From positions 83,529-147,528 of the forward strand of contig NW_022985579.1 in assembly GCF_010093815.1 (NCBI RefSeq): a stretch of DNA of 64,000 nt, in the 5' to 3' direction. A model generated the notes under the pieces. The model was not told where the DNA came from. It did no database searches and was given only the letters and a program-made list of their open reading frames with translations. The position numbers and the translations under genes were made by a program. Positions within the stretch are counted from its first letter, which is position 1. Each line of letters starts with the position of its first letter. Positions 1-64,000 of this stretch are shown here, piece by piece. Source of the stretch: Pseudovirgaria hyperparasitica (lineage: Eukaryota > Ascomycota > Dothideomycetes > Acrospermales > Acrospermaceae).

Positions 1-2
1 CC

Positions 3-1268
3 CCGCTGCCAGGCGGAGATAACGACAACAGGCAAGCAAAGGAGCCAAGCCTCGGATCACAGGTCGTTGTCGTACAACCGCCACCTCGCCAGTCCTATAT
101 AAATGGACGGTCCCCACCGCGAGTGCCAAATTTCTCGAGACCAGTACTTCATCTACCATTAAACGAGAACGATGAGACGTCCGGCGTATCCCCACCTCCT
201 GCACCTATGTTCTCTCCGCGTTCAGAAGAATTCCACATGGTCAGCGTATCCCGGCAAGAGCCTGAAGATGCATTTGGCATCCTGTCCCCAGTGACTACAT
301 TCACCCGGCATGCTGAGCACTCCAATCAGTCCCGAACGCCAGCTCGGTCTGACCCATCCTATCATTTGATGTCTCCCGGTATTAATGGAGCCTTTCCCGT
401 TGATCCCTTTGGTCGTAGAGAGGAACCTGATTCAACAAATATCTGTTCTCCACGTGCTACCGAATTTCATATGACCGCTTTGAAACATACTGCTCCGCAC
501 GTTGACGACTCTTTTGGCCTGACATCGCCAAGGAATGGAGACTTCAGACCCGTCAAAATCGAAGCATCGACCTCCTTTTACAATCGCAATCAATCGAAAC
601 GAGAACCACGTACGGATCTGCCACAGCGAGTGCATTCACTTTCGCCCTCGCAGTCGTCAGGTGTGATACAAGCAGCCGCAGGATATCAATATCCTGATAT
701 TAACCACTACATGGATGTCTCAATCGATCCTCGGAACCCTCGGAGCAAATTTGAGTCTGTCAGTAGCACGCCGACCTCTAAACAAACGCATCCGAGCCCA
801 TCTTCTGAGCTGCCAGGAACGCGATCAGAACCGCAATCAGAATACTCTAGGAATGCAAATAGGTTAAGCGGCTTTCACTTCCCCTTGTTACCGCCAATAC
901 CCCAAGACAAGACTCCATTACAGGCTCCATCAAACAAGCGGAAACTAAGGACTCGATTTTCATCCCCTAACCTGAGTCAACAGATCAAGATTCATAAGAT
1001 TCAAACCGAAATCGAGGCACGACTACCGAACCGCAGTGCACAAGCCCAAGATGACCTGGATGCGCTCATGTCACCTCGTGCTACGGAATTTACGAAGAAT
1101 CCGTTTCACGAAGACCTGAGAGCTAAAGTAGAACCTATCGGTCAAATCCCCCCTGCTGTGCATGGGTTCAGCGTACCAGAACTATCAGATTTGAAAAAGG
1201 ACGATCCTCGGAGCCCGGCGCACAAGGGCAGTAGTCCTATCGTTCGGAACATCTGGGACGTACTCTGA
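3..1268 (+). CDS. C-terminal part of unrecognised protein with SPR-x-x-E-F repeats (5' end outside window)
   Basis: The frame is open to the window edge, so the GTG at 123 is not a real start and the 5' part is missing; the stop is at 1266-1268. The protein is polar, rich in Ser and Pro, low in hydrophobic stretches, and likely disordered. Counting from the codon at 123, a degenerate unit of about 25 residues is visible: SPRSEEF at 31, SPVTTF at 55, SPGINGAF at 84, SPRATEF at 109 and SPRNGDF at 135. A further SPRATEF lies near 317. Two units are preceded by D-x-FG. A basic patch (NKRKLRTRF) lies near residues 270-280. SP sites suggest phosphorylation by proline-directed kinases (inference). 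I do not recognise the family. The gene is surely expressed from upstream of the window. Confidence 0.7.
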   Translation, partial: PLPGGDNDNRQAKEPSLGSQVVVVQPPPRQSYINGRSPPRVPNFSRPVLHLPLNENDETSGVSPPPAPMFSPRSEEFHMVSVSRQEPEDAFGILSPVTTFTRHAEHSNQSRTPARSDPSYHLMSPGINGAFPVDPFGRREEPDSTNICSPRATEFHMTALKHTAPHVDDSFGLTSPRNGDFRPVKIEASTSFYNRNQSKREPRTDLPQRVHSLSPSQSSGVIQAAAGYQYPDINHYMDVSIDPRNPRSKFESVSSTPTSKQTHPSPSSELPGTRSEPQSEYSRNANRLSGFHFPLLPPIPQDKTPLQAPSNKRKLRTRFSSPNLSQQIKIHKIQTEIEARLPNRSAQAQDDLDALMSPRATEFTKNPFHEDLRAKVEPIGQIPPAVHGFSVPELSDLKKDDPRSPAHKGSSPIVRNIWDVL

Positions 1269-4200
1269 ATCTGGATTGTGGCACCTACGTGCGGCCCTGG
1301 CGGCCTCGTCACTTACAAGATCTATCTACTTCCCGGCGGAACAAATGGCGTATGATTCCGAGCATGCACACCGAACATCTACAAGCATCAGAAGGACCTT
1401 AGTCGCAAGCCTTCTTTCCCCCGCAATTTTGGGCTCGGTCTTGAAAGCCGATCGCGCTCCAGACCATCAATTCACATGTCACACAAGCTCTCATTCCATT
1501 TGTCGATACATGCGACGCATCTTATTCCCTTGGTTCTCTTCTCTTTGTTGCTTTCTGGAGTTTTCTCGGAGGGTCATCGTCAGCGACGTCAGCGATCGAT
1601 ACACATGCAAAACTGAACGGTGTCCATTTCTTCTACTCGGCGCGCACTGTCTGGCAGATTGGCGTTAGACTCTAATGGTCCATTTTGCCGGACCTGAAGG
1701 CGTCCATTGAAGATGGTGGATTCAGGTAGTGTTTAAGTACGACACAGAATATCTGGCGGACTTCGTTCTTTTGTTCATGAGTACATATTCGCGGTTCGAA
1801 GATTTGGATACATGATGATGAGGCACCTACATCATGCAGCATCCGGGGTGGTTCGCTGTTACGAAGGAGTAGTAAGCTCAGCGATTGTGGAATAGGGGTA
1901 AAGGAATGCATACAAGCATTGCTATCTCTTGTGTGCATATTTTCATGTGCCTTTCGGTGTGTTGCAACCACGGTCCAGTGCTGAAGGGTTCGTAATTGCT
2001 ACCAGAAGCTGAAGGTAAATCTCCATAGCATACAACGACATCTCACAGATAGCGAAATAGTTAATGGGTCTTCTTTCGGAAGCTTGTCCCCGCGATCCTC
2101 ACATCATCATAGTGATCGCAGCAGCGACTCTCTTAATTCACATATCCGCTTACAGGGCGCACAGCTGTCATACTGCAACGCCGGAGCATCCTATGCCCTA
2201 TATGTTTGATTAACCGCGCGATCTAAGTCATTACCTTTTGCGATTCTTGCTCAGGAACCGTGCGGCCATTTATATATATATAACGGACATCCCCCTTGGT
2301 CGTCTCGCCCGCCTCTGCTCCCCTGGAAGTCTGTGTGGTCTTTATCCTACAACTGACTGAATGCGTGCTGGATCATACGAGGTACATGTATCGGGGCATG
2401 ATGGGGTTGATTCTGGAACGCTCCTGATGGTGTGTGTATAGAGAGCAGCTGAATACGGCTTGGCACTTGCCAAACTGCCAATTACGCAACTGAGCAAATA
2501 ACTCTCGCAAATGACACTGGGCGAGCCGACCTCTGCCTCATACGGGCTTGCTAGTTCGGCGATCATATGGCTAAGCAAAACATCCTTGCAAGCCGTTTCG
2601 AATATGATGCTTTGCGAATGGACAAGTATCGAACCATGTTCAGATTGCCCCTGTGAAACAATTTTGACGTGCCATCATGTAAGTGCAAACACACCGCAGC
2701 ATATCCAAACGCGAACAGAAAACTATTGCCCTGTACCAGACTAAAGCAGGGTAATCTTGTCTCGCCATGTCATCTGGCCGCTTCTTCGCCTCACCAAAAA
2801 GTCACAGCCTCCTTGATCCAGCTTCAATTCTGCACTTCAAGCTGATTTTCACTCCGCAAGTACCAAGCTCTTCTTCAAAACTACCAGCATCCAGTCAGCA
2901 TTTTCTTCCAACGACTCCTTCGGCAGCACTGACAATACTGGGGGGCGCCTCCAAGACTAGCGTGACCGACGCCGACTCTTCGCGCATCCAGTCCACTTGG
3001 GAATATGCAGTTTGCTCCTACCACGTCCTTCCCTCTTGTTGAGTTCTGCCACTACTTATGTATATGTACAGGCTCGTTCTGATAACGCCATGAGCTTCGG
3101 TAGATTCTCTGCTAGTAACCAAAAAATTATGCACATTCAAGATATTAGGGGGTAGCAGGGTGTGGCGTTCTATACACATTATGAGCTTTGCTTTTTGCAA
3201 CATAGGATTCAAGAAGACTTCTGCTCAATGGGTCTAGTATATGGAAGAGTAATAAAAAACGGATAGCAAGGGTAGCCTAGAGCATGAAAACAGGCAGAAA
3301 TGTGCCGTGTTTCAAACCTTGACGAGGTCCGTGGTGAGGCTCCACTGCTTCTCCACCACTGACCACCCGACGGGATGAAACGGCCGCACAGTTGAGGCAA
3401 TATTTAGCGTTTGCTGTATAATTGAGGTATAAGCATGTTGGACTTGCGAACGGAGAACACGCGTTCGAAGATTGTGCAGATTCTAGAAAGTGATCACGAC
3501 GACAGTCAGGCAAGATCGGAAGAGACGACAGACACGAAAGAAGCGTGAGCGAACGTTTCGATACAAGCCGGTATGTTAGGATAGGGCAAAGCTACCTGAT
3601 GTACGGAGAAGTCGCGCATGTTGTGATTGGGTAGTATATGAAACGGCCGGACGCGTGGAGACGAGACAGCATGATGGGTGGGGAGCGAACAGTCGAGGAC
3701 AATCCGAGAACGCGCAGGTCGTGCAACGTGGAAGAGACTTATGCGATTTATGTAACTATTGTCTAGATAGATATAGGAAGAGAAGTACGAGTCGGTGTAT
3801 ATAGGTGGAAAGGAAGATTGATGTGAACTGTGATTGTTCGCTATTATATATCACGGTTTCGAGCCAAATGAGATTGGGAGCAGTGTGACCCAGGAGATAG
3901 GGAGCTAGGCAGCTTGGCCCCTGCCCCTCCACATCACCCAGATTTGTCTCTCTGGCCCGGCTGCCGGCTCCGCAGAATGGATTGGGAGCAGTGGATCCCC
4001 TGCTCCCCACTCCCTACCACCGAAACATCCCAGTCTCAGCCATCTCGCCGCCTCCTCGTCAATCTCTGTACAACCTCCCCTTCCCTCCCACCTGTACCAC
4101 CACAACACCACAACACCACTCCTCCTCCCCCTCTTCTTCTTCTTATTCTTCTTATTCTTCTACTTCGAACTTCTGTAACCCTATTCAACCATCAATCTCC

Positions 4201-4645
4201 GATCTCTGAATACGCACCCGGCGCGCTGTTCAATGTCCTTCTTTCACTATCCATCTTCGACCCAATAGACTTAGACTAGAGCTTCACTGTCATTACATAT
4301 CGCATTCACCTACCAGGTCCGGCTCACCAGGCTTCCTCATCAGCAATCAAAACTCTTCATCGTTTCTCACTCTGGTCCATTGGCTGTCGCACCGACCTTG
4401 CTTGCTATTAACACTAGCCGTGTTGTGATCTGCGAAAGCACTGGCCCGACTCATCGTTCTGGAAAACACTACCGGTACATTATCGCAAATTTCGGGTCTT
4501 TTGTGACACCATTATCGCTGAATATCTCTTCGTTCTGGTCACTCAGGCAACAACTTTCTCATTCGCTGTGAGTCCTGTCCTATAAAATTAAGGATTTCCG
4601 GTCGTGCCCCTGTCACTCTGCTTAGCTGGACGTGGGATCTAAATC
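1269..4645. other. 3.4-kb intergenic region upstream of the ferric reductase gene
   Basis: Only short ORFs without recognisable domains occur here, on both strands. A TATA-like run lies at about 2270-2283, followed by a C-rich segment. A good donor consensus (GTAAGT) lies at about 2678, so a small unmodelled gene between 2340 and 3045 cannot be excluded. A pyrimidine-rich tract at about 4060-4170 includes a run of CTT/TTA triplets; such tracts are common in fungal promoters near transcription starts. A TATA-like CCTATAAAAT lies at about 4579, 60-70 bases before the ferric reductase ATG. Confidence 0.5.
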
Positions 4646-6451
4646 ATGGTTATGCGACTTGCCCTCTACGCAGCTCTCGCCTTATTCATCCACCATGTTG
4701 TTGCCGATGGAGGCCAATGGCAAAACGATGGGCCTTCTCTATCCGACTTGATCAATATCGACTTGTCCTTCTGGCTTGGTTGGTTCTTCATCGCCTTCGT
4801 GGCCTCCTTCATTATATATCAGATTTCGCTCCACACCGTTCGTTATGTCCGGACAGTTACATGTCTCAACAACGAGAAGCAGCGCTACTTTGCTGCGCCA
4901 AACGCACACTTCTCGGCATGGAAACGCCATATCATAGACGCACCGCTGTGGAAACATCGCCACCACCGCGAGTTCAGGTTGTCCGCAGCCGTAAACATTG
5001 GAACCCTCCCGAGTCGACTGCAAGCCCTGTTATTAGTCGGGTACCTGGCCATGAATTGTGCCTACTGCGTCATCGACATTGACTTCAACCAGCCGCTGAA
5101 GGCATATGGAAGTATCATCCGGGATCGATTTGGAGTACTCGCAGTTGTCAACATGATTCCCCTTTTCCTCATGGCAGGACGTAACAATCCTCTGATCAAT
5201 CTCTGTGGTATCTCCTTTGACACATTCAACCTGATGCATCGATGGCTGGGCAGGATCGTGGTTCTACAATCTCTAGGACATACAATTGCATGGATGATTG
5301 TAAAAGTTGAACAGAAAGGATGGGCTGGAGTGAAGGAAAAGTTGTTGACCAGCGAAACTATAATCAGTGGCACTGTTGCAACCGCAGCGATGGTTCTGAT
5401 TGTACTCTCCTCTCCATCAATAGTCCGTCATGCCTTCTACGAAATGTTCCTGCATGTCCATATCGTCCTTGCCGTTGTCAGTATTGGCGCATTATGGTAC
5501 CATCTCAAGGATCACGCACAGATGCCGCAGCTCTACGCAGTCATTGCGCTCTGGGCCTTTGAGCGCGGCGTTCGCATCATGTCCCTCAGCTATCGCAATA
5601 TCGGCGCCGGCGGAACGCATCTCGACGTCGAGACCCTCCCTGGCGACGCTCTTCGCGTCAACATGACCATCGCGCGCCCCTGGAAGTTCCGTCCCGGTCA
5701 ACACGTCTACCTCTATGTTCCCTCTGTCGGCTGGTGGACAAGCCACCCATTTTCGCTTGCCTGGTCTTCTGAAGAAGACTCTGACTCGTCCACGCTGTCA
5801 TATTCTACGGATGAGAAGAACCTAAAGCTGGCAAATGACACGCTGGTGCCTCGGAAAGTCCGTATGAGTTTAATCATCCGCCGTCGTACAGGTTTCACCG
5901 ACACACTGTTTCGCCGTGCCCATGCTTCACCAACTGGCCGCTTCAGCACATCCGGTATCGTAGAGGGTCCATATGGCGGACAATCACTTACATCTTACGG
6001 AACACTGATGCTCTTCGCCGCAGGCGTCGGCATCACGCATCAGCTACCATATGTACGCGACACGGTCAGCGCGTTCGCTGCAGGCACAACAGCGACGCGT
6101 CGCTGTACGCTCGTTTGGGTAATTCAGAGTCCGGAACATCTGGAGTGGATACGGCCGTGGATGACATCTATTTTGACGCAAGAGAAACGCCGGGATGTTC
6201 TACGAATCTTGTTGTTCGTCACACGGCCACGAAGCACGCGCGAGATATACTCTCCCAGCGAGAGTGTGAAGATGTTCCCTGGGAAGCCAAACGTGCAGGC
6301 CCTAGTCGACCAGGAGATGGGCGCCGGAGTCGGCGCTGCGTGTGTGAGTGTATGCGGGACAGGCGGATTGGCAGACGATGTACGAGCGGCAGTGAGGGCA
6401 AGGCAAAGAGTGTGGAATGTGGATTTGAGGGAGGAGAGTTTCTCTTGGTGA
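4646..6451 (+). CDS. FRE-type ferric/cupric reductase transmembrane flavocytochrome
   Basis: The 601-aa protein would move electrons from NAD(P)H through FAD and two haems across the plasma membrane to reduce ferric iron (or copper) for uptake. Residues 1-20 look like a signal peptide ending VVA before DGG, and a membrane segment follows at 41-60. The ferric-reductase core (about 115-310) holds two His pairs each spaced 14 apart: H198/H212 and H272/H286, the expected ligands of two haems. The FAD-binding motif HPFS is at 367-370. The NAD(P)-binding half follows, with GPYGG near 455, a Gly-rich AAGVGIT and a terminal CGTGG. The protein ends ESFSW, as these reductases do. It is single-exon and of normal length. 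I see no siderophore or ferroxidase gene beside it. The exact metal substrate is not decided by sequence. Confidence 0.9.
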   Translation: MVMRLALYAALALFIHHVVADGGQWQNDGPSLSDLINIDLSFWLGWFFIAFVASFIIYQISLHTVRYVRTVTCLNNEKQRYFAAPNAHFSAWKRHIIDAPLWKHRHHREFRLSAAVNIGTLPSRLQALLLVGYLAMNCAYCVIDIDFNQPLKAYGSIIRDRFGVLAVVNMIPLFLMAGRNNPLINLCGISFDTFNLMHRWLGRIVVLQSLGHTIAWMIVKVEQKGWAGVKEKLLTSETIISGTVATAAMVLIVLSSPSIVRHAFYEMFLHVHIVLAVVSIGALWYHLKDHAQMPQLYAVIALWAFERGVRIMSLSYRNIGAGGTHLDVETLPGDALRVNMTIARPWKFRPGQHVYLYVPSVGWWTSHPFSLAWSSEEDSDSSTLSYSTDEKNLKLANDTLVPRKVRMSLIIRRRTGFTDTLFRRAHASPTGRFSTSGIVEGPYGGQSLTSYGTLMLFAAGVGITHQLPYVRDTVSAFAAGTTATRRCTLVWVIQSPEHLEWIRPWMTSILTQEKRRDVLRILLFVTRPRSTREIYSPSESVKMFPGKPNVQALVDQEMGAGVGAACVSVCGTGGLADDVRAAVRARQRVWNVDLREESFSW

Positions 6452-7437
6452 GGGACCGCGTATCTGGATTGGAGTCAACTGACTTGCTTCTTCTTTCACT
6501 TTGTATCATATTACTACGTTGACGGACTGTTCATGTTTCTTTGTATATACTACGCGGGGGAGGGGTGTACACACAAAGCGGGTATGCATGACAGTACACT
6601 GTCATGAACCCTAGAATAGGTGATGAATATGCAGCCATGGAGCTCTGCGAGCGTCAAGGCACTGACAGGTTCAGCAGACCATACATTGCAACGTTAAAAA
6701 ACTCACAATCATACCAACTCCCATTCGCACGACTATCACTCTGCATGATCATCTCATCACATCTTAATCATACATTCGAGGCTCTGCTCGGCGCGACGTC
6801 AATGTGCGAATGTGTGAGAGAGGTCGTTGTCGCACGTTCGATGCCCACTCCCTACGTAGCACTCCGACTGCTCCGTGTGAGCAGAGGAAGCAGACTTTTA
6901 CTTCTTACAACAACGTACGTACCATACCTACAAGTCAAGCGGGGTACAACACCTGGAATATCAATTTCCACCTTTGCCCTATAGTCACGGACGTTGAAGG
7001 GGACTCATACTAGTATAATGCAGCTTGCAATTGTGAATCGCCGTACACAGATGTGGACGGGCCGGAACTGTGCCTTTTCTTGGACTACAGGTGAGAGACA
7101 CTAGAGTGTTGGTGAAAATCTAAGACACAGTTTGACGACCATGAAACCTCCAAAACCGGAAATGTGAGCTTACATCTCGTTGCTGCAGGGACGAGTGCAG
7201 TGATACTTCTATGGGTTACATCATGCCCTTGCAAGATGGTATAATTTGACAGGATGCGAAATGAAAGAAAGTGAAGATAGGGAAAACACCCAAACACGTA
7301 GGACAGCTTGGTACATCAACTTCACGCGTGTCCTGGACCATCGACCCTCCTAAGTCCCGAATTCCCTTTTTGCTCATAATTCCTCGCTGCAGAGTAAGCC
7401 ACCGTCAATAATTGCAACGTCGATATATGTAAACAAG
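6452..7437. other. Intergenic region between ferric reductase and BTB-like gene
   Basis: No convincing gene is present. A 9-bp inverted repeat with a 2-base loop (CATGACAGT / ACTGTCATG) lies at about 6587-6606, shortly after the ferric reductase stop. It may lie in the 3' UTR or be chance. The last 100 bases before 7438 would hold the promoter of the next gene. Confidence 0.4.
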
Positions 7438-8481
7438 ATGTCGATCAAAGCAAAGCACGAGTCCAGAGCAATATCATCCTCTTCATCCCTAGCGGATCCT
7501 CCACATCAAGAGGGCACGCGGAGCTCCACCGATACCTCGACATCACCATTGCCTGGTGCCTTTGAGCAAGCGACAGACAACGACGAAGCACCAGAAGCCC
7601 CCATCCACCTCAAGAACATGTCTTTCCAGGACCGCTTCAGCCTTCTTACCGGTCCACTAATCAACATTGTCTCATTTCCTCCGTCTCCTATCCATACACC
7701 TACCGTCCTCGCTGTTCCACGCGCTCTGGTCCTCCGCTTCTCACCCCTCTGCGCGTCCATCCTCGCAGCCTCGCCATCCTCCACCAGCATCACGCTCCGA
7801 AACATCACAATCCCATCGAGCGCGCTAAGGGCGATCCTATCCTGGCTACACCACACATGCACCACACGTATCGCGCACCGCATTCCAATCCCCGAGTCTC
7901 GCCTCACCCTCATTGAACACTACGCCGCCGCCGCCGCACTCGACATCCCGGAGGCAGTGCGTGTGCTGTATAAGCCGCTTGCCGAATACATCAACGCCAA
8001 GAAGGAGTGTGTCGGTGCCGATTTCATTGATCGCGTCGGGGCGTGTGTGCAGCGTGGGGACAAGTTGTTGCGGCATATGGTGTCAAATCTGGCGTATGTG
8101 CGCGTGAGAGGTGGCGTGATGGGCGGTAACGGGGAGGATTGGGCAGTGTTCTTAGCGCAGAGGAGGAGGTTGGCGGCGTTGTTGGAGGAGGCCGAGGGAG
8201 TTATTAGAGGAAAGGTGGAGGAGATGGGAAGGGAGAAAAGGGCACGGCTCAGGAGAGAGGTGGAGGCGAAAGGGGACGAGGGGAAGGGCGGAGAGGGAGG
8301 AGGGTATCAAGACGGTGGTGAGAGGGATGGAAAGACATACTGGACAGACGAGCATGGAGATAGAGAGAAGAGAGCTGCAGAGAGAAGGGCGAGGGACCAG
8401 GACCTGGTGGAGAACCGTGGTGGATACGAACGTGTGGTTACGGATCGAGACCTGAGGATCTTGGGGTTCTCAACACGTTAG
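7438..8481 (+). CDS. BTB/POZ-like protein with charged C-terminal half
   Basis: A single-exon ORF of 347 aa. Residues 1-60 are Ser/Thr-rich and likely disordered. Residues 60-185 resemble a fungal BTB/POZ domain: a strand reading LINIVSF, an A-hydrophobic stretch with LVLRFSPLCASIL (the position where BTB proteins carry the 'hKxxLxxxSxxF' turn), a strand SITLRNITIPSSALRAILSW, and helices ending in a YAAAAALDIPEAV segment. The C-terminal 130 residues are strongly charged, rich in Arg, Glu and Gly, and probably form coiled or disordered structure. BTB domains mediate dimerisation or serve as Cullin-3 adaptors; a role here is not shown by sequence. The domain call is by pattern only. GC content is high and stop-free, as in its neighbours. 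Confidence 0.6.
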   Translation: MSIKAKHESRAISSSSSLADPPHQEGTRSSTDTSTSPLPGAFEQATDNDEAPEAPIHLKNMSFQDRFSLLTGPLINIVSFPPSPIHTPTVLAVPRALVLRFSPLCASILAASPSSTSITLRNITIPSSALRAILSWLHHTCTTRIAHRIPIPESRLTLIEHYAAAAALDIPEAVRVLYKPLAEYINAKKECVGADFIDRVGACVQRGDKLLRHMVSNLAYVRVRGGVMGGNGEDWAVFLAQRRRLAALLEEAEGVIRGKVEEMGREKRARLRREVEAKGDEGKGGEGGGYQDGGERDGKTYWTDEHGDREKRAAERRARDQDLVENRGGYERVVTDRDLRILGFSTR

Positions 8482-8860
8482 GAACTGCTGTATCACATGG
8501 AGAGGCCATGGTTAGCGGGTCTGAGAGATGTGCGCAGGCGACGAATGGAGTATCAGAGGAGATATCGTGTGAGAAGACCCTGACAAGGAGCGAGAGATCT
8601 CATGCCCATCTGCGGAGAATCAGGTTTTGGTCGGGTCGGGAGACAAAAATCCAAATACGCTTATGCACATTATGCGGTTGAGGGAAGACAAGATAATGGA
8701 ATATATCGTATGCCTCTTTCGAGATCCCGGTCAATTCATTTTCACTTGAAGAGAAATACTACCCGAAGCTCCAGGTCGTAGCTATGTCGATGCGTTCTTG
8801 TGAGATGACAACTGCCAGGCGTGCCAACATAGTTCTTGTCTCGTAGACCATCCTCACGAT
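8482..8860. other. Short convergent intergenic spacer
   Basis: The BTB-like gene (plus) and the GH16 gene (minus) converge on this 379-bp spacer. I see no ORF or repeat. It should contain the two 3' UTRs. Confidence 0.5.
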
Positions 8861-9763
8861 TCACATCATATGGCCCTCCCTTGCACTGCAGAAATCCCCA
8901 TTAAATCTCCCCCAGCCACCTGGCGGTTCCTCCCACATCGCCAAGTTCCTCACCACCATCTCATACGTCCCATCCCCCGGCATCTTCCCCTTACACACAT
9001 TACCACCCACCGCAATATTAATCATAATTCTAAAGTCCCGCATCCGTCTCGTGCCCGCGGGCTTACTCGCCTTCATCACGGGCTTCGAGTCGATATACCA
9101 CACAAACCGTCCCTGTCCAGTTGCCTCGTCCTCTTCCCACGCAAAGTCAAACCGCGCGCCTTGCGCAGAGATGCCGGGTATGGGCGACTCCACAACGCGG
9201 TGCTTGTCGTGGTCCGGCCCGTTAAAGTGGCCCCAGTGCAGACAAGAATGGTTCGTCGCCTCGCCGTTCCACGCTTCGAATATGTCAATCTCGCCGTCTG
9301 TCGGCCAGGTGTATGGCTCTGCGGGCAGAAGCCAGAACGCAGGCCATATGCCCTGCGCAACCGGAGCGATGATGTGCGCGGAGAGACTGCCGCGCGGGCG
9401 ACCGAAGGTCTGGTGGCTTGTGAGGCGCGCCGAGGTGAATTTGTGCGCGTTCTCGGGCTGGTTGTGTTGAATGATTGCGCGCAGCGTTAGGGTGTCGGTG
9501 CCGCAGAAGGACGTCTCGGGACTTGCGATGTAGTTCTGGGCCTCGTTGTTTCCCCAGCCATGCTGACCGGTCATGTGTTGGAAGTGCGTCGAGACGGGCT
9601 CGTTGGGACTGAATTGGGGTTGCCAGTATGCAGCGCCGGGCTGGGGTCGTGGTTTGCTCAATGTGGGAACCGGGGGAGCGTTGGGGAATCTTTGCTGGAC
9701 TTCGTGCGTGACTTTTTGCTCGGCTTTGTCAATGAAGGACTGGATTCGGGAGGAGAACGGCAT
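8861..9763 (-). CDS. GH16-type endo-beta-glucanase without signal peptide
   Basis: A 300-aa single-exon ORF. The signature of laminarinase-like GH16 enzymes is present at residues 158-163 as EIDIFE, inside the context WPTDGEIDIFEAWNG: E158 would be the nucleophile, D160 the helper and E163 the acid/base. Other conserved pieces are the AQGIWPAFWLLP strand just before it and FRIMINIAVGG near the end, where GH16 proteins usually have an N-[IL]A[VI]GG segment. The family cleaves beta-1,3- or mixed-linked glucans. The N-terminus is amphipathic and charged (KAEQKVTHEVQQRF) with no signal peptide, so the protein looks cytosolic or unconventionally exported, or a small 5' exon is missing. The substrate is not resolved. 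Confidence 0.82.
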   Translation of the reverse strand: MPFSSRIQSFIDKAEQKVTHEVQQRFPNAPPVPTLSKPRPQPGAAYWQPQFSPNEPVSTHFQHMTGQHGWGNNEAQNYIASPETSFCGTDTLTLRAIIQHNQPENAHKFTSARLTSHQTFGRPRGSLSAHIIAPVAQGIWPAFWLLPAEPYTWPTDGEIDIFEAWNGEATNHSCLHWGHFNGPDHDKHRVVESPIPGISAQGARFDFAWEEDEATGQGRFVWYIDSKPVMKASKPAGTRRMRDFRIMINIAVGGNVCKGKMPGDGTYEMVVRNLAMWEEPPGGWGRFNGDFCSAREGHMM

Positions 9764-10276
9764 GATGATGGATGCTCTACAGTTTTCGTCGACTGTAAGA
9801 GGCTTATAGTGACGTTTCTGGAGATGCTTGTTTTGAAAGTACGTGATGCAAGTAGTGTTGACACCGGCTCACAAGTTGAATCGGTGTGCCTGTAGCAATT
9901 TCCCCCTGAACACGACTTAGAAATGGGCCTTTCGGACTGTAATCTGTTACGAGGCTCTGCGTAGAACACTGTTCAGGTTCATAAGCCGCATCTCATAGTT
10001 TGAGATTGATGCTGAGGACAATCCATTGAGAAGAGAGCTGACGTTGTTAAATCTATCCGGATTGATAGTTGCCCCACCAAGAGGTCTAGAACTATTTTCT
10101 CGGGTCTACACCACTGGCAAGCCACTCGTATTCGCAAAGAGCACTAGAGACAGAATGTTGCATCAGAAACCCCAATAGTCATATACGGATATCCCAGAAT
10201 AAAATACGTTTTGCATGCAGTAGCTTTTCGCAATCATGTAACACTATGACGATTTCATCTCACCTGCACTATATTC
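9764..10276. other. Intergenic spacer upstream of the GH16 gene
   Basis: No gene seen. This 513-bp stretch separates the F-box gene's 3' end from the GH16 gene's start, both on the minus strand, so it should carry the GH16 promoter and the F-box 3' UTR. No regulatory motif could be assigned. Confidence 0.4.
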
Positions 10277-11986
10277 TTATTGATCTGTGGCTGTGGCATG
10301 GGCGATTTGGCTTGCCAGTTGCTTTCGCGTTACTACTTTATTACCATTCTCCTCATCACCACTGTCTTGGTCTTTTCGAACCATCTTGCCAGTCTTGTAA
10401 TCCTTCGTCCATAGCTTCATTCTGGCCCATTCCTCAAGCTCATCATTGACACTTCTAGTTGTAGGCCCTATCGAGAGCACTTCTGCAATCGTATTGTGCG
10501 TGTTCCTTTCGAACATTATCTTTTCACTCATGCCAAATCCTCGATCGATATGCATTGTTTCATGCGTACCCTCTCTGCTTTGGATATACTCAACTTCAAT
10601 TCCCCTGGAAATAACCATCGAGCCGACGCGAGCGGCTCTTCTACACAAGCGAGTTTTGCCGATGAAGTCTCCCTCGAACGTTACCAATGAGAGCGATGGA
10701 ACTGCCTTGAGCGAGTCGTGGTGGACAAAAAGCTCTTCGAAGGCGGGGAAAAAGTGATCTTTTTCGAAAAGGAGTCTGGAACGCGTGAAGTGAAGCCTCT
10801 TCAGATTAGGAGGCAGCGTTCCAATAAATGCCTTCCTAATTTTATGTTGTTCATCCGAATCGGGTTGTTCGGAAGGCTGATCCCGGGCGTCTTTGAAGCT
10901 CTCCGGAATGGCTCTAGGACCGAAGACGTACACTGGTGCGATTTTAAGGTGCGTGACGTTGATGAACCCTGAAAATGATATTGGGTCTGCCGAGTCGCTG
11001 TACATGTTGAAGCCGCCGAACTCTTCGGTGCTGAGGCAGAGGTTTTCCAGATTCTTCTCCTGAGAGGCAAGCGCCTGGCGTACTTGTTCTGTCCGCATGT
11101 CTATCCAAGCCCATGTGTTACCTACTTCATATATGAACGTTTTGAGACATTTACATGATGCAAGTATACCTGCTAGATCTTGGTGGTCCATTTTGGCGCA
11201 TCGCAGCTCGATATTCTGGACGCTCAGAGATCGTGATGGTATATCATTGACAATATTATGGTGCTCCGCAAGCTCGGAATCTCCTAGTCGGTGACTAAAC
11301 AGACTTTCAAGGCCAGGGAGCTGGATCGCATAGAAAAAGAAGCGTGTGGGCGTGGGATACTTTCCATCATACCCTGAAACCATAACGTTCGTGATAGTCG
11401 AGAGGATAGGATGCCCATCAAGTGTATGCTTCGTCTGACCTGCTGTAACAAACAGCCGCTCAAGAGTGGGACATGGCCCCCCGAAATTTGGCCGCAAGTC
11501 AAGCGTACGCAGACGCACAAGATAAGGTAACAATAGTGCTACAATAGCTTCTTCATGACCGGCTATCAACTTGTCAAGCCATTCACTCTTCTCTCTACGC
11601 GTTCTAACCAGCGGAGTGACCTTCTCGAGGAGTATGTCGTTACGCTGAGAGTGATATGGCCACGGATCAAGTCCACTACCCGGCCCATCTATACTCGTTG
11701 GCGGTCCGGTTGCCCATTCGTGTCTGAAGGTGATCGTCTTCACTAATCGCGCAAGATGAGGTGTCTGTAACATTGTCCACGTGAATGGTTTGAGCGATCT
11801 TGCCCCTGGCAACGCCCTTCCTGGCACCTTCACGCTCGCGAGTCTGACGTTAGAGTAAAGAACTGGTGTTGCCAAGCGATTACACTCTTTGTCCACCAAG
11901 TTCAAGTTGTACAATGTCAACTGATCACAAGAGCTGACGATCTTCCCCTGAAGCTCGACGGGGAGAGCTCCGAACTGGGCTCTCAT
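10277..11986 (-). CDS. F-box protein, probable SCF ubiquitin ligase substrate adaptor
   Basis: A single-exon ORF of 569 aa. The N-terminus (residues 7-50) fits a fungal F-box: LPVELQGKIVSSC, then LYNLNLVDKECNRLATPVLY, the usual pattern of a Leu-Pro start and a helix ending in a 'hLYxxV' turn. The rest contains scattered leucine-rich segments (LRTLDLRPNF, LENLCLSTEEF, LKRLHFTRSRL, FEELFVHHDSL), consistent with degenerate LRR-like substrate-binding repeats. F-box proteins of this type join substrates to SCF complexes; fungi have many and most targets are unknown. The last 60 residues are polar and basic. Neither the target nor regulation can be read from the sequence. Confidence 0.72.
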   Translation of the reverse strand: MRAQFGALPVELQGKIVSSCDQLTLYNLNLVDKECNRLATPVLYSNVRLASVKVPGRALPGARSLKPFTWTMLQTPHLARLVKTITFRHEWATGPPTSIDGPGSGLDPWPYHSQRNDILLEKVTPLVRTRREKSEWLDKLIAGHEEAIVALLLPYLVRLRTLDLRPNFGGPCPTLERLFVTAGQTKHTLDGHPILSTITNVMVSGYDGKYPTPTRFFFYAIQLPGLESLFSHRLGDSELAEHHNIVNDIPSRSLSVQNIELRCAKMDHQDLAGILASCKCLKTFIYEVGNTWAWIDMRTEQVRQALASQEKNLENLCLSTEEFGGFNMYSDSADPISFSGFINVTHLKIAPVYVFGPRAIPESFKDARDQPSEQPDSDEQHKIRKAFIGTLPPNLKRLHFTRSRLLFEKDHFFPAFEELFVHHDSLKAVPSLSLVTFEGDFIGKTRLCRRAARVGSMVISRGIEVEYIQSREGTHETMHIDRGFGMSEKIMFERNTHNTIAEVLSIGPTTRSVNDELEEWARMKLWTKDYKTGKMVRKDQDSGDEENGNKVVTRKQLASQIAHATATDQ

Positions 11987-14160
11987 GTTGGCTGTGGATA
12001 ATCAACACTTGCGATGAGGGATGTGAGTAAAATAGAGAGCGCAGTCCTGGGAAGTGTGACCACAGTCGGATGCTCTTAATGTTGCAAAGGCCGGGCCATA
12101 TCACAATTGGAACAGCAAGGAATCTCTTCCGATTAGGCAGACAAGGCGCCTTTGTTCAGCTAAGTAATTTCTAACGCGCGACGTGTTCTGGGCAGCCCAA
12201 AACCCAACGCCGAAGAAGCTGGCTAGTCAGTTTTAGGCAAGGGCATATGGATGGATTGGCATTAAGATCAGCATTCAGCCCCAACCTCGGGTACCCAGAA
12301 CCTAAAGACATACAACGACACATATCATATACCCAGACTTCAATTCGGAATTTACTGAAATCGTTGCTAGATGCTTTCGGCAAGTTGTTATAGAGCATCG
12401 AGAGAAAGCGTTTTCTCCCCTAATCAACCCGCGCTCACACATCCTGCAAATCCCTTCTTACAATTTTCATGTCTAGCAATCTAGATGAACTGCGTCAGCT
12501 CTAGTGTATATGTCAGGACGAAGATGGTAGATACAAAGCCTTTTCTACGGCTGATACGATACTAAACGTTGTATGATTTTGCTGCGTAGCAGCAAAATAT
12601 GGTGGAGCGATTGTGGTCTCTAGCCTCAATCAGGATACTAAATTCTTGACCATTTTCTATTAGCATACAGCCACCACGCTAGAGAGAAGAAAGTACATCA
12701 TAAAAGCTCGTGAATACTTGGTAATACGTGTGGTCAGGCTTTCCGTCGCCATCGCTGCCTTGTAGAGGGGACCCGATAGCGAAACCTGTGGTGAATGATT
12801 TGACCGGGATTTTTGATAGTGGCTTCAACCATACTTTACATACGTAGACATCATGAAATGAAATCTATCGCTGCAAGTTATCAGAATCTAAGCCTTTGTG
12901 ATTGTGTGTGGATATTTTTCACAAACGAAATTCTAATTTCGGCTCTTTCATACGAGATATATGGTGTATAGAGGAGAGTACCTCTGGCAAGCGCAAAAGC
13001 GACCAGTACGAGATCCGTTATGCAGCTTAGTATTATAGATGTCAGAGCTGGGAAGCAGTTGCGCTGAGAATTTTATCTGTCTGGTGTAGCCATTAGGACC
13101 AGAGCTTCGGGGATCACTTAACAGCGAGTGAATACAGTGAATACATGTAATATCGTCAATGAAGACAACTGGGTTAGGTTTGAGAAAATAATATAGAACT
13201 CTACCGGAAAGCAACATACTAACAATAGCACCAAGGAATCCAGTTTTGATTGAGCTTTAATCTCCACCATAGAATCATGGTAAGCCTTGAAGTCTATGTG
13301 TATATAGCAAGTGGGATCAAAAACTTCTACCGAGCCCGCGATGCCATAAAATCTAACAGTCATTCTCCCGGGGCTAGCATCAGGAAATAGTCTCCCAATA
13401 TCTTTACAAACTATCCTTGGAATCGTAAAATATGATGTGTCATGGTAAGTCATGTAAGTCGAAACGGGTAGACCTAACATGGTCTAGACTGGAATCATTC
13501 ACTATAGAACAGGAGAGTATAAAGTTTGCCAACCCCAAGAGGCCAGCATAATCCCTGCAAGTACCCAAAGGGGTACCGAGCGAGCTATCATGAATATGTT
13601 ATGCGACAATAAATCAAGTAAGTACTACATTAGGCTCCGACATGCAACCCAGTAACAGCGAGCCTATTCACTGAAATTGGCGAGTTATTGACCCTAGTTT
13701 TGTATACACAGATGCGACTTACTGAATTAGGCAAGAAAGACCATCGGCGATACAAGTAAGTACAGCACGAACACTCGCTTACGAGCAGGATCAATTCACA
13801 ATTAGAACTATACTACATCTGGAACAGAATGACACATATGCAAAGCAAGTCACTTAGAGGTGTTCTATCCTGTGTGTTCTCTAGTTTGATGCCCTCGGTT
13901 GCGCCCATGTCTTCGTACGCGAGATGAGACCCCTTTCTATGCATGTCCGGTAAGGCACAGAGGCAGCAATCGAAAGCTTCTGCCTATATATACCGGCATC
14001 CTCAAACAGAAACCAGCTCTCTTTCTCTTCCATGTCACCACCTCCTAACCACGACATACTTCCAATTTCGAAAGTTCACCATCTCGATTCCACTATCTCA
14101 ATTCTATTGATTCAATTACGATGTATTTTCTCACAGCAACACTTCTGCTTCCAATAACTA
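11987..14160. other. 2.2-kb intergenic region
   Basis: This region lies between divergent genes (F-box minus, small protein plus). It is mostly noncoding with short ORFs, more AT-rich than the flanking genes but without heavy RIP-type stops. A doubtful minus-strand gene at 12948-13480 is listed separately. A TATA-like CTATATATA at about 13984 lies 175 bp before the next gene and is followed by a pyrimidine-rich stretch. Confidence 0.4.
12948..13480 (-). CDS. Doubtful small gene, unrecognised
   Basis: An ATG at 13480 opens a 120-codon frame whose first 88 residues (MLGLPVSTYMTYHD... to ...KLDSLVLLL) read like real protein. After residue 88 a good intron can be placed: donor GTATGT, a CTAAC branch-like site and acceptor CCCAG, about 51 nt. 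The continuation after it lies in two alternative frames: one stops soon, the other runs to 12948 as a 70-residue tail. Frame and phase do not agree for the longer tail, so either the model is wrong or the gene is broken. I recognise no family. Confidence 0.2.
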
Positions 14161-14183
14161 ATGCCTACCACAGCCTCATCTAA
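14121..14183 (+). promoter_or_regulatory. Possible upstream ORF of 20 codons
   Basis: An ATG at 14121 opens a 20-codon reading frame (MYFLTATLLLPITNAYHSLI) that ends after the proposed start of the next gene at 14161, in a different frame. Overlapping upstream ORFs can lower translation of the main ORF. The peptide resembles a signal sequence, so a frameshift or wrong start is an alternative. Confidence 0.25.
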
Positions 14184-14514
14184 ATACCACTTCTCGACCA
14201 CCATGCCTAACTCCACCATGACGACCGTCCCCATGTCCCCAACCGAGAAGAATGGCTACTATCGCCGTATAGAACAGTACGTCGAAGCAATTTGGGGCCC
14301 GGGAGAGTACAGTACTGGGCTTGAGCGGAGTGGGCACCTGTTCTACGCGTACGTCAAGAAGGACGGCTCCCAGCATCAGCGGACCTCCCCGCATTTCTCA
14401 GAAGAGGCGGCGCTCAAGAAGCTTGAGCGCAACTTGAAAGACATGTATGATGCCATGGAGACAGAGTCGGAGAGTGAGACGCCTGCTGAGTCGAAAGAGG
14501 ACAAGAAGAAGTAG
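14161..14514 (+). CDS. Small charged hypothetical protein
   Basis: A 117-aa ORF with a stop at 14512-14514. Later Met codons at residues 15, 20 and 25 could also start it; the sequence from about residue 25 (MSPTEKNGYYRRIEQYVEAIWGPG) looks the most structured. The middle part has aromatic and basic residues (GHLFYAYVKKDGS), then a helix (SEEAALKKLERNLKDMYDAME) and an acidic then lysine-rich tail ending in EDKKK. I see no signal peptide or membrane segment if translation starts here. A TATA-like box and a CT-rich leader upstream support a transcribed gene. I do not recognise the family. Confidence 0.5.
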   Translation: MPTTASSKYHFSTTMPNSTMTTVPMSPTEKNGYYRRIEQYVEAIWGPGEYSTGLERSGHLFYAYVKKDGSQHQRTSPHFSEEAALKKLERNLKDMYDAMETESESETPAESKEDKKK

Positions 14515-15297
14515 AGGTGTCCGGCAGCAAACAGACAGGGGCTGACGGGCTGGTTGGCTGGGGCTGAGAGAGCTCTTCAGCTTATAGAGAGCTGAATATA
14601 CGCGGGTTTCCTCCTCGATGTGTGCTTTGAAATGTGAACCATTGTTGTTTGGTGATTGTACATGCTCGTTGGGTATATGCCCAAGAAGCTAAAGCCACCC
14701 CTGTGTTTCAAAGCCTAATAGACTGTAAGGTATTGATTTTCTACTGTCTAGCAGCCACTAGGCAAGTTCGTATCAGCTATGAAAGGGAGGAACGAGTTGT
14801 TCAATGATTCCGTTGAGAGCTGTGCATACAAAGCTTTCGCGATTGTACGAAGAGCCTTTCTACGTTTCTACGTTACTTATTCCAAGAGGAGAGACTTTGC
14901 TATCTACTAAGGTTTAGATAGATGATATATGTTCATCAGGGTATATAAAAATACCTAGTTCTATTTAGACTGAACGGTATGCTTATGTAGCGTATAGTAG
15001 TTACTTTTCTCTTTGGAAACTAGAAATCACTCTTATGATCTTGGCTCAATCGTATAATATATCCGGTATCACTATAAAGAACCATATTGACTAGGTCAAG
15101 TCTGTTTAGCATGCGTGTTACAATGTGACTTGTATAGAGGCATAATACGAGTAACGATTACCTGTTAACATCCTTACCTGAGAAAACCCATCTCTGCTTA
15201 TTTTTGAGCTTAATACTCACAACTTAGTTCAGTATACCTTCTCTAACACTGATTCGGCCATGCACACCAGTCAACACAGAAGTATGAATATACAGAA
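14515..15297. other. Intergenic, moderately AT-rich
   Basis: No ORF of note or repeat seen; contains the 3' region of the small gene at 14161 and presumably the promoter of the candidate gene at 15298. Confidence 0.4.
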
Positions 15298-15700
15298 ATG
15301 GGCCAGGAGGGTCAGAGTTCTGGCTCTGAAGGTCCACGAGAGGATAGGAATCTTGCACAGTCGCGGACGGCTGCTTCGATGCATGAGATTTCCGAGGGCA
15401 TAGGTGACGAGGAAGGTCATTTTATCGTGCCTCCTAAGAAGAAGATCCGTAAAGTCGGCTCGATAGTCGTCTCGTCAAAGTGTTGCTTGGGTGGGTGGTG
15501 GTGTCCGTCACATTGATGGCGCTGATCGGGGAAATGAGATCCAACAATAAGAAAGTAAGATGTATATAGTCACTATACGCTCCGTCACATACTAACCGAA
15601 ATAGATAGATGCTCTGTTCAAACACAAGCCAGAAATGAAGCTCGAAACCTTCCACAAGCCTAGTCAGAGATCCCTCCATCCATCGATGTCCGCCATATAG
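15298..15700 (+). CDS. Candidate small single-pass membrane protein (model uncertain)
   Basis: Three pieces suggest one gene. An ATG at 15298 opens a polar, acidic frame ending in a basic cluster (PPKKKIRK). A second frame, open from 15453, contains a strongly hydrophobic segment (VLLGWVVVSVTLMALIGEM) flanked by a basic NNKK. A clean intron follows at 15555-15604 (50 nt: donor GTAAGA, CTAAC branch site, acceptor ATAG). Its second exon continues for 31 codons (starting IDALFKHKPEMK) to the TAG at 15698-15700. The first two frames differ by one base. Either an upstream intron ending at CAAAG (15480) joins them, or a frameshift breaks the gene. Topology would be a charged N-terminus, one membrane helix and a basic tail. 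No family recognised. Confidence 0.4.
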
Positions 15701-17440
15701 TCCCAATGACCCAATGACCGGTATACTGTGTAGCAAAACCATAGCCATAGTGGCAATCAAAAACATCATTTGACCAGTTGGGGTTTCTTTTCTTAGAAAA
15801 GCAAAGATGGTTTGGGATTGACCTCAATATTAGGACTGGAAGACCAAGAAGAGAAAATTGTCATTGATATCATAGTTACAGTCAGCAAACCGTAAATCAA
15901 CCAACATGTTTGATACACCACAGAAACAGATAGAACAATTGAGATGCTCAGAGGGTGTATCACCGCTGTGTCCCGACCCCTGGAGATTGTATCTTGCATC
16001 CACGTCTTCGGTACCATATCCACAAAGCCCAAACCTCTTCTTCCGTGACACAAGTCTCATCATCCACCTCGCCACGAGTCCACGACCCCCACGGTCACCC
16101 ACGAGACCGCCAATTCTTTGACTTCCATCTTCACTTGATCCTCCCGCACTCCAAACTACGTCTTGTGAGCCCGGGTTGAGATACAGTGTAAGCACAGCCA
16201 AGCTCCGCCACCCCTGACATCGTCAAGTTGGACAGCGTCGACGCCCTAGCGTTATATGATAATGATAGGCTGGCCAGTCAGACTGTAAAAAGCAACGATG
16301 TCTAAACTGTGGAGAAGGACAGACAGATACCTGGGGTGCCCATTGTTGCCGAGGAAGGAGACGGGAGAAGCGCAATAGACTTTACAACGCGGAGCGGGAG
16401 TCATCATATTCAGATTGGGATATTAGGGATGAGCTTCACCCTTTACTGCAATACACATGTGTCCTTTGATACACGGCCACGGTAATAACGAGTGCAATTG
16501 GAGCTATTTTCCCAAAGGCGGTAAAATCTGCTTGCTATGCTGGCGCTTGGTGGACGGAAGGGTGTCTGACTTGAGAAACAGAAGTAACGTTGAAGCGTGT
16601 GGAAATTATTGGTGCTAGTTTCATAGTCTAATGCTCCATCGACTCAAACTGCAACTTCTCTCGTACGCTCAGATTATTTGCTCCCACAGGATAGGAGAAC
16701 ATGGAGAAGACTTAGAGGTAAGTAGTAAAATACGTAGTGTAACGAGGTCATAGATGATAAGAGGTTCTACCAAGGTGCTCTCACCTTTAAGTCCATAAAG
16801 GCACCTTAAGTATGGTCCCGGCCAGTGGCCAGGGTAAGCGATATTTAAGGCTTTGCGAGAATGGAGTAGTCCACAGTGCCGCGCGCCAGCCGGCGAAGGA
16901 GCGAAAGATGGTTATAACGTGGAGATATGAATCAAGGTAGACATATGAATCACAAAGAGTTGGTCTGTCGACATTCATAGTACTACATACATGCGAAACC
17001 ACCACATCAACGCGACCTTGATTTAACTTATACACCCCTAGCGCGGACATAACACATGTAGACTTTTCGTAGCATAGTTCCCTGCAAGAAGATGCAAACT
17101 CCGAGAAATGATCCCTGTTGCGGGGCATGTCATAATAGATACAATAAGTAAAGAAATGGACCCTAGGCAAGACGCCCGTGATTCATAAAAGTATGATGCA
17201 CAGTTGAACAAAGGATGCCGCTTTATAGGCAAAGAAAGGGGAATGTCCACCTAAATGCTCGTGTAGAGAATCATAGCTGACGAGGAACATGGGCCGTATC
17301 TATCGGACCATTTCCGAAGTCGAAATTCATGAGAACTTAAGGGCGTGGAAAGCTTGAATGAAAGCTGCCGATTTTTTGAAAGCCTCTGTCGATGTCATCA
17401 ATATGCTGTACGATCTTGTCGTTATCCTATTGGTTGCGAC
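15701..17440. other. 1.7-kb region without a convincing gene
   Basis: Overlapping short ORFs occur at 15793-16201 (both strands) and 16787-17250 (minus), but none has a recognisable domain or compatible splice structure. The part near 17250-17440 probably holds the 3' UTR of the forkhead gene. Confidence 0.4.
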
Positions 17441-19960
17441 TCACTTGGCAAGATCGATACCCTCTTCCTCCTCATCGTCCATTCTGTCTCTGGCGAGACT
17501 GGCCCTTTTGCCGTAAGACACTCCCGATCCGCGTGTAGTATTCGCTGCAATCGTAGATGACGGACGCGCGATAACGCCACCGAACCCAGCATTGAAAGAT
17601 GAGCCCTGAGGAATCTTGTCTCCTGCTATACCACTGTTGGACACAGAGCTAAGGGTGCGCTCACGTCCTGACTTAGTCTGTCGTCGGCTCATCGGCCGGC
17701 TCATGCTACGGGTAGGGCTAACAGGCTCGGGCACCTCTTCGTCTGCGTCTTTGTCCAACTCTGGCTGAGGTAAAGGTGGGCTGCTTGGTTGCGGCGGTAT
17801 ATCTGGTGTACTTTCATCATCGCTTGTGTGTTTTCTCTTCCGCGAAGGACTCAATTCTGTACGCACAGGAGTACTCCCAAGATCTGCATATCTCCAGAAT
17901 GGGGCGGGCGAGCTTAATTGCATGAACTGTGATGGAGCCTGCGCCGTCGACGGAGGCGCAAGGCGTGGAGCATGACGAGCTACAAGTGGTGTGACGAGAT
18001 GGTTCGCGCGACTGGTCTCGGTTCCATACAGAGGAGGAGAGTTTGAGCCACTGACCCTCAGACCCGGGGCGGTGTCGGGTGCGCTGGGGTTCCGGTCAAG
18101 TCTACTTGTCGTGTCAACGTTCGCGCTGCTGCTCGCGGCATAAGACGGATGTGTACCATGTTGAGCCCGGCTGTTGATGGGAGTTCGAGATTGTTCCCCG
18201 TTGTTCGACGGTGGCATGATGTCCGAGCCCTTCGCGAGACGAGGACCTCGCTCTGGGGTATACGCCTCAGTAGCCTGGGGTATCTGATTGAATGGGGGAG
18301 TGTGAGAACGCTGCGGAGACTTCATCTTAGAATCTGAGGTTGGAGGTCGGCCATTGTCTCTCTGCATGTACCCAAGGAACCGCTCACCTGGATGCGAAGA
18401 AGGGGCCATGCCCGCCGCGGGAGAATTCGGACCTGAAGAACCCATGCGTGCAGTTCCGCGGCGACCATTCATCAATGTCTTACGAATGAATTCATCACGC
18501 TGGTCGTCGACAATCTTCCACTTCATCCCCTTGCCGGGCTCATCGGTACGACGTGCTACTTTCTCGAAGGCTTTTGACAGCGAGAGATTGTGGCGAATCG
18601 AATTTTGCCACCCACTACCACTGTAACGATAGAATGCATATTTGTCACGGATGTACTGGTAGATATGCGCTAGGGTCAACATCTCATCCGGACTGCTCAT
18701 TATGGCCTGACCGATAAGTTGGGCGTAACTCTGAGGAGGTTTGAGTTCTTTGGCAGAATCTGCGCTATAATCGATATCCTCCGTGCTCTCCATCATGACT
18801 CCGCGTGCATATCCCGGAGACTGGGGTGCTCGCTCTTTTACGCGCGATGCTAGAGGTGTAGCAGGCTGAGGAGCTCCAGCGAAGGCAGCTGCAGCGAAAG
18901 TATTACCCGGTAAACTGGCCCTTGGTTTCACAGCGCTTTGTGGGTAGGGCTTGAAGCCTGTGGAAGAGGGAGGAAACGGATCAAGATCGGTGAACTGGCG
19001 GTCATCAATAAAGCCTCTACCATTGCGCCGCCTGGAGCGCGTCTCCTCATCCGTTGATGTTTCGGCTGGATCTGCGAGCGCCTGCTGCTTGATGTATGGA
19101 TGAATTACAGGCTCCACGTTGGGCAGAATGAACAGCATCTGTGTACCAACGATCGCGATGACGGAGCCAGAATGCAAGGTGACATTGTGATCTTTGTGGA
19201 CTGTCGCATCATCAACTCTCAGCGCATTACGACCTCTTGTTGTGAGGATCCATTTTTCTGTATCGCTATTGTATTCGATCGAGGCGTGGAGTCGCGACAC
19301 CTCACGACTTGGACCCAAGTCGATAGCTATGTGGAAATTACTACCCGTGTTTGCAGACGATATTGTACCGGGAATGCTTGCAGGAGTGAGACCATCTTGC
19401 GGGTGATTTGGGCGTTCGGCACGGCCAATATGCACATAAGGTTGTTGGACAAAAAGGGTCCAATCACGACCAGCAATCTTGGCAAATGCCGGCCTTTCGT
19501 TTGCATCCCGCGCATGTAAGTCGTTTGAAAGCTCAATTGAAGCAGTTATTGGGTTTCGCGCAACTTTCAAGTTCGCTATTATTTCGTCGATCGAAGGTTC
19601 GCTTTCGGCATCGTCATCTTTTGTCTCGACTGAATCAGGACTGCTCGCCTTTACAGGCACAACTTGATCAAGTGAAGGTACAGTCTCAGGCACAGATCCG
19701 GGGGCTGGGGACTGGGCAGCATTTTCAGTTCCGTTCAGCTATAGAATATCGTCAACATAGCTTCGATGTTTGCCATGACAAGGGCAAAGTCATGTCAATA
19801 AACACAGTTTGGTCCATGTCTGTCGTACAGAGGGGAGTCTTATTAAGCAAACACTTACTCGTCTTCTTTTCCTTGTTGGAGTCGACATAATCTCAGTCGC
19901 ATCGATATCCTCTGCCTCGACTTCCTTCTTTGTCCGTTCACTTCGTCGTCGCGGAGCCAT
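17441..19960 (-). CDS. FHA-forkhead transcription factor (Fkh1/Fkh2 type)
   Basis: Two exons: 19960-19859 (34 codons, MAPRRRSERTKKEV...) and 19738-17441, with an inferred 120-nt intron 19858-19739 (GTAAGT...TATAG, phase 0). The full protein is 799 aa. Residues about 126-241 form an FHA domain (IGRAERPNH, then SREVSRLHASIEY with the S-R-x-H core), which binds phosphothreonine. Residues about 367-444 form the winged-helix forkhead domain, beginning KPPQSYAQLIGQAI and including SGWQNSIRHNLSLSKAF, the DNA-recognition helix. The long Ser/Pro-rich C-terminus holds many SP/TP sites and ends acidic (MDDEEEEGIDLAK). Yeast and fission yeast relatives drive periodic G2/M and septation genes; the same role is likely here. 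The architecture FHA then forkhead is diagnostic. The N-terminal exon is easily missed by simple ORF calling. Confidence 0.92.
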
Positions 19961-20787
19961 TCTGGAGGTGGATTTGCTGTCGACAGGGTCAAGGGTGACT
20001 GGAGGGAAAGCGTAAATATTTATAGAATTCGTGCGAAGATGGCTGGGTAATGCAGGTAGGGCTTATTTGCAGTGTTTGTGTGTGTTTGCTAGTATGGAGC
20101 CACGACCTTCCAGACGGGAGGATGCTCTGACACTGAATTCCGCAGGTGGTGTTTGTGAGGAAGTGTGCAGGTTTTGCCGGCGGAAATGTTATGTTTGTGA
20201 TGGCTGCGCTCGCCGCTAGCTAGACCGTACCAGTCGCAGGTGAAACTGTCTTTGGCTTAATTTGCAGAGCGCAGCGTCATCTCAGTATGAATGCAAAGCA
20301 GATGACAGCTGGCAGATTGTCGCCGTCGGTGTGGTCGGTGTGGTCGGCGGGAGAAAGTGGTGGTTGCGGCTTCGACGGACAAGGAACCTGAAGAGAGTCG
20401 TGTTGTTTTTGCGTCGGACGCGCGCACTCGATCGGAGACAAGCGCAGTGCAGGCGTGCTCCGTGTCCTTGCAACCCAGACTTCAGAAGCCTCGAGTATAT
20501 GCCAGCGTGTCTGTATTGAGTATATAGTAAAGGATTGAAGCTCAGATAATGTCTTCAAGCAGCAGAAACAACGACAAGGGCGAGCGTTGACTGCTGTTGG
20601 CTGGATTGATTACAAGGTGATGCCGATCTGTTGCAGCACGTCACGTGGGGCAAACACGCACACGCTTTCGGCAAACTACTAGTGCCGTGTTTCGTGCGTC
20701 ACCCAAATAATTAATTACAGTGACAATTGTCAAACAGAGCGAGCACCACAGCGTCGATCCAGGAACATGGACTAAATCATCTTTCCA

Positions 20788-20857
<70 letters not shown>

Positions 20858-21343
20858 CTATCCTGACTCAATCGTCCGGTTTCTTGCATACAAATAAGCC
20901 CAAGACAAGCGTAGGAATGAATTGAAACGAGCCCCTTCGCGGCCGTTACTAAATAAATTCTTGGCCCCTACCCTCGTACGAGAGCTGCGATGGCGGCCTA
21001 AGTTCGGCGCCTTCAATATGACGTACGTAGAGATCATTCTGGCCACGTGACCCTGCCCAGACTGCCTGGTCTCGAGCGCCACGACCGTTTTGAGCTTCCC
21101 GACCTGTAGCTTGGGAGGGTGTTACCCCGGAATGGTACATTATCTGGTCGGATTCACACTGCAGGGCTTTACAGTAACGACGGACATTGAAAATAACTTT
21201 GGTTCTCAGGTATACAACTAGACTGCAGAATTTCTACAGTTTCGACATAACGCTTTTATCACATTACTACCTGAATCGCTATATAACCCAAGGCTCAAAC
21301 ATCATTTCAATCCAGGACTTGCATCTCATACCGTTGCATAGCT
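19961..21343. other. Intergenic region between forkhead and beta-glucosidase genes
   Basis: This stretch holds the promoter and 5' UTR of the forkhead gene on the left and the 3' region of the beta-glucosidase on the right. ORFs here are short and without domains; the Arg-Glu repeats in one minus-strand frame come only from the TC microsatellite at 20791. Confidence 0.5.
20791..20850. repeat. (TC)n microsatellite
   Basis: An uninterrupted run of about 30 TC units, followed by TTTCTTTCT. It lies about 0.8 kb upstream of the forkhead start. Length polymorphism between strains is expected. Confidence 0.97.
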
Positions 21344-24300
21344 TCAAATGTCAAGCGGGGCACTGAGAGGAAGATTCCTCGAGGTTGGACCAACGTACAC
21401 GGTCTTTGGATGTTCTGAGATGTACCAATTTTGGGTTGTGGTGTCCCAGTTACTCAGATCGCGACGAGTTACGTCTGCAACAAAAGTAGCCGACATACCC
21501 TTATTGATGCTTAGACGAGCGAAGGTACGCAGGACAACTTTGGGGTTGTCCTCACCACCCAAGCTGAGGTAAAGCTGAGGGATTTCCTCTCCATCTCTGT
21601 CACCGGTATTTGTAACGGTACAGGTGACGGTGAACATGACATCGTAAAGCAGTGGATTACCACCTGGGCCACCCCCAGCAGCAATGCGTGGCTGAGGGGA
21701 CGAGTCACGAGCACCCGGCGGGAGGAAGTCTTCGCTACCATAGTCAGAGGAGTTGGAGGCAGTGGCCAGGTCGGTGGAGTTAAGATAAGGATAAATATAC
21801 GAAGTGACGTAGGTGAGATTAGCAGGCCACTGGTAGTCATTTACGTCGGTGCTGTAGTTTCCTAGAACCGGAGCAGATCCTGTCTGACCCGTGGTTGGCG
21901 TGTATTCGCCAACGGAGTGCTTTTGGACTTGTATATCAGAGTAATTGTACGTTGTATAGGATAGTCCATATCCAAACTCGTACACAGGCTTGATTCCAGC
22001 ACGGTCGAAGGCTCGGTAATCAATGAAGACACCTTCCTCAAAGTTGTCTTGTGGTGCATTCTCGCCGTTGTTTGGCTCATAAAGGAGATCGGAGCCATAG
22101 TCGGCACGGTCGCGGCCTAACGTGAAAGGTAATTTGCCGGCTGGGTTAACACGACCGTACAGGACGTCGGCAATAGAGTTACCCGACTGTTCACCCGGAA
22201 GACCAGCCCAAAGAATTGCAGTCACGTTAGGGTTCTCGTTCCATGAACCGATAGTGACGGGACCGGTGGAGTGAATGACGACGATAGTGTTATTGCATAC
22301 AGCCGTGACATTCTGGATTAGAGTCTCACCGTTGTTCCAAAGGGTAAGGTTGTTACGGTCGCCGATATTTCCATCGACGTTGATGAAACCCTCACCAGAG
22401 TCAGAATTCACGAAGACGATGGCAGTATCGACCTGTCTCCCAAGAGCCGCAATGTAGTTGTAAGCATAGTTATCCGTCACAGACTGCACAACTCTGCCAT
22501 TCTGGACCAACTCGTTCTGAATGGCGGTGAGTGGCGACACCAAAAATGGAAAGCTAGAAGTCCCCGATCCCCAACCCATCGCAACGGTGCCGTTGGAACA
22601 GCCGTGATCAGGACATCCATTAGGGCCATATTTGCTGTCTTCAGCATCTTCGCCGAAGATACCGGTGAATTTCTCCATACCTGACAAAGGCAGGGTGCTG
22701 CCAACGTTTTTCAAAAGAACAGTGGATCGGGCGGCAGCGGTGCGGATAGATCTTGTATGCTCGCCACGAACGTCTACGTGCTGGTTAATCAGACCATAGT
22801 TCTGCCTGGCGTAGGCATTCTGATAGCCAAATGTGTCGGTGCTCCAGCTGTTGAAGTTGACTGGGACTCGAGCGGTGTCACGGCCTACGAGGTAGAATGC
22901 AGCCATGATGCGCGTGACCATGTCATCGAGACGCCATTCAGGCAGAGTCCCGTTGAGAACAGCAACCGTCATGTTCGGGCCCCAATAAGAAGTGTACGTG
23001 TTGAAGAGAACATCACCAGGCATGGCCATGTCCATTCCTGCAAGCGCAGTGCTCACCCCAGCGTGCTGAGCTTGCCAATCGCTCATGACGAATCCTTGAA
23101 AGCCGAGTTCGCCCTTGAGGAGGTAATTGAGGGTGTATGAGTTTGCGCAACCGTACGAGTTGTTGATTTGCTGGTAAGAGCACATGATGGCGCCGGTGCC
23201 TGCTCTGACAGCATCCGCAAACGGCCACAGGTATAGCTCGTGCATCGCTTTGTCGGCAACATTCGAGCTCAGCGTCTCGGTAATGTTGAAACCATAGCCG
23301 ACGGATTCACCAACCTGACGGAAATGCTCTTGTTCATTCATAATGTAATGCTTCGTAGTCGCAACTACGCCAGCAGCCTGAATTCCTTTGATCGTCTCGG
23401 CAACAGCAATCCCAGACAGGACAGGATCAGGGCTGTAGCCTTCCCAATTACGGCCACCAGCTGGTGAACGACCAAGCGGGCCAACGACAGGGCCCAGCTG
23501 AACGTCAACGCCTTTCCCTCTGAACTCCATGCCCATCTGATAGCCACGCTCATACCACAAACCGCGGTCCCAAGCAGCGGCAACGGTCCCACCGGCGGGA
23601 AATGCAGAGACGAAGTCGGCTACAAAGTGTCAGCGCACACTCTTGGAATCAAGAACAGAGCAAGGCGCGCATGGTCCGCTCCACATACCGAACCGAATGC
23701 CTAATGGAGAATCCTGCATACACAGGCCCTCGAAACCAAGTCTGGGAACAGAGCCAACATTACCAACGCATGGTCCTCCTTCCCAACTGTACTCTTGTCA
23801 GCAGCCGACGCGGTTCTGGCTTCTCATGCGCGCATACCCAACACCAGTGGTCAAATTGACCTTCTCCAACAGGGTCAATTGACGAACAAATGCCTGAGCT
23901 TTTACGTAGGCCTGATCCCAGCCGCCGGAGCCATCCATCCATGGTGAAGGGTACTTTGGAGGCGAATATGCGTTATTGAGGCCTTCGTTACCTGGCACGG
24001 TAGCGTTTGGATATGTGGTATTTGGAAACTAGCAGGAATTAGCCCATGAGCACAGCAAACCTCGTTGACGAACAGCTGGTGATTCTGCACGATGTAGTAT
24101 TGCGATGGGGAGATGTAGAAATGAAAACAAAGCATTCAAGGTTATCAGGAAGCTTTGAGAAAGCTCCATTCTGGGTGGAGTGTGTAGCGGCGACGCAAGG
24201 GAAACTGGCTATCTATTCTTGGTGGTTGCGCGCAGAGGGGTATGGTGGAACAGATTGACGCAGCTTGTTTCAATTCGACTCGTGTCCAGGGTAACTCACA

Positions 24301-24368
24301 GTTTGCGCCAGTGCGACAGTGGCCAGGGCTTGCGCAATGGCAAACAACAACCACGTACTGTATCCCAT
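21344..24368 (-). CDS. Secreted GH3 beta-glucosidase
   Basis: Four exons inferred: 24368-24300, 24028-23838, 23786-23689 and 23619-21344, totalling 2634 nt (877 aa) with all phases matching. Introns are 271, 51 and 69 nt. Exon 1 is a signal peptide ([21 protein letters not shown], cut before QT). The mature enzyme has the GH3 N-terminal barrel with GVGWEGGPC, the KHYIMNEQE motif and nucleophile D300 in [12 protein letters not shown]. In the second domain, E529 in DSGEGF is the likely acid/base. A C-terminal fibronectin-III-like domain follows. It releases glucose from cellobiose and short beta-glucans outside the cell. Many N-x-S/T sites fit a secreted glycoprotein. The 271-nt first intron is long for this genome, so a small exon there is possible. 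Upstream is AT-rich repeat DNA, so this is the last ordinary gene before the island. Confidence 0.93.
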
Positions 24369-25200
24369 GATGGACTATTGTCGCTGGTAGGAATATCGAT
24401 AGGAAGAATATTGATGGGCTGCACAAAGAATGACGGGCCGAACGGGAGACGATTGTGAGATGGAGGAGGTCATTCAGTAAGCAGCAAAGCAACGAAGAGC
24501 ATGACCTCAGCCTCAACTTACCCCGGGTAGAAGTGTGCTTTAAACGAAGAGAAGCAAGAAGCACCCGATGCAGGGTGTATGCAGGTATATAGGTATATAG
24601 TTTCCGCTAATGGTGTTCACGAGCGGGCAGTGGATCCATCGTCGTGACGGGCGCACTGCACCCCCTACCAGTACTGACCTGTCGGGCAGTGTCTCCGTCT
24701 CTATGCATGGCAAAACATGACGTGAGTGTTGGATGATGTGCATATACTAGGCTCGTCCGGGCAGTTGTGCGCGCGCTATGGAAATAATGACTGGTTATCG
24801 TTCTTATTCTTGGCTTATAACAATATTGACGTCGCTACGCCACGTAGCAGCGAGAGTAGCGAAAAATGACGAAGCCCGGAGCAAAGACTCGGGAGCTGGG
24901 CCATGAACGGAGTGGCTATTGAACCCTCTGGTTAAAGGTATGGATATAATTATATATGTATGTGTATACTTATTACGGTACTGTACATAGTATATACGCC
25001 GTTCGCATGCCCAACTTTTAGGTCGTATTGAAGAGCCGACTTTACTGTAGGCTAATTGTCTATTGGCTGCTAGTCCGCGTCTACTCGGCTGCCGTAATTA
25101 GCCGCCGGGCATAGCTACTACACTCGCATCGACACCTAAGGCATGAAATACAACAGGCGTAGTAGTATTAGCGTACTGTATTGATTAGTTAGAGTATGGC
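24369..25200. other. Promoter side of beta-glucosidase gene and transition to repeat DNA
   Basis: The first 300 bases should be the beta-glucosidase promoter; TATA-like sequence (GTATATAGGTATATAG) lies at about 24580-24600. From about 24950 the sequence becomes TpA-rich with no ORFs, marking the edge of AT-rich repeat DNA. Confidence 0.5.
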
Positions 25201-25610
25201 CTCCCTTAGATAAACTAATTATATAGTCTTATCTAAGCTATACTAACTATTTAATATTATTAACTTATACTATCTTTATTAGATCTAGAGTTAAGACTCT
25301 AGAAAGTATTTTAGCTATATTTAAATATACTTCTAAATAGGCTCTTACTCTCTATATAAGGAAATAAAAAAGAGTAGATAAGTAAATTATTCTAAGAATA
25401 TTTCTAATAATAGATAATATAGAGAAGAGAAGAAGAAAGAGATTGAAATATATTTTTATTTTTATTTTAATCTTCTATAAGATCTTTTAGACTTCAAAAT
25501 TACTTAATAGATATCTTTTAGATATAGATATAGTTATATATAATCTTCTAATATCTTCTAGAGTGAGTCTTAATTCCAGAATTTTTAAAGAAAATATAAG
25601 TTCATCATCA
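25201..25610. repeat. AT-rich, RIP-like repeat copy A
   Basis: Almost pure A/T with G and C mainly in AG/CT steps. The segment about 25260-25460 aligns by eye, in direct orientation, with 36180-36365. Shared blocks include CTAGAAAGT/TTAGAAAGT, ATATTTAAATATACT, GACTCTTA/GGCTCTTA and AATAAGTTATT/AGTAAATTATT. This fits a diverged dispersed repeat family after RIP. Confidence 0.65.
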
Positions 25611-25800
25611 TCTTGACCTCTGGTTTATCGTACGGAACAGCACAATCACCCGATTGACTTCGCTTACACTGTCTCGACCTACGACACTACACAATGTGTC
25701 GTTTGTCAAAGACATGATTTCCGAGTTCACCTGCCACTGATTCTCACACTCTGGAGGCTCAAACCCACAAGGTCCTCTCCTCCCTCCTTAGCACGCTGCA

Positions 25801-26522
25801 TGGGGCCCTCGCGATAAGCACTGGATTTTCATCAACCAGCAGACAGCCGGGCGTACCTTCGATGACCTTGGTCCAGGATACCAGCAGCAAGGTCAGGGCT
25901 ACGGTGGACAGCAGTACGGGCAGCAACATGGTGGCCCTTCGCAAGGGTATAACCAAGGCGACTGGCTTCCATGATAGAGGTTATGGAGGCCAGGGAAGGT
26001 ATGGCGGTCCTCGTCAACAAGGATATGGACAACAAGGCTACTTTCAAGAGGAGTATAAGGTGTAGAAGAGCCTTGACTGGCTGAAGTACGTTGCGGCTAG
26101 TGCAGCCAGATTAGCTAGAGGCACTTTCTTCATGTACGAGGGAGAGGAAGCCAGTAGGTGGAACCATATTTTCAGGATCGTTCTATACTAAGACTACAGT
26201 AAAGGAAGACTGGGATGAAGACAAGTACCGCATGGGACAACGCGTTGAAAATTTCGGGAACGACGTGGAGAACTTTCCCGAGATCGCCGCCTACCCCGTA
26301 CGTGAAGGTATTCAAGGCGTCGAGGACATACTTGATCGCATTGTGAACAAGTAGGACAATGCCGTGGATAATGTTGAGAATCCGGATATTCCCGAGGATG
26401 TTGCCGGCTGGTCTAGGAATAAAGTCGGCGAAGCGGAATACGATGCTGGTGGCGATGATGCGAGGTATGATCACGACGACAATTATGGGGGCGACGATGG
26501 CGGAGACGGCGGTGGTTGGTAA
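25801..26522 (+). pseudogene. Broken WW-domain, Gln/Gly/Tyr-rich protein gene
   Basis: One frame from 25801 reads a WW-domain-like second half (DKHWIFINQQTAGRTFDD) and a GYGGQQYGQQ-type low-complexity run, then stops near 25974. A shifted frame continues the same style of sequence (HDRGYGGQGRYGG... to FQEEYK) to about 26064. A third block from about 26199, after a possible acceptor CTACAG, encodes acidic repeats (VENFGNDVENFPE; VENPDIPEDVAGW; a Gly/Asp tail ending GGGW) to a stop at 26520-26522. A TAG at 26352 interrupts this block where CAG would fit. WW domains bind proline-rich ligands. At least one frameshift and one nonsense codon make a functional product unlikely. The upstream start is not visible. 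Confidence 0.6.
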
Positions 26523-26828
26523 GAGGTAAGGGGAGGCAGCATGTTTCGTACCTAACTCTGGACGGAGGAGTCAAGATAAACCCTTTAATTACTTTGGATC
26601 GATCTAAAGCACTTTTATCACCGCCTCCAACTAAGTATAAAATCCACGTTTGACTGGTTGCGGAATACTTGACTTAGCAGGCCGTCTAAGGTCATAATAG
26701 ATGGACTGTCTGCCCATAATCTTGCTCAACTTCACCGAACCCTTCTTGAACACCGTTGAGCCCAGCTGATAATGAAACAGGACGTCGAGAAATCTGGTCA
26801 GATGGCTGTGATAGCTATGACAGTAGTC
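26523..26828. other. Spacer between broken WW gene and PKS 3' end
   Basis: About 300 bp without ORF or repeat; it should contain the 3' UTR of the PKS gene, which is transcribed toward it. Confidence 0.4.
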
Positions 26829-29800
26829 CTATACAGGCTCACTCAGAGAAATCGCCTTCTTAGCCACCAATGCGCCGACTTCCACCAGCCTAAAGTCACC
26901 CACTATATCGTGAATGGCCATATCTACACGCAATTCCCGTGCCAGCCAATTTCTTAGTTCCAGCGCGATCAACGAGTCCACGCCAAAAGACCTCATAGTG
27001 TCATGGATCGACTTCTCCTCTTCCTTCATCCCAACAATCTTACAAACTTTCGCTTTGATAGATTCCGCCACTAAAATCTCGGCTTCTTCAATGGACGAGG
27101 CTTCACTCAATACAGCTGTCATATCCTGAGCCTGAGCCGCCATGACTGTTTCATTTTCATTTTCATTTACGGATCTAATTTGATGGAAAGCGCGGAAAAG
27201 GCTTCTGGATAGCTTGGGCGGAAGCTCTCGCCCCTTTCGACGAATGTTTGCTGGGATCTCCAGTCCGCACACAATCTGGCTTCTGGCGGCGCTCGTTGGC
27301 TGATGGACAGGGTGACAGGAATAGTCGAGGATGGCGAAGACTTCCTCTTGTTTGAGTGCGCGTAAAATATCGAGTCGTGAAAGTAACTTCTGGATCTCCT
27401 TGTTCTCGGCAACGATACCTTCGCCTATGATCATACCGAGGTCAATTGCTATTGCTTTCTCTCCTCTCGACACGCGATGTCGCGCTAGCTCATCTTGAAA
27501 GGTATTACCGGCTGCGTAATTGCTTTGACTGGCATTACCAATCACCCCGGCCGTGGACGAAAGCATGACGAAGAAATCTATGCCGGATGGCAGCGTAGCA
27601 TGAAGATTCCATGACCCCGAAACCTTGGTTCTTACACCTTCATTCCACTCTGCCAGTTGCATGGTGGAAAATGGGCGATCCTAGGCGCAAATATCAGCTC
27701 GAAAACTCTCTGGCAACAATTGGGGGCCTACACTAAGAATCATTGCCGCTTGAATGCAGCCCCGGATGGGTGGTAGCGATACAGCAGCTTCGGCAAATAT
27801 CGTCCTAACAGACTCGAGATCGGTTATGTCACACGGTATGCAGTTTACGTTTACTCCCTTCTCCTCTAGCTCATGCACGAGCTGCTTCTTGTCGCTATTG
27901 TGACCGATACCAGAACGTGATAATAACAAGAGATGCTTAGCTCCATGTCGGACCAGCCAACGTGCCACTTGCCGTCCGATCCCGCCCAGGCCTCCGGATA
28001 TTACATAAGTTGCATCTGTATGTAGGCGATATGGAGTAACAGGACTTGCTCTGACCAAGACCTGCGCGTTCTCGGGGATATCTAAGACAATTTTGCCAGT
28101 GCTCTGTCCGCTTTGCAAAAGACGGAAAGCCTGCTCCGCCTGCTCAACCGGGAATGGATGTACAGGGTATGAAGGCATCAGTACACCCGAACTAATGAGC
28201 TCCATGACTTTTTCTAGAATCTCGCCATCGTGTAGATTTTCGTTCTGCACAATGGCAGTTAGATCGACACATGAGAAGGTTGCATTGCGGATAAACGGAA
28301 ACATTGGCAGAGAACCACGAGAGTCAACGTCTTTTCTGCCAATCTCGACAAAACGTCCAAATGGGGCGATAAGTTCCCAGGAGGCGACAAGCAGCCTCCC
28401 AGAGAGAGAGTTCAGGATGACATCTATACCACGATTTTTTGTAATTCTTCGGATCCCATCGGTAAATGAAACGTCACGGCTGGAAAATATGTGGTCTTCA
28501 TGCAGACCGTAGCGATCGATGAGCACTTTTTTCTTGGCTTCAGTGCTCACAGTGGCGAAAATTTGAGCACCAATGTATTTGGCCACTTGGACTGCAGCCT
28601 GACCGGTCCCCCCTGCTGCGGCATGAATCAGGACAGTCTCGCCTTTTTGTAGCCGGCCGACCTGTAATATGTGAGTCCTCGATGAGACGTATCATGCAGA
28701 AACAAACCTTGACTAGACTGTGCCAGGCAGTGTAAAATGCCGTTGGAATCGCCGCACCGTCAACGAAAGACATTTTATCCGGGAGTTTCACAGCCTGGAA
28801 ATCAGCGACCCTCACATAGGTCTTATACGTTTCCAGAGCCCCTGTAGCCACGCGATCTCCTACCTGAAATTTCCGTACCGCACTTCCAATGCGATGTACG
28901 TGACCAGAGCACTCGCCGCCGAGCCTATCGGTATTGACACGTCCCAGGAGAACCAAACACTCCTTGAAGTTGATGCCGATAGCTTTGACTTTCACTTCTA
29001 TCTCATTTGGCTTCAGCCCATTGTATGCAACTTCATCTTCGACCCATTCAAGGCTATCAAGAAGTCCTGGGGTACGAATACTCAATTGGAGTGGCGGACT
29101 CGATTCGAAATCTTGCATCTGTACAACTCTACGCAAAGAGTTCCAGACGTACTCATCTACCTTTTTGGCCTGCGCTAAGCGGCTGACACACAAGCGGCCT
29201 GATACTTCGCGATATTCTTCTTCGTACGAACCGTCAATGAGCCCTGCGTGAGTTGCGACCTGTACCTTCTGAATAATTTCGACAGCCGAAGCAGGAGCTT
29301 CCCACGTATTGGTTTCAAGTAAGAGCGTGACAATGGGGCGGCTTAAATCCTCCGAGCGGCAAGTTCTGACGAGGCCATCAATCATGGCCCAGTAAGGTGG
29401 AGCGTCTTCTCCAGCATCATAGGACTCGGTCCAGATTACACTCTTAGAGCCGGTAAGGACTCTCTGTAATGCTTCGAAGTCGCCCTGTGCAATGTCCGAG
29501 AGCGATTTCTGACCTGGAGAACCAAATATCAAGAAGTCTCTGTGTGCGAGATCCTCCAATTCTAGTATGTCTTCATAATAGGCAACGGTGGCTACGGACC
29601 CACTGGACGATCCGTGATTGGAGGAACTACTCTTGAATTTCTCGGCGATTTGTTCTTCGATCATCGCGCTTTTGCTTAAGAGTATAGTGGTTGAGTGGAA
29701 CGGCGGGAGTGCTGTATTGGGTGAGATGAGGGTTTCGGGCGACGAGATCATGATGCTATATAAATGGCACTGCGGTGACTCCCAATCTTGGTAGACCTGT

Positions 29801-32800
29801 TCCAATCCAGAAAATCCATTCTTCTTCAGAAGTAAATCCCATTGGTCCTCGTCGATGATTGCACTGGATTTTCGTGATCCGTTTGCTCCTAGCCACCAAC
29901 CTGGCAAAGTGCCGAAGACGAACCCGGTCTCGATCTTATTTGGTGTAGTCATCTCCATAATTATGAGTTTTCCCCCGGGCTTTAGTAAGCTCTTGACGTT
30001 CTGTAACGTCTGGTCCAAATCGCGAGTGGCGTGAAGACCATTGGCAGCGACTACAACATCGTACAGCTCTTCGAACCCTTGACTCGCCGGATTTTGTTCA
30101 ATATCGAGTACTTGATACTTCAAACGATCACTGCGTGTCGCGAAACGGTCTTTCGCTTTTTGAAAGAAAAATCCTGATATATCGGTAAACGTGTATGACG
30201 AGTAGCGTGGTCCATGTTCGCTAGACGCGAGGATGTCCAATATCAGACTGGTGGAGGCTCCAGCTCCAGCTCCAATCTCAAGAAAGGTCAAGTTCGGGCT
30301 CTTATGTACCAGGATGTCTAGGTAGCTGTCTAATAGCTTGTAGGCTCTTCCTTGGTTGTTCAATTCTTCGTAAAAGGAAGCCACAAAATGGTCATCCTTA
30401 AACAAGAGACTCAGAGGATCTAAATCCCCGACTAGTATATCCGTCGTTTTCCTAGAACCTGACCCGTCGTCGAGTGTTGTTTTGCTCATCAGAGCATCAG
30501 GATCAGGAAGGCGGCCTAAATGCGAGTAGTGATCAACGCGGGCTTGTAGCCAAGTAGCGTATCGAGTCAAAGAAGGATGAATTCGCCGTCTTTCAGACTT
30601 TATTGTCTCTAGCGCCTTGGCAGCGAAGCAGGATATCATGAGTCGAATATCATCAAAGAATTTTTCAGGTTCCTGCTCGAAACCAACATTATGTGAGCAA
30701 TAGTTATGTATCCCGGTATTGTCGAGCAGAGCTATATCTGGTTTCCAGAATATTCCATAGCATAGTGGTTGGGGACCCGCCTCAGTTTGCGTGTCTTTTT
30801 CATCAGAGGCGACTTGCGTTACCTCGAGCTGGTCAATTTCGACTCTAACTTCATTCGCCGAGCACGAGTATACTACCGTGGAGCTCTCCGCGCAGACCTT
30901 GCTCAAGAACCTTGCTTGACTGTGTGCTATCTCTTGCGCACATGATTCTTTCCCTGCCCCTTGTCTAGAGATCCATATTCGAGAAATCCGTGACGGTACG
31001 AGTGTGGGTAACCCGACTGTAAGTCCTCTACTCAAGGCTGGAATGGTAAGCTGAAATATGCCATCAAGCGTGGCTGGATGAATTACATATGTAGCCGGAG
31101 ATTCAGTCAGGTCTGCGTGCGGTAGAATGGAAGCTATCGCTCTGCCATCCATATTGTAGTGAATATCCGACAAAGGTTGGAACACAGGACCATACTGGAG
31201 CGCTGTACTCTCGTGAATCTTTTGATACATGTCTTGAGTGTCAATACTTCTACGACAGGCCTTCAAAGCGATCTGCAGCTCCTCTTCGGTCCTTTGCCTG
31301 GTGTACATCATCTCTTTCATGGTGAATTGCGTGTCGCGATGGGCGAAGTCGGCACGGATAAGTCCGTCGCAAGCTATCTGCCAGATCGCGTCGGGAAGTC
31401 TCGAGTAGATATTGAACTTATATTGAGCGTCCTTGGTCCCGGCTCCTGCGACAGCTACAAGGCTTGTCTGGAGATCCAAGCTGGCCGAAGATGAATTAAG
31501 GACTATTGGAGCGAGAAAACGGATGTCATGTATCTCGAAACCTACAGGACATGGCTTTTGCTTAGACATTAACTGATTGATAGCCTCGATTGCTAAAGCG
31601 ATCATGCCCGCAGCTGGGTACCATATTTGACCATCGATTTGGTGTTCAGCTATCCATGGCATCGTTTCTTCTTTAATTTGAAGTCTCCATAATGCATTAT
31701 TCTCATTCCAATCGAGACTTGGCTCACCAAGGAGAGCGTTATGACCAAAAGGTCTAAAGCGATAAGACCGGGACCTGCTTGATTCTTGCCAGTGTATCAC
31801 AGAATGATTGAACGGGTAGGGCGGAAGGTCCAGGGCAAACCTTGGGACTCGTGTTGGAGAAGTGCTCAAGGAGTTGATTGCTTGTAGGTCAATCTGAATG
31901 TCCCGACAGTAAAGCTCACCCGCAGCCTCCAAGAGGGTTTTATCTGCGGCCACATTTCTCGCCAGGAGAGGGGCGTAAAAGAAGTCTGTCGCGTCGTTAC
32001 TCTCGAATACCTCGCGGATCGGACCCCGGAGCGCCGAGTGAGGTCCTACCTCCAGCCAGTTGCCTGTGAATATCTTTCCAGTAGAATCTGACTTAGGAGC
32101 AACCGATGAGCTGCAGTCGAGAGTAGCCGCGAGCCTAACTGCTTGTTCAAACTTGACTGGTGAGATCATGTTCTTCACCCAATACATAGGTGTGCAAACA
32201 TCTTGCGGCTTTATTGGATGCGCGGTGACGGAGGAAACCATCATAGTCAAGCCAAAATTGGTGTCGGGAGTCAGATTTATCAGATGCGAAGCATATTCGT
32301 GAGATATCTTTTCCATTTGTGGCGAATGGTAGGCTAGATCTACGTTCAACCTCCGTGTAAATCTGCCGTTTTTCGAAAAGTGGCTAAGTAGTTGATCCAG
32401 CTGCACACTGGGACCCGATAGTGTGACATTGTTGGGGCTATTGATGCAACTGATTGTAATTTTGGATGTGTCAAAGAAGTCTATCGAAGTCTCACTGAAC
32501 TTCGTTAATTCTTCAGTAACCGCGTTGCTTGAAATTTGAACAGCGATCATGCCTTGTTTCTCAGATGAGCTACACGAGACCCTGTCGGCCAGAACTCCTC
32601 TGAAGTAGGCGACCCTGACCGCAGACTCATGAGAAAGGTATCCGGCACAGTAAGCAGCAGCAATCTCTCCTGAAGAATGGCCGACGACAACCTGCGGCTG
32701 AATGTGACAAACTCGGGTCACTTCAATCAGCGCTATCTGGACAATCGTAGTCAAAGTCTGGCTGAACTCAGGCTTGTTGATACGGCTTTGCGCGGGAGAA

Positions 32801-34808
32801 GCAGAGAGCTCTTCCATGATGTTCCATCGACAGCCAAGATCTTCAAGGAAGCTCTGAGAACGGGCCAGGCTTTCTATCACTTTCGGCCATGTCAAAATCT
32901 CGAGCGCCATATTTGGGTACTGTGCACCCTGACCGGTGAATACGAAGCCTAACCGAGGAGTTGAAATATTTATAGAGCGCCGGGAGGTGAGTGATCTACT
33001 ACCGAGCTCAATCAAATCTTGGCTAGATTCAATTATGGAGTATGCACGCCATGATTGTGGGAGCTGCCGTAAGTTAAGAGTGTACAGAACATCCTCCAGG
33101 GCTTCAGCGTTGAGATGGGTTCGGCGATGCGAAAGGTATGCAGATATCGACTGGGTGATTCGTGCGACTCCTTCTTCGTCTGATGAACATATAGCTAGAA
33201 TTCTAGAGGTGCAGCTAGGAGCCACGTTCACGGGTACCAAATCGCCACTATTTGCAACTTTGTCTCTATGGCCGTCAACCGACGCGATACCATTTGACTT
33301 CACCATGCAACTGAGGCGGAGAGTCTTGGATCCATAGTTATACCCAGCGGCTTGGAGATAGTCCATGGCAGAGTCTAGAACAACGTGTACATTTGTTCCA
33401 CCTGGAATAGATTAGCGCGGTAAATAATAGTTTCCACTTGGCTCACCAAATCCAAACGAATTCACCGAGGCCCTTCGAGTCTCATCCTTGGGCCAAGGTA
33501 TACTTTGCGTGGGAAAATGGAGCTTCAATCCAACCGCATCGATTCGCGGATTAAGCTCATCGAAGTTAGCATTTGGGGGTATGATGCCCTCTTCTAAGCA
33601 AATGACAGTCTTGACAATTGCTGCAAGCCCGCTTGCACCTTCCAGATGGCCAATCATTGACTTCAGCGCGCCGACGTACATTGGCGACGAGGCGGAGCGG
33701 TATTCTTGGAACGCTTCACCAATTGCTGAGGCTTCAATCGGATCTCCAATGAACGTGCCAGTACCGTGACTTTCGAAAAAGCGGGTGTATGCCATGTCTA
33801 ATTCAGCCTTCTTGTATGTTTCTCTAATAAGTTGCAACTGCATGTCTTTGCTTGGCTGGGTAAGACCTCCGGGGGTGAAGCCGTCTTGATTCATGCCGAT
33901 CGACCTGATGACTGCGCGAACCGGGTTGCCGTCCCTGATTGCTTTGGAAACTGGCTTGAGAAGTAGTGAAGCGAAACCTTCACCGCGCCCGTACCCATCG
34001 CCTTTTGCATCAAAGCTTCGAGAAGTCCCACTTGGAGAGAGGAAGTTGAGATTACTCAAAGAAATCCCAAATTCAGGTCCAAGAATGATGTTGGCGGCTG
34101 CAACGATGGCCATATCCGAGCCAGAGTAGATGGCCTGGCAACCTAGAGCCGTGGCAACCAGACTACTTGAACAAGCGGTGTCCACGAAGATGCTTTCCCC
34201 TTTTAGATTGAAGAAATAACTAATCCTGTTTGCTAGGATAGAGCTAGCAGTACCAATTGCGTTGTATTTGGGCATGCTCTGTGTGTCACGTGACTGCATT
34301 TGAGCGAAGTCGTGGGCGAATGAGCCCACATGGACTGACGTTTTTGTCCCACTGACGTCTTTCAGAGAAAGCCCAGCATTCTCTATAGCATGGTAAGTGG
34401 CCTCCATCAATGCTCGCTGTTGTGGGTCCATGGCGATGACCTCGTGAGGGGCCATAGCGAAGAAGCCAGCATCAAAGTTGCGGATGTCTGAGCCTAGAAA
34501 GTGTGCTTTCCTTGCGGCAATCTTCAAGGGTCACTTTAGCTGAAAATATCATTTAGGAGAGCTTTGAGGCTTACGGTATTCCGTTTCCCTGAAGGATGCC
34601 AGAAACTGTCTATATTGAGACGGTCCTCGGGGTATTCTGTGGCCAGGTTCTCTCCGACCAGTAGAGCCTTTAGAAAAGCATCGGAGGACTCTATGTCTTT
34701 TGGAAACTTGAAACTCATGCCGATAATGGCAATTGGCTCTGTCTCTGCGGCCATGTGGTGGTCAGACTGCTGATTGTGGTATCCCGGAACACTCGGCATC
34801 TTCTTCAA
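26829..34808 (-). CDS. Highly reducing type I polyketide synthase (KS-AT-DH-MT-ER-KR-ACP)
   Basis: Five exons inferred: 34808-34575, 34521-33447, 33401-28708, 28661-27732, 27680-26829. They sum to 7785 nt (2594 aa) with matching phases; introns are 45-53 nt. Active residues are all present. KS has C195 in VDTACSSSL, H330 in SHGTGT and H370 in GHLEGASG. AT has S679 in GHSSG. DH has H1023 in HQIDGQIWYP and D1216 in HPATLDG. MT has the SAM motif LEIGAGAGA near 1477. ER has AAAGGTGQAA near 2017. KR has SGGLGGIG near 2225 and the Tyr in SQSNYAAGN near 2366. ACP has S2547 in GVDSLIALE. There is no C-terminal release domain, as usual for HR-PKS, so a separate hydrolase or self-release is needed. The product would be a reduced, possibly C-methylated polyketide. 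It is the core of a small cluster with the exporter at 37054. The first intron uses an unusual AAG acceptor. Confidence 0.93.
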
Positions 34809-35092
34809 TACGGGGTATAGTATGCCCTGTTCTGATGGTATGTAGTCCAGTGGAGGTTCTTGCTAGATTATCGACACTTGTATACGGCACACCTAGCAGA
34901 AATTTGTGCGATGAGCGATTAGACAAGCTTCGGTTTTCAAGAAGTGGGTAACTTTATGCTTAAGGCGAGCGTCTGCATCTTCGATGCAACTCTATTTAAA
35001 AGCCGTAAGTTAATAGCCATTTTTAAAGTGGCGTGTCATTCGATATAGCGACCACAACAATGTTAGGAGGGATGAGCTGCATACATGGATGG
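34809..35092. promoter_or_regulatory. PKS 5' flank, probable promoter
   Basis: About 280 bp between the PKS start and the inverted-repeat element. I could not assign a regulator site. ATTTAAAAG-type sequence near 34994 could serve as a TATA element for the minus-strand gene (weak). Confidence 0.35.
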
Positions 35093-35440
35093 ATCCGTCG
35101 TTTTGCTAGAACCTAAGTCGCTAGCACTAATAGTGCACGCGTGTTCTCTCCCCCATCTCTCTATCCATCTAGAGCTCTGTTCTACTTTAACGTCTATTCT
35201 CCTTCTTCCTCTTCTCTAAGAAACTAGACCCTCTTATTATAGAATAGAATAGAGAGTATAGAGCTTAATAACATGTAGACTTAATCTCCTTAGTCTACTC
35301 TATGAGTCTATGTAGGTATGTTAGTATATAGACCCTTATATAGAGGTAGAGAGGTAAAATAACTATCCAATAGGGGTGTGTAAATATACGCGTGTAATTG
35401 AAAAATGCTAAGCGACTTAGGCTCTAGAAAAACGACGGAT
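35093..35440. mobile_element. 348-bp terminal-inverted-repeat element (MITE-like)
   Basis: The left end (35093-35126) begins ATCCGTCGTTTT and runs through CCTAAGTCGCTAGCA. The right end (35406-35440) is its inverted copy, ending AAAACGACGGAT. The arms are about 34 bp and match at nearly all positions. There is no coding capacity inside, so it would be non-autonomous and mobilised by a transposase elsewhere. A clear target-site duplication is not visible, as the flanks are only AT/AT-like. It lies about 285 bp upstream of the PKS start. Confidence 0.75.
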
Positions 35441-36640
35441 GTCTTAAGCGCTCGCTCGAGTACTCTTGGCAGCGCCGATAGTAGGTACCGACCCTGTTTA
35501 CTACCGGTTAGCCAGCCTCTCTATTTCTACCTAGAGCCCTATTCCATGTACATTACTATTACTTATCTAGACTCCGGCATGCATATACAGTCGGATATAA
35601 CCCGAGGGCCTAGATTAGAATTATATAGTTAGTTAATCTAAAAGTTTAGCTTAAGATTAGAATCTATACTATAGAATTACTAGAAATACTTATATTAGAA
35701 TAAATTAAGTATATAATAATTATCTAATTAAAAAGTAGAAGGGAGATAGAAAGACTAAGAGATAGATTATAAGTATATTATATCTATATCTTAGAATATT
35801 ATATATATTTACTAATATATAACTTTAAGTAACTAGAGATATAGAAATTTTAGTAGATTTAATAAAATAAAATTAATTAATATATCTAGCTAATAGTAGT
35901 CTATCTATTATCTATATATAAGATTAAAACTAACTAAGATTTAGATAATAGAGCTTAATAATAGAAATACTATAGAGATATATAGATACTTTAAGTTCTA
36001 GTACTAGTAGTATATTAAGTCTCTTTATAGAAATAGATATAGTAGATAAGAAATAAATAGATATAGTAAGATCTAGATAGTAATAAAGATTCTTTAGACC
36101 TCTTAGTATATATTATATAATATATATATATTTTATCTAAAATTATCTTTTATATAAAATTACGTTTTCTTTAATAGCTTTAAAATTAAGATTTTAGAAA
36201 GTTTCTAATTATATTTAAATATACTACTTTTATATAGACTCTTATCTTATATATATATAATAATAATAAAGTAAATAAATAAGTTATTTTAAAAATTCTT
36301 TAAATAATAGTTATTTTAAGAAGAGATAAGAAAAAGAAACTTAAATATAGTTTTTTATTAGAATAACTTACTTATTTATTCTTTTTTTCTTACTTTCTTA
36401 TATTCTATTTCTATCTATTACTATATTAAGTTATAGAATAGAAATAGAATAGATATTAGTAGAGTCTAGAGAAAGGTACTATATAATTAGTAATCTATAA
36501 GATTTCTATAGATCTAATATAGAGATAGCTAATTAATATCTAGAAGACTAGCTTATATAAAACTAATATAATTATTATAGCCGTCTTCGAATTATTATTA
36601 TTAACGTTAACTATATTTAACTAGTATAGTATAAATGGTC
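35441..36640. repeat. AT-rich RIP-degraded repeat DNA, includes repeat copy B
   Basis: From about 35630 to 36620 the sequence is nearly all A/T with dense TA steps and stops in every frame. The part at 36180-36365 matches copy A near 25260-25460 in the same orientation. The first 180 bp (35441-35620) is less AT-rich and may be the remnant of another element. Confidence 0.7.
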
Positions 36641-37053
36641 TTAAGCTACACGTCTTTAAGTAAACAAGGTACACGTCTCAGAGTAAATAACCTCCCTTGC
36701 ATCGGTTAAAACATATCCGCCCTCTCCGGAACCATGTATTTGAACTTACACAAGTAATCTAACCAATTAGATTTAGACTATACCATCTTCGCAATCTTTC
36801 TTAAGGCGTAGATTAAGCTTGTACTCTGTATTACGTTATTTAATAAGATTGAGCGTGCATGGATTCGGATTGTATGCGCCGTCTGCTCTAAGCATAAAAC
36901 CCTATCCCGACGGAGCAATTACGGCCCGGCTCATCTGCCTCAGCAGTGGACGGCTACATAGCACCTACAACGCACGTGTGCGAGCCCTGAGGTAGGCAAA
37001 GCAGTTTTTCAGATGAGACTATCCGAGTCCAACTCTTTCATCTTCTGCATACC
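36641..37053. promoter_or_regulatory. Promoter region of the exporter gene
   Basis: Composition returns toward normal from about 36660. No ORF of note. It should hold the promoter and 5' UTR of the MFS gene starting at 37054; no specific binding site was recognised. Confidence 0.35.
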
Positions 37054-39029
37054 ATGTCGAATATCAAGAACGAGGCTGTGAGAGACGACATCTCTCAACC
37101 TGCTGTGGTTCAGAATGGCTCTTCGAAACACTTCGAAGATTCTCTGGATCACGTACAGTGGATTACAGGATGGAGACTGTGGATCATTGGTATTGGGTAA
37201 GTCTGGCAAAATTCCAAGCGACTATATCTGCTGAGGCATCGCTAGGCAAGGTCTCTGCTTGTTCATGGTCCAGACAGAATTAAGCATCACAGGAACAGCA
37301 ATAATATCTATCACGAATGATCTTGGGAACTTTGCGATCAGCTCATGGGTTTTTACAGCTTACCTACTCGCCTACGGAGGTGAGAATCTGAAAATACCAG
37401 TATTAAAGTTAACACAACTTGACATTATCGCAGGCTTTCCAATTATTCTTACCCGGCTTTCCGACATTTTGGGCCGCAAAGTTGTCTGGCTCAGTTGCCT
37501 GGTTCTCTTCATCATATTCACCGGCGCATGTGGAGCATCACAAACGCTATTTCAACTGTAACTCATCCATAATCGAACAACCCTCTTTGGTGAGCTGACA
37601 TCGGTTAGCATCATGTTCCGTTGGATAACAGGCATTGGTGCAAGCGGAGTCCTTTCCATTGCCAGCCTCTATGGTTTCGATTTACGCCCTCCTGAAAAAT
37701 GGGCTCAATACTCCGCAGCTGTCATATCTGTGGTGACAATATCGTTTGCCATTGCGCCAGTAATCGGGGCAGCCCTATCGAACGTCGGTCAATGGCGGTG
37801 GGTATTCCTGCTGAAGTAAATACTTTTCCTCCTCGAACATAATGTCAATTAAGAAATCCGCTAAAAATTTCAGTGTTCCGTTAGGCGTCGTAACCTTTCT
37901 CATGCTATCTTTCGCCGCACCTAGCAAACTCACACAGGAACCCGCCTCCAGAAGGCGCTCTGATATACCTGATGGACATTCGAAAGGGCGAACGAGTGCT
38001 CTTCGTACGCTTGACGTAATAGGAGTCGTCACTGTTCTTGGAAGTTCGATACTAATCACAGCTGCCTTGCAGCAGGCCGCCAAAGGAATACCTTTCAGGT
38101 CAGCTCAGGTGATCGCTTTGATAGTCGTCGGAGGGCTACTTTCCTTAGCATTCGTGCTCTGGCAATGGCTTCTATCGTCCAATAGCAGGACTGTCTCGCC
38201 GTTGCTCTCGTGGGAAATTTTGACAAACCGGATATTCTTGGGTATGCTTGTGTACGCGTTCCCAAATGCTGTCATGCTGTATGATATCTTGACATTCGTA
38301 GTGATTCTTGGCTTGTCGGTGCCATCGTTGCTGTCAGCATTGTTCAGATACCTCAGAGGTTCGCAGTGGTCAATGGCTATTCGATTTTAGACGCGGGCGT
38401 GAGACTGCTCCCGTTCGCTGCTGTGATGGCTGTCTCTTCGATACTTGCGACAGTCATCATGACAAGAGCTAAGATACCTGCTGTCAACATGCTCATCTCA
38501 AGCGGACTTCTCATGGTGGCTGGCACGGTAGGTCTGTCCAAGTCGTCAACGTCAGGACAACTTCAAGCCCATCAATATGGTTTCCAAATCCTTACCGGTT
38601 CTGGTGTCGGCATAATGGTTGTCGTTCTAGGAATCTTACCTCCGTACGTTGTAGAGAGAAAATATATAGGTGAGTGTCCTTTGAGTCAATGATCACACCC
38701 GGCTGACCCAAGTCTTAGCGGTGACTTCTGGGGCTGTTACTCAGTTCAGACTGCTTGGCTCTGCGATCGGATTGGCCCTCGTGACGTGTGTATCGAACCC
38801 CTATCTATCTAGAAACTTACAGGGGATTTTGTCCACCGAGGAAATCAAAGACTTCCTTGATCGTCCTTCAACCTTGTATGAACTAGCGCCTCAGAAGCAA
38901 GCCGCGTTACGTGAGATCAGTGGTAAATCTTATAATTTGCAGATAACGATCATGATTGGGTTTTCTGTGGCAACAGTACTTTTTAGCTTGCTACAATGGC
39001 AAAGAAACGCTATCGTGATCAAAGGATAA
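37054..39029 (+). CDS. MFS exporter, DHA2-like (14-TM) drug/toxin efflux family
   Basis: Seven exons inferred: 37054-37196, 37246-37379, 37434-37557, 37609-37815, 37874-38300, 38348-38669, 38719-39029. They total 1668 nt (555 aa) with matching phases; introns are 47-58 nt, and the fifth donor (GTGATT, or GTAGTG three bases earlier) is the least certain. Family signs are the start of TM1-2 (GLCLFMVQTELSITGTAI), the motif A region (LTRLSDILGRKVVWL), FRWITGIGASGVLSI, GQWRWVFLLNVPLG (motif of 14-TM DHA2 exporters) and VVNGYSILDAGVRLLP. The protein would pump a small molecule, likely the polyketide, out across the plasma membrane by proton antiport. The open frames are intact although the flanks are RIP-degraded. 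It is transcribed away from the PKS. Confidence 0.88.
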
Positions 39030-39102
39030 GGCACAAACTACACGATTGTGATAGGCTTATTCTACTACCAACCAAGTCTCAAACAACATTGCACTCGCTG
39101 TC
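39030..39102. other. Convergent spacer between exporter and beta-propeller relic
   Basis: Only 73 bp separate the ends of the two convergent genes; no room for another feature. Confidence 0.4.
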
Positions 39103-40230
39103 TTAAGGGCAATTGATAAGGAAAGTGATCCTCACTGATGATCCATGTAGCGTGAGCAATTGATTGTCGAAAATGATCTCCACAGTGAGCTCAGCTCTAA
39201 TATACTCTAGCATCCTTGCCGTGCTGCTAGTCATCACGGCTAGGGACAGCATATTAGCTATAGATTTCAGTTCACTGCACAGGATTGGAAATATATGGTA
39301 GACATTTATGTGGGTACTATATTTGTTGCAATCTTCACATACGATGATTCCAGCTGACTCACTAACATCGCGGTGCAGAACTTGCTTATCACTGCCATCC
39401 TCATTCGCAGCGTACAATGAACCTATAAGATCCGTGATGTAAATACGATTCTCCTTTCGATCATGAGCAATGCCCACACCTTCATGTAACCTTTCTACAA
39501 TGATCTCTGTTTCCAACCCTTCTTGTACTCGATTGAGATCGAGTCGACTAATGGTGTTACCGAAAGGCATTTCGCCTCGGCCACTCATATAGAGAATGTT
39601 AGTCTCAATGTCAACGTCTAAGTCGATAGACTCTGGAAGGTCCTCGAGAAGAGTAACTTTGTCGTTCCGAGACTCGGCGACTTCTCCTGTAGGCATATCT
39701 AGATCCGCACACCATAATGAGCCCGTACCACTTTTCGGAGCACCTTTTCGTGTCCAGTATAGCTTTCGTCGCCGAGGGTCAACGGCAACTCTACACACCA
39801 CTTCGCCATATCAGCGCCGGCACCACCTATATCTCGATTCGAACATTTTCGCCTTCAAGTCTGCAGCTCCATATCTTGCCGCCTTCTCTGTCCGCCCAAT
39901 ATAGTCTTCTAGCCGAATCATCTATAGCAATTTGCTTCGGACTCCGAGTGACTCCTTGGGACACCAAAACGCTTGTTTCGTGCTTCGTGAGATCAAGTCT
40001 TGATATCTGTCCACGTTGGCTTCCCGGAGGACTCATTTGGGTGAAGTAAATGTATCGATTGGAAGTGTCCATGACCAGACTATCTGGAAGATTCGTGATT
40101 ATATCAAGGAGAGTAGTGAGAGAAGATACGTCTGTTTACATACAGATTCGTCTTTGGGACTAAGGTCCACATGTCGAGAAATGCCAAGATCGAGAAAGAG
40201 GAGAACTCTACGTTGAATTCTGGGATCCAT
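39103..40230 (-). pseudogene. Broken YWTD/SMP-30-like beta-propeller gene
   Basis: The ATG at 40230 begins a frame (MDPRIQRRVLLFLDLGIS). A different frame then continues with ITNLPDSLVMDTSNRYIYFTQM and IAIDDSARRLYWADREGGKIW down to 39827. A third frame covers the DMAKWCV block near 39805. The last starts near 39801 with VAVDPRRRKLYWTRKG, then SIDLDVDIETNILYMSGRGE and AHDRKENRIYITDL. The repeated [VI]D-x(4-8)-[LI]YW[TA] pattern is the LDL-receptor YWTD / SMP-30 propeller type found in fungal metabolite clusters. Introns cannot reconcile the frames at the two junctions, so at least two indels are likely. A good intron may end the coding part near 39340 (GTATGT...GTGCAG followed by TGA). If sequencing error explains the shifts, the gene would be intact. 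Confidence 0.55.
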
Positions 40231-40670
40231 GTTTAAATGTGTCATATGATGCGAGAGTCTAACTGACAAAGTGATACAACTTGGTCATTCGAGCGTCAGA
40301 CAAATGTCGCAGGAAGCATGTGTTATCTTTAGTCATGAACGAACGGCCAACAAGCATCTGTAACCACTTTGGGTAGATACACTAGAGGTCCGTGCTCTAT
40401 GTTAGCTTCTAGCTAGATCTAGAGAAGGTATATATATATCTTACTATGAAGGGTATATATAGTACCTCTATTTTCTACTTAGTTTATATTCTAATAACAT
40501 AAGATCTATACTAGTCTAAGTCTATACTATTATATATAATAAGTATAAGAATAATAATATTATTTTTTAAGTAGATAAAGTTATACTCTATAGATATATA
40601 TCTTCTCTAGTTAAAGCTATTTTACTTTATAAGAAATTCTTTATAATTATCTCTCTAACTAGACTCTATT
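40231..40670. repeat. AT-rich degraded DNA
   Basis: Normal composition gives way near 40420 to TA-rich, stop-filled sequence lacking any readable protein. It borders a 228-bp LTR copy at 40671. Confidence 0.55.
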
Positions 40671-40950
40671 TGTAAGAATAGAGTTATTAGATAGTAGTAT
40701 AGTTAGATAGAATAATAGGGTGTATTCTATTACAGAACAAATTACTACCGAACCCTTTTAGTAGGAATCTAAGAGTATATATATAAAGGGACGCCGATCT
40801 ATCTAGCACGTGACTATTTACCGCCCTTCACGTTACGTCCTAACCCTATTAGCTAAGGTATATATAGGTCGGGTCCTACCTAAGGCTAAGTTCTAATAAT
40901 TATCCCTTCCCTCTAGGAAGCTACCCTTAGCGACCTAGATTATTACCTAA
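40671..40950 (-). mobile_element. LTR of a second, truncated copy of the gypsy element
   Basis: 40671-40898 (228 bp, starting TGTAAGAATA) aligns throughout with the LTRs at 43955-44182 and 51111-51338. The match continues about 50 bp past the LTR into the polypurine-tract side (pyrimidine-rich on this strand, TCCCTTCCCTCT), then stops near ATTACCT at about 40950. It is therefore the 3' end of another element in the same orientation, cut off, and not a solo LTR. Its differences from the other copies are almost all C/T or G/A. Confidence 0.85.
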
Positions 40951-41416
40951 CAATTAGGAGCCGTTCTTTCGATATACGAAAGAACGTTACACGGGCCTAG
41001 GCGGTAACCATGCACGACTCTTAGTAGAAAAACTAGGTAGTCGAAAGACACCGTAAGGCAGAGTCGAAAGGCAGCCCTTCCCACGCCTATATCCGAATAA
41101 TTTTTATATATTAAGAAATCGCATGGTCGAAAGTTATGTCTAGCTAACTTATAATTATTATTTTCACGGAGGGGGTGGCGAAGAATATACATGAAAACTA
41201 CACATTTTTCGCGATTTTTACTTTGATTTTCCCAACCGTGCACGATCGGTACCTAGGTATACTACACGCCAACCTACGTATACGTCTAAGGACCTTAGTA
41301 ATCCTTATAGAATCGCGTACTCTAAGACACCTCTAGGATCGCTAATTCTAATCCATTCTACTACTCACGAACTTTATAAGCTATAGCACCCCCCTTAGTA
41401 CCGCTTCCTAATATAG
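40951..41416. other. Junction segment with a hairpin
   Basis: A 10-bp inverted repeat with a 5-base loop (CGTTCTTTCG / CGAAAGAACG) at 40962-40986 sits where the truncated element stops. The rest up to 41416 shows no readable protein; a minus-strand ORF at 40947-41243 lacks features. It may be the 5' flank of the helicase relic. Confidence 0.4.
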
Positions 41417-43949
41417 ATGGTATACGTTAAGCATGGGACATTATATTTAAACTTTTCCCTATCGGCGGGAGCGATAGAGCTTAAGCCGTCTTCTTCCGAC
41501 CGTTATCGTTTCCTAGCCCGCCACTATTTATCGTACGATTACTAGAGGCAGCGGCTCGTTAGCTGAACGAGTAATAGATTCTAGCCTATTTACACGTTAC
41601 TAATACGAATAATAACTCGCCTAATAACGATAAAGAAGACGATTTCGTTCCTAACACATGCCTACCGCCTCCGATATCTCCCCTACCCTCTTAATAATCT
41701 TATATAACTTCTAGCACCACGGTAGCTCTTCGTATAGTACTAGCGTAACTAGAGATAATAGTCTATAATACTAATTAAGAGCGAGAAGAGGATAACGAAG
41801 AAGAGCGTTAGTCTATATATCCCCCTAGAAAGCGGCGCCGTAACGATATATCTAACTAGAACGAATAGTTAACTACGAGAACTCCGCTAACGACCACGAG
41901 GGTAAGTAATAAAATCCGGGCTAAGTTAAGAGTAAAGCATGAGGCTATGCTTAGGGAGGTTATGGAGCCATTTACTAACCCCGATAGCCCGTCATCACGG
42001 AACGAATATAAAGCATAGCTCCGTGTAAATGTAAGTTATCTTCGTTAGATAGGCATATTATAACACTTCCCTAAAGATATAAATATGGTTAGATAACTTC
42101 TTAATCGCGTATTAGAGATCGGTTCACCGTTAACGCTACTTTACTTTAGATTACTACTATAAGAATAGCGAGACGGTAAGACGGTAGACATAGCGCCTCA
42201 TAGCCTTAATCCCCTATAGATTATTATTAGGGATACGACGTTAACTAGGGAACGCTTAGTATATACATTTATAGACTAGGCTAGTATACTCTACTTTAAG
42301 ATCGTTAAGCTAGTACATACATCGCGTCTTATCGGGATTAGACGTCGCCTAGCACTCGCGGATATATATAAAGCTATAAACGCTACTAAGAAGGCACTAA
42401 AAACAGACCGTACATTTACCCTTAGCACTAGGCAAGGCATCCGGTTAATTATGAAGGCTCGCCTATATGCCCGTATTAATTAACTTATAGGAGATCATGC
42501 GCCAAGTCTAGAACAACCGTAGAACCTAGATATCGATATATGTATATAGTAAGAGGAGGCCTTTAAGCGGATAAGACAGTGGAAATAAATAAACGATTAG
42601 TTAAGTTATAGCGCGCACTAGGCGTTAATCCGCGAGAGGTTTAGCGACGGGTTATTCGTTCTACTACCACCCGAAATTACGGACTCTTTCTTCTAGAAGA
42701 TAAGGGTTAGTATACTAGAGGACTTCCTAGGCCTCGTAGACCGATGTTATCCATGGCTTAGACGACTTTATTATAGTATTAAGCCATATTTACATTAGAT
42801 TTTAAATGGAGACATTACGCTACCTAGGCAGTTCCCGATCGAGAGAATAACCTTAGAAAATATTACGAATATAGCGCTAGAGTAGTTTATAAATCTAATT
42901 AACCTATAAGACCATAGCCTAGGGCTAAGTACACCATAGGACATGCGCACTATAGATAATAATAAGGTAGATTAGAGAATAAAATACACTAATTTAGTAG
43001 CGACTATACTAATAGTAGAATACCTTAGCCGAAGATCGGGGCTAGTAGTAGCTATTGATTTCCTACGGCACGGCCGTCGAAAACCAAAGGACCTAAAAAC
43101 TCCTTACTCTAGAGCCGTCTAGAATCGCCGTTTCTACACCCATCTATAGGAATATAATTATATGTATTATAGTCTACTCCCGACGCCAACCTACTAACAC
43201 TATATAAATATATATAGATGTCCGTAGATTTACCACTAGTCGTCGACCTTAACACCGGAGTAATTATCTATCGAGATTATAAGCGCGCCATCCTCCTATC
43301 CGCACTAGACCGCCACCTCCTTTAAGAATACCGAGGAATAAGACCGAAGTATCGTAAGATTATTAAAAGCTATATTTACTCACTTAGTTATACCGCTACT
43401 ATAATCGACGACCTTTAAATACCCGCTGCCCTATCACGGCCTATAAGGTATATTCCGGTTAAGAGAGGGTTCTAATACATTATTAAGAACTACGGATTAG
43501 TTCTTGGCCTTTTAAAGAATCTTAAATCATATATTAAAAACGAACATATAGCGTTCTTTAATGGGCGTAGAGGGGCTCCACCTAGAGCGGACGATAAGAC
43601 ACGTGGATATAGAGATAATGTACCATACTAATGCCTATATAATATAGGCCGGTTGAACCGCCTTATCCCGATTGTAATACGTACCACTACATACACTCGT
43701 ACACCAATTAACACTATACTCGATTAGCTCTAGTTAAATTAGTAGAACGTCCTTAAAGACGAAGGTCGTATAGTATAAACCGGCGCTATCGACGAAGTTA
43801 ATCCATGGCTAGAACGTATAAAATTCATTAAGTACTTCCAAGGTATGGATGTCCTTATACTTACTAATATCCTAGAGGTGCCTACCGAAGGGCCGCTAAA
43901 GATAGTATCGTCTAGTCTAAGAGTTCTATTCCACTAAGCCCATGAGACA
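41417..43949 (+). pseudogene. 5' part of degraded OrsD-RecQ helicase gene (telomere-linked-helicase type)
   Basis: An ATG at 41417 and several long stretches remain readable if TAA/TAG are taken as former CAA/CAG/TGG. The clearest part, from about 43230, reads a two-finger Cys/His region. One finger has Tyr where Cys is expected (IIYRDYKRAI, then a distant His). The second part carries IPVKRGF followed by the helix KNLKSYIKNEH. This is the layout of the OrsD (DUF3505) domain that precedes RecQ in fungal telomere-linked helicases. The frame of this block (codon position 0 modulo 3) equals that of the RecQ part beyond the retrotransposon, because the insertion plus duplication (7389 bp) is a multiple of three. 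Upstream of 43200 the most readable frame differs, so indels or introns exist there. Not functional. Confidence 0.6.
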
Positions 43950-43954
43950 GTAGG
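43950..43954. repeat. Target-site duplication (left), GTAGG
   Basis: Five bases immediately before the left LTR equal the five bases after the right LTR (51339-51343). Five-bp duplications are normal for Ty3/gypsy integrases. Confidence 0.88.
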
Positions 43955-44182
43955 TATAAGAATAGGGTTATTAGATAGTAGTATAGCTAGATGGAACAAT
44001 GGGGTGTATTCTATTATAGAACGAATTACTACCGAACCCTTTTGGTAGGAATCCGAGAGTATATATATAAAGGGACGCCGATCTATCTAGCACGTAACTA
44101 TTTACCGCCCTTCACGTTACCTCCTAACCCTATTAGCTAAGGTACGTGTAGGTCGGGTCCTACCTAAGGCTAAGTCCTAATA
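43955..44182 (-). repeat. 3' LTR of the gypsy element
   Basis: 228 bp beginning TATAAGAATA and ending CTAATA on this strand; the canonical TG...CA ends kept in the right LTR have become TA...TA, consistent with RIP. A pyrimidine run TCCCTCCCCTCT just inside (44187-44198) is the polypurine tract on the element's own strand. Confidence 0.9.
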
Positions 44183-44666
44183 ATTATCCCTCCCCTCTAG
44201 AAAGCTACCCTTAGCGACCTAGATCGTTACCTATCCCTATATCTCTATCCTAAGTCTCGTAAGACCTTAGTCGTTCTCCACGCTTTATCTTAGATACTTA
44301 CTAATATTCGCCGATCTAAGATTCATATAAGCGTTTTCCTAATAAACTAGATTTTATCCATCTTAACTTCTTATATAGGTGAGATTGCCTAATTAGGCCT
44401 AGCGTATCACGTGATATGATTAGGTAAGCCCGGGTGCTACCTATATTAAAATCTTTTCTTAGAAATATTCCTTTCTTTAAAAAACTTCTTAACTCTTTAT
44501 AGAGTTTTTTAGATTATTAGGTATATTACCCGATCCTTATAGACATAGATTTATATAGATTTACTACTATTTAGTGCGATTTACGTAATTTACTAATTTT
44601 CGTACCGTCCTTAGCTAGAAATAACATAATTCGCAATAATCCGTATAAATTAATAATAATTATAAT

Positions 44667-45657
44667 ATGGTTTCCCGAAATCTCGACGCTCTAAAGTAAT
44701 TAGCGCGGAAACAGGCGCCTTCGAATAATCCCTATCTTATATACGTTACCGACATGTCGAAAGCCATTAATCTACCCCAACCTAGGCCGGGCTCTAATAA
44801 TCTAGCTATATATTATTATGGTTGTCGCTTTCCGTCGTACATTACTCACGGTAGTACTAAATCTATAATATACGGTACTTACATAACCAAGAAGCGTTAT
44901 TACTTATAGGTATTTAAGTAAGTTCGAAGAACTTTACGTAGATTTACTTATATTAGTATAGATTACTACTAGGCCTCTAGTAACCCCTACTAATAAGGAG
45001 CGTGGTACCACCGATCGCAACGCCTTAGAGAAGGCTTTCTACGAGCTATATACCTAAGGTAAGGGTTACGCCTAGGAGTACGATTCTAATAAGATCCATA
45101 AGGGTTTATCGGAATCTACTATAGCTATTATTACCGCGATTACTAGGTAATATCGTTTTTCTTAAATCGTTATAGATTCTTACTAATATATATTAATCTC
45201 TATAATAGTACTAAAATCTCTGCCACTTCGGACTTCTTTCTACACACCAGCGATATTAAAATTCCTAGAAAAGGTTCTAGTAAAAAGGCTAAGGTTCCTT
45301 CCTCGCGCGTGCTAAAGAGCCGTAAATTTAGGGAAGATGGCTCTGATCTGGAAGTTTCTATACTAACGGTATGTGGTTCTATACCGATCGTTGAATCTTT
45401 TCGCTGATTTATATAATTCTTAGCGTGCCCGCGCCGGTCCGTCCCTCTCCGTCCCGGGTTCCGCCGCTCTATAGGTTTCTATAGAGGAGTTTATAGCTAT
45501 AAGGCGCGCTATATAGAATTTATAGCGTCGGAACGAAAGGCTAGAGACTTATATTATAAAGCTCTATACTATGCTAAACAAGAACTAGCAGAAGGAATTA
45601 GATGTAACCATCGCGGTAATTAGTACTTCTACTCCTACTCCGACTTAATTAGTTTAG
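44667..45657 (+). pseudogene. Antisense accessory gene relic inside the retrotransposon (zinc-finger-like, basic, coiled-coil)
   Basis: On the strand opposite to gag-pol, an ATG at 44667 opens a frame that stays in phase for 234 codons apart from RIP-type stops. It reaches a donor GTATGT at 45369. A 55-nt intron (45369-45423, acceptor CTTAG) leads in phase 0 to a second exon ending at a stop near 45646-45657. The N-terminal part shows paired Tyr/Cys positions (YLIYVTDM; YYYGCRFPS; IYGTYITKK) that read like a Cys-rich finger after Cys-to-Tyr changes. The middle is Lys-rich (RKGSSKKAKVPSS). The end is helical and charged (RRNERLETYIIKLYTMLNKN). It may be nucleic-acid binding (inference). I do not recognise the family. 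It could also be a separate nested insertion. Confidence 0.5.
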
Positions 45658-46169
45658 ATCTATACCGATCGGTACTAATATATCTCTTTTATCTAGCGTT
45701 TTGGTTTTTTCGGTTTCAATTTTAAAGCGATCTTACTTCTTCTAGATAGATTAGTGCGAGTTTATATAGATCTATATAGATCTTTATATTTTCTTTTAGC
45801 TTTCTTAATTTCATCTTTCTTTAATAATAACTTCTTTAATCTCTTTAGTAATCTATACCGATCTATACCGATCGGCACCGATTTTCGATGTCTATTTCTC
45901 TTAGTGAATCATTTTTCTAAGTCTCTTTTTTAGTTAAATTTTTTAAAGTTCTAAGTTTGAACTTTCTAAGGAAGTTCCTCAATTCCTTGGAATATTTTAA
46001 AGATCTATGTCTCTTTCACCTTCTTCCTTTTAGGCGGCCGTCCTCGGCGCCGAACTATACTAAAAAACGTCGAATTACCGTACTTTAGTATAATTCTCTG
46101 CGATTCCGCGGCTTCCTTTGCTAATCGCTACTTATATACTAATATCGCTACTTTACTAATGTTTATTAC

Positions 46170-49100
46170 AGGTTCCCAAGTATCTTCGTTAGGATTATAC
46201 CCTTTCTAACGAATTTTATATAGCCACGTGCTATCTTCGGCACGTTATTAGCCTAGTATCTACTTAACTTCGTAGATATCCGCACCTCCTTACGTAACTA
46301 CTTTATGTAACGTCTATTTAGAACGATCCGGTAACGATAAGGCATGGAATGGCTCGAGAAGCGTAATATAGAACACATTGTGTATCTTTAACGTGGGAGG
46401 GAGTTTTAACTCATACGCCTAGTTATTAATTACACGAGTAACCTTAAATAGACCTATCATCGTGTAGTTAAGCTTCTTCTTCGGCCTGATACTACGAATA
46501 TTTTTGCTATTTAGTAAAACTTTATCTCTAATATTAAAGATCATGGGCTTTCTACCCTTATTATAGTGCGATTTACTATAATCTATAGCATCTTATAATA
46601 ACTTTATAACGTTTCTTTACGTTTAGAATAGTTCTATTATAATCTCCGTCGCCTTAACGTTAGGCTACTCTGATTTATACTAAGTTCCCATGAACTACGC
46701 TTTATGGTTTTAACCGAAGTTTACTTCGAACGGACTTACGTAGGTTAACGTATGTCGGCTATTATTATACGCGAATTCCGCGACATAGACTAACCTTACC
46801 TAGTTATCTTGCTTATAGTTGTAATATGCGCGTAAATACGCCTTAACTATCTAATTCTACCGCTCTATCTACCTATCTGTTTATGGGTGGAACGCGGTGC
46901 TAAGTTTCCGCTTAATTCCTAGTATATAGTAGAAATCCTTCTAAAACTTAGACGTTATCTACGGACCTCTATCCGAAACTATGCCGTTCGGTATACTATA
47001 GAGCCGAACTACGTCACGAAGTAGTATATCTATAAGATCCGGTACTTGGATCGTCTTTCTTATAGGGATATAGTATAACATCTTTATAAATCTATCTAGA
47101 ACTACGAGTAAACTATTATAAACATGCCTAAGATACTTACTTAGGGGTAGATCTATGATAAAATCCATCGATAATTCCTTCCATGCTTCCTTTGGCATAG
47201 GTAATGGCCTTAATTCGCTATATAGCAAGTGTCTATGCACTTTCGTATGCTGGCAAACGTTATACGTTTTTACGTAGTCTTTTATATATTTATAAAGACC
47301 TAGCTAGTCGTACGTCCTTCGGATTAAATCGACCGTCCTTATAACGCCGAAGTGCCCTACTAACGCGTAATCGTACTATTCCCTTAAAACATCGATTCGT
47401 AAGCCGCCTTCCGGCACGTAGAGTCGGCCTTAGAAGTAGATCGCGTCTAATCGTCGTTCCCACCTTAATAACCACGGCGGTTCTATAGCTATTCCCTTTA
47501 TACTTATGACTTTCTTTACTAATATATCGGAATTCTAGGTAGATTTAATTAAGTCTTCGAGGATTTACTCTGTTTCTTAGACGTTAGTTTAGATTACTTA
47601 ATGCCCGCTCTAATTCCCGCGGAGAGTCGCCGAAAGTGTCCTAGCTTCTAGCACTCTATTAGATAACTAGTCTTTTAGTATCCGTAGTATAGCATAGTCT
47701 AAATTACACCGACTATCTACGTTATTCTACGACGATTTCTCGTAATCTTCACGCCGTGATAGAGGATCTACTTTATTCTCTCTTCTAGCTTTATATAAGA
47801 TTTTAAAGTCAAATATTAATATCCACTTAGCCTAACGTACTTATCGGCGATTAAGGACCTTAGTTAACATAAAGTAACGTAGATTTGCGTAATCCGATAA
47901 CAATTCAATCTAATATACGGAGCCTTCTAAATAATATCGCTATTGCTTAAAACTCTCGATAATTATGAGTAGTTCCTGGTCGTGCGTATTATAACGCGTC
48001 TCTACATCCGCCATTTTACGGGAAAAGAAGGCGACCGGGTGCTATTATACCTTGTCTTTCATATCTTTATACAGTTAACTAATAATTCCAGCAATTGCGA
48101 ATCTAGATGCGTCTATTTCGACCCGAATGTGCTTCTCGGGATCGAAATGCCTAAGAATCGGCGTAGTTATAAAGTAATTCTTTAACGATCGGAACGTATC
48201 TCGCGCTTCCGGCGTTAACTATATCTCGACCGACTTAGCTTTGCGCTATGCTCGCCCACCTATGGGGATTTTACCGCCATTCTCTATGAGTTTATTAAGC
48301 GGCGCCGTAATTCATAAGAAACCTATAATAAATTTACGATAATAGTTCACGAAACCTATAAACGTCCTGATTTAACGTATAGTAGTAGGTTCTAGCCATT
48401 CTATAATGGTCTTGACACGCTCTGGCTCCATTTTAAGGCCGCTGTGTGTTATAATAAAGCCGAGAAACCCAACTTCTTATTAGTGAAACTTATATTTAGA
48501 TAACTTTACGTAGAGTTTATGCTATCTTAAACGATTTAGTACCGATTTCACGTGTTCTTCGTGATCCTACATGCTATCGGAGTAAATTAGTATGTTATCG
48601 AGGTAAACTACGTAGATCACATTAAGTAATCCTATAAGTATAGTATTAATGTATCCTTAGAACGCTCCTGGCGCATTTATTAGCCTAAACGGCATAATAG
48701 TATACTTAAAATAACCATATCTAGTCCGAAATGCGGTTTTCCACTTATCTCCGCGACGGATTCGAAGCCGGTAATATATATCTCGCAAATCTAGCTTCGT
48801 AAAGTACTTTGCCTTCGTTAATTAGTCTAAAGATTTACTAACTAACGGTAATAGATAACGATTCTTCTTAGTTACCGTATTTAGTACTCGATAGTCGACG
48901 CATAGATATAAACTTCCGTCTTTCTTCTTCACGAAGAGAATAGGTGCGCCGGCTAATGACGTACTATAATGTATCTAGCCTCTTCCGAGATATTCTTCGA
49001 TATATTTATAAAGAACTTCGAGTTCTAGTCTCGAAAGTAGGTAAAGTAGACTATAAGGGACGTCTACTCCCTCTTCGAGCTTGATCTTTAGCTTATACGG

Positions 49101-51080
49101 TCTATGGTCGGGGAGAAGTAACGCGTCTCCTACCGAAAACACATCCGTGTACTGCGAATATACGTCGGGTAGCGTGTCTTTACCCCGATTATTACTATCC
49201 TCTTCGTCTTCGTCGACGATTAATAGGGATATAAGGTAGATTAGCGATAATCGGGTCCGCACGGCGAGGTTCCATGCCTCCTTACTAATGGTTGCGACTT
49301 GCTAGTATAATTTACCGCGATGTCGACGGAACGTTAATGTCTCCTTCTAAAAATTAAGGATTGGATTTAGACGTTTAAGCTAAGGCATCCCTAGAATCAT
49401 ATTCTATTAGCTAATATTAGCCACGATGAATTTATTAGATATCTACTATTTTATTATCTTTAAGTCATGAACTTCGTAATTCGTTATAGTTTTACCTAAA
49501 GTTCTAACTTTATGTCCATTAACTACGATAGTTCGGCTAACTTTACCGAGATCGTACGATAATCTACACTCCTTGGTAAGAATCGACGAAATATAGTTAT
49601 CTTCTACACTAGTGTCCACGAGGGCCTATATAGTTTTATTACTATTTACTATGGGTAACGATACTTTTAGTAATATTAGGTCTTTACTCGCCGGAAGGCG
49701 CTACGGCTTCTCCTAAGTATATATAATTTAGCTAAGAACGCGGTTAGGTCTCGCGTACTAGCCTATTCTTTTTTCGGATTCTTATAGTTAGGCGAAATAT
49801 ATCCCTTTTCTCTATACTTATAGTAATAAAGTGCGCTATGATCCTACTATTTTGCGATAGGCGTTATATTTAAGCCTATGCCTTATCCTTTTCCGCGTTA
49901 GGAACCACCGCCTTAATTGTTTCGGTGTCCTCTTAACGCGTTTCTACCCCGATTTACGCTCTTCTAGTGTTAATCGCGGTAAGGTTACTCTTGATCGAAC
50001 GTATTCGATCGACCTCGTTTCTAACCCGTGTGGGGTTCGTTAGTTTTACCTAGAGAGCCGCGTTCCTTAAGGATGCGGTAGTGTTCGTTAGCTTTCTCCT
50101 CTAATTCGTATAGATAGTTAAAACTTAATAATACTATTCCTAATCTTTCGTGGATTAACGGGAGTAGTGCTTCGCGAAACTAGAATATACAAATATTTTC
50201 CTATAGTGTAGGGATATTATCCTAGAGGTTTTATAGGTATTATAGTAGTTAAGTAGGTGTCTAGTTCGGTCGTTATACCACGCTTCTTAACTTAGATAGT
50301 GCCTTTCTTTCGCGTTCTCCGTTAGTTCCGAGGGTATTTAGTATAAATATAGCTAAATGTTCCTAGGTTGTCGCCGATAGTGGCTTGACTTCCTTCTATC
50401 TATTCTATTGATCGCGGGATTGTAAACCTAAGTAACGTTCTCCGAATGAAATGCGTTATGCTTCGGTAGAAAAGAGCATAGGGTTATTAAGGAAGTACTT
50501 CTCGCAGTCTCTCTTCCAATCTTTCTACTTCTTTTGGTTCTTCCCTATAAATATAGTCGGATCTTTAGGTTTTAGCACACCTAAGGAAGGAGTAGGGTAA
50601 ATCGGCAACGAAGCGGCCGGGTATACGGTAGATTATCGCAACTCTAATGGTGGGTGAACTAATTCCGCCTAAATTAGTATAGGAAGTCGTCCATCTACTA
50701 TCGTTCCGCGTAGTCTTTTAAGAGACTCGTTAAGTTCTTATCGTTTTACGAGGAGTTTCGCACGTTCGGTCTATTCTTTAAGGATCTATATCTCTCGGGC
50801 TTGATTAGCGATATGCTCCTGTAGTTCGGCGATTAATGGTTGCGATTCCTTGTGTAGCTCTACCACGACTCGTTGTCTAGCTTCCTATCGTAGGAAGTCG
50901 CTTAGTGTATCTACTATTTCCTTATTAGAAAGTTCCGTGATTCGGTCGGACATCTCCACTTCTCTATTAAGAACGGCCGGATTTAATACCGATTATAGAG
51001 AATCCCTATTATTTAATGTAGTGTTACTTGTCCCTATAGTGGATCGTGTCGACCTTCTTAGTTCTAGTTAGACCATCTTA
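46170..51080 (-). pseudogene. Degraded gag-pol of the gypsy element
   Basis: Read on the minus strand. Near 50800-51080 is a gag start region (MSDRITELSNKEIVDTL). Near 49800-49860 is a CCHC knuckle in which the Cys positions are now Tyr (YYKYREKGYISPNY). A protease-like ALVDTS lies near 49610. Reverse transcriptase runs from about 49262 (DHRPYKLKIKLEEG) through the catalytic box now reading YLDN-ILIYS at 48594-48608, where YLDD is expected. The integrase core is at about 47240-46960 (WKELSMDFIIDLP, then VLDRFIK and IVSDRGP). The chromodomain is at 46275-46170 (EVK-stop-ILG ... KGYNPNEDTWEP). Gag-pol looks like one long frame before mutation, but this was not checked codon by codon. Not functional. 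Confidence 0.85.
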
Positions 51081-51110
51081 ACTATAGTACTATATAGGGA
51101 GTAATTCGAA

Positions 51111-51338
51111 TGTAAGAATAGGGTTATTAGATAGTAGTGTAGCCAGATAGAATAATAGGGTGTATTCTATCATAGAACGAATTACTACCGAACCCTTTCG
51201 GTAGGAATCCGAGAGTATATACACAAAGGGACGCCGATCTATCTAGCACGTGACTGTTTACCGCCCTTCACGTCATCTCCTAACCCTGTTAGCTAAGGTA
51301 CGTGCAGGTCGGGTTCTACCTAAGGCTAAGTCCTAACA
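51111..51338 (-). repeat. 5' LTR of the gypsy element
   Basis: 228 bp beginning TGTAAGAATA and ending CTAACA on this strand, the best preserved of the three LTR copies with intact TG...CA ends. Same length as 43955-44182 and 40671-40898. Confidence 0.92.
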
Positions 51339-51343
51339 GTAGG
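51339..51343. repeat. Target-site duplication (right), GTAGG
   Basis: Matches the five bases before the left LTR at 43950-43954, confirming that both LTRs belong to one insertion event. Confidence 0.88.
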
Positions 51344-53561
51344 CGCTTATAATAGACTACTATGTCTAGAAGTAGCGCGTTCTATAATAGAGCCCGGGCT
51401 ATAGCGACCTCTCGCACGTTATTAGAACTAGAAAATATTCCGCGATTACTCGAAGCATCTTTAGCGTCTTATTATCGGGGCCATCCAAGCGTACTAGAAT
51501 CTCTACTACCTCCCGGCTTTAGTCTTTAACGCTAAGACTAAGGCGTGTATTACTCGGCTTCTAGACTACATTACTACGGAACAGCCATCCGGCGAGAGTA
51601 ATAGTAGCTCCGACTCTAAACCCGAGACGAGCGTAACCAACGACTATCGTAGAGTAGAAGGTAATCTTAGCGAGTGGGATCTGGAAACACGTCGGGCAAA
51701 ACTATACGAGGTGTTTAGTATCTAAACCCGCCCTCTTTCTCGCATCGCCTACCTTTATATATAGCTTATTATTGTATTACTACGATAGACGCTATATATA
51801 TACTCATTCGAGGCCGCACTAGTCCTATTATCCGGCCTACTATATGTAGATCGAAACGGGGGCTTCCTTTCACCATAGAACTATACGTCTACTCTATTAG
51901 TACTTATTAAGTTCTCCCGCCTTATTATCCTTGAGTGGGCCATCTAGAAAGTCTTCTATAAGTAAGCGGGTAGTACTATAGATGTCCTCGGATATCTCTC
52001 ACCATTTATTAACTAGTATCTCCTCCGCGGTAGTCGCGGTATAGTTGGATGGTAGATATAACTTAGAGCTTACGGTCTTAAAATCGTGGGTAACACAGCC
52101 ATAGACGCAAAGATATAGTAGGTTAATGATATACTTACGTATAATGCATATATAATTCTAATGAATGTATTTAGAGGGATGGTCTCTAGCTTAATAAATC
52201 GAATAGCGCGAACATTATACACTAATATTCTTCTACTATCTTCTATAGAGAGAGTACTAGTAATCCTATAGTAGTCACTTACGGATAATACGGCTGATAA
52301 CATAATCGGGTATAGCTTCCTTTAGTTAGCGTGCCTCTAGAAGTAGTCCTCATGGTTTAGAAGGCGAGTTAAAAAGGACTAGAATATATAGTTAGCGTTC
52401 TTTACTAGAGGAGAGTTAGATACGTAAAAAGTATAAGACTAGCTTAAATAGATTCGAGTCTTTCTTAGTTAGCTACTTATCCTTATCTATATAATAGCTA
52501 GATAGCCTATACGTGGACTAGAAATCCTAAGTATACGGTACCGTAATACGCGATAGGGTGATATACGTAATATTATTCTTTATAGTAATAAGCTTTACAT
52601 TATAATAAAGTACTATAAAGGGTATACACGTAAAGGAGATATCCGCCTAATTCTTCGATATCTACCGACGGTCGTATATAATATTCTAATATGGTATCTT
52701 TGGTTGGTCATCCTGTGGAAGGAACAACTCGAGAGATTCATAGATCTAACATAGATAGTCGTCCCTACACATATATGGCTATCGCCGTACTAGACTAGCA
52801 AGCGTATAAGCCATGCGATAAGGGAATAGATACATCTTGGTATAGGAGTAGTTAATATAGGTATCGCAGACTATCGTTAAGTCGCGATTGTAATTATAAA
52901 GCGTAAGCTTTAGAAGTACGAGATTAACCATGTAGACGAGGCCGATAAGGATAGTCTATAGGACGAGGACTAGAATCTGGGTACCCGAGATAATAGTCTA
53001 ACCGCTATCCTTAATAAGTAAGCTGGTTATAGTATAAAGATTGTCTAGATCGCGTATAGTTATAATATAAGTAGCCCGTTTAGTGCGGTAAAGATAGTAA
53101 TAGAGAGGTACTTCTAGGTTAGTCGCGCATGGTAGCACGAGATCGGGGTGCCTATGTTCGATAAGGTTACGCCTAGCTAGACGCGAATTTTATAAGCACG
53201 GGCTTATTATTAGGCTATACTCCGGGAGAAGGACCCGTATAAGGCTATTAAGGTCGTACTCCGTAACGAAAACGCTAGAATACGACCCTAATAAGAAAAG
53301 GTATTTACCGGGCTAGTCGAAGGCCGTAGTCCGATACTAGTTATATAGCTAACTACCTTAGGTAAAAGTCTACCTTTCATATTAGCTACGTTAATGGTAC
53401 TAGACGGAGTAATACTAGTTATTATCCCGCTAAAGGCCCTTCGAGATAACCTTATCCGCCGTTATCATAATGGTAGTATTACTATAGAAGTATTCGACCC
53501 TACGCACCCCCCTCACGGGACGTCTATTATTATTATTACGCCCGAGTCTATAAAAGGCGAA

Positions 53562-53593
53562 CTGTTTATATAGTTCATGAACTATATAAACAG
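53562..53593. repeat. Perfect 32-bp palindrome
   Basis: CTGTTTATATAGTTCA is followed immediately by its reverse complement. It lies inside the RecQ relic between the Walker A and DExH regions and could form a cruciform or reflect a small insertion. Confidence 0.9.
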
Positions 53594-54398
53594 CCTAGGA
53601 CTACTCGACCGTGTGATTGTCGATAAGTACCACTATATTATTATTAACGACTAGTTCCGGCCGGCCTTTCGCGACATCCAAATAATGGTCGACCTAGAGG
53701 TGTAGATTATACTCCTAAGTATAACCCTGCCACCTAATAATGAAGTAGGGCTATGGAAAGCTATACGTGTGAACGCTAGAGATATGTTTATCTACCGCAA
53801 AGCCATAACTCGGCCTAATATTACGTATGCGCTTGGGAGCCTATCTAAGAAGGCTCGAGGTACCCGTAGTTAAGCGGAATACGTGCGACGTGTTAGATAG
53901 GGCATTACCGGTAGATGTCTCGTCTTTACGCCTATGGTTATATAAGCTATTAGCCTCGTAGGGGAGCTTAGTTACGATATATACTATCGAGAGAGTATAG
54001 CTAAGGAGTAGGTCCTTAACGGATTCATCGCCGAAGAAGAAGGTATTATAGTTACTATAAACGCTCTCGGCCTAGGTGTTAACCTAGCTGCCATTCGCGT
54101 CGTGATACACTTAGGCGCTCCTTCTTTATTCCTAGACTATATATAAGAAAGCGGCCGGGCCGGTCGCGACTACCTAACGAGAAGCCTCGCCATCTTCGTA
54201 AAGATAGGAGAAGCCACTACTAAGGACGCGATAATACTTACTTATATAAACTAGATAGGGTGTCGTAGGGTGTTCCTAGACGAGTATCTCGACGGGTCGT
54301 TTAGTAGAAAGAGCTGTGACGGGGTTAAAGAGAAGTGCGATATATGCGATCCTACCCTATCGACATTTCTACTATATTTAGAGACCCTCTAGGAGGAT

Positions 54399-54417
54399 CT
54401 AGAATTAGCGATTCTAG
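54399..54417. repeat. Copy of short palindromic motif (CTAGAAT...ATTCTAG)
   Basis: Arms of 7 bp around a 5-base centre; in the RecQ relic frame it reads ELAILDLPS. One of at least nine copies of the core TGGAATCGNCGATTCCAG after C-to-T decay. Confidence 0.6.
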
Positions 54418-55500
54418 ACCTTCCTAGTAGCTCGCCCGTAGGTTCCTTAAACAGTTAACCCGACCTACTCTAGACCGATTAACCGTCGCGCTAGCCGCCT
54501 TATACGTGGAATAAGATAAAACGAGCACGTGTATATAGTAATAGTATAGGCGAGGTAGGAAGACCAGCGAAAGGGCGGGTATTAGAACTTTCTAGTGCGC
54601 GTCTAGACGAAGATTACGTAGGCGAGGACACTTATAATTAACGAATGTTTATATAACAATAGTCTATGAAACTAGTAGCATAAGAACGTCGTCTATAAAA
54701 TAGATAATATATAAGTCTCGTCTAGTTATTATCCGAGTAGAGATAATGGTGGGCTAGTTATTACGATGTATATAGTACTAATAGTAGAGTCTATACTACG
54801 CACTACTTAGATAATAGACGACTTATAGACATGGTTAAGCGTATACTAGCCGACTAAATGCGAAAGAGTAATGTCATGCCTAAATACGTGTACTACTTCA
54901 CCTATTACTAGCTATAAATTCTATGTCCGTGGTAGGAGCCTAGACCGGAGGGATAACTAGGGTTCCGTCGGCTCCCGGGAAATATTAAGTATATATAGAA
55001 ATTCGGTTTATATCGAGCTCTTAGCGTAATAGTAGTCCACCTATCTAGACGATAGGCTACCCGGTTGGAAGGGTTTGGAATTTCGAAAACGGGCTAACTA
55101 CCAATGGTAATAAGAGAAGGTGCATGGGACTCTAGTAAATTAGCCCGTTAGCTATAGCGTAAGCGGCGAGAGGGGGCGTATGAAATTATGAATGCCATTC
55201 TAGAATTTAATTAGGGCACTCCACTAGTTGTAGATGTTAGTCGATAGGGTCGGTGGGATTTATAGTTATTATAGTTTAAGTCTAGAAGTATATAAAGTCT
55301 ATAGAGCATCTTAATACCTATAGGTAACGTCCGTAAGTTAGTGCTCTTAATCCACGTCGCCCTATGTTAAATAGAATATAAAGAGGGAGACGTAAAAAGG
55401 ATTCTCCTAGTAACGTAGTTGCGCATTTAGTATAAGAGTATAAGAACTAGGATCTATAACCTTAACTATAGGGCACCCTATAAACAGCGATTCCTAGAGT

Positions 55501-55744
55501 AGAGGCTGGAATTTCTAACAAAACCGATAGGTTAATTTACTTTACTTGTGACACGTTATGACGTAACGTAAGGAGGTTGTATAATAACACGTGACAAGAC
55601 CCAAAATATATATTTATATATATTATTTCCGTTAACTCTCTCTATCTCTCCTATATCATTTTACTATTTTCTTACGTAATCTCATTTTTTCGACATATAT
55701 ATATTCAACCCACCGATCGCCGTTTATAGACCCTTCTAGAGATC
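55501..55744. promoter_or_regulatory. Probable former promoter of the SNF2 relic
   Basis: About 240 bp of AT-rich sequence with TATATATTTATATATATT near 55605-55625 and a pyrimidine-rich stretch near 55635-55660, ending at the ATG at 55745. The layout resembles other fungal promoters here. Confidence 0.4.
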
Positions 55745-56577
55745 ATGGCTCCTTTTCTTCTAGTTAACATTCAAGCATAAGAGGAAGAAGATGATAATGA
55801 TTTTCTCGATCCGTTTTTAGATACAGCTACTAAAGAGATTCGCGGAACCAGAGTAGCGTTATAGAAGAAATATACCATCTTATCCGCTCTTGTCGTAGGT
55901 AGTAGCTTAATAGGCTATAATTCTAAAGCCATGGAGCGATTTCTTAAGGTCGCTACTATAGAGGAGGAAGTAGGCGAAGTAGGAAAAGGCGCATCTATCG
56001 AGCTAAAGCCGGGAAAAGAGGCTAGACAGGAGCGTAAAAAGGAACCTAGGCTGGAAAAGGACCGTCGCCTTAGTAAGATTGCCTCTAACCTCGGAATTAG
56101 CGTGGTTAAAGCAGCCATTTTATTCTAGGATCCTGAAGTTAACGCCTTACTTAATGAATACTATATAGAGTTCTTTAACCCGCGGATTCTAGAAGGTTTA
56201 CATCCGTTTAGCTAGTTTACTTTAGCTATGGAACTTATTAAAGAAGACCGTGCCTATTACCTTATAGTAACAGCCGCTAGTCGTAGTGAATAGGAAGATT
56301 ACTAGTAGCACGCGTCTCTTATTCTCCGGATAGATCTTAAGCTATCTTCTAATTGTACGAATCCTCTTTCGCGAATGCGTATGTTAGAGAACGATAAATA
56401 TCTTCTATTTAACGATGTACTTAAATACCGACGCCATGCCCGTAACTAAGGGTAAGAATACGAGGATAACTTTCGTATAAAAATTATCTATACTAACGCG
56501 AGGTAGATGTCTATAATGCCTCGGAAAGTTCCTACTAACTAGGTTCCCCCTACTCATCTACTAATTACTCTATAGAC

Positions 56578-56603
56578 CCGTCTAGGATCGACGATTATAG
56601 GCC
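56578..56603. repeat. Copy of short palindromic motif
   Basis: TCTAGGATCGACGATTATAGG; in the SNF2 frame it reads GSTIIGPS. Same core as at 61875 and 61930. Confidence 0.55.
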
Positions 56604-57619
56604 CTTCTAAGAAAAAAGCTAGAAGGCGTTTAGATTAATACTAAGCCGCCGATAGTAACTCTACCACTAACCGGAATAGGGAACTTGGTAAGAATACTAG
56701 CGATACTATAGATTAGGACCCGATGGAAGACATCTAAGCGATAGATCCGAACTCGCTCCTTAACGTACCCATGCTAGATGTACTAGCTATACTAGATACT
56801 ACTATAAAAGAAGGACCTATGGCTGCTCTAGTAAAACTAAAACGTTCCTTAAAGCCTATAAAGGTACTAAGGAAAAAATTGCCCGAGCACCATACTAAGG
56901 CGTGGACTAATATATAGAAACGCGGTCTAAATCCATTAGGAGCATTAATAGATACCTATAATAATCTAGAATTTATAGTCGAAGACGAGGGTATTAATAT
57001 AGGCGATCGGCGTACGTTCGCTAGGTTATATCTCGAGAGTCTCCCCTCTAAAGAAGAGCTCTAGACTACGCTTACGGTAACTTATAAGGATCGTAATGTC
57101 GTTAATCCGGATTATCTTAAACTAGGAACATGTCTATACTACTCTTACCTTACTATTAAGAATCTTATAAAGGGCTTAAGCGGTACTTAAAAGATCTCCG
57201 AGATTAAAACTAACGAGATTATTCAAGTAAATAATAATAAGGCGGTAATTACCGCACGCATTAACACGGATCTTAGTAATATAGTGCTAATTATGGATCA
57301 GTTAAAGTCGGGTAGCGAGAAGAGAAGTAAACTATAGGATTGGTTAAATGACTAGAGTAATAACGGCGCCGCCTAACCATAAGACTATATTATAGCCGTG
57401 GTGGGTCTCCGAGTCACTAGTACCTAAAAACCTTAGATTCTTAATATAAATCCTAGCGTTACTCTATATTAGTAGTAACTTATAGGAGCTTAGTAGCTCC
57501 GAAAGAGTATGGATAGTTCGGTTTTACGGGGTGTAGTATTAGTAGATAGTGTCGGACTAGGTAAAACATTTATACTTTTAGCGCACTAGCTACATATAAG
57601 TTCCTTCCCCTAGTGGCCT

Positions 57620-57638
57620 CTAGAATCGCCGATTCTAG
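57620..57638. repeat. Copy of short palindromic motif at the SNF2 frame change
   Basis: CTAGAATCGCCGATTCTAG, an almost perfect palindrome with further pairing outside (GG before, GACGCGCC after). The helicase reading frame changes phase near this copy. Confidence 0.7.
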
Positions 57639-59299
57639 ACGCGCCTATATATATCTAACTAAAATGTAGTTAATTAATAAGCGCATCGCTAATTGCGAGA
57701 AGGGTATCCTAGTATCTCCTCCGAAGCCCGCCCTACTATTAGTACCCGTAAATCTTCTTACCTAAACCGCCGAGTAGATTATAGACTTTTCCTTGCTCTT
57801 CCGTATTATTACTAGTTACGGCGATAGTAGGGTCGGAAAATCAGCTACTAGTACTACGCGTTTAGTAGGTATCTTAATATAGAAGAGTTAGTACTTTAGA
57901 CCGGAGGAGATTAACGCCCGTACTATTATCTTAATGTTCTACGCAACGTTTAACGCCCGTTATAGCCTTACTAGGTAGAGGGAGGAAATACGAGGGTACG
58001 CGGAGTTCTAGAACATTAAATCTAGAAATTAGGACGCCGTCGCATTGGTAGAAATGAAATATATAGAGAAGTAGCATTTTCTATATAATGCCCCTTGGAA
58101 CCTCGCTTAGTACTTTAACTATACGGTAGCTAATGAAGTATACGGCTTCCGGAATGTTAACTCTACGACTAACCGGTCTATCTACGAGCTTAATATTAAA
58201 CACTACATCCTCGTGACTAGTACTCCCGTCTATAACTTCGCTAGTAATATATAGGGTCTTCTTAAAGTTATATAATAGAGCGCATCCCTCGACGATTATT
58301 TTAACGGTATTTCCGGTATATAGCCGCCATTTAAGGCGAAGTCTAACCTATATAAGTTTCTATCGATAATAGTAAGACTATATCCGGACGTTTCGCAGGA
58401 AAAACTAGATCGCGTCCTAGGTATATGTCTAACTTCTCCGGCCTTTAAGTACTAGTGCCTAGGTTCCGGCCGTAATAATCCTAAGCCGCCATTAGAGCTG
58501 GTGCAAGGCTAGTGCTTAAGTATAATATACGGAGTATTTGTACTTCGCCGCACGAACGACTCATGGTATGGCGATAATAATGCTACTTTGATCCGTAACT
58601 ATATTCCGCGGGCCGAAAGGGTATAGATTAAAGTAGCGTATCCACTAGAGGTGTAGGCTAAGTATAATAAGATTAGCGAGGAGACCCGAAAGAAGCTTGT
58701 TTAGCCGAATCCTCACCGACCCTCGGAATTAAGCCTGAACTCCCGTATACAGCGGAACTTAGTGCTAATGTCTACTATTATCTATATTAGGTATTCACAC
58801 TTTTTCATGCGTAGGGACATAGTAGCGTTAAGGAAAGATAATGAATAGAAGCTAAAATTCCCTCGTCCTGGCTCTAAGAACGAGAGCCCACGTTAGATAT
58901 ACGCTTTCCTACTAAACATCGCCTAAGCTCGTAATCGAAGCCATCCTAAGGGTGGACTTACTAAGCTAGTTAACGAAGTAGAGAACGTGCTAGTAGTACT
59001 ACTAGGTATTCTATTTAACTAGTCCCCTCGGCTCGCAGCACTCGCTATATAAGCTATAACGTAGTACTTTAAGTACTAGGAGAAGGGCATCGTATAGGTG
59101 TAATATCCTATTGAGCGTGAGTTAGTATATTATATATTACGGCTAATAGGCTTTAAGTACGTCGGACGCGTCTTTGCTAAAGACGACGCGCTAACTAGAT
59201 AATAAAAGTATAGACTATTTAACTAGAAGATGGACTCTACCTTTAATAAGACCACGCCTAACGACATTACCGGTAATAAGGATGACCTACTAGAGGCGC

Positions 59300-59317
59300 C
59301 TAGAATCGCCGATCCTA
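59300..59317. repeat. Copy of short palindromic motif
   Basis: CTAGAATCGCCGATCCTAG-type sequence preceded by GAGGCGC and followed by TGCG, within the SNF2 relic; same family as 57620. Confidence 0.6.
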
Positions 59318-60234
59318 GTGCGTTCTTAGACGGCGATAATATCTATTAGGACGACATTAATAGAGTTCCCTCCCGGATCGATTGGTTTATTAATATATGC
59401 GGAATTATAGGGGTTGGTTTTAATTTATAGAAGGCGAATAGAAATGTTTATTTCTTTTCTTATCCAGCCAATCTCGCTCTCCTACGGTAGCTCTTGGGTC
59501 GCATATTTCGACTTAAACAGCCCTTACCAACCCTGCTTTCTAAGTACTATATGCTAAACACATGGGCATCTGAAATGTCCATGGCCATGACTCGCCGAGC
59601 ATTGCCTAAGATGTTTACTACTCTATCTAGTCTCGTGGATGGTACCCTCGATACTACTCTCGATATTATCGTTCCGTCTATCCTTAAGGGCTGGTATCCT
59701 ATAATTAGAGATGTATACTATAATTTCGGTCTAATTATCTATAAAGACGATCCGGAGTTTAAGAAGCTATGTAAACCGGAATCCACGGCTGTTCCCGTGC
59801 TTAAAGTCATAAAACGCCTCCTAATATTTAACCGTAGTATCGTTATTAACTAAAGCGAGGGGCTAGGTATTACCGATCTAACGGAGAGGGCTACTAGTAT
59901 ATTTAATATTATTAGTAACACTATGCGCCGCCCTAATAACCGCCTAGATAAGGACCCTACCAAGCGTAGTACCTATGGTTATGGTAAGGACGAGGTAGAT
60001 AGTAGAGATAGGATCCATTCGCTGCGAGAAGCCAGCGAGAAAATAACATTATTAAGATCTATATTAGAGCCTACGATCCGTATAATATAGTTAATCGAAG
60101 ACTATAAAGACCTCTTCCTAATAGAACACGCTACCGAACGATTCGTTAATAAGGACTAGACCACTTATATAGTAGAGTAGTTTATAATAGATAAGATACT
60201 AATAAACATAGATAGAGATAATAATAAGGCTTAA

Positions 60235-60925
60235 CTATCTTCTAGGAGGGATTGGAATCGGCGTTTCTAGTCGCGTCTATGGTTAGTACTTTTCTTTAAT
60301 AGCGTGTATTTATATTCCACTAGTTATTTCATTATGTTCGTAGCTACTAGTATCTTTCCTTTAATAGTCTATATAAGGATAGTCGTCCTCATGGCTTATT
60401 ACATCTCCTTACTTTCATAATCGACGCCTAGTTAAATATTATTATAATTTCCAATACTATCTCACACACTCCGTTAAGCATTCCTATACTCGTTTTCTAT
60501 ACCTTTAAAACGTGGTTCCACTCCGTACTAGAGGCGTCTAGAAACGTCAAGCGCCGACAGCCTTTTACTTCTAGTAACATCTTAGTATACGTAAGTATAG
60601 GCTTCGAACTAGTATTACGTTATTCCGACTTACGCGACGTAAGAGAGGGTTCATTTTATTTACTTAGTATTACTTCACTTCACTACTTATCTATATTATG
60701 TCCGGTTTATTAACCTCTATTTACTTTTATAATGTTACTATCTAAACGAGACTAGCTTGGTATTCGCACGAAGGTATATGAATATATACCACCTTATAAT
60801 TTCCTCTCTCCTATATTAACTTACTTACTCTCGTATACGTTAACAAGTCTTATAATTCGTTCGTTTATCTCATTAGCAATCGCAATTCATAGACGCCTCT
60901 AAATAGATTATATAGGTTTAACAAA
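60235..60925. other. Spacer between two relic genes
   Basis: About 690 bp, TA-rich, containing another diverged palindrome copy at about 60251-60270 (ATTGGAATCGGCGTTTCTAG) and, at about 60531-60545, a GAGGCGTCTAGAAACG-like half copy. No readable protein. It probably held the promoter of the following ORF. Confidence 0.45.
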
Positions 60926-61864
60926 ATGGCAGGCGATTAGAGCCTTCCAACCAAGCCAAGCAAAGGAAAAGGGAAGGCGGTATAATTAGCTCCGCCACCC
61001 GTAGAAGATACTAGACCTTCGGAACCGGCTAAAACTTCTAGATCCATACGCCATGCCTAATAGACACTTTAAGACCTAAACAATCTAGTAGGGAACAATC
61101 GTTTCTATCAATCTTATAAAAAACCAATACCGTCACGCATGAATAGCGTAAAGTTCATGGTCAGTAATATTATATAGATACTAGAGAAGGACGTCTGTTT
61201 AGTGAACGCTACGCAGAGGCAATTAGATGCCAAGCGTTTCGGTAGCATTAACGTAGTTATCCGTAAAGGAGCCGGTCCGGAACTCGTGACCGCCCTCACA
61301 GATTATAAGGTTTTAGAATCCAAGGAAATTCTAGTAACAGAGCCATATAATCTTAATATAAAAATCATTATACACGTGGCTATACTAACATGCATAAAGA
61401 CGAAGTCGGATATAAAAAAACGTCATAACGTCCTAAGAGGTTTATACAAAAGCATCGTCGAAACTACGGTTAATTATTAGGACCCGGATATTAGTAGCGT
61501 CGCTTAGATTCTTTATCCTATTCTCGGAATATTAAAGTATAGATAGGCTATAGACGCCGGAGCCTATTCTACCCTTCTCGGTATACGAATGGCTTTCGAG
61601 GACTCTAATAATAATAAAATACCATTCAATATCTTACTCGTCGTGCCATTGGCGGAGGATATACTTAATATTACACCTATTATCTAGTGGGTTTCTAATC
61701 ATACGAATTACTATCATCTACTAACATCCTTTAGTATTATATTCCCGTCGATCGAAACGCGCGCCATTAAGTTTCTAGGTATATTAAATCCCGGCTTTAG
61801 TAATCCTTGGGATCAGCGATTCCAATACCCGCGCATTCGTTATTATATACACTCTATAGTCTTT

Positions 61865-61972
61865 CCCTATAACCGTCTAGGATCGACGATTCTAGACCCC
61901 TCTTAAGATATACATATTCCCTATAACCGTCTACGATCGACGATTCCAGGCCCTTCTTAAGATATACATGTT
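61865..61972. repeat. Two tandem copies of a 54-bp unit containing the palindrome
   Basis: CCCTATAACCGTCTA begins at 61865 and again at 61919, each followed by GATCGACGATT and CTTAAGATATACAT. A third partial start (CTAACCGTCTACCG) follows near 61979. The duplication lies within the unrecognised ORF. Confidence 0.8.
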
Positions 61973-63382
61973 CTATACTAACCGTCTACCGTAGAACTAC
62001 CTATCTAATACACACCGATAACACCTCGTGTACATACGGCTCGCGCCACTAGTATTAAGTTAGCTCTATCTTAGGAAGTTTACACTAACCGTACACGTTT
62101 CGTTAAGGATATAATTAGGGATAACGTTATACATAGTCGAGCCGTAGTAGCCCGTCCTCTAGTAACTAATAAACCATCCCCCGCGAAGAAGAAGAAGAAG
62201 AGTTCTAAGACTAAAAATACCGCCGATCCTATTATAAGTAAGACCGGTAAAACGTCTAAGACCGCACCGCCACTTAAGAATAGTATAGTAGTAAAAGAGC
62301 CAACTATAGAAACGCTATACCCTACTACGGAACCATCTTCGGTAAAGGAACCCGAAGATAATACTAATGATTTAGGTTCTACACCTCCGCCTATAGATAG
62401 CGAACTTCCTAATAATCCGGATTCCGAACCCGATACCTCTAACTTACTACTACCGCGAACACCGTTAAAATCCAAAGCCCAGAAAGTAGTTAGAACGCCA
62501 TCGAAAAGATTAAAGGTAAACCAAACCGATACCGCAAAGCCGACTAGCACTACTCTAGTTATAGCCGCAGCTATAAAAAAGGCCAAAGCGCCAAAGCGCA
62601 AAAAAAACGATAGTAACTTTATAATCTCTAACGACCCAAAGCTTCCTAGTAGGTGTCTACGACCTTAGGCGATAGCTTTCTTCATCAATCGACTAGTAAT
62701 AGGTAAACCTATTATCTACCGCTCGGTTAGACACTACTACGTCACATAGTTCTAGTTAGCTATAGCAGAGAGAATTTCGCGTCTCGAGAATTAAGGCAAG
62801 CTCTATACTAGATTTACTTTTATCGCGAAGATTATATATATACTAGGTGGCGCTAGAGCGGGCGGCTATAGACCCAATACCTACATCGATCTACACTTCC
62901 ACAGCTCTAAGGAATACTACCGTTTGATTCCACCCTATAAGCGGCTCGAGAGACTTACGTGGAGCCCTAAAATTCTCGTAGAGGGTCTTCGTCTTCGGCT
63001 CGCCCAGCCCGTATATAAAGAACCTAGATTCGAGACTCCTACTAATTATTAGGAGCGACAACTCGCCGTACTTCACCAACTTAGGGAGTCGCTCGGTCGT
63101 CTAATTTTCTATGATTATTAGTCTAACATTAGCTTTACGTATTAGCTCGCCATATAGTAAGTTCGGGATAAGCTAAAGTATAACAATCCCAACCTTAACC
63201 CGCCTAAGGAAGTCGACGAGAGTAACGAAGAGGATTTATTACGTCGCATAAAGCCGCCAGCCAACACCACCGAAAAGTCTTCTATAGCCGAAGTAACTAT
63301 AAGGAAGAAGCGTATAGCGTCGCATAGCGATTTAAGTAAGGCCGTTAAGCGCGTTAAACTTAGTAATAAGATACTAGAGGAG

Positions 63383-63409
63383 GCACTAGAATCAGCGATT
63401 ACAGACGCC
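63383..63409. repeat. Copy of short palindromic motif with extended arms
   Basis: GAGGCACTAGAATC, a short centre, then GATTACAGACGCCTC: the outer GAGGC/GCCTC arms also pair. In the relic frame it reads ESAITDAS. Confidence 0.6.
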
Positions 63410-63500
63410 TCTAAGGTTTTAGATAATATGCCCGACAACACTATACGGATAAACCCCCTAGACCCCCTCGTAGACTCTAGTACTATTTCTAAGGAACGTG

Positions 63501-63518
63501 TGGAATCGCCAATTCCAG
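63501..63518. repeat. Copy of short palindromic motif
   Basis: TGGAATCGCCAATTCCA, one of the least decayed copies; it reads ESPIPGPS in the same frame as the copy at 63383. Confidence 0.6.
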
Positions 63519-63753
63519 GACCTTCTACGGACCTTAACCCTCCTCCTGTTTTTCCTTTAATCACGCTAACCATACCGACCATTACTACCACGTTATCGTA
63601 TACATCTCCTAAGGGCACCAATACTATCGCATCGGATAGTAAGGGTGATTCTAGGTCGCGGATCTTAGATCCATCTAAACAGCCAACGATCGATACACAG
63701 CCTAGCATGCCTAATAGTGGCATTATCATTAACCAAGACCGGCCGCTTACCAC

Positions 63754-64000
63754 CTAGGTATAGTATCTCACTAATTATGGCCCTTTTAAGGACGAACACG
63801 CAGTTTAAGAACTTTACTATGATATAGCGTTCCCTGGATCTAACCTAGATTTCCCGCCGCCCTCATTAGTAGATTCGACCGACCCTAATAATATCAACAT
63901 AGACTTAAGTAGTTAAAGGGTTGGGTTTTTCTTAAGTGCGGACATGCGTATAAGATTTAAGTAGTTATTAGTAAATTATAATCTAGTACTAGGGTAGGCC
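63754..64000. other. Window end, degraded DNA
   Basis: TA-rich sequence with residual protein-like stretches (FPGSNLDFPPP near 63830) in line with the preceding relic. No separate feature. Confidence 0.4.

What the first reader, a model, noticed from the sequence alone, without database searches (positions are those of the whole stretch)
26829..34808. An intact seven-domain HR-PKS reconstructed from five ORF pieces inside RIP-degraded surroundings
The pieces look like a broken gene, but four short introns restore phase and give 2594 aa with every catalytic residue present. Its survival among degraded repeats suggests a single-copy gene under selection, or a recent arrival. No other core biosynthetic gene is visible, so the product is likely a reduced, possibly C-methylated polyketide from a minimal cluster (PKS plus exporter).
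Basis: partly seen in the sequence, partly recalled or inferred. Interest (0 to 1): 0.75.

Follow-up and report, generated by a model that had tools for sequence, protein, structure and literature searches.

The report
Intact fungal polyketide synthase beside exporter
This looks like a normal, intact fungal gene for a polyketide-making enzyme with four small introns, and it seems to have been inherited together with a neighbouring exporter gene in several distantly related fungi, so it is a real but ordinary pathway rather than a broken or newly arrived gene.

Summary
Confirmed, and mostly ordinary. Minus strand 34799-26829 holds an intact seven-domain highly reducing polyketide synthase (KS-AT-DH-MT-ER-KR-ACP): five exons, four GT-AG introns of 45-53 nt. 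All 15 catalytic or cofactor motifs checked are present, and the junctions fit relatives. No rescue story is needed: the gene is single copy (best other match 30% identical), and the RIP-type DNA on the right is a repeat block shared with four other contig ends, split here by an LTR-type element. 'Recent arrival' is not supported: the gene groups with other Dothideomycete PKSs. In 9 of the 12 other species found in both hit lists, its relative shares a contig with a relative of this PKS, and PKS and MFS distances of the linked pairs agree closely (r=0.96; 182 of 210 quartets). This suggests an old, co-inherited PKS-exporter pair, though many close rows in either list had no listed partner and gene distances were not seen. 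Product and release step are unknown; alpha-pyrone release is my guess.

The parts
34575..34799 (-). PKS exon 1 (N-terminus, start of KS), aa 1-75
34522..34574 (-). intron 1, 53 nt, GTAAGC...TTGAAG
33447..34521 (-). PKS exon 2 (KS), about aa 76-434
33402..33446 (-). intron 2, 45 nt, GTGAGC...TTCCAG
   Evidence: continuity
28708..33401 (-). PKS exon 3 (last residues of the KS region, AT, DH, MT, structural region, start of ER), about aa 434-1998
28662..28707 (-). intron 3, 46 nt, GTTTGT...TTACAG
   Evidence: continuity
27732..28661 (-). PKS exon 4 (rest of ER, first half of KR), about aa 1999-2308
27681..27731 (-). intron 4, 51 nt, GTAGGC...GCCTAG
   Evidence: continuity
26829..27680 (-). PKS exon 5 (second half of KR, ACP, stop), aa 2309-2591
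37054..39029 (+). MFS exporter gene, seven exons and six GT-AG introns in my model; public model P0121 (554 aa) is 98% identical to my 551 aa and differs somewhere by a few residues
34800..37053 (.). 2254-bp head-to-head region between the PKS and MFS start codons, AT-rich in the middle, carrying short dispersed repeats

Best explanation
An intact, single-copy iterative highly reducing type I polyketide synthase of Pseudovirgaria hyperparasitica (recalled to live on rust fungi), divergently paired with an MFS exporter with which it appears to have been co-inherited for a long time. Shown: gene structure, domains, motifs, single copy, exporter gene, shared contigs in nine other species, similar trees. 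Inferred: AT loads malonyl-CoA; KS extends the chain; KR, DH and ER reduce each beta-keto group to a programmed degree; MT may add methyl groups; the ACP carries the chain. No TE, reductase or condensation domain follows the ACP, so the chain must leave by cyclising itself (for example to an alpha-pyrone after a last unreduced step) or through an enzyme encoded elsewhere. The MFS protein then exports the product.
For: Pfam domains in order on five exons. Agreement with an independent public protein. 15 of 15 motifs present; the MT His is kept in all 11 clade members aligned, this one included. Junctions fit relatives. KS is 62-68% identical to the ten clade relatives aligned while the structural region is 28-40%, the uneven pattern expected under constraint. 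CRI -0.44 to -0.68 in the four 2-kb bins of 26-34 kb. MFS gene intact. The 120 listed PKS rows (119 with a contig length) against the first 44 of 120 listed MFS rows gave 10 shared contigs, one of them this one. Of 13 species in both typed lists, 10 have PKS and MFS on one contig; in one, a lichen fungus, the source names carry the tags 007920 and 007922. PKS and MFS distances of the 10 linked pairs correlate at r=0.96 (0 of 20000 permutations as high), r=0.95 with taxonomic class (recalled) held constant. 182 of 210 quartets agree (shuffle mean 70.6, maximum 163, 0 of 2000 as high).
Against: No RNA or metabolite data. Same contig was inferred from equal contig length plus organism name; distances between the two genes in other species were not seen. 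Three species in both lists (Xylaria scruposa, Venustampulla echinocandica, Xylariomycetidae sp. FL0641) do not have the pair on one contig. Of the 11 named PKS rows among P0002-P0015 only five have a listed MFS relative on their contig, and of the 11 closest other MFS rows (P0122-P0132) only four have a listed PKS relative on theirs. 28 of 210 quartets disagree. In the MFS tree a Talaromyces protein sits among the Sordariomycete ones. MT activity is not certain even with its motifs present.
Confidence: 0.85

Rival explanations
1. A decaying pseudogene or RIP relic whose pieces only look joinable.
For: The gene is split over five reading frames, borders an AT-rich RIP-like intergenic stretch and lies about 6 kb from a RIP-type block; a one-residue alignment gap lies beside junction 1.
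Against: The four interruptions are 45-53-nt GT-AG introns at positions where relatives run on; no RIP signal in the 26-34 kb bins; the motifs checked are intact.
Confidence: 0.03
2. A recent horizontal arrival that has not yet been hit by RIP.
For: Named close relatives are scattered over several classes; position near a contig end with short dispersed repeats beside it.
Against: In the tree it groups with Zopfia, Lindgomyces and Periconia, Dothideomycetes like its host (SH-aLRT 98), on a long own branch of 0.87; the Sordariomycete members form a separate group (100). The MFS tree has a matching Dothideomycete group (99/98). Apart from itself no listed protein exceeds 45% identity to the main exon (120 rows listed, only the 7993 candidates sharing most words were scored). 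An old transfer between classes is not excluded.
Confidence: 0.07
3. The gene pair is the remnant of a larger cluster whose tailoring genes were lost or replaced at the edge of the repeat block.
For: A decayed-looking SMP-30/gluconolactonase-like gene lies at 39.1-40.1 kb between the MFS gene and the repeat block; 23 kb beyond that is repeat DNA.
Against: No P450, release-type hydrolase or Zn2Cys6 regulator match in the 49 of 82 window reading frames of at least 100 aa given to Pfam. The SMP-30-like piece had no listed relative besides its own public model, so its link to the pathway could not be tested.
Confidence: 0.35

Closest known systems
Lovastatin nonaketide synthase LovB (PDB 7cpx)
   Same: Best match in the PDB to the whole protein (E 1.8e-234), over KS-AT-DH (20-1244), MT and structural region (1429-1873) and KR-ACP (2212-2577)
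   Different: LovB continues past its ACP with a condensation-like domain and relies on a separate ER partner (recalled); here the ER keeps its nucleotide motif and the protein ends after the ACP
Squalestatin tetraketide synthase (SQTKS)
   Same: One relative in the same clade, P0011 of Paramyrothecium foliicola, carries this name in its source; same domain order (recalled)
   Different: The name is a source label; no characterised SQTKS sequence was compared here
Pyrone-forming HR-PKSs: Trichoderma atroviride Pks1 (6-pentyl-alpha-pyrone) and Penicillium crustosum XilA
   Same: HR-PKSs for which the papers propose release by pyrone formation (passages of PMC12010586 and PMC9147667); XilA is reported with the same KS-AT-DH-MT-ER-KR-ACP order
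   Different: Sequence relation not tested here; product of the present enzyme unknown
Reducing PKSs predicted in Lindgomyces, Zopfia, Periconia, Mollisia, Apiospora and Thozetella
   Same: Same clade (support 100), 41-45% identical over the main exon; a linked MFS relative is listed in five of these six genera, Zopfia being the exception
   Different: No function was stated for these proteins in anything I read

Membership tests
Fungal highly reducing iterative type I PKS | KS, AT, DH, ER, KR and ACP in one polypeptide in canonical order | tested here: met
Fungal highly reducing iterative type I PKS | Catalytic residues of each domain present | tested here: met
   15 of 15 motifs present in P0001 (motif identities recalled, strings taken from P0001 and compared with 14 relatives)
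Fungal highly reducing iterative type I PKS | C-methyltransferase domain with SAM motif and conserved His/Glu | tested here: met
   activity not testable
Fungal highly reducing iterative type I PKS | Iterative use and reduced product | not testable with these tools
   needs expression and metabolite analysis
PKS-NRPS hybrid | C-A-T-R or at least a C domain after the ACP | tested here: not met
   the ACP match ends at residue 260 of the 283-aa last piece, which then runs to the stop
Co-inherited PKS-MFS pair | PKS and MFS linked and co-inherited in several species | tested here: met
   same contig in 10 of 13 species in both typed lists, this one included; trees and distances agree; gene distances not seen, and many close rows in either list have no listed partner
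Co-inherited PKS-MFS pair | No further genes needed | tested here: inconclusive
   no other biosynthetic Pfam match in 49 of 82 reading frames, but homologous loci could not be read
RIP-mutated repeat DNA (right side) | Composite RIP index above 0 and copies differing by transitions | tested here: met
   CRI 0.86-1.48 in the twelve 2-kb bins from 40 kb on; 155 of 155 differences to the C2 copy over 3001 bases are transitions

The most novel reading that the evidence does not exclude
The PKS and its exporter are a deeply conserved, chemically uncharacterised two-gene unit present in at least four classes of Pezizomycotina, whose product releases itself from the enzyme and needs no tailoring; in this rust-associated fungus (recalled) it may serve antagonism between fungi.
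Probability: 0.3. Interest if true: 0.5.

Novelty: new member of a known kind. Interest (0 to 1): 0.27.

Why it matters
HR-PKSs are common and this one is already in public databases, so the gene alone is not news. The useful part is the evidence that a particular HR-PKS clade travels with its own exporter across fungal classes: it marks a compact pathway with an unknown product that could be tested in a heterologous host. The locus also shows that RIP beside a gene is no sign of special survival when the gene is single copy.

Tried and rejected
Pseudogene: rejected on intron, motif and continuity evidence. Recent horizontal arrival: not supported by either tree. 'Survival' as evidence of selection: rejected, since RIP needs duplicated DNA (general knowledge) and the best other match in the genome is 30% identical over most of the query (one 133-residue stretch of the MT region reaches 49%). 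Telomere next to the gene: no two-unit TTAGGG array in the window and none on C31 in the exact four-unit search, though the flanking block lies at contig ends. SMP-30-like neighbour as a third conserved cluster gene: its search returned only its own public model out of 333 candidates, so linkage could not be tested. Characterised closest relative: among the 120 rows listed of 3658 hits three bear names of known enzymes as source labels (P0011 squalestatin tetraketide synthase, P0058 fub1, P0107 azaB), none from the organism in which that enzyme was studied as far as I recall; I had no sequences of characterised enzymes other than PDB chains. Papers: searches on an HR-PKS/MFS two-gene cluster (one paper, not opened), HR-PKS with gene pair (none), PKS with Mollisia scopiformis or Lindgomyces ingoldianus (PMC4936691, of which I read one passage, a table naming P. 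hyperparasitica among hits to M. fijiensis PKS8-4; relation to this gene unknown), HR-PKS with squalestatin synthase or methyltransferase domain (12 of 16 listed, none opened) and the locus-tag prefix EJ05DRAFT (none) showed nothing on this gene. One search listed ten papers naming the species; passages of three were read, two about a swainsonine cluster and one the table just named. From (8 of 13 listed) I read passages of two papers.
Full report
What is there. The minus strand between 34799 and 26829 carries five open pieces with Pfam matches, in order, to ketosynthase, acyltransferase, dehydratase, methyltransferase, alcohol-dehydrogenase-type enoylreductase, ketoreductase and a phosphopantetheine carrier. 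A homology search with the largest piece returned a public 2591-residue protein called reducing type I polyketide synthase of Pseudovirgaria hyperparasitica, from a contig of 147528 bases; the window is the last 64000 bases of a contig of that length. That protein maps onto the window in five exact segments. With the ends placed at GT and AG the introns are 53, 45, 46 and 51 nt.

Is it intact? Against 10 relatives, junctions 2, 3 and 4 run on without a gap, except that relative P0005 itself lacks residues at junction 2; at junction 1 P0001 is one residue shorter two residues before the junction. Fifteen motifs for active-site or cofactor residues (KS Cys and two His, AT Ser and His, DH His and Asp, MT SAM motif, His and Glu, ER nucleotide motif, KR nucleotide motif, Ser and Tyr, ACP Ser; names recalled, strings looked for in P0001) are present and match the corresponding columns of most of 14 relatives; the clearest misses are in the relatives (P0003 lacks the AT His stretch; P0044 and P0062 lack the MT His). 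Identity to the ten clade relatives aligned is 62-68% in KS and 56-66% in ER against 28-40% in the structural region. The composite RIP index of the four 2-kb bins within 26-34 kb is -0.44 to -0.68. Pseudogene and RIP-relic readings fail.

Surroundings. To the left lie ordinary genes: GH3, forkhead, an LRR-type protein (just over its cut-off), GH16 and a ferric reductase. To the right, head to head and 2254 bp away, is an intact MFS transporter gene. The intergenic stretch is AT-rich (GC 0.20 at 35.5-36.5 kb, CRI up to 1.25) and carries short dispersed repeats. Beyond the MFS gene is a decayed-looking SMP-30/gluconolactonase-like gene (39.1-40.1 kb) and then RIP-type DNA to the contig end (CRI 0.86-1.48 in the 2-kb bins). 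Of the 82 reading frames of at least 100 aa in the window, 49 were given to Pfam; none outside the PKS gave a biosynthetic core, P450, release-type hydrolase or Zn2Cys6 match. Exons shorter than 100 aa were not tested.

The repeat block. Window 40.9-64.0 kb is collinear with segments of about 15.7 kb on C2 and C10 (93-95% identical), and two parts of it match C1 and C3. Those copies end 14.7 kb from the start of C2, 11.2 kb from the start of C10, 138 bases from the end of C3 and 17.5 kb from the end of C1: a repeat of contig ends, probably subtelomeric, though no telomere array was found on C31. Over 3001 bases the C31 and C2 copies differ by 155 transitions and nothing else, as expected of RIP. 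A 7.4-kb element (43955-51336) with 224-nt direct ends (93% alike) and a weak, sub-threshold integrase match sits only in the C31 copy of the three compared, flanked by the short repeat CAGTAGG; 15 other near-full-length copies at 90-95% lie elsewhere in the genome, a lower bound. The PKS start lies about 29 kb from the contig end. Since RIP acts on duplicated DNA (general knowledge) and the best other match in the genome is 30% identical over most of the query, the good condition of the gene needs no special cause.

Origin. In a tree of 30 PKS proteins (chosen from the 120 listed) the window's protein groups with Zopfia, Lindgomyces and Periconia (SH-aLRT 98), all Dothideomycetes (recalled), next to a Sordariomycete group (100) and Mollisia, in a clade with support 100 (quick search, midpoint root). 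Its own branch is long (0.87). That speaks against a recent arrival; an old transfer is not excluded.

The exporter. I searched with the MFS protein and compared contig lengths as a proxy for linkage. The 120 listed PKS rows (119 with a length) against the first 44 of 120 listed MFS rows gave 10 shared contigs, one being this one; the other nine have the same organism name on both sides. In the typed lists (37 of 120 PKS and 22 of 120 MFS rows), 13 species occur in both and 10 have PKS and MFS on one contig, or 9 of 12 without this species. The exceptions are Xylaria scruposa (MFS on an 8.3-kb contig, hardly long enough to hold both genes), Venustampulla echinocandica and Xylariomycetidae sp. 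FL0641. Where a linked species has several PKSs in the list (Lindgomyces four, Mollisia three, Periconia macrospinosa two), it is the best-scoring one that shares the MFS contig. Two of the shared contigs are short (32 and 82 kb), and in the lichen fungus the tags are 007920 and 007922. Protein distances of the 10 linked pairs correlate at r=0.96 (0 of 20000 permutations as high), r=0.95 with class (recalled) held constant; 182 of 210 quartets agree and 28 do not (shuffle mean 70.6, maximum 163). Both trees put Pseudovirgaria basal to Lindgomyces and Periconia in one Dothideomycete group; in the MFS tree a Talaromyces protein sits among Sordariomycete ones, which hints at a transfer there. The pair therefore looks old and co-inherited in Dothideomycetes, Sordariomycetes, Leotiomycetes and Lecanoromycetes (classes of the other hosts recalled). 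Limits: gene distances in other species were not seen, and relatedness of the species is only roughly controlled by class.

How it most likely works. By analogy with the family (recalled): malonyl units are loaded by AT, condensed by KS, reduced by KR, DH and ER to a programmed extent, possibly methylated by MT, on the ACP. No releasing domain follows the ACP. For Trichoderma atroviride Pks1 and Penicillium crustosum XilA the papers propose release by pyrone formation; the first reports no MT activity despite an MT domain, and for the second the ring methyl was traced to acetate although an MT domain is predicted (passages). A pyrone-type, exported product is my best guess for the present enzyme, with perhaps one chance in three; a hydrolase encoded elsewhere is the alternative.

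Verdict. A correct observation of an ordinary kind of gene that is already in public databases; partly correct interpretation; one useful addition, the evidence for a conserved PKS-exporter pair. No paper on this gene was found in the searches listed, which cover open-licence papers only and of which I opened passages of five papers.

Noticed in passing
window 43955-51336: LTR-retrotransposon-like element (224-nt ends 93% alike, flanking CAGTAGG repeat, weak sub-threshold integrase match) inserted into the contig-end repeat; absent from the C2 and C10 copies; at least 15 other near-full-length copies at 90-95% in the genome.
   Followed up: partly
window 40947-64000: Repeat of contig ends (C1, C2, C3, C10, C31), probably subtelomeric; the C31 and C2 copies differ only by transitions (155) in the 3001 bases compared.
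   Followed up: partly
window 61178-61480: Reading frame with a Macro-domain match (E 9.5e-08) inside the RIP-type repeat block.
   Followed up: no
window 39103-40135: Decayed-looking SMP-30/gluconolactonase-like gene (by eye) next to the repeat block; public model P0241 (216 aa), no other relative listed.
   Followed up: partly
window 35150-36850: PKS-MFS intergenic region carries several short dispersed repeats, one of about 240 bp at 35.20-35.44 kb with 20 further whole or partial matches listed in the genome.
   Followed up: partly
window 25700-26530: Plus-strand stretch with pieces of a glycine-rich protein interrupted by stops, possibly a decayed gene converging on the PKS (by eye); no Pfam match in the two reading frames tested there.
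   Followed up: no
G000 C27:9530-14685 and C6:18529-22649: Two other PKS genes of the same genome also lie within 25 kb of a contig start.
   Followed up: no
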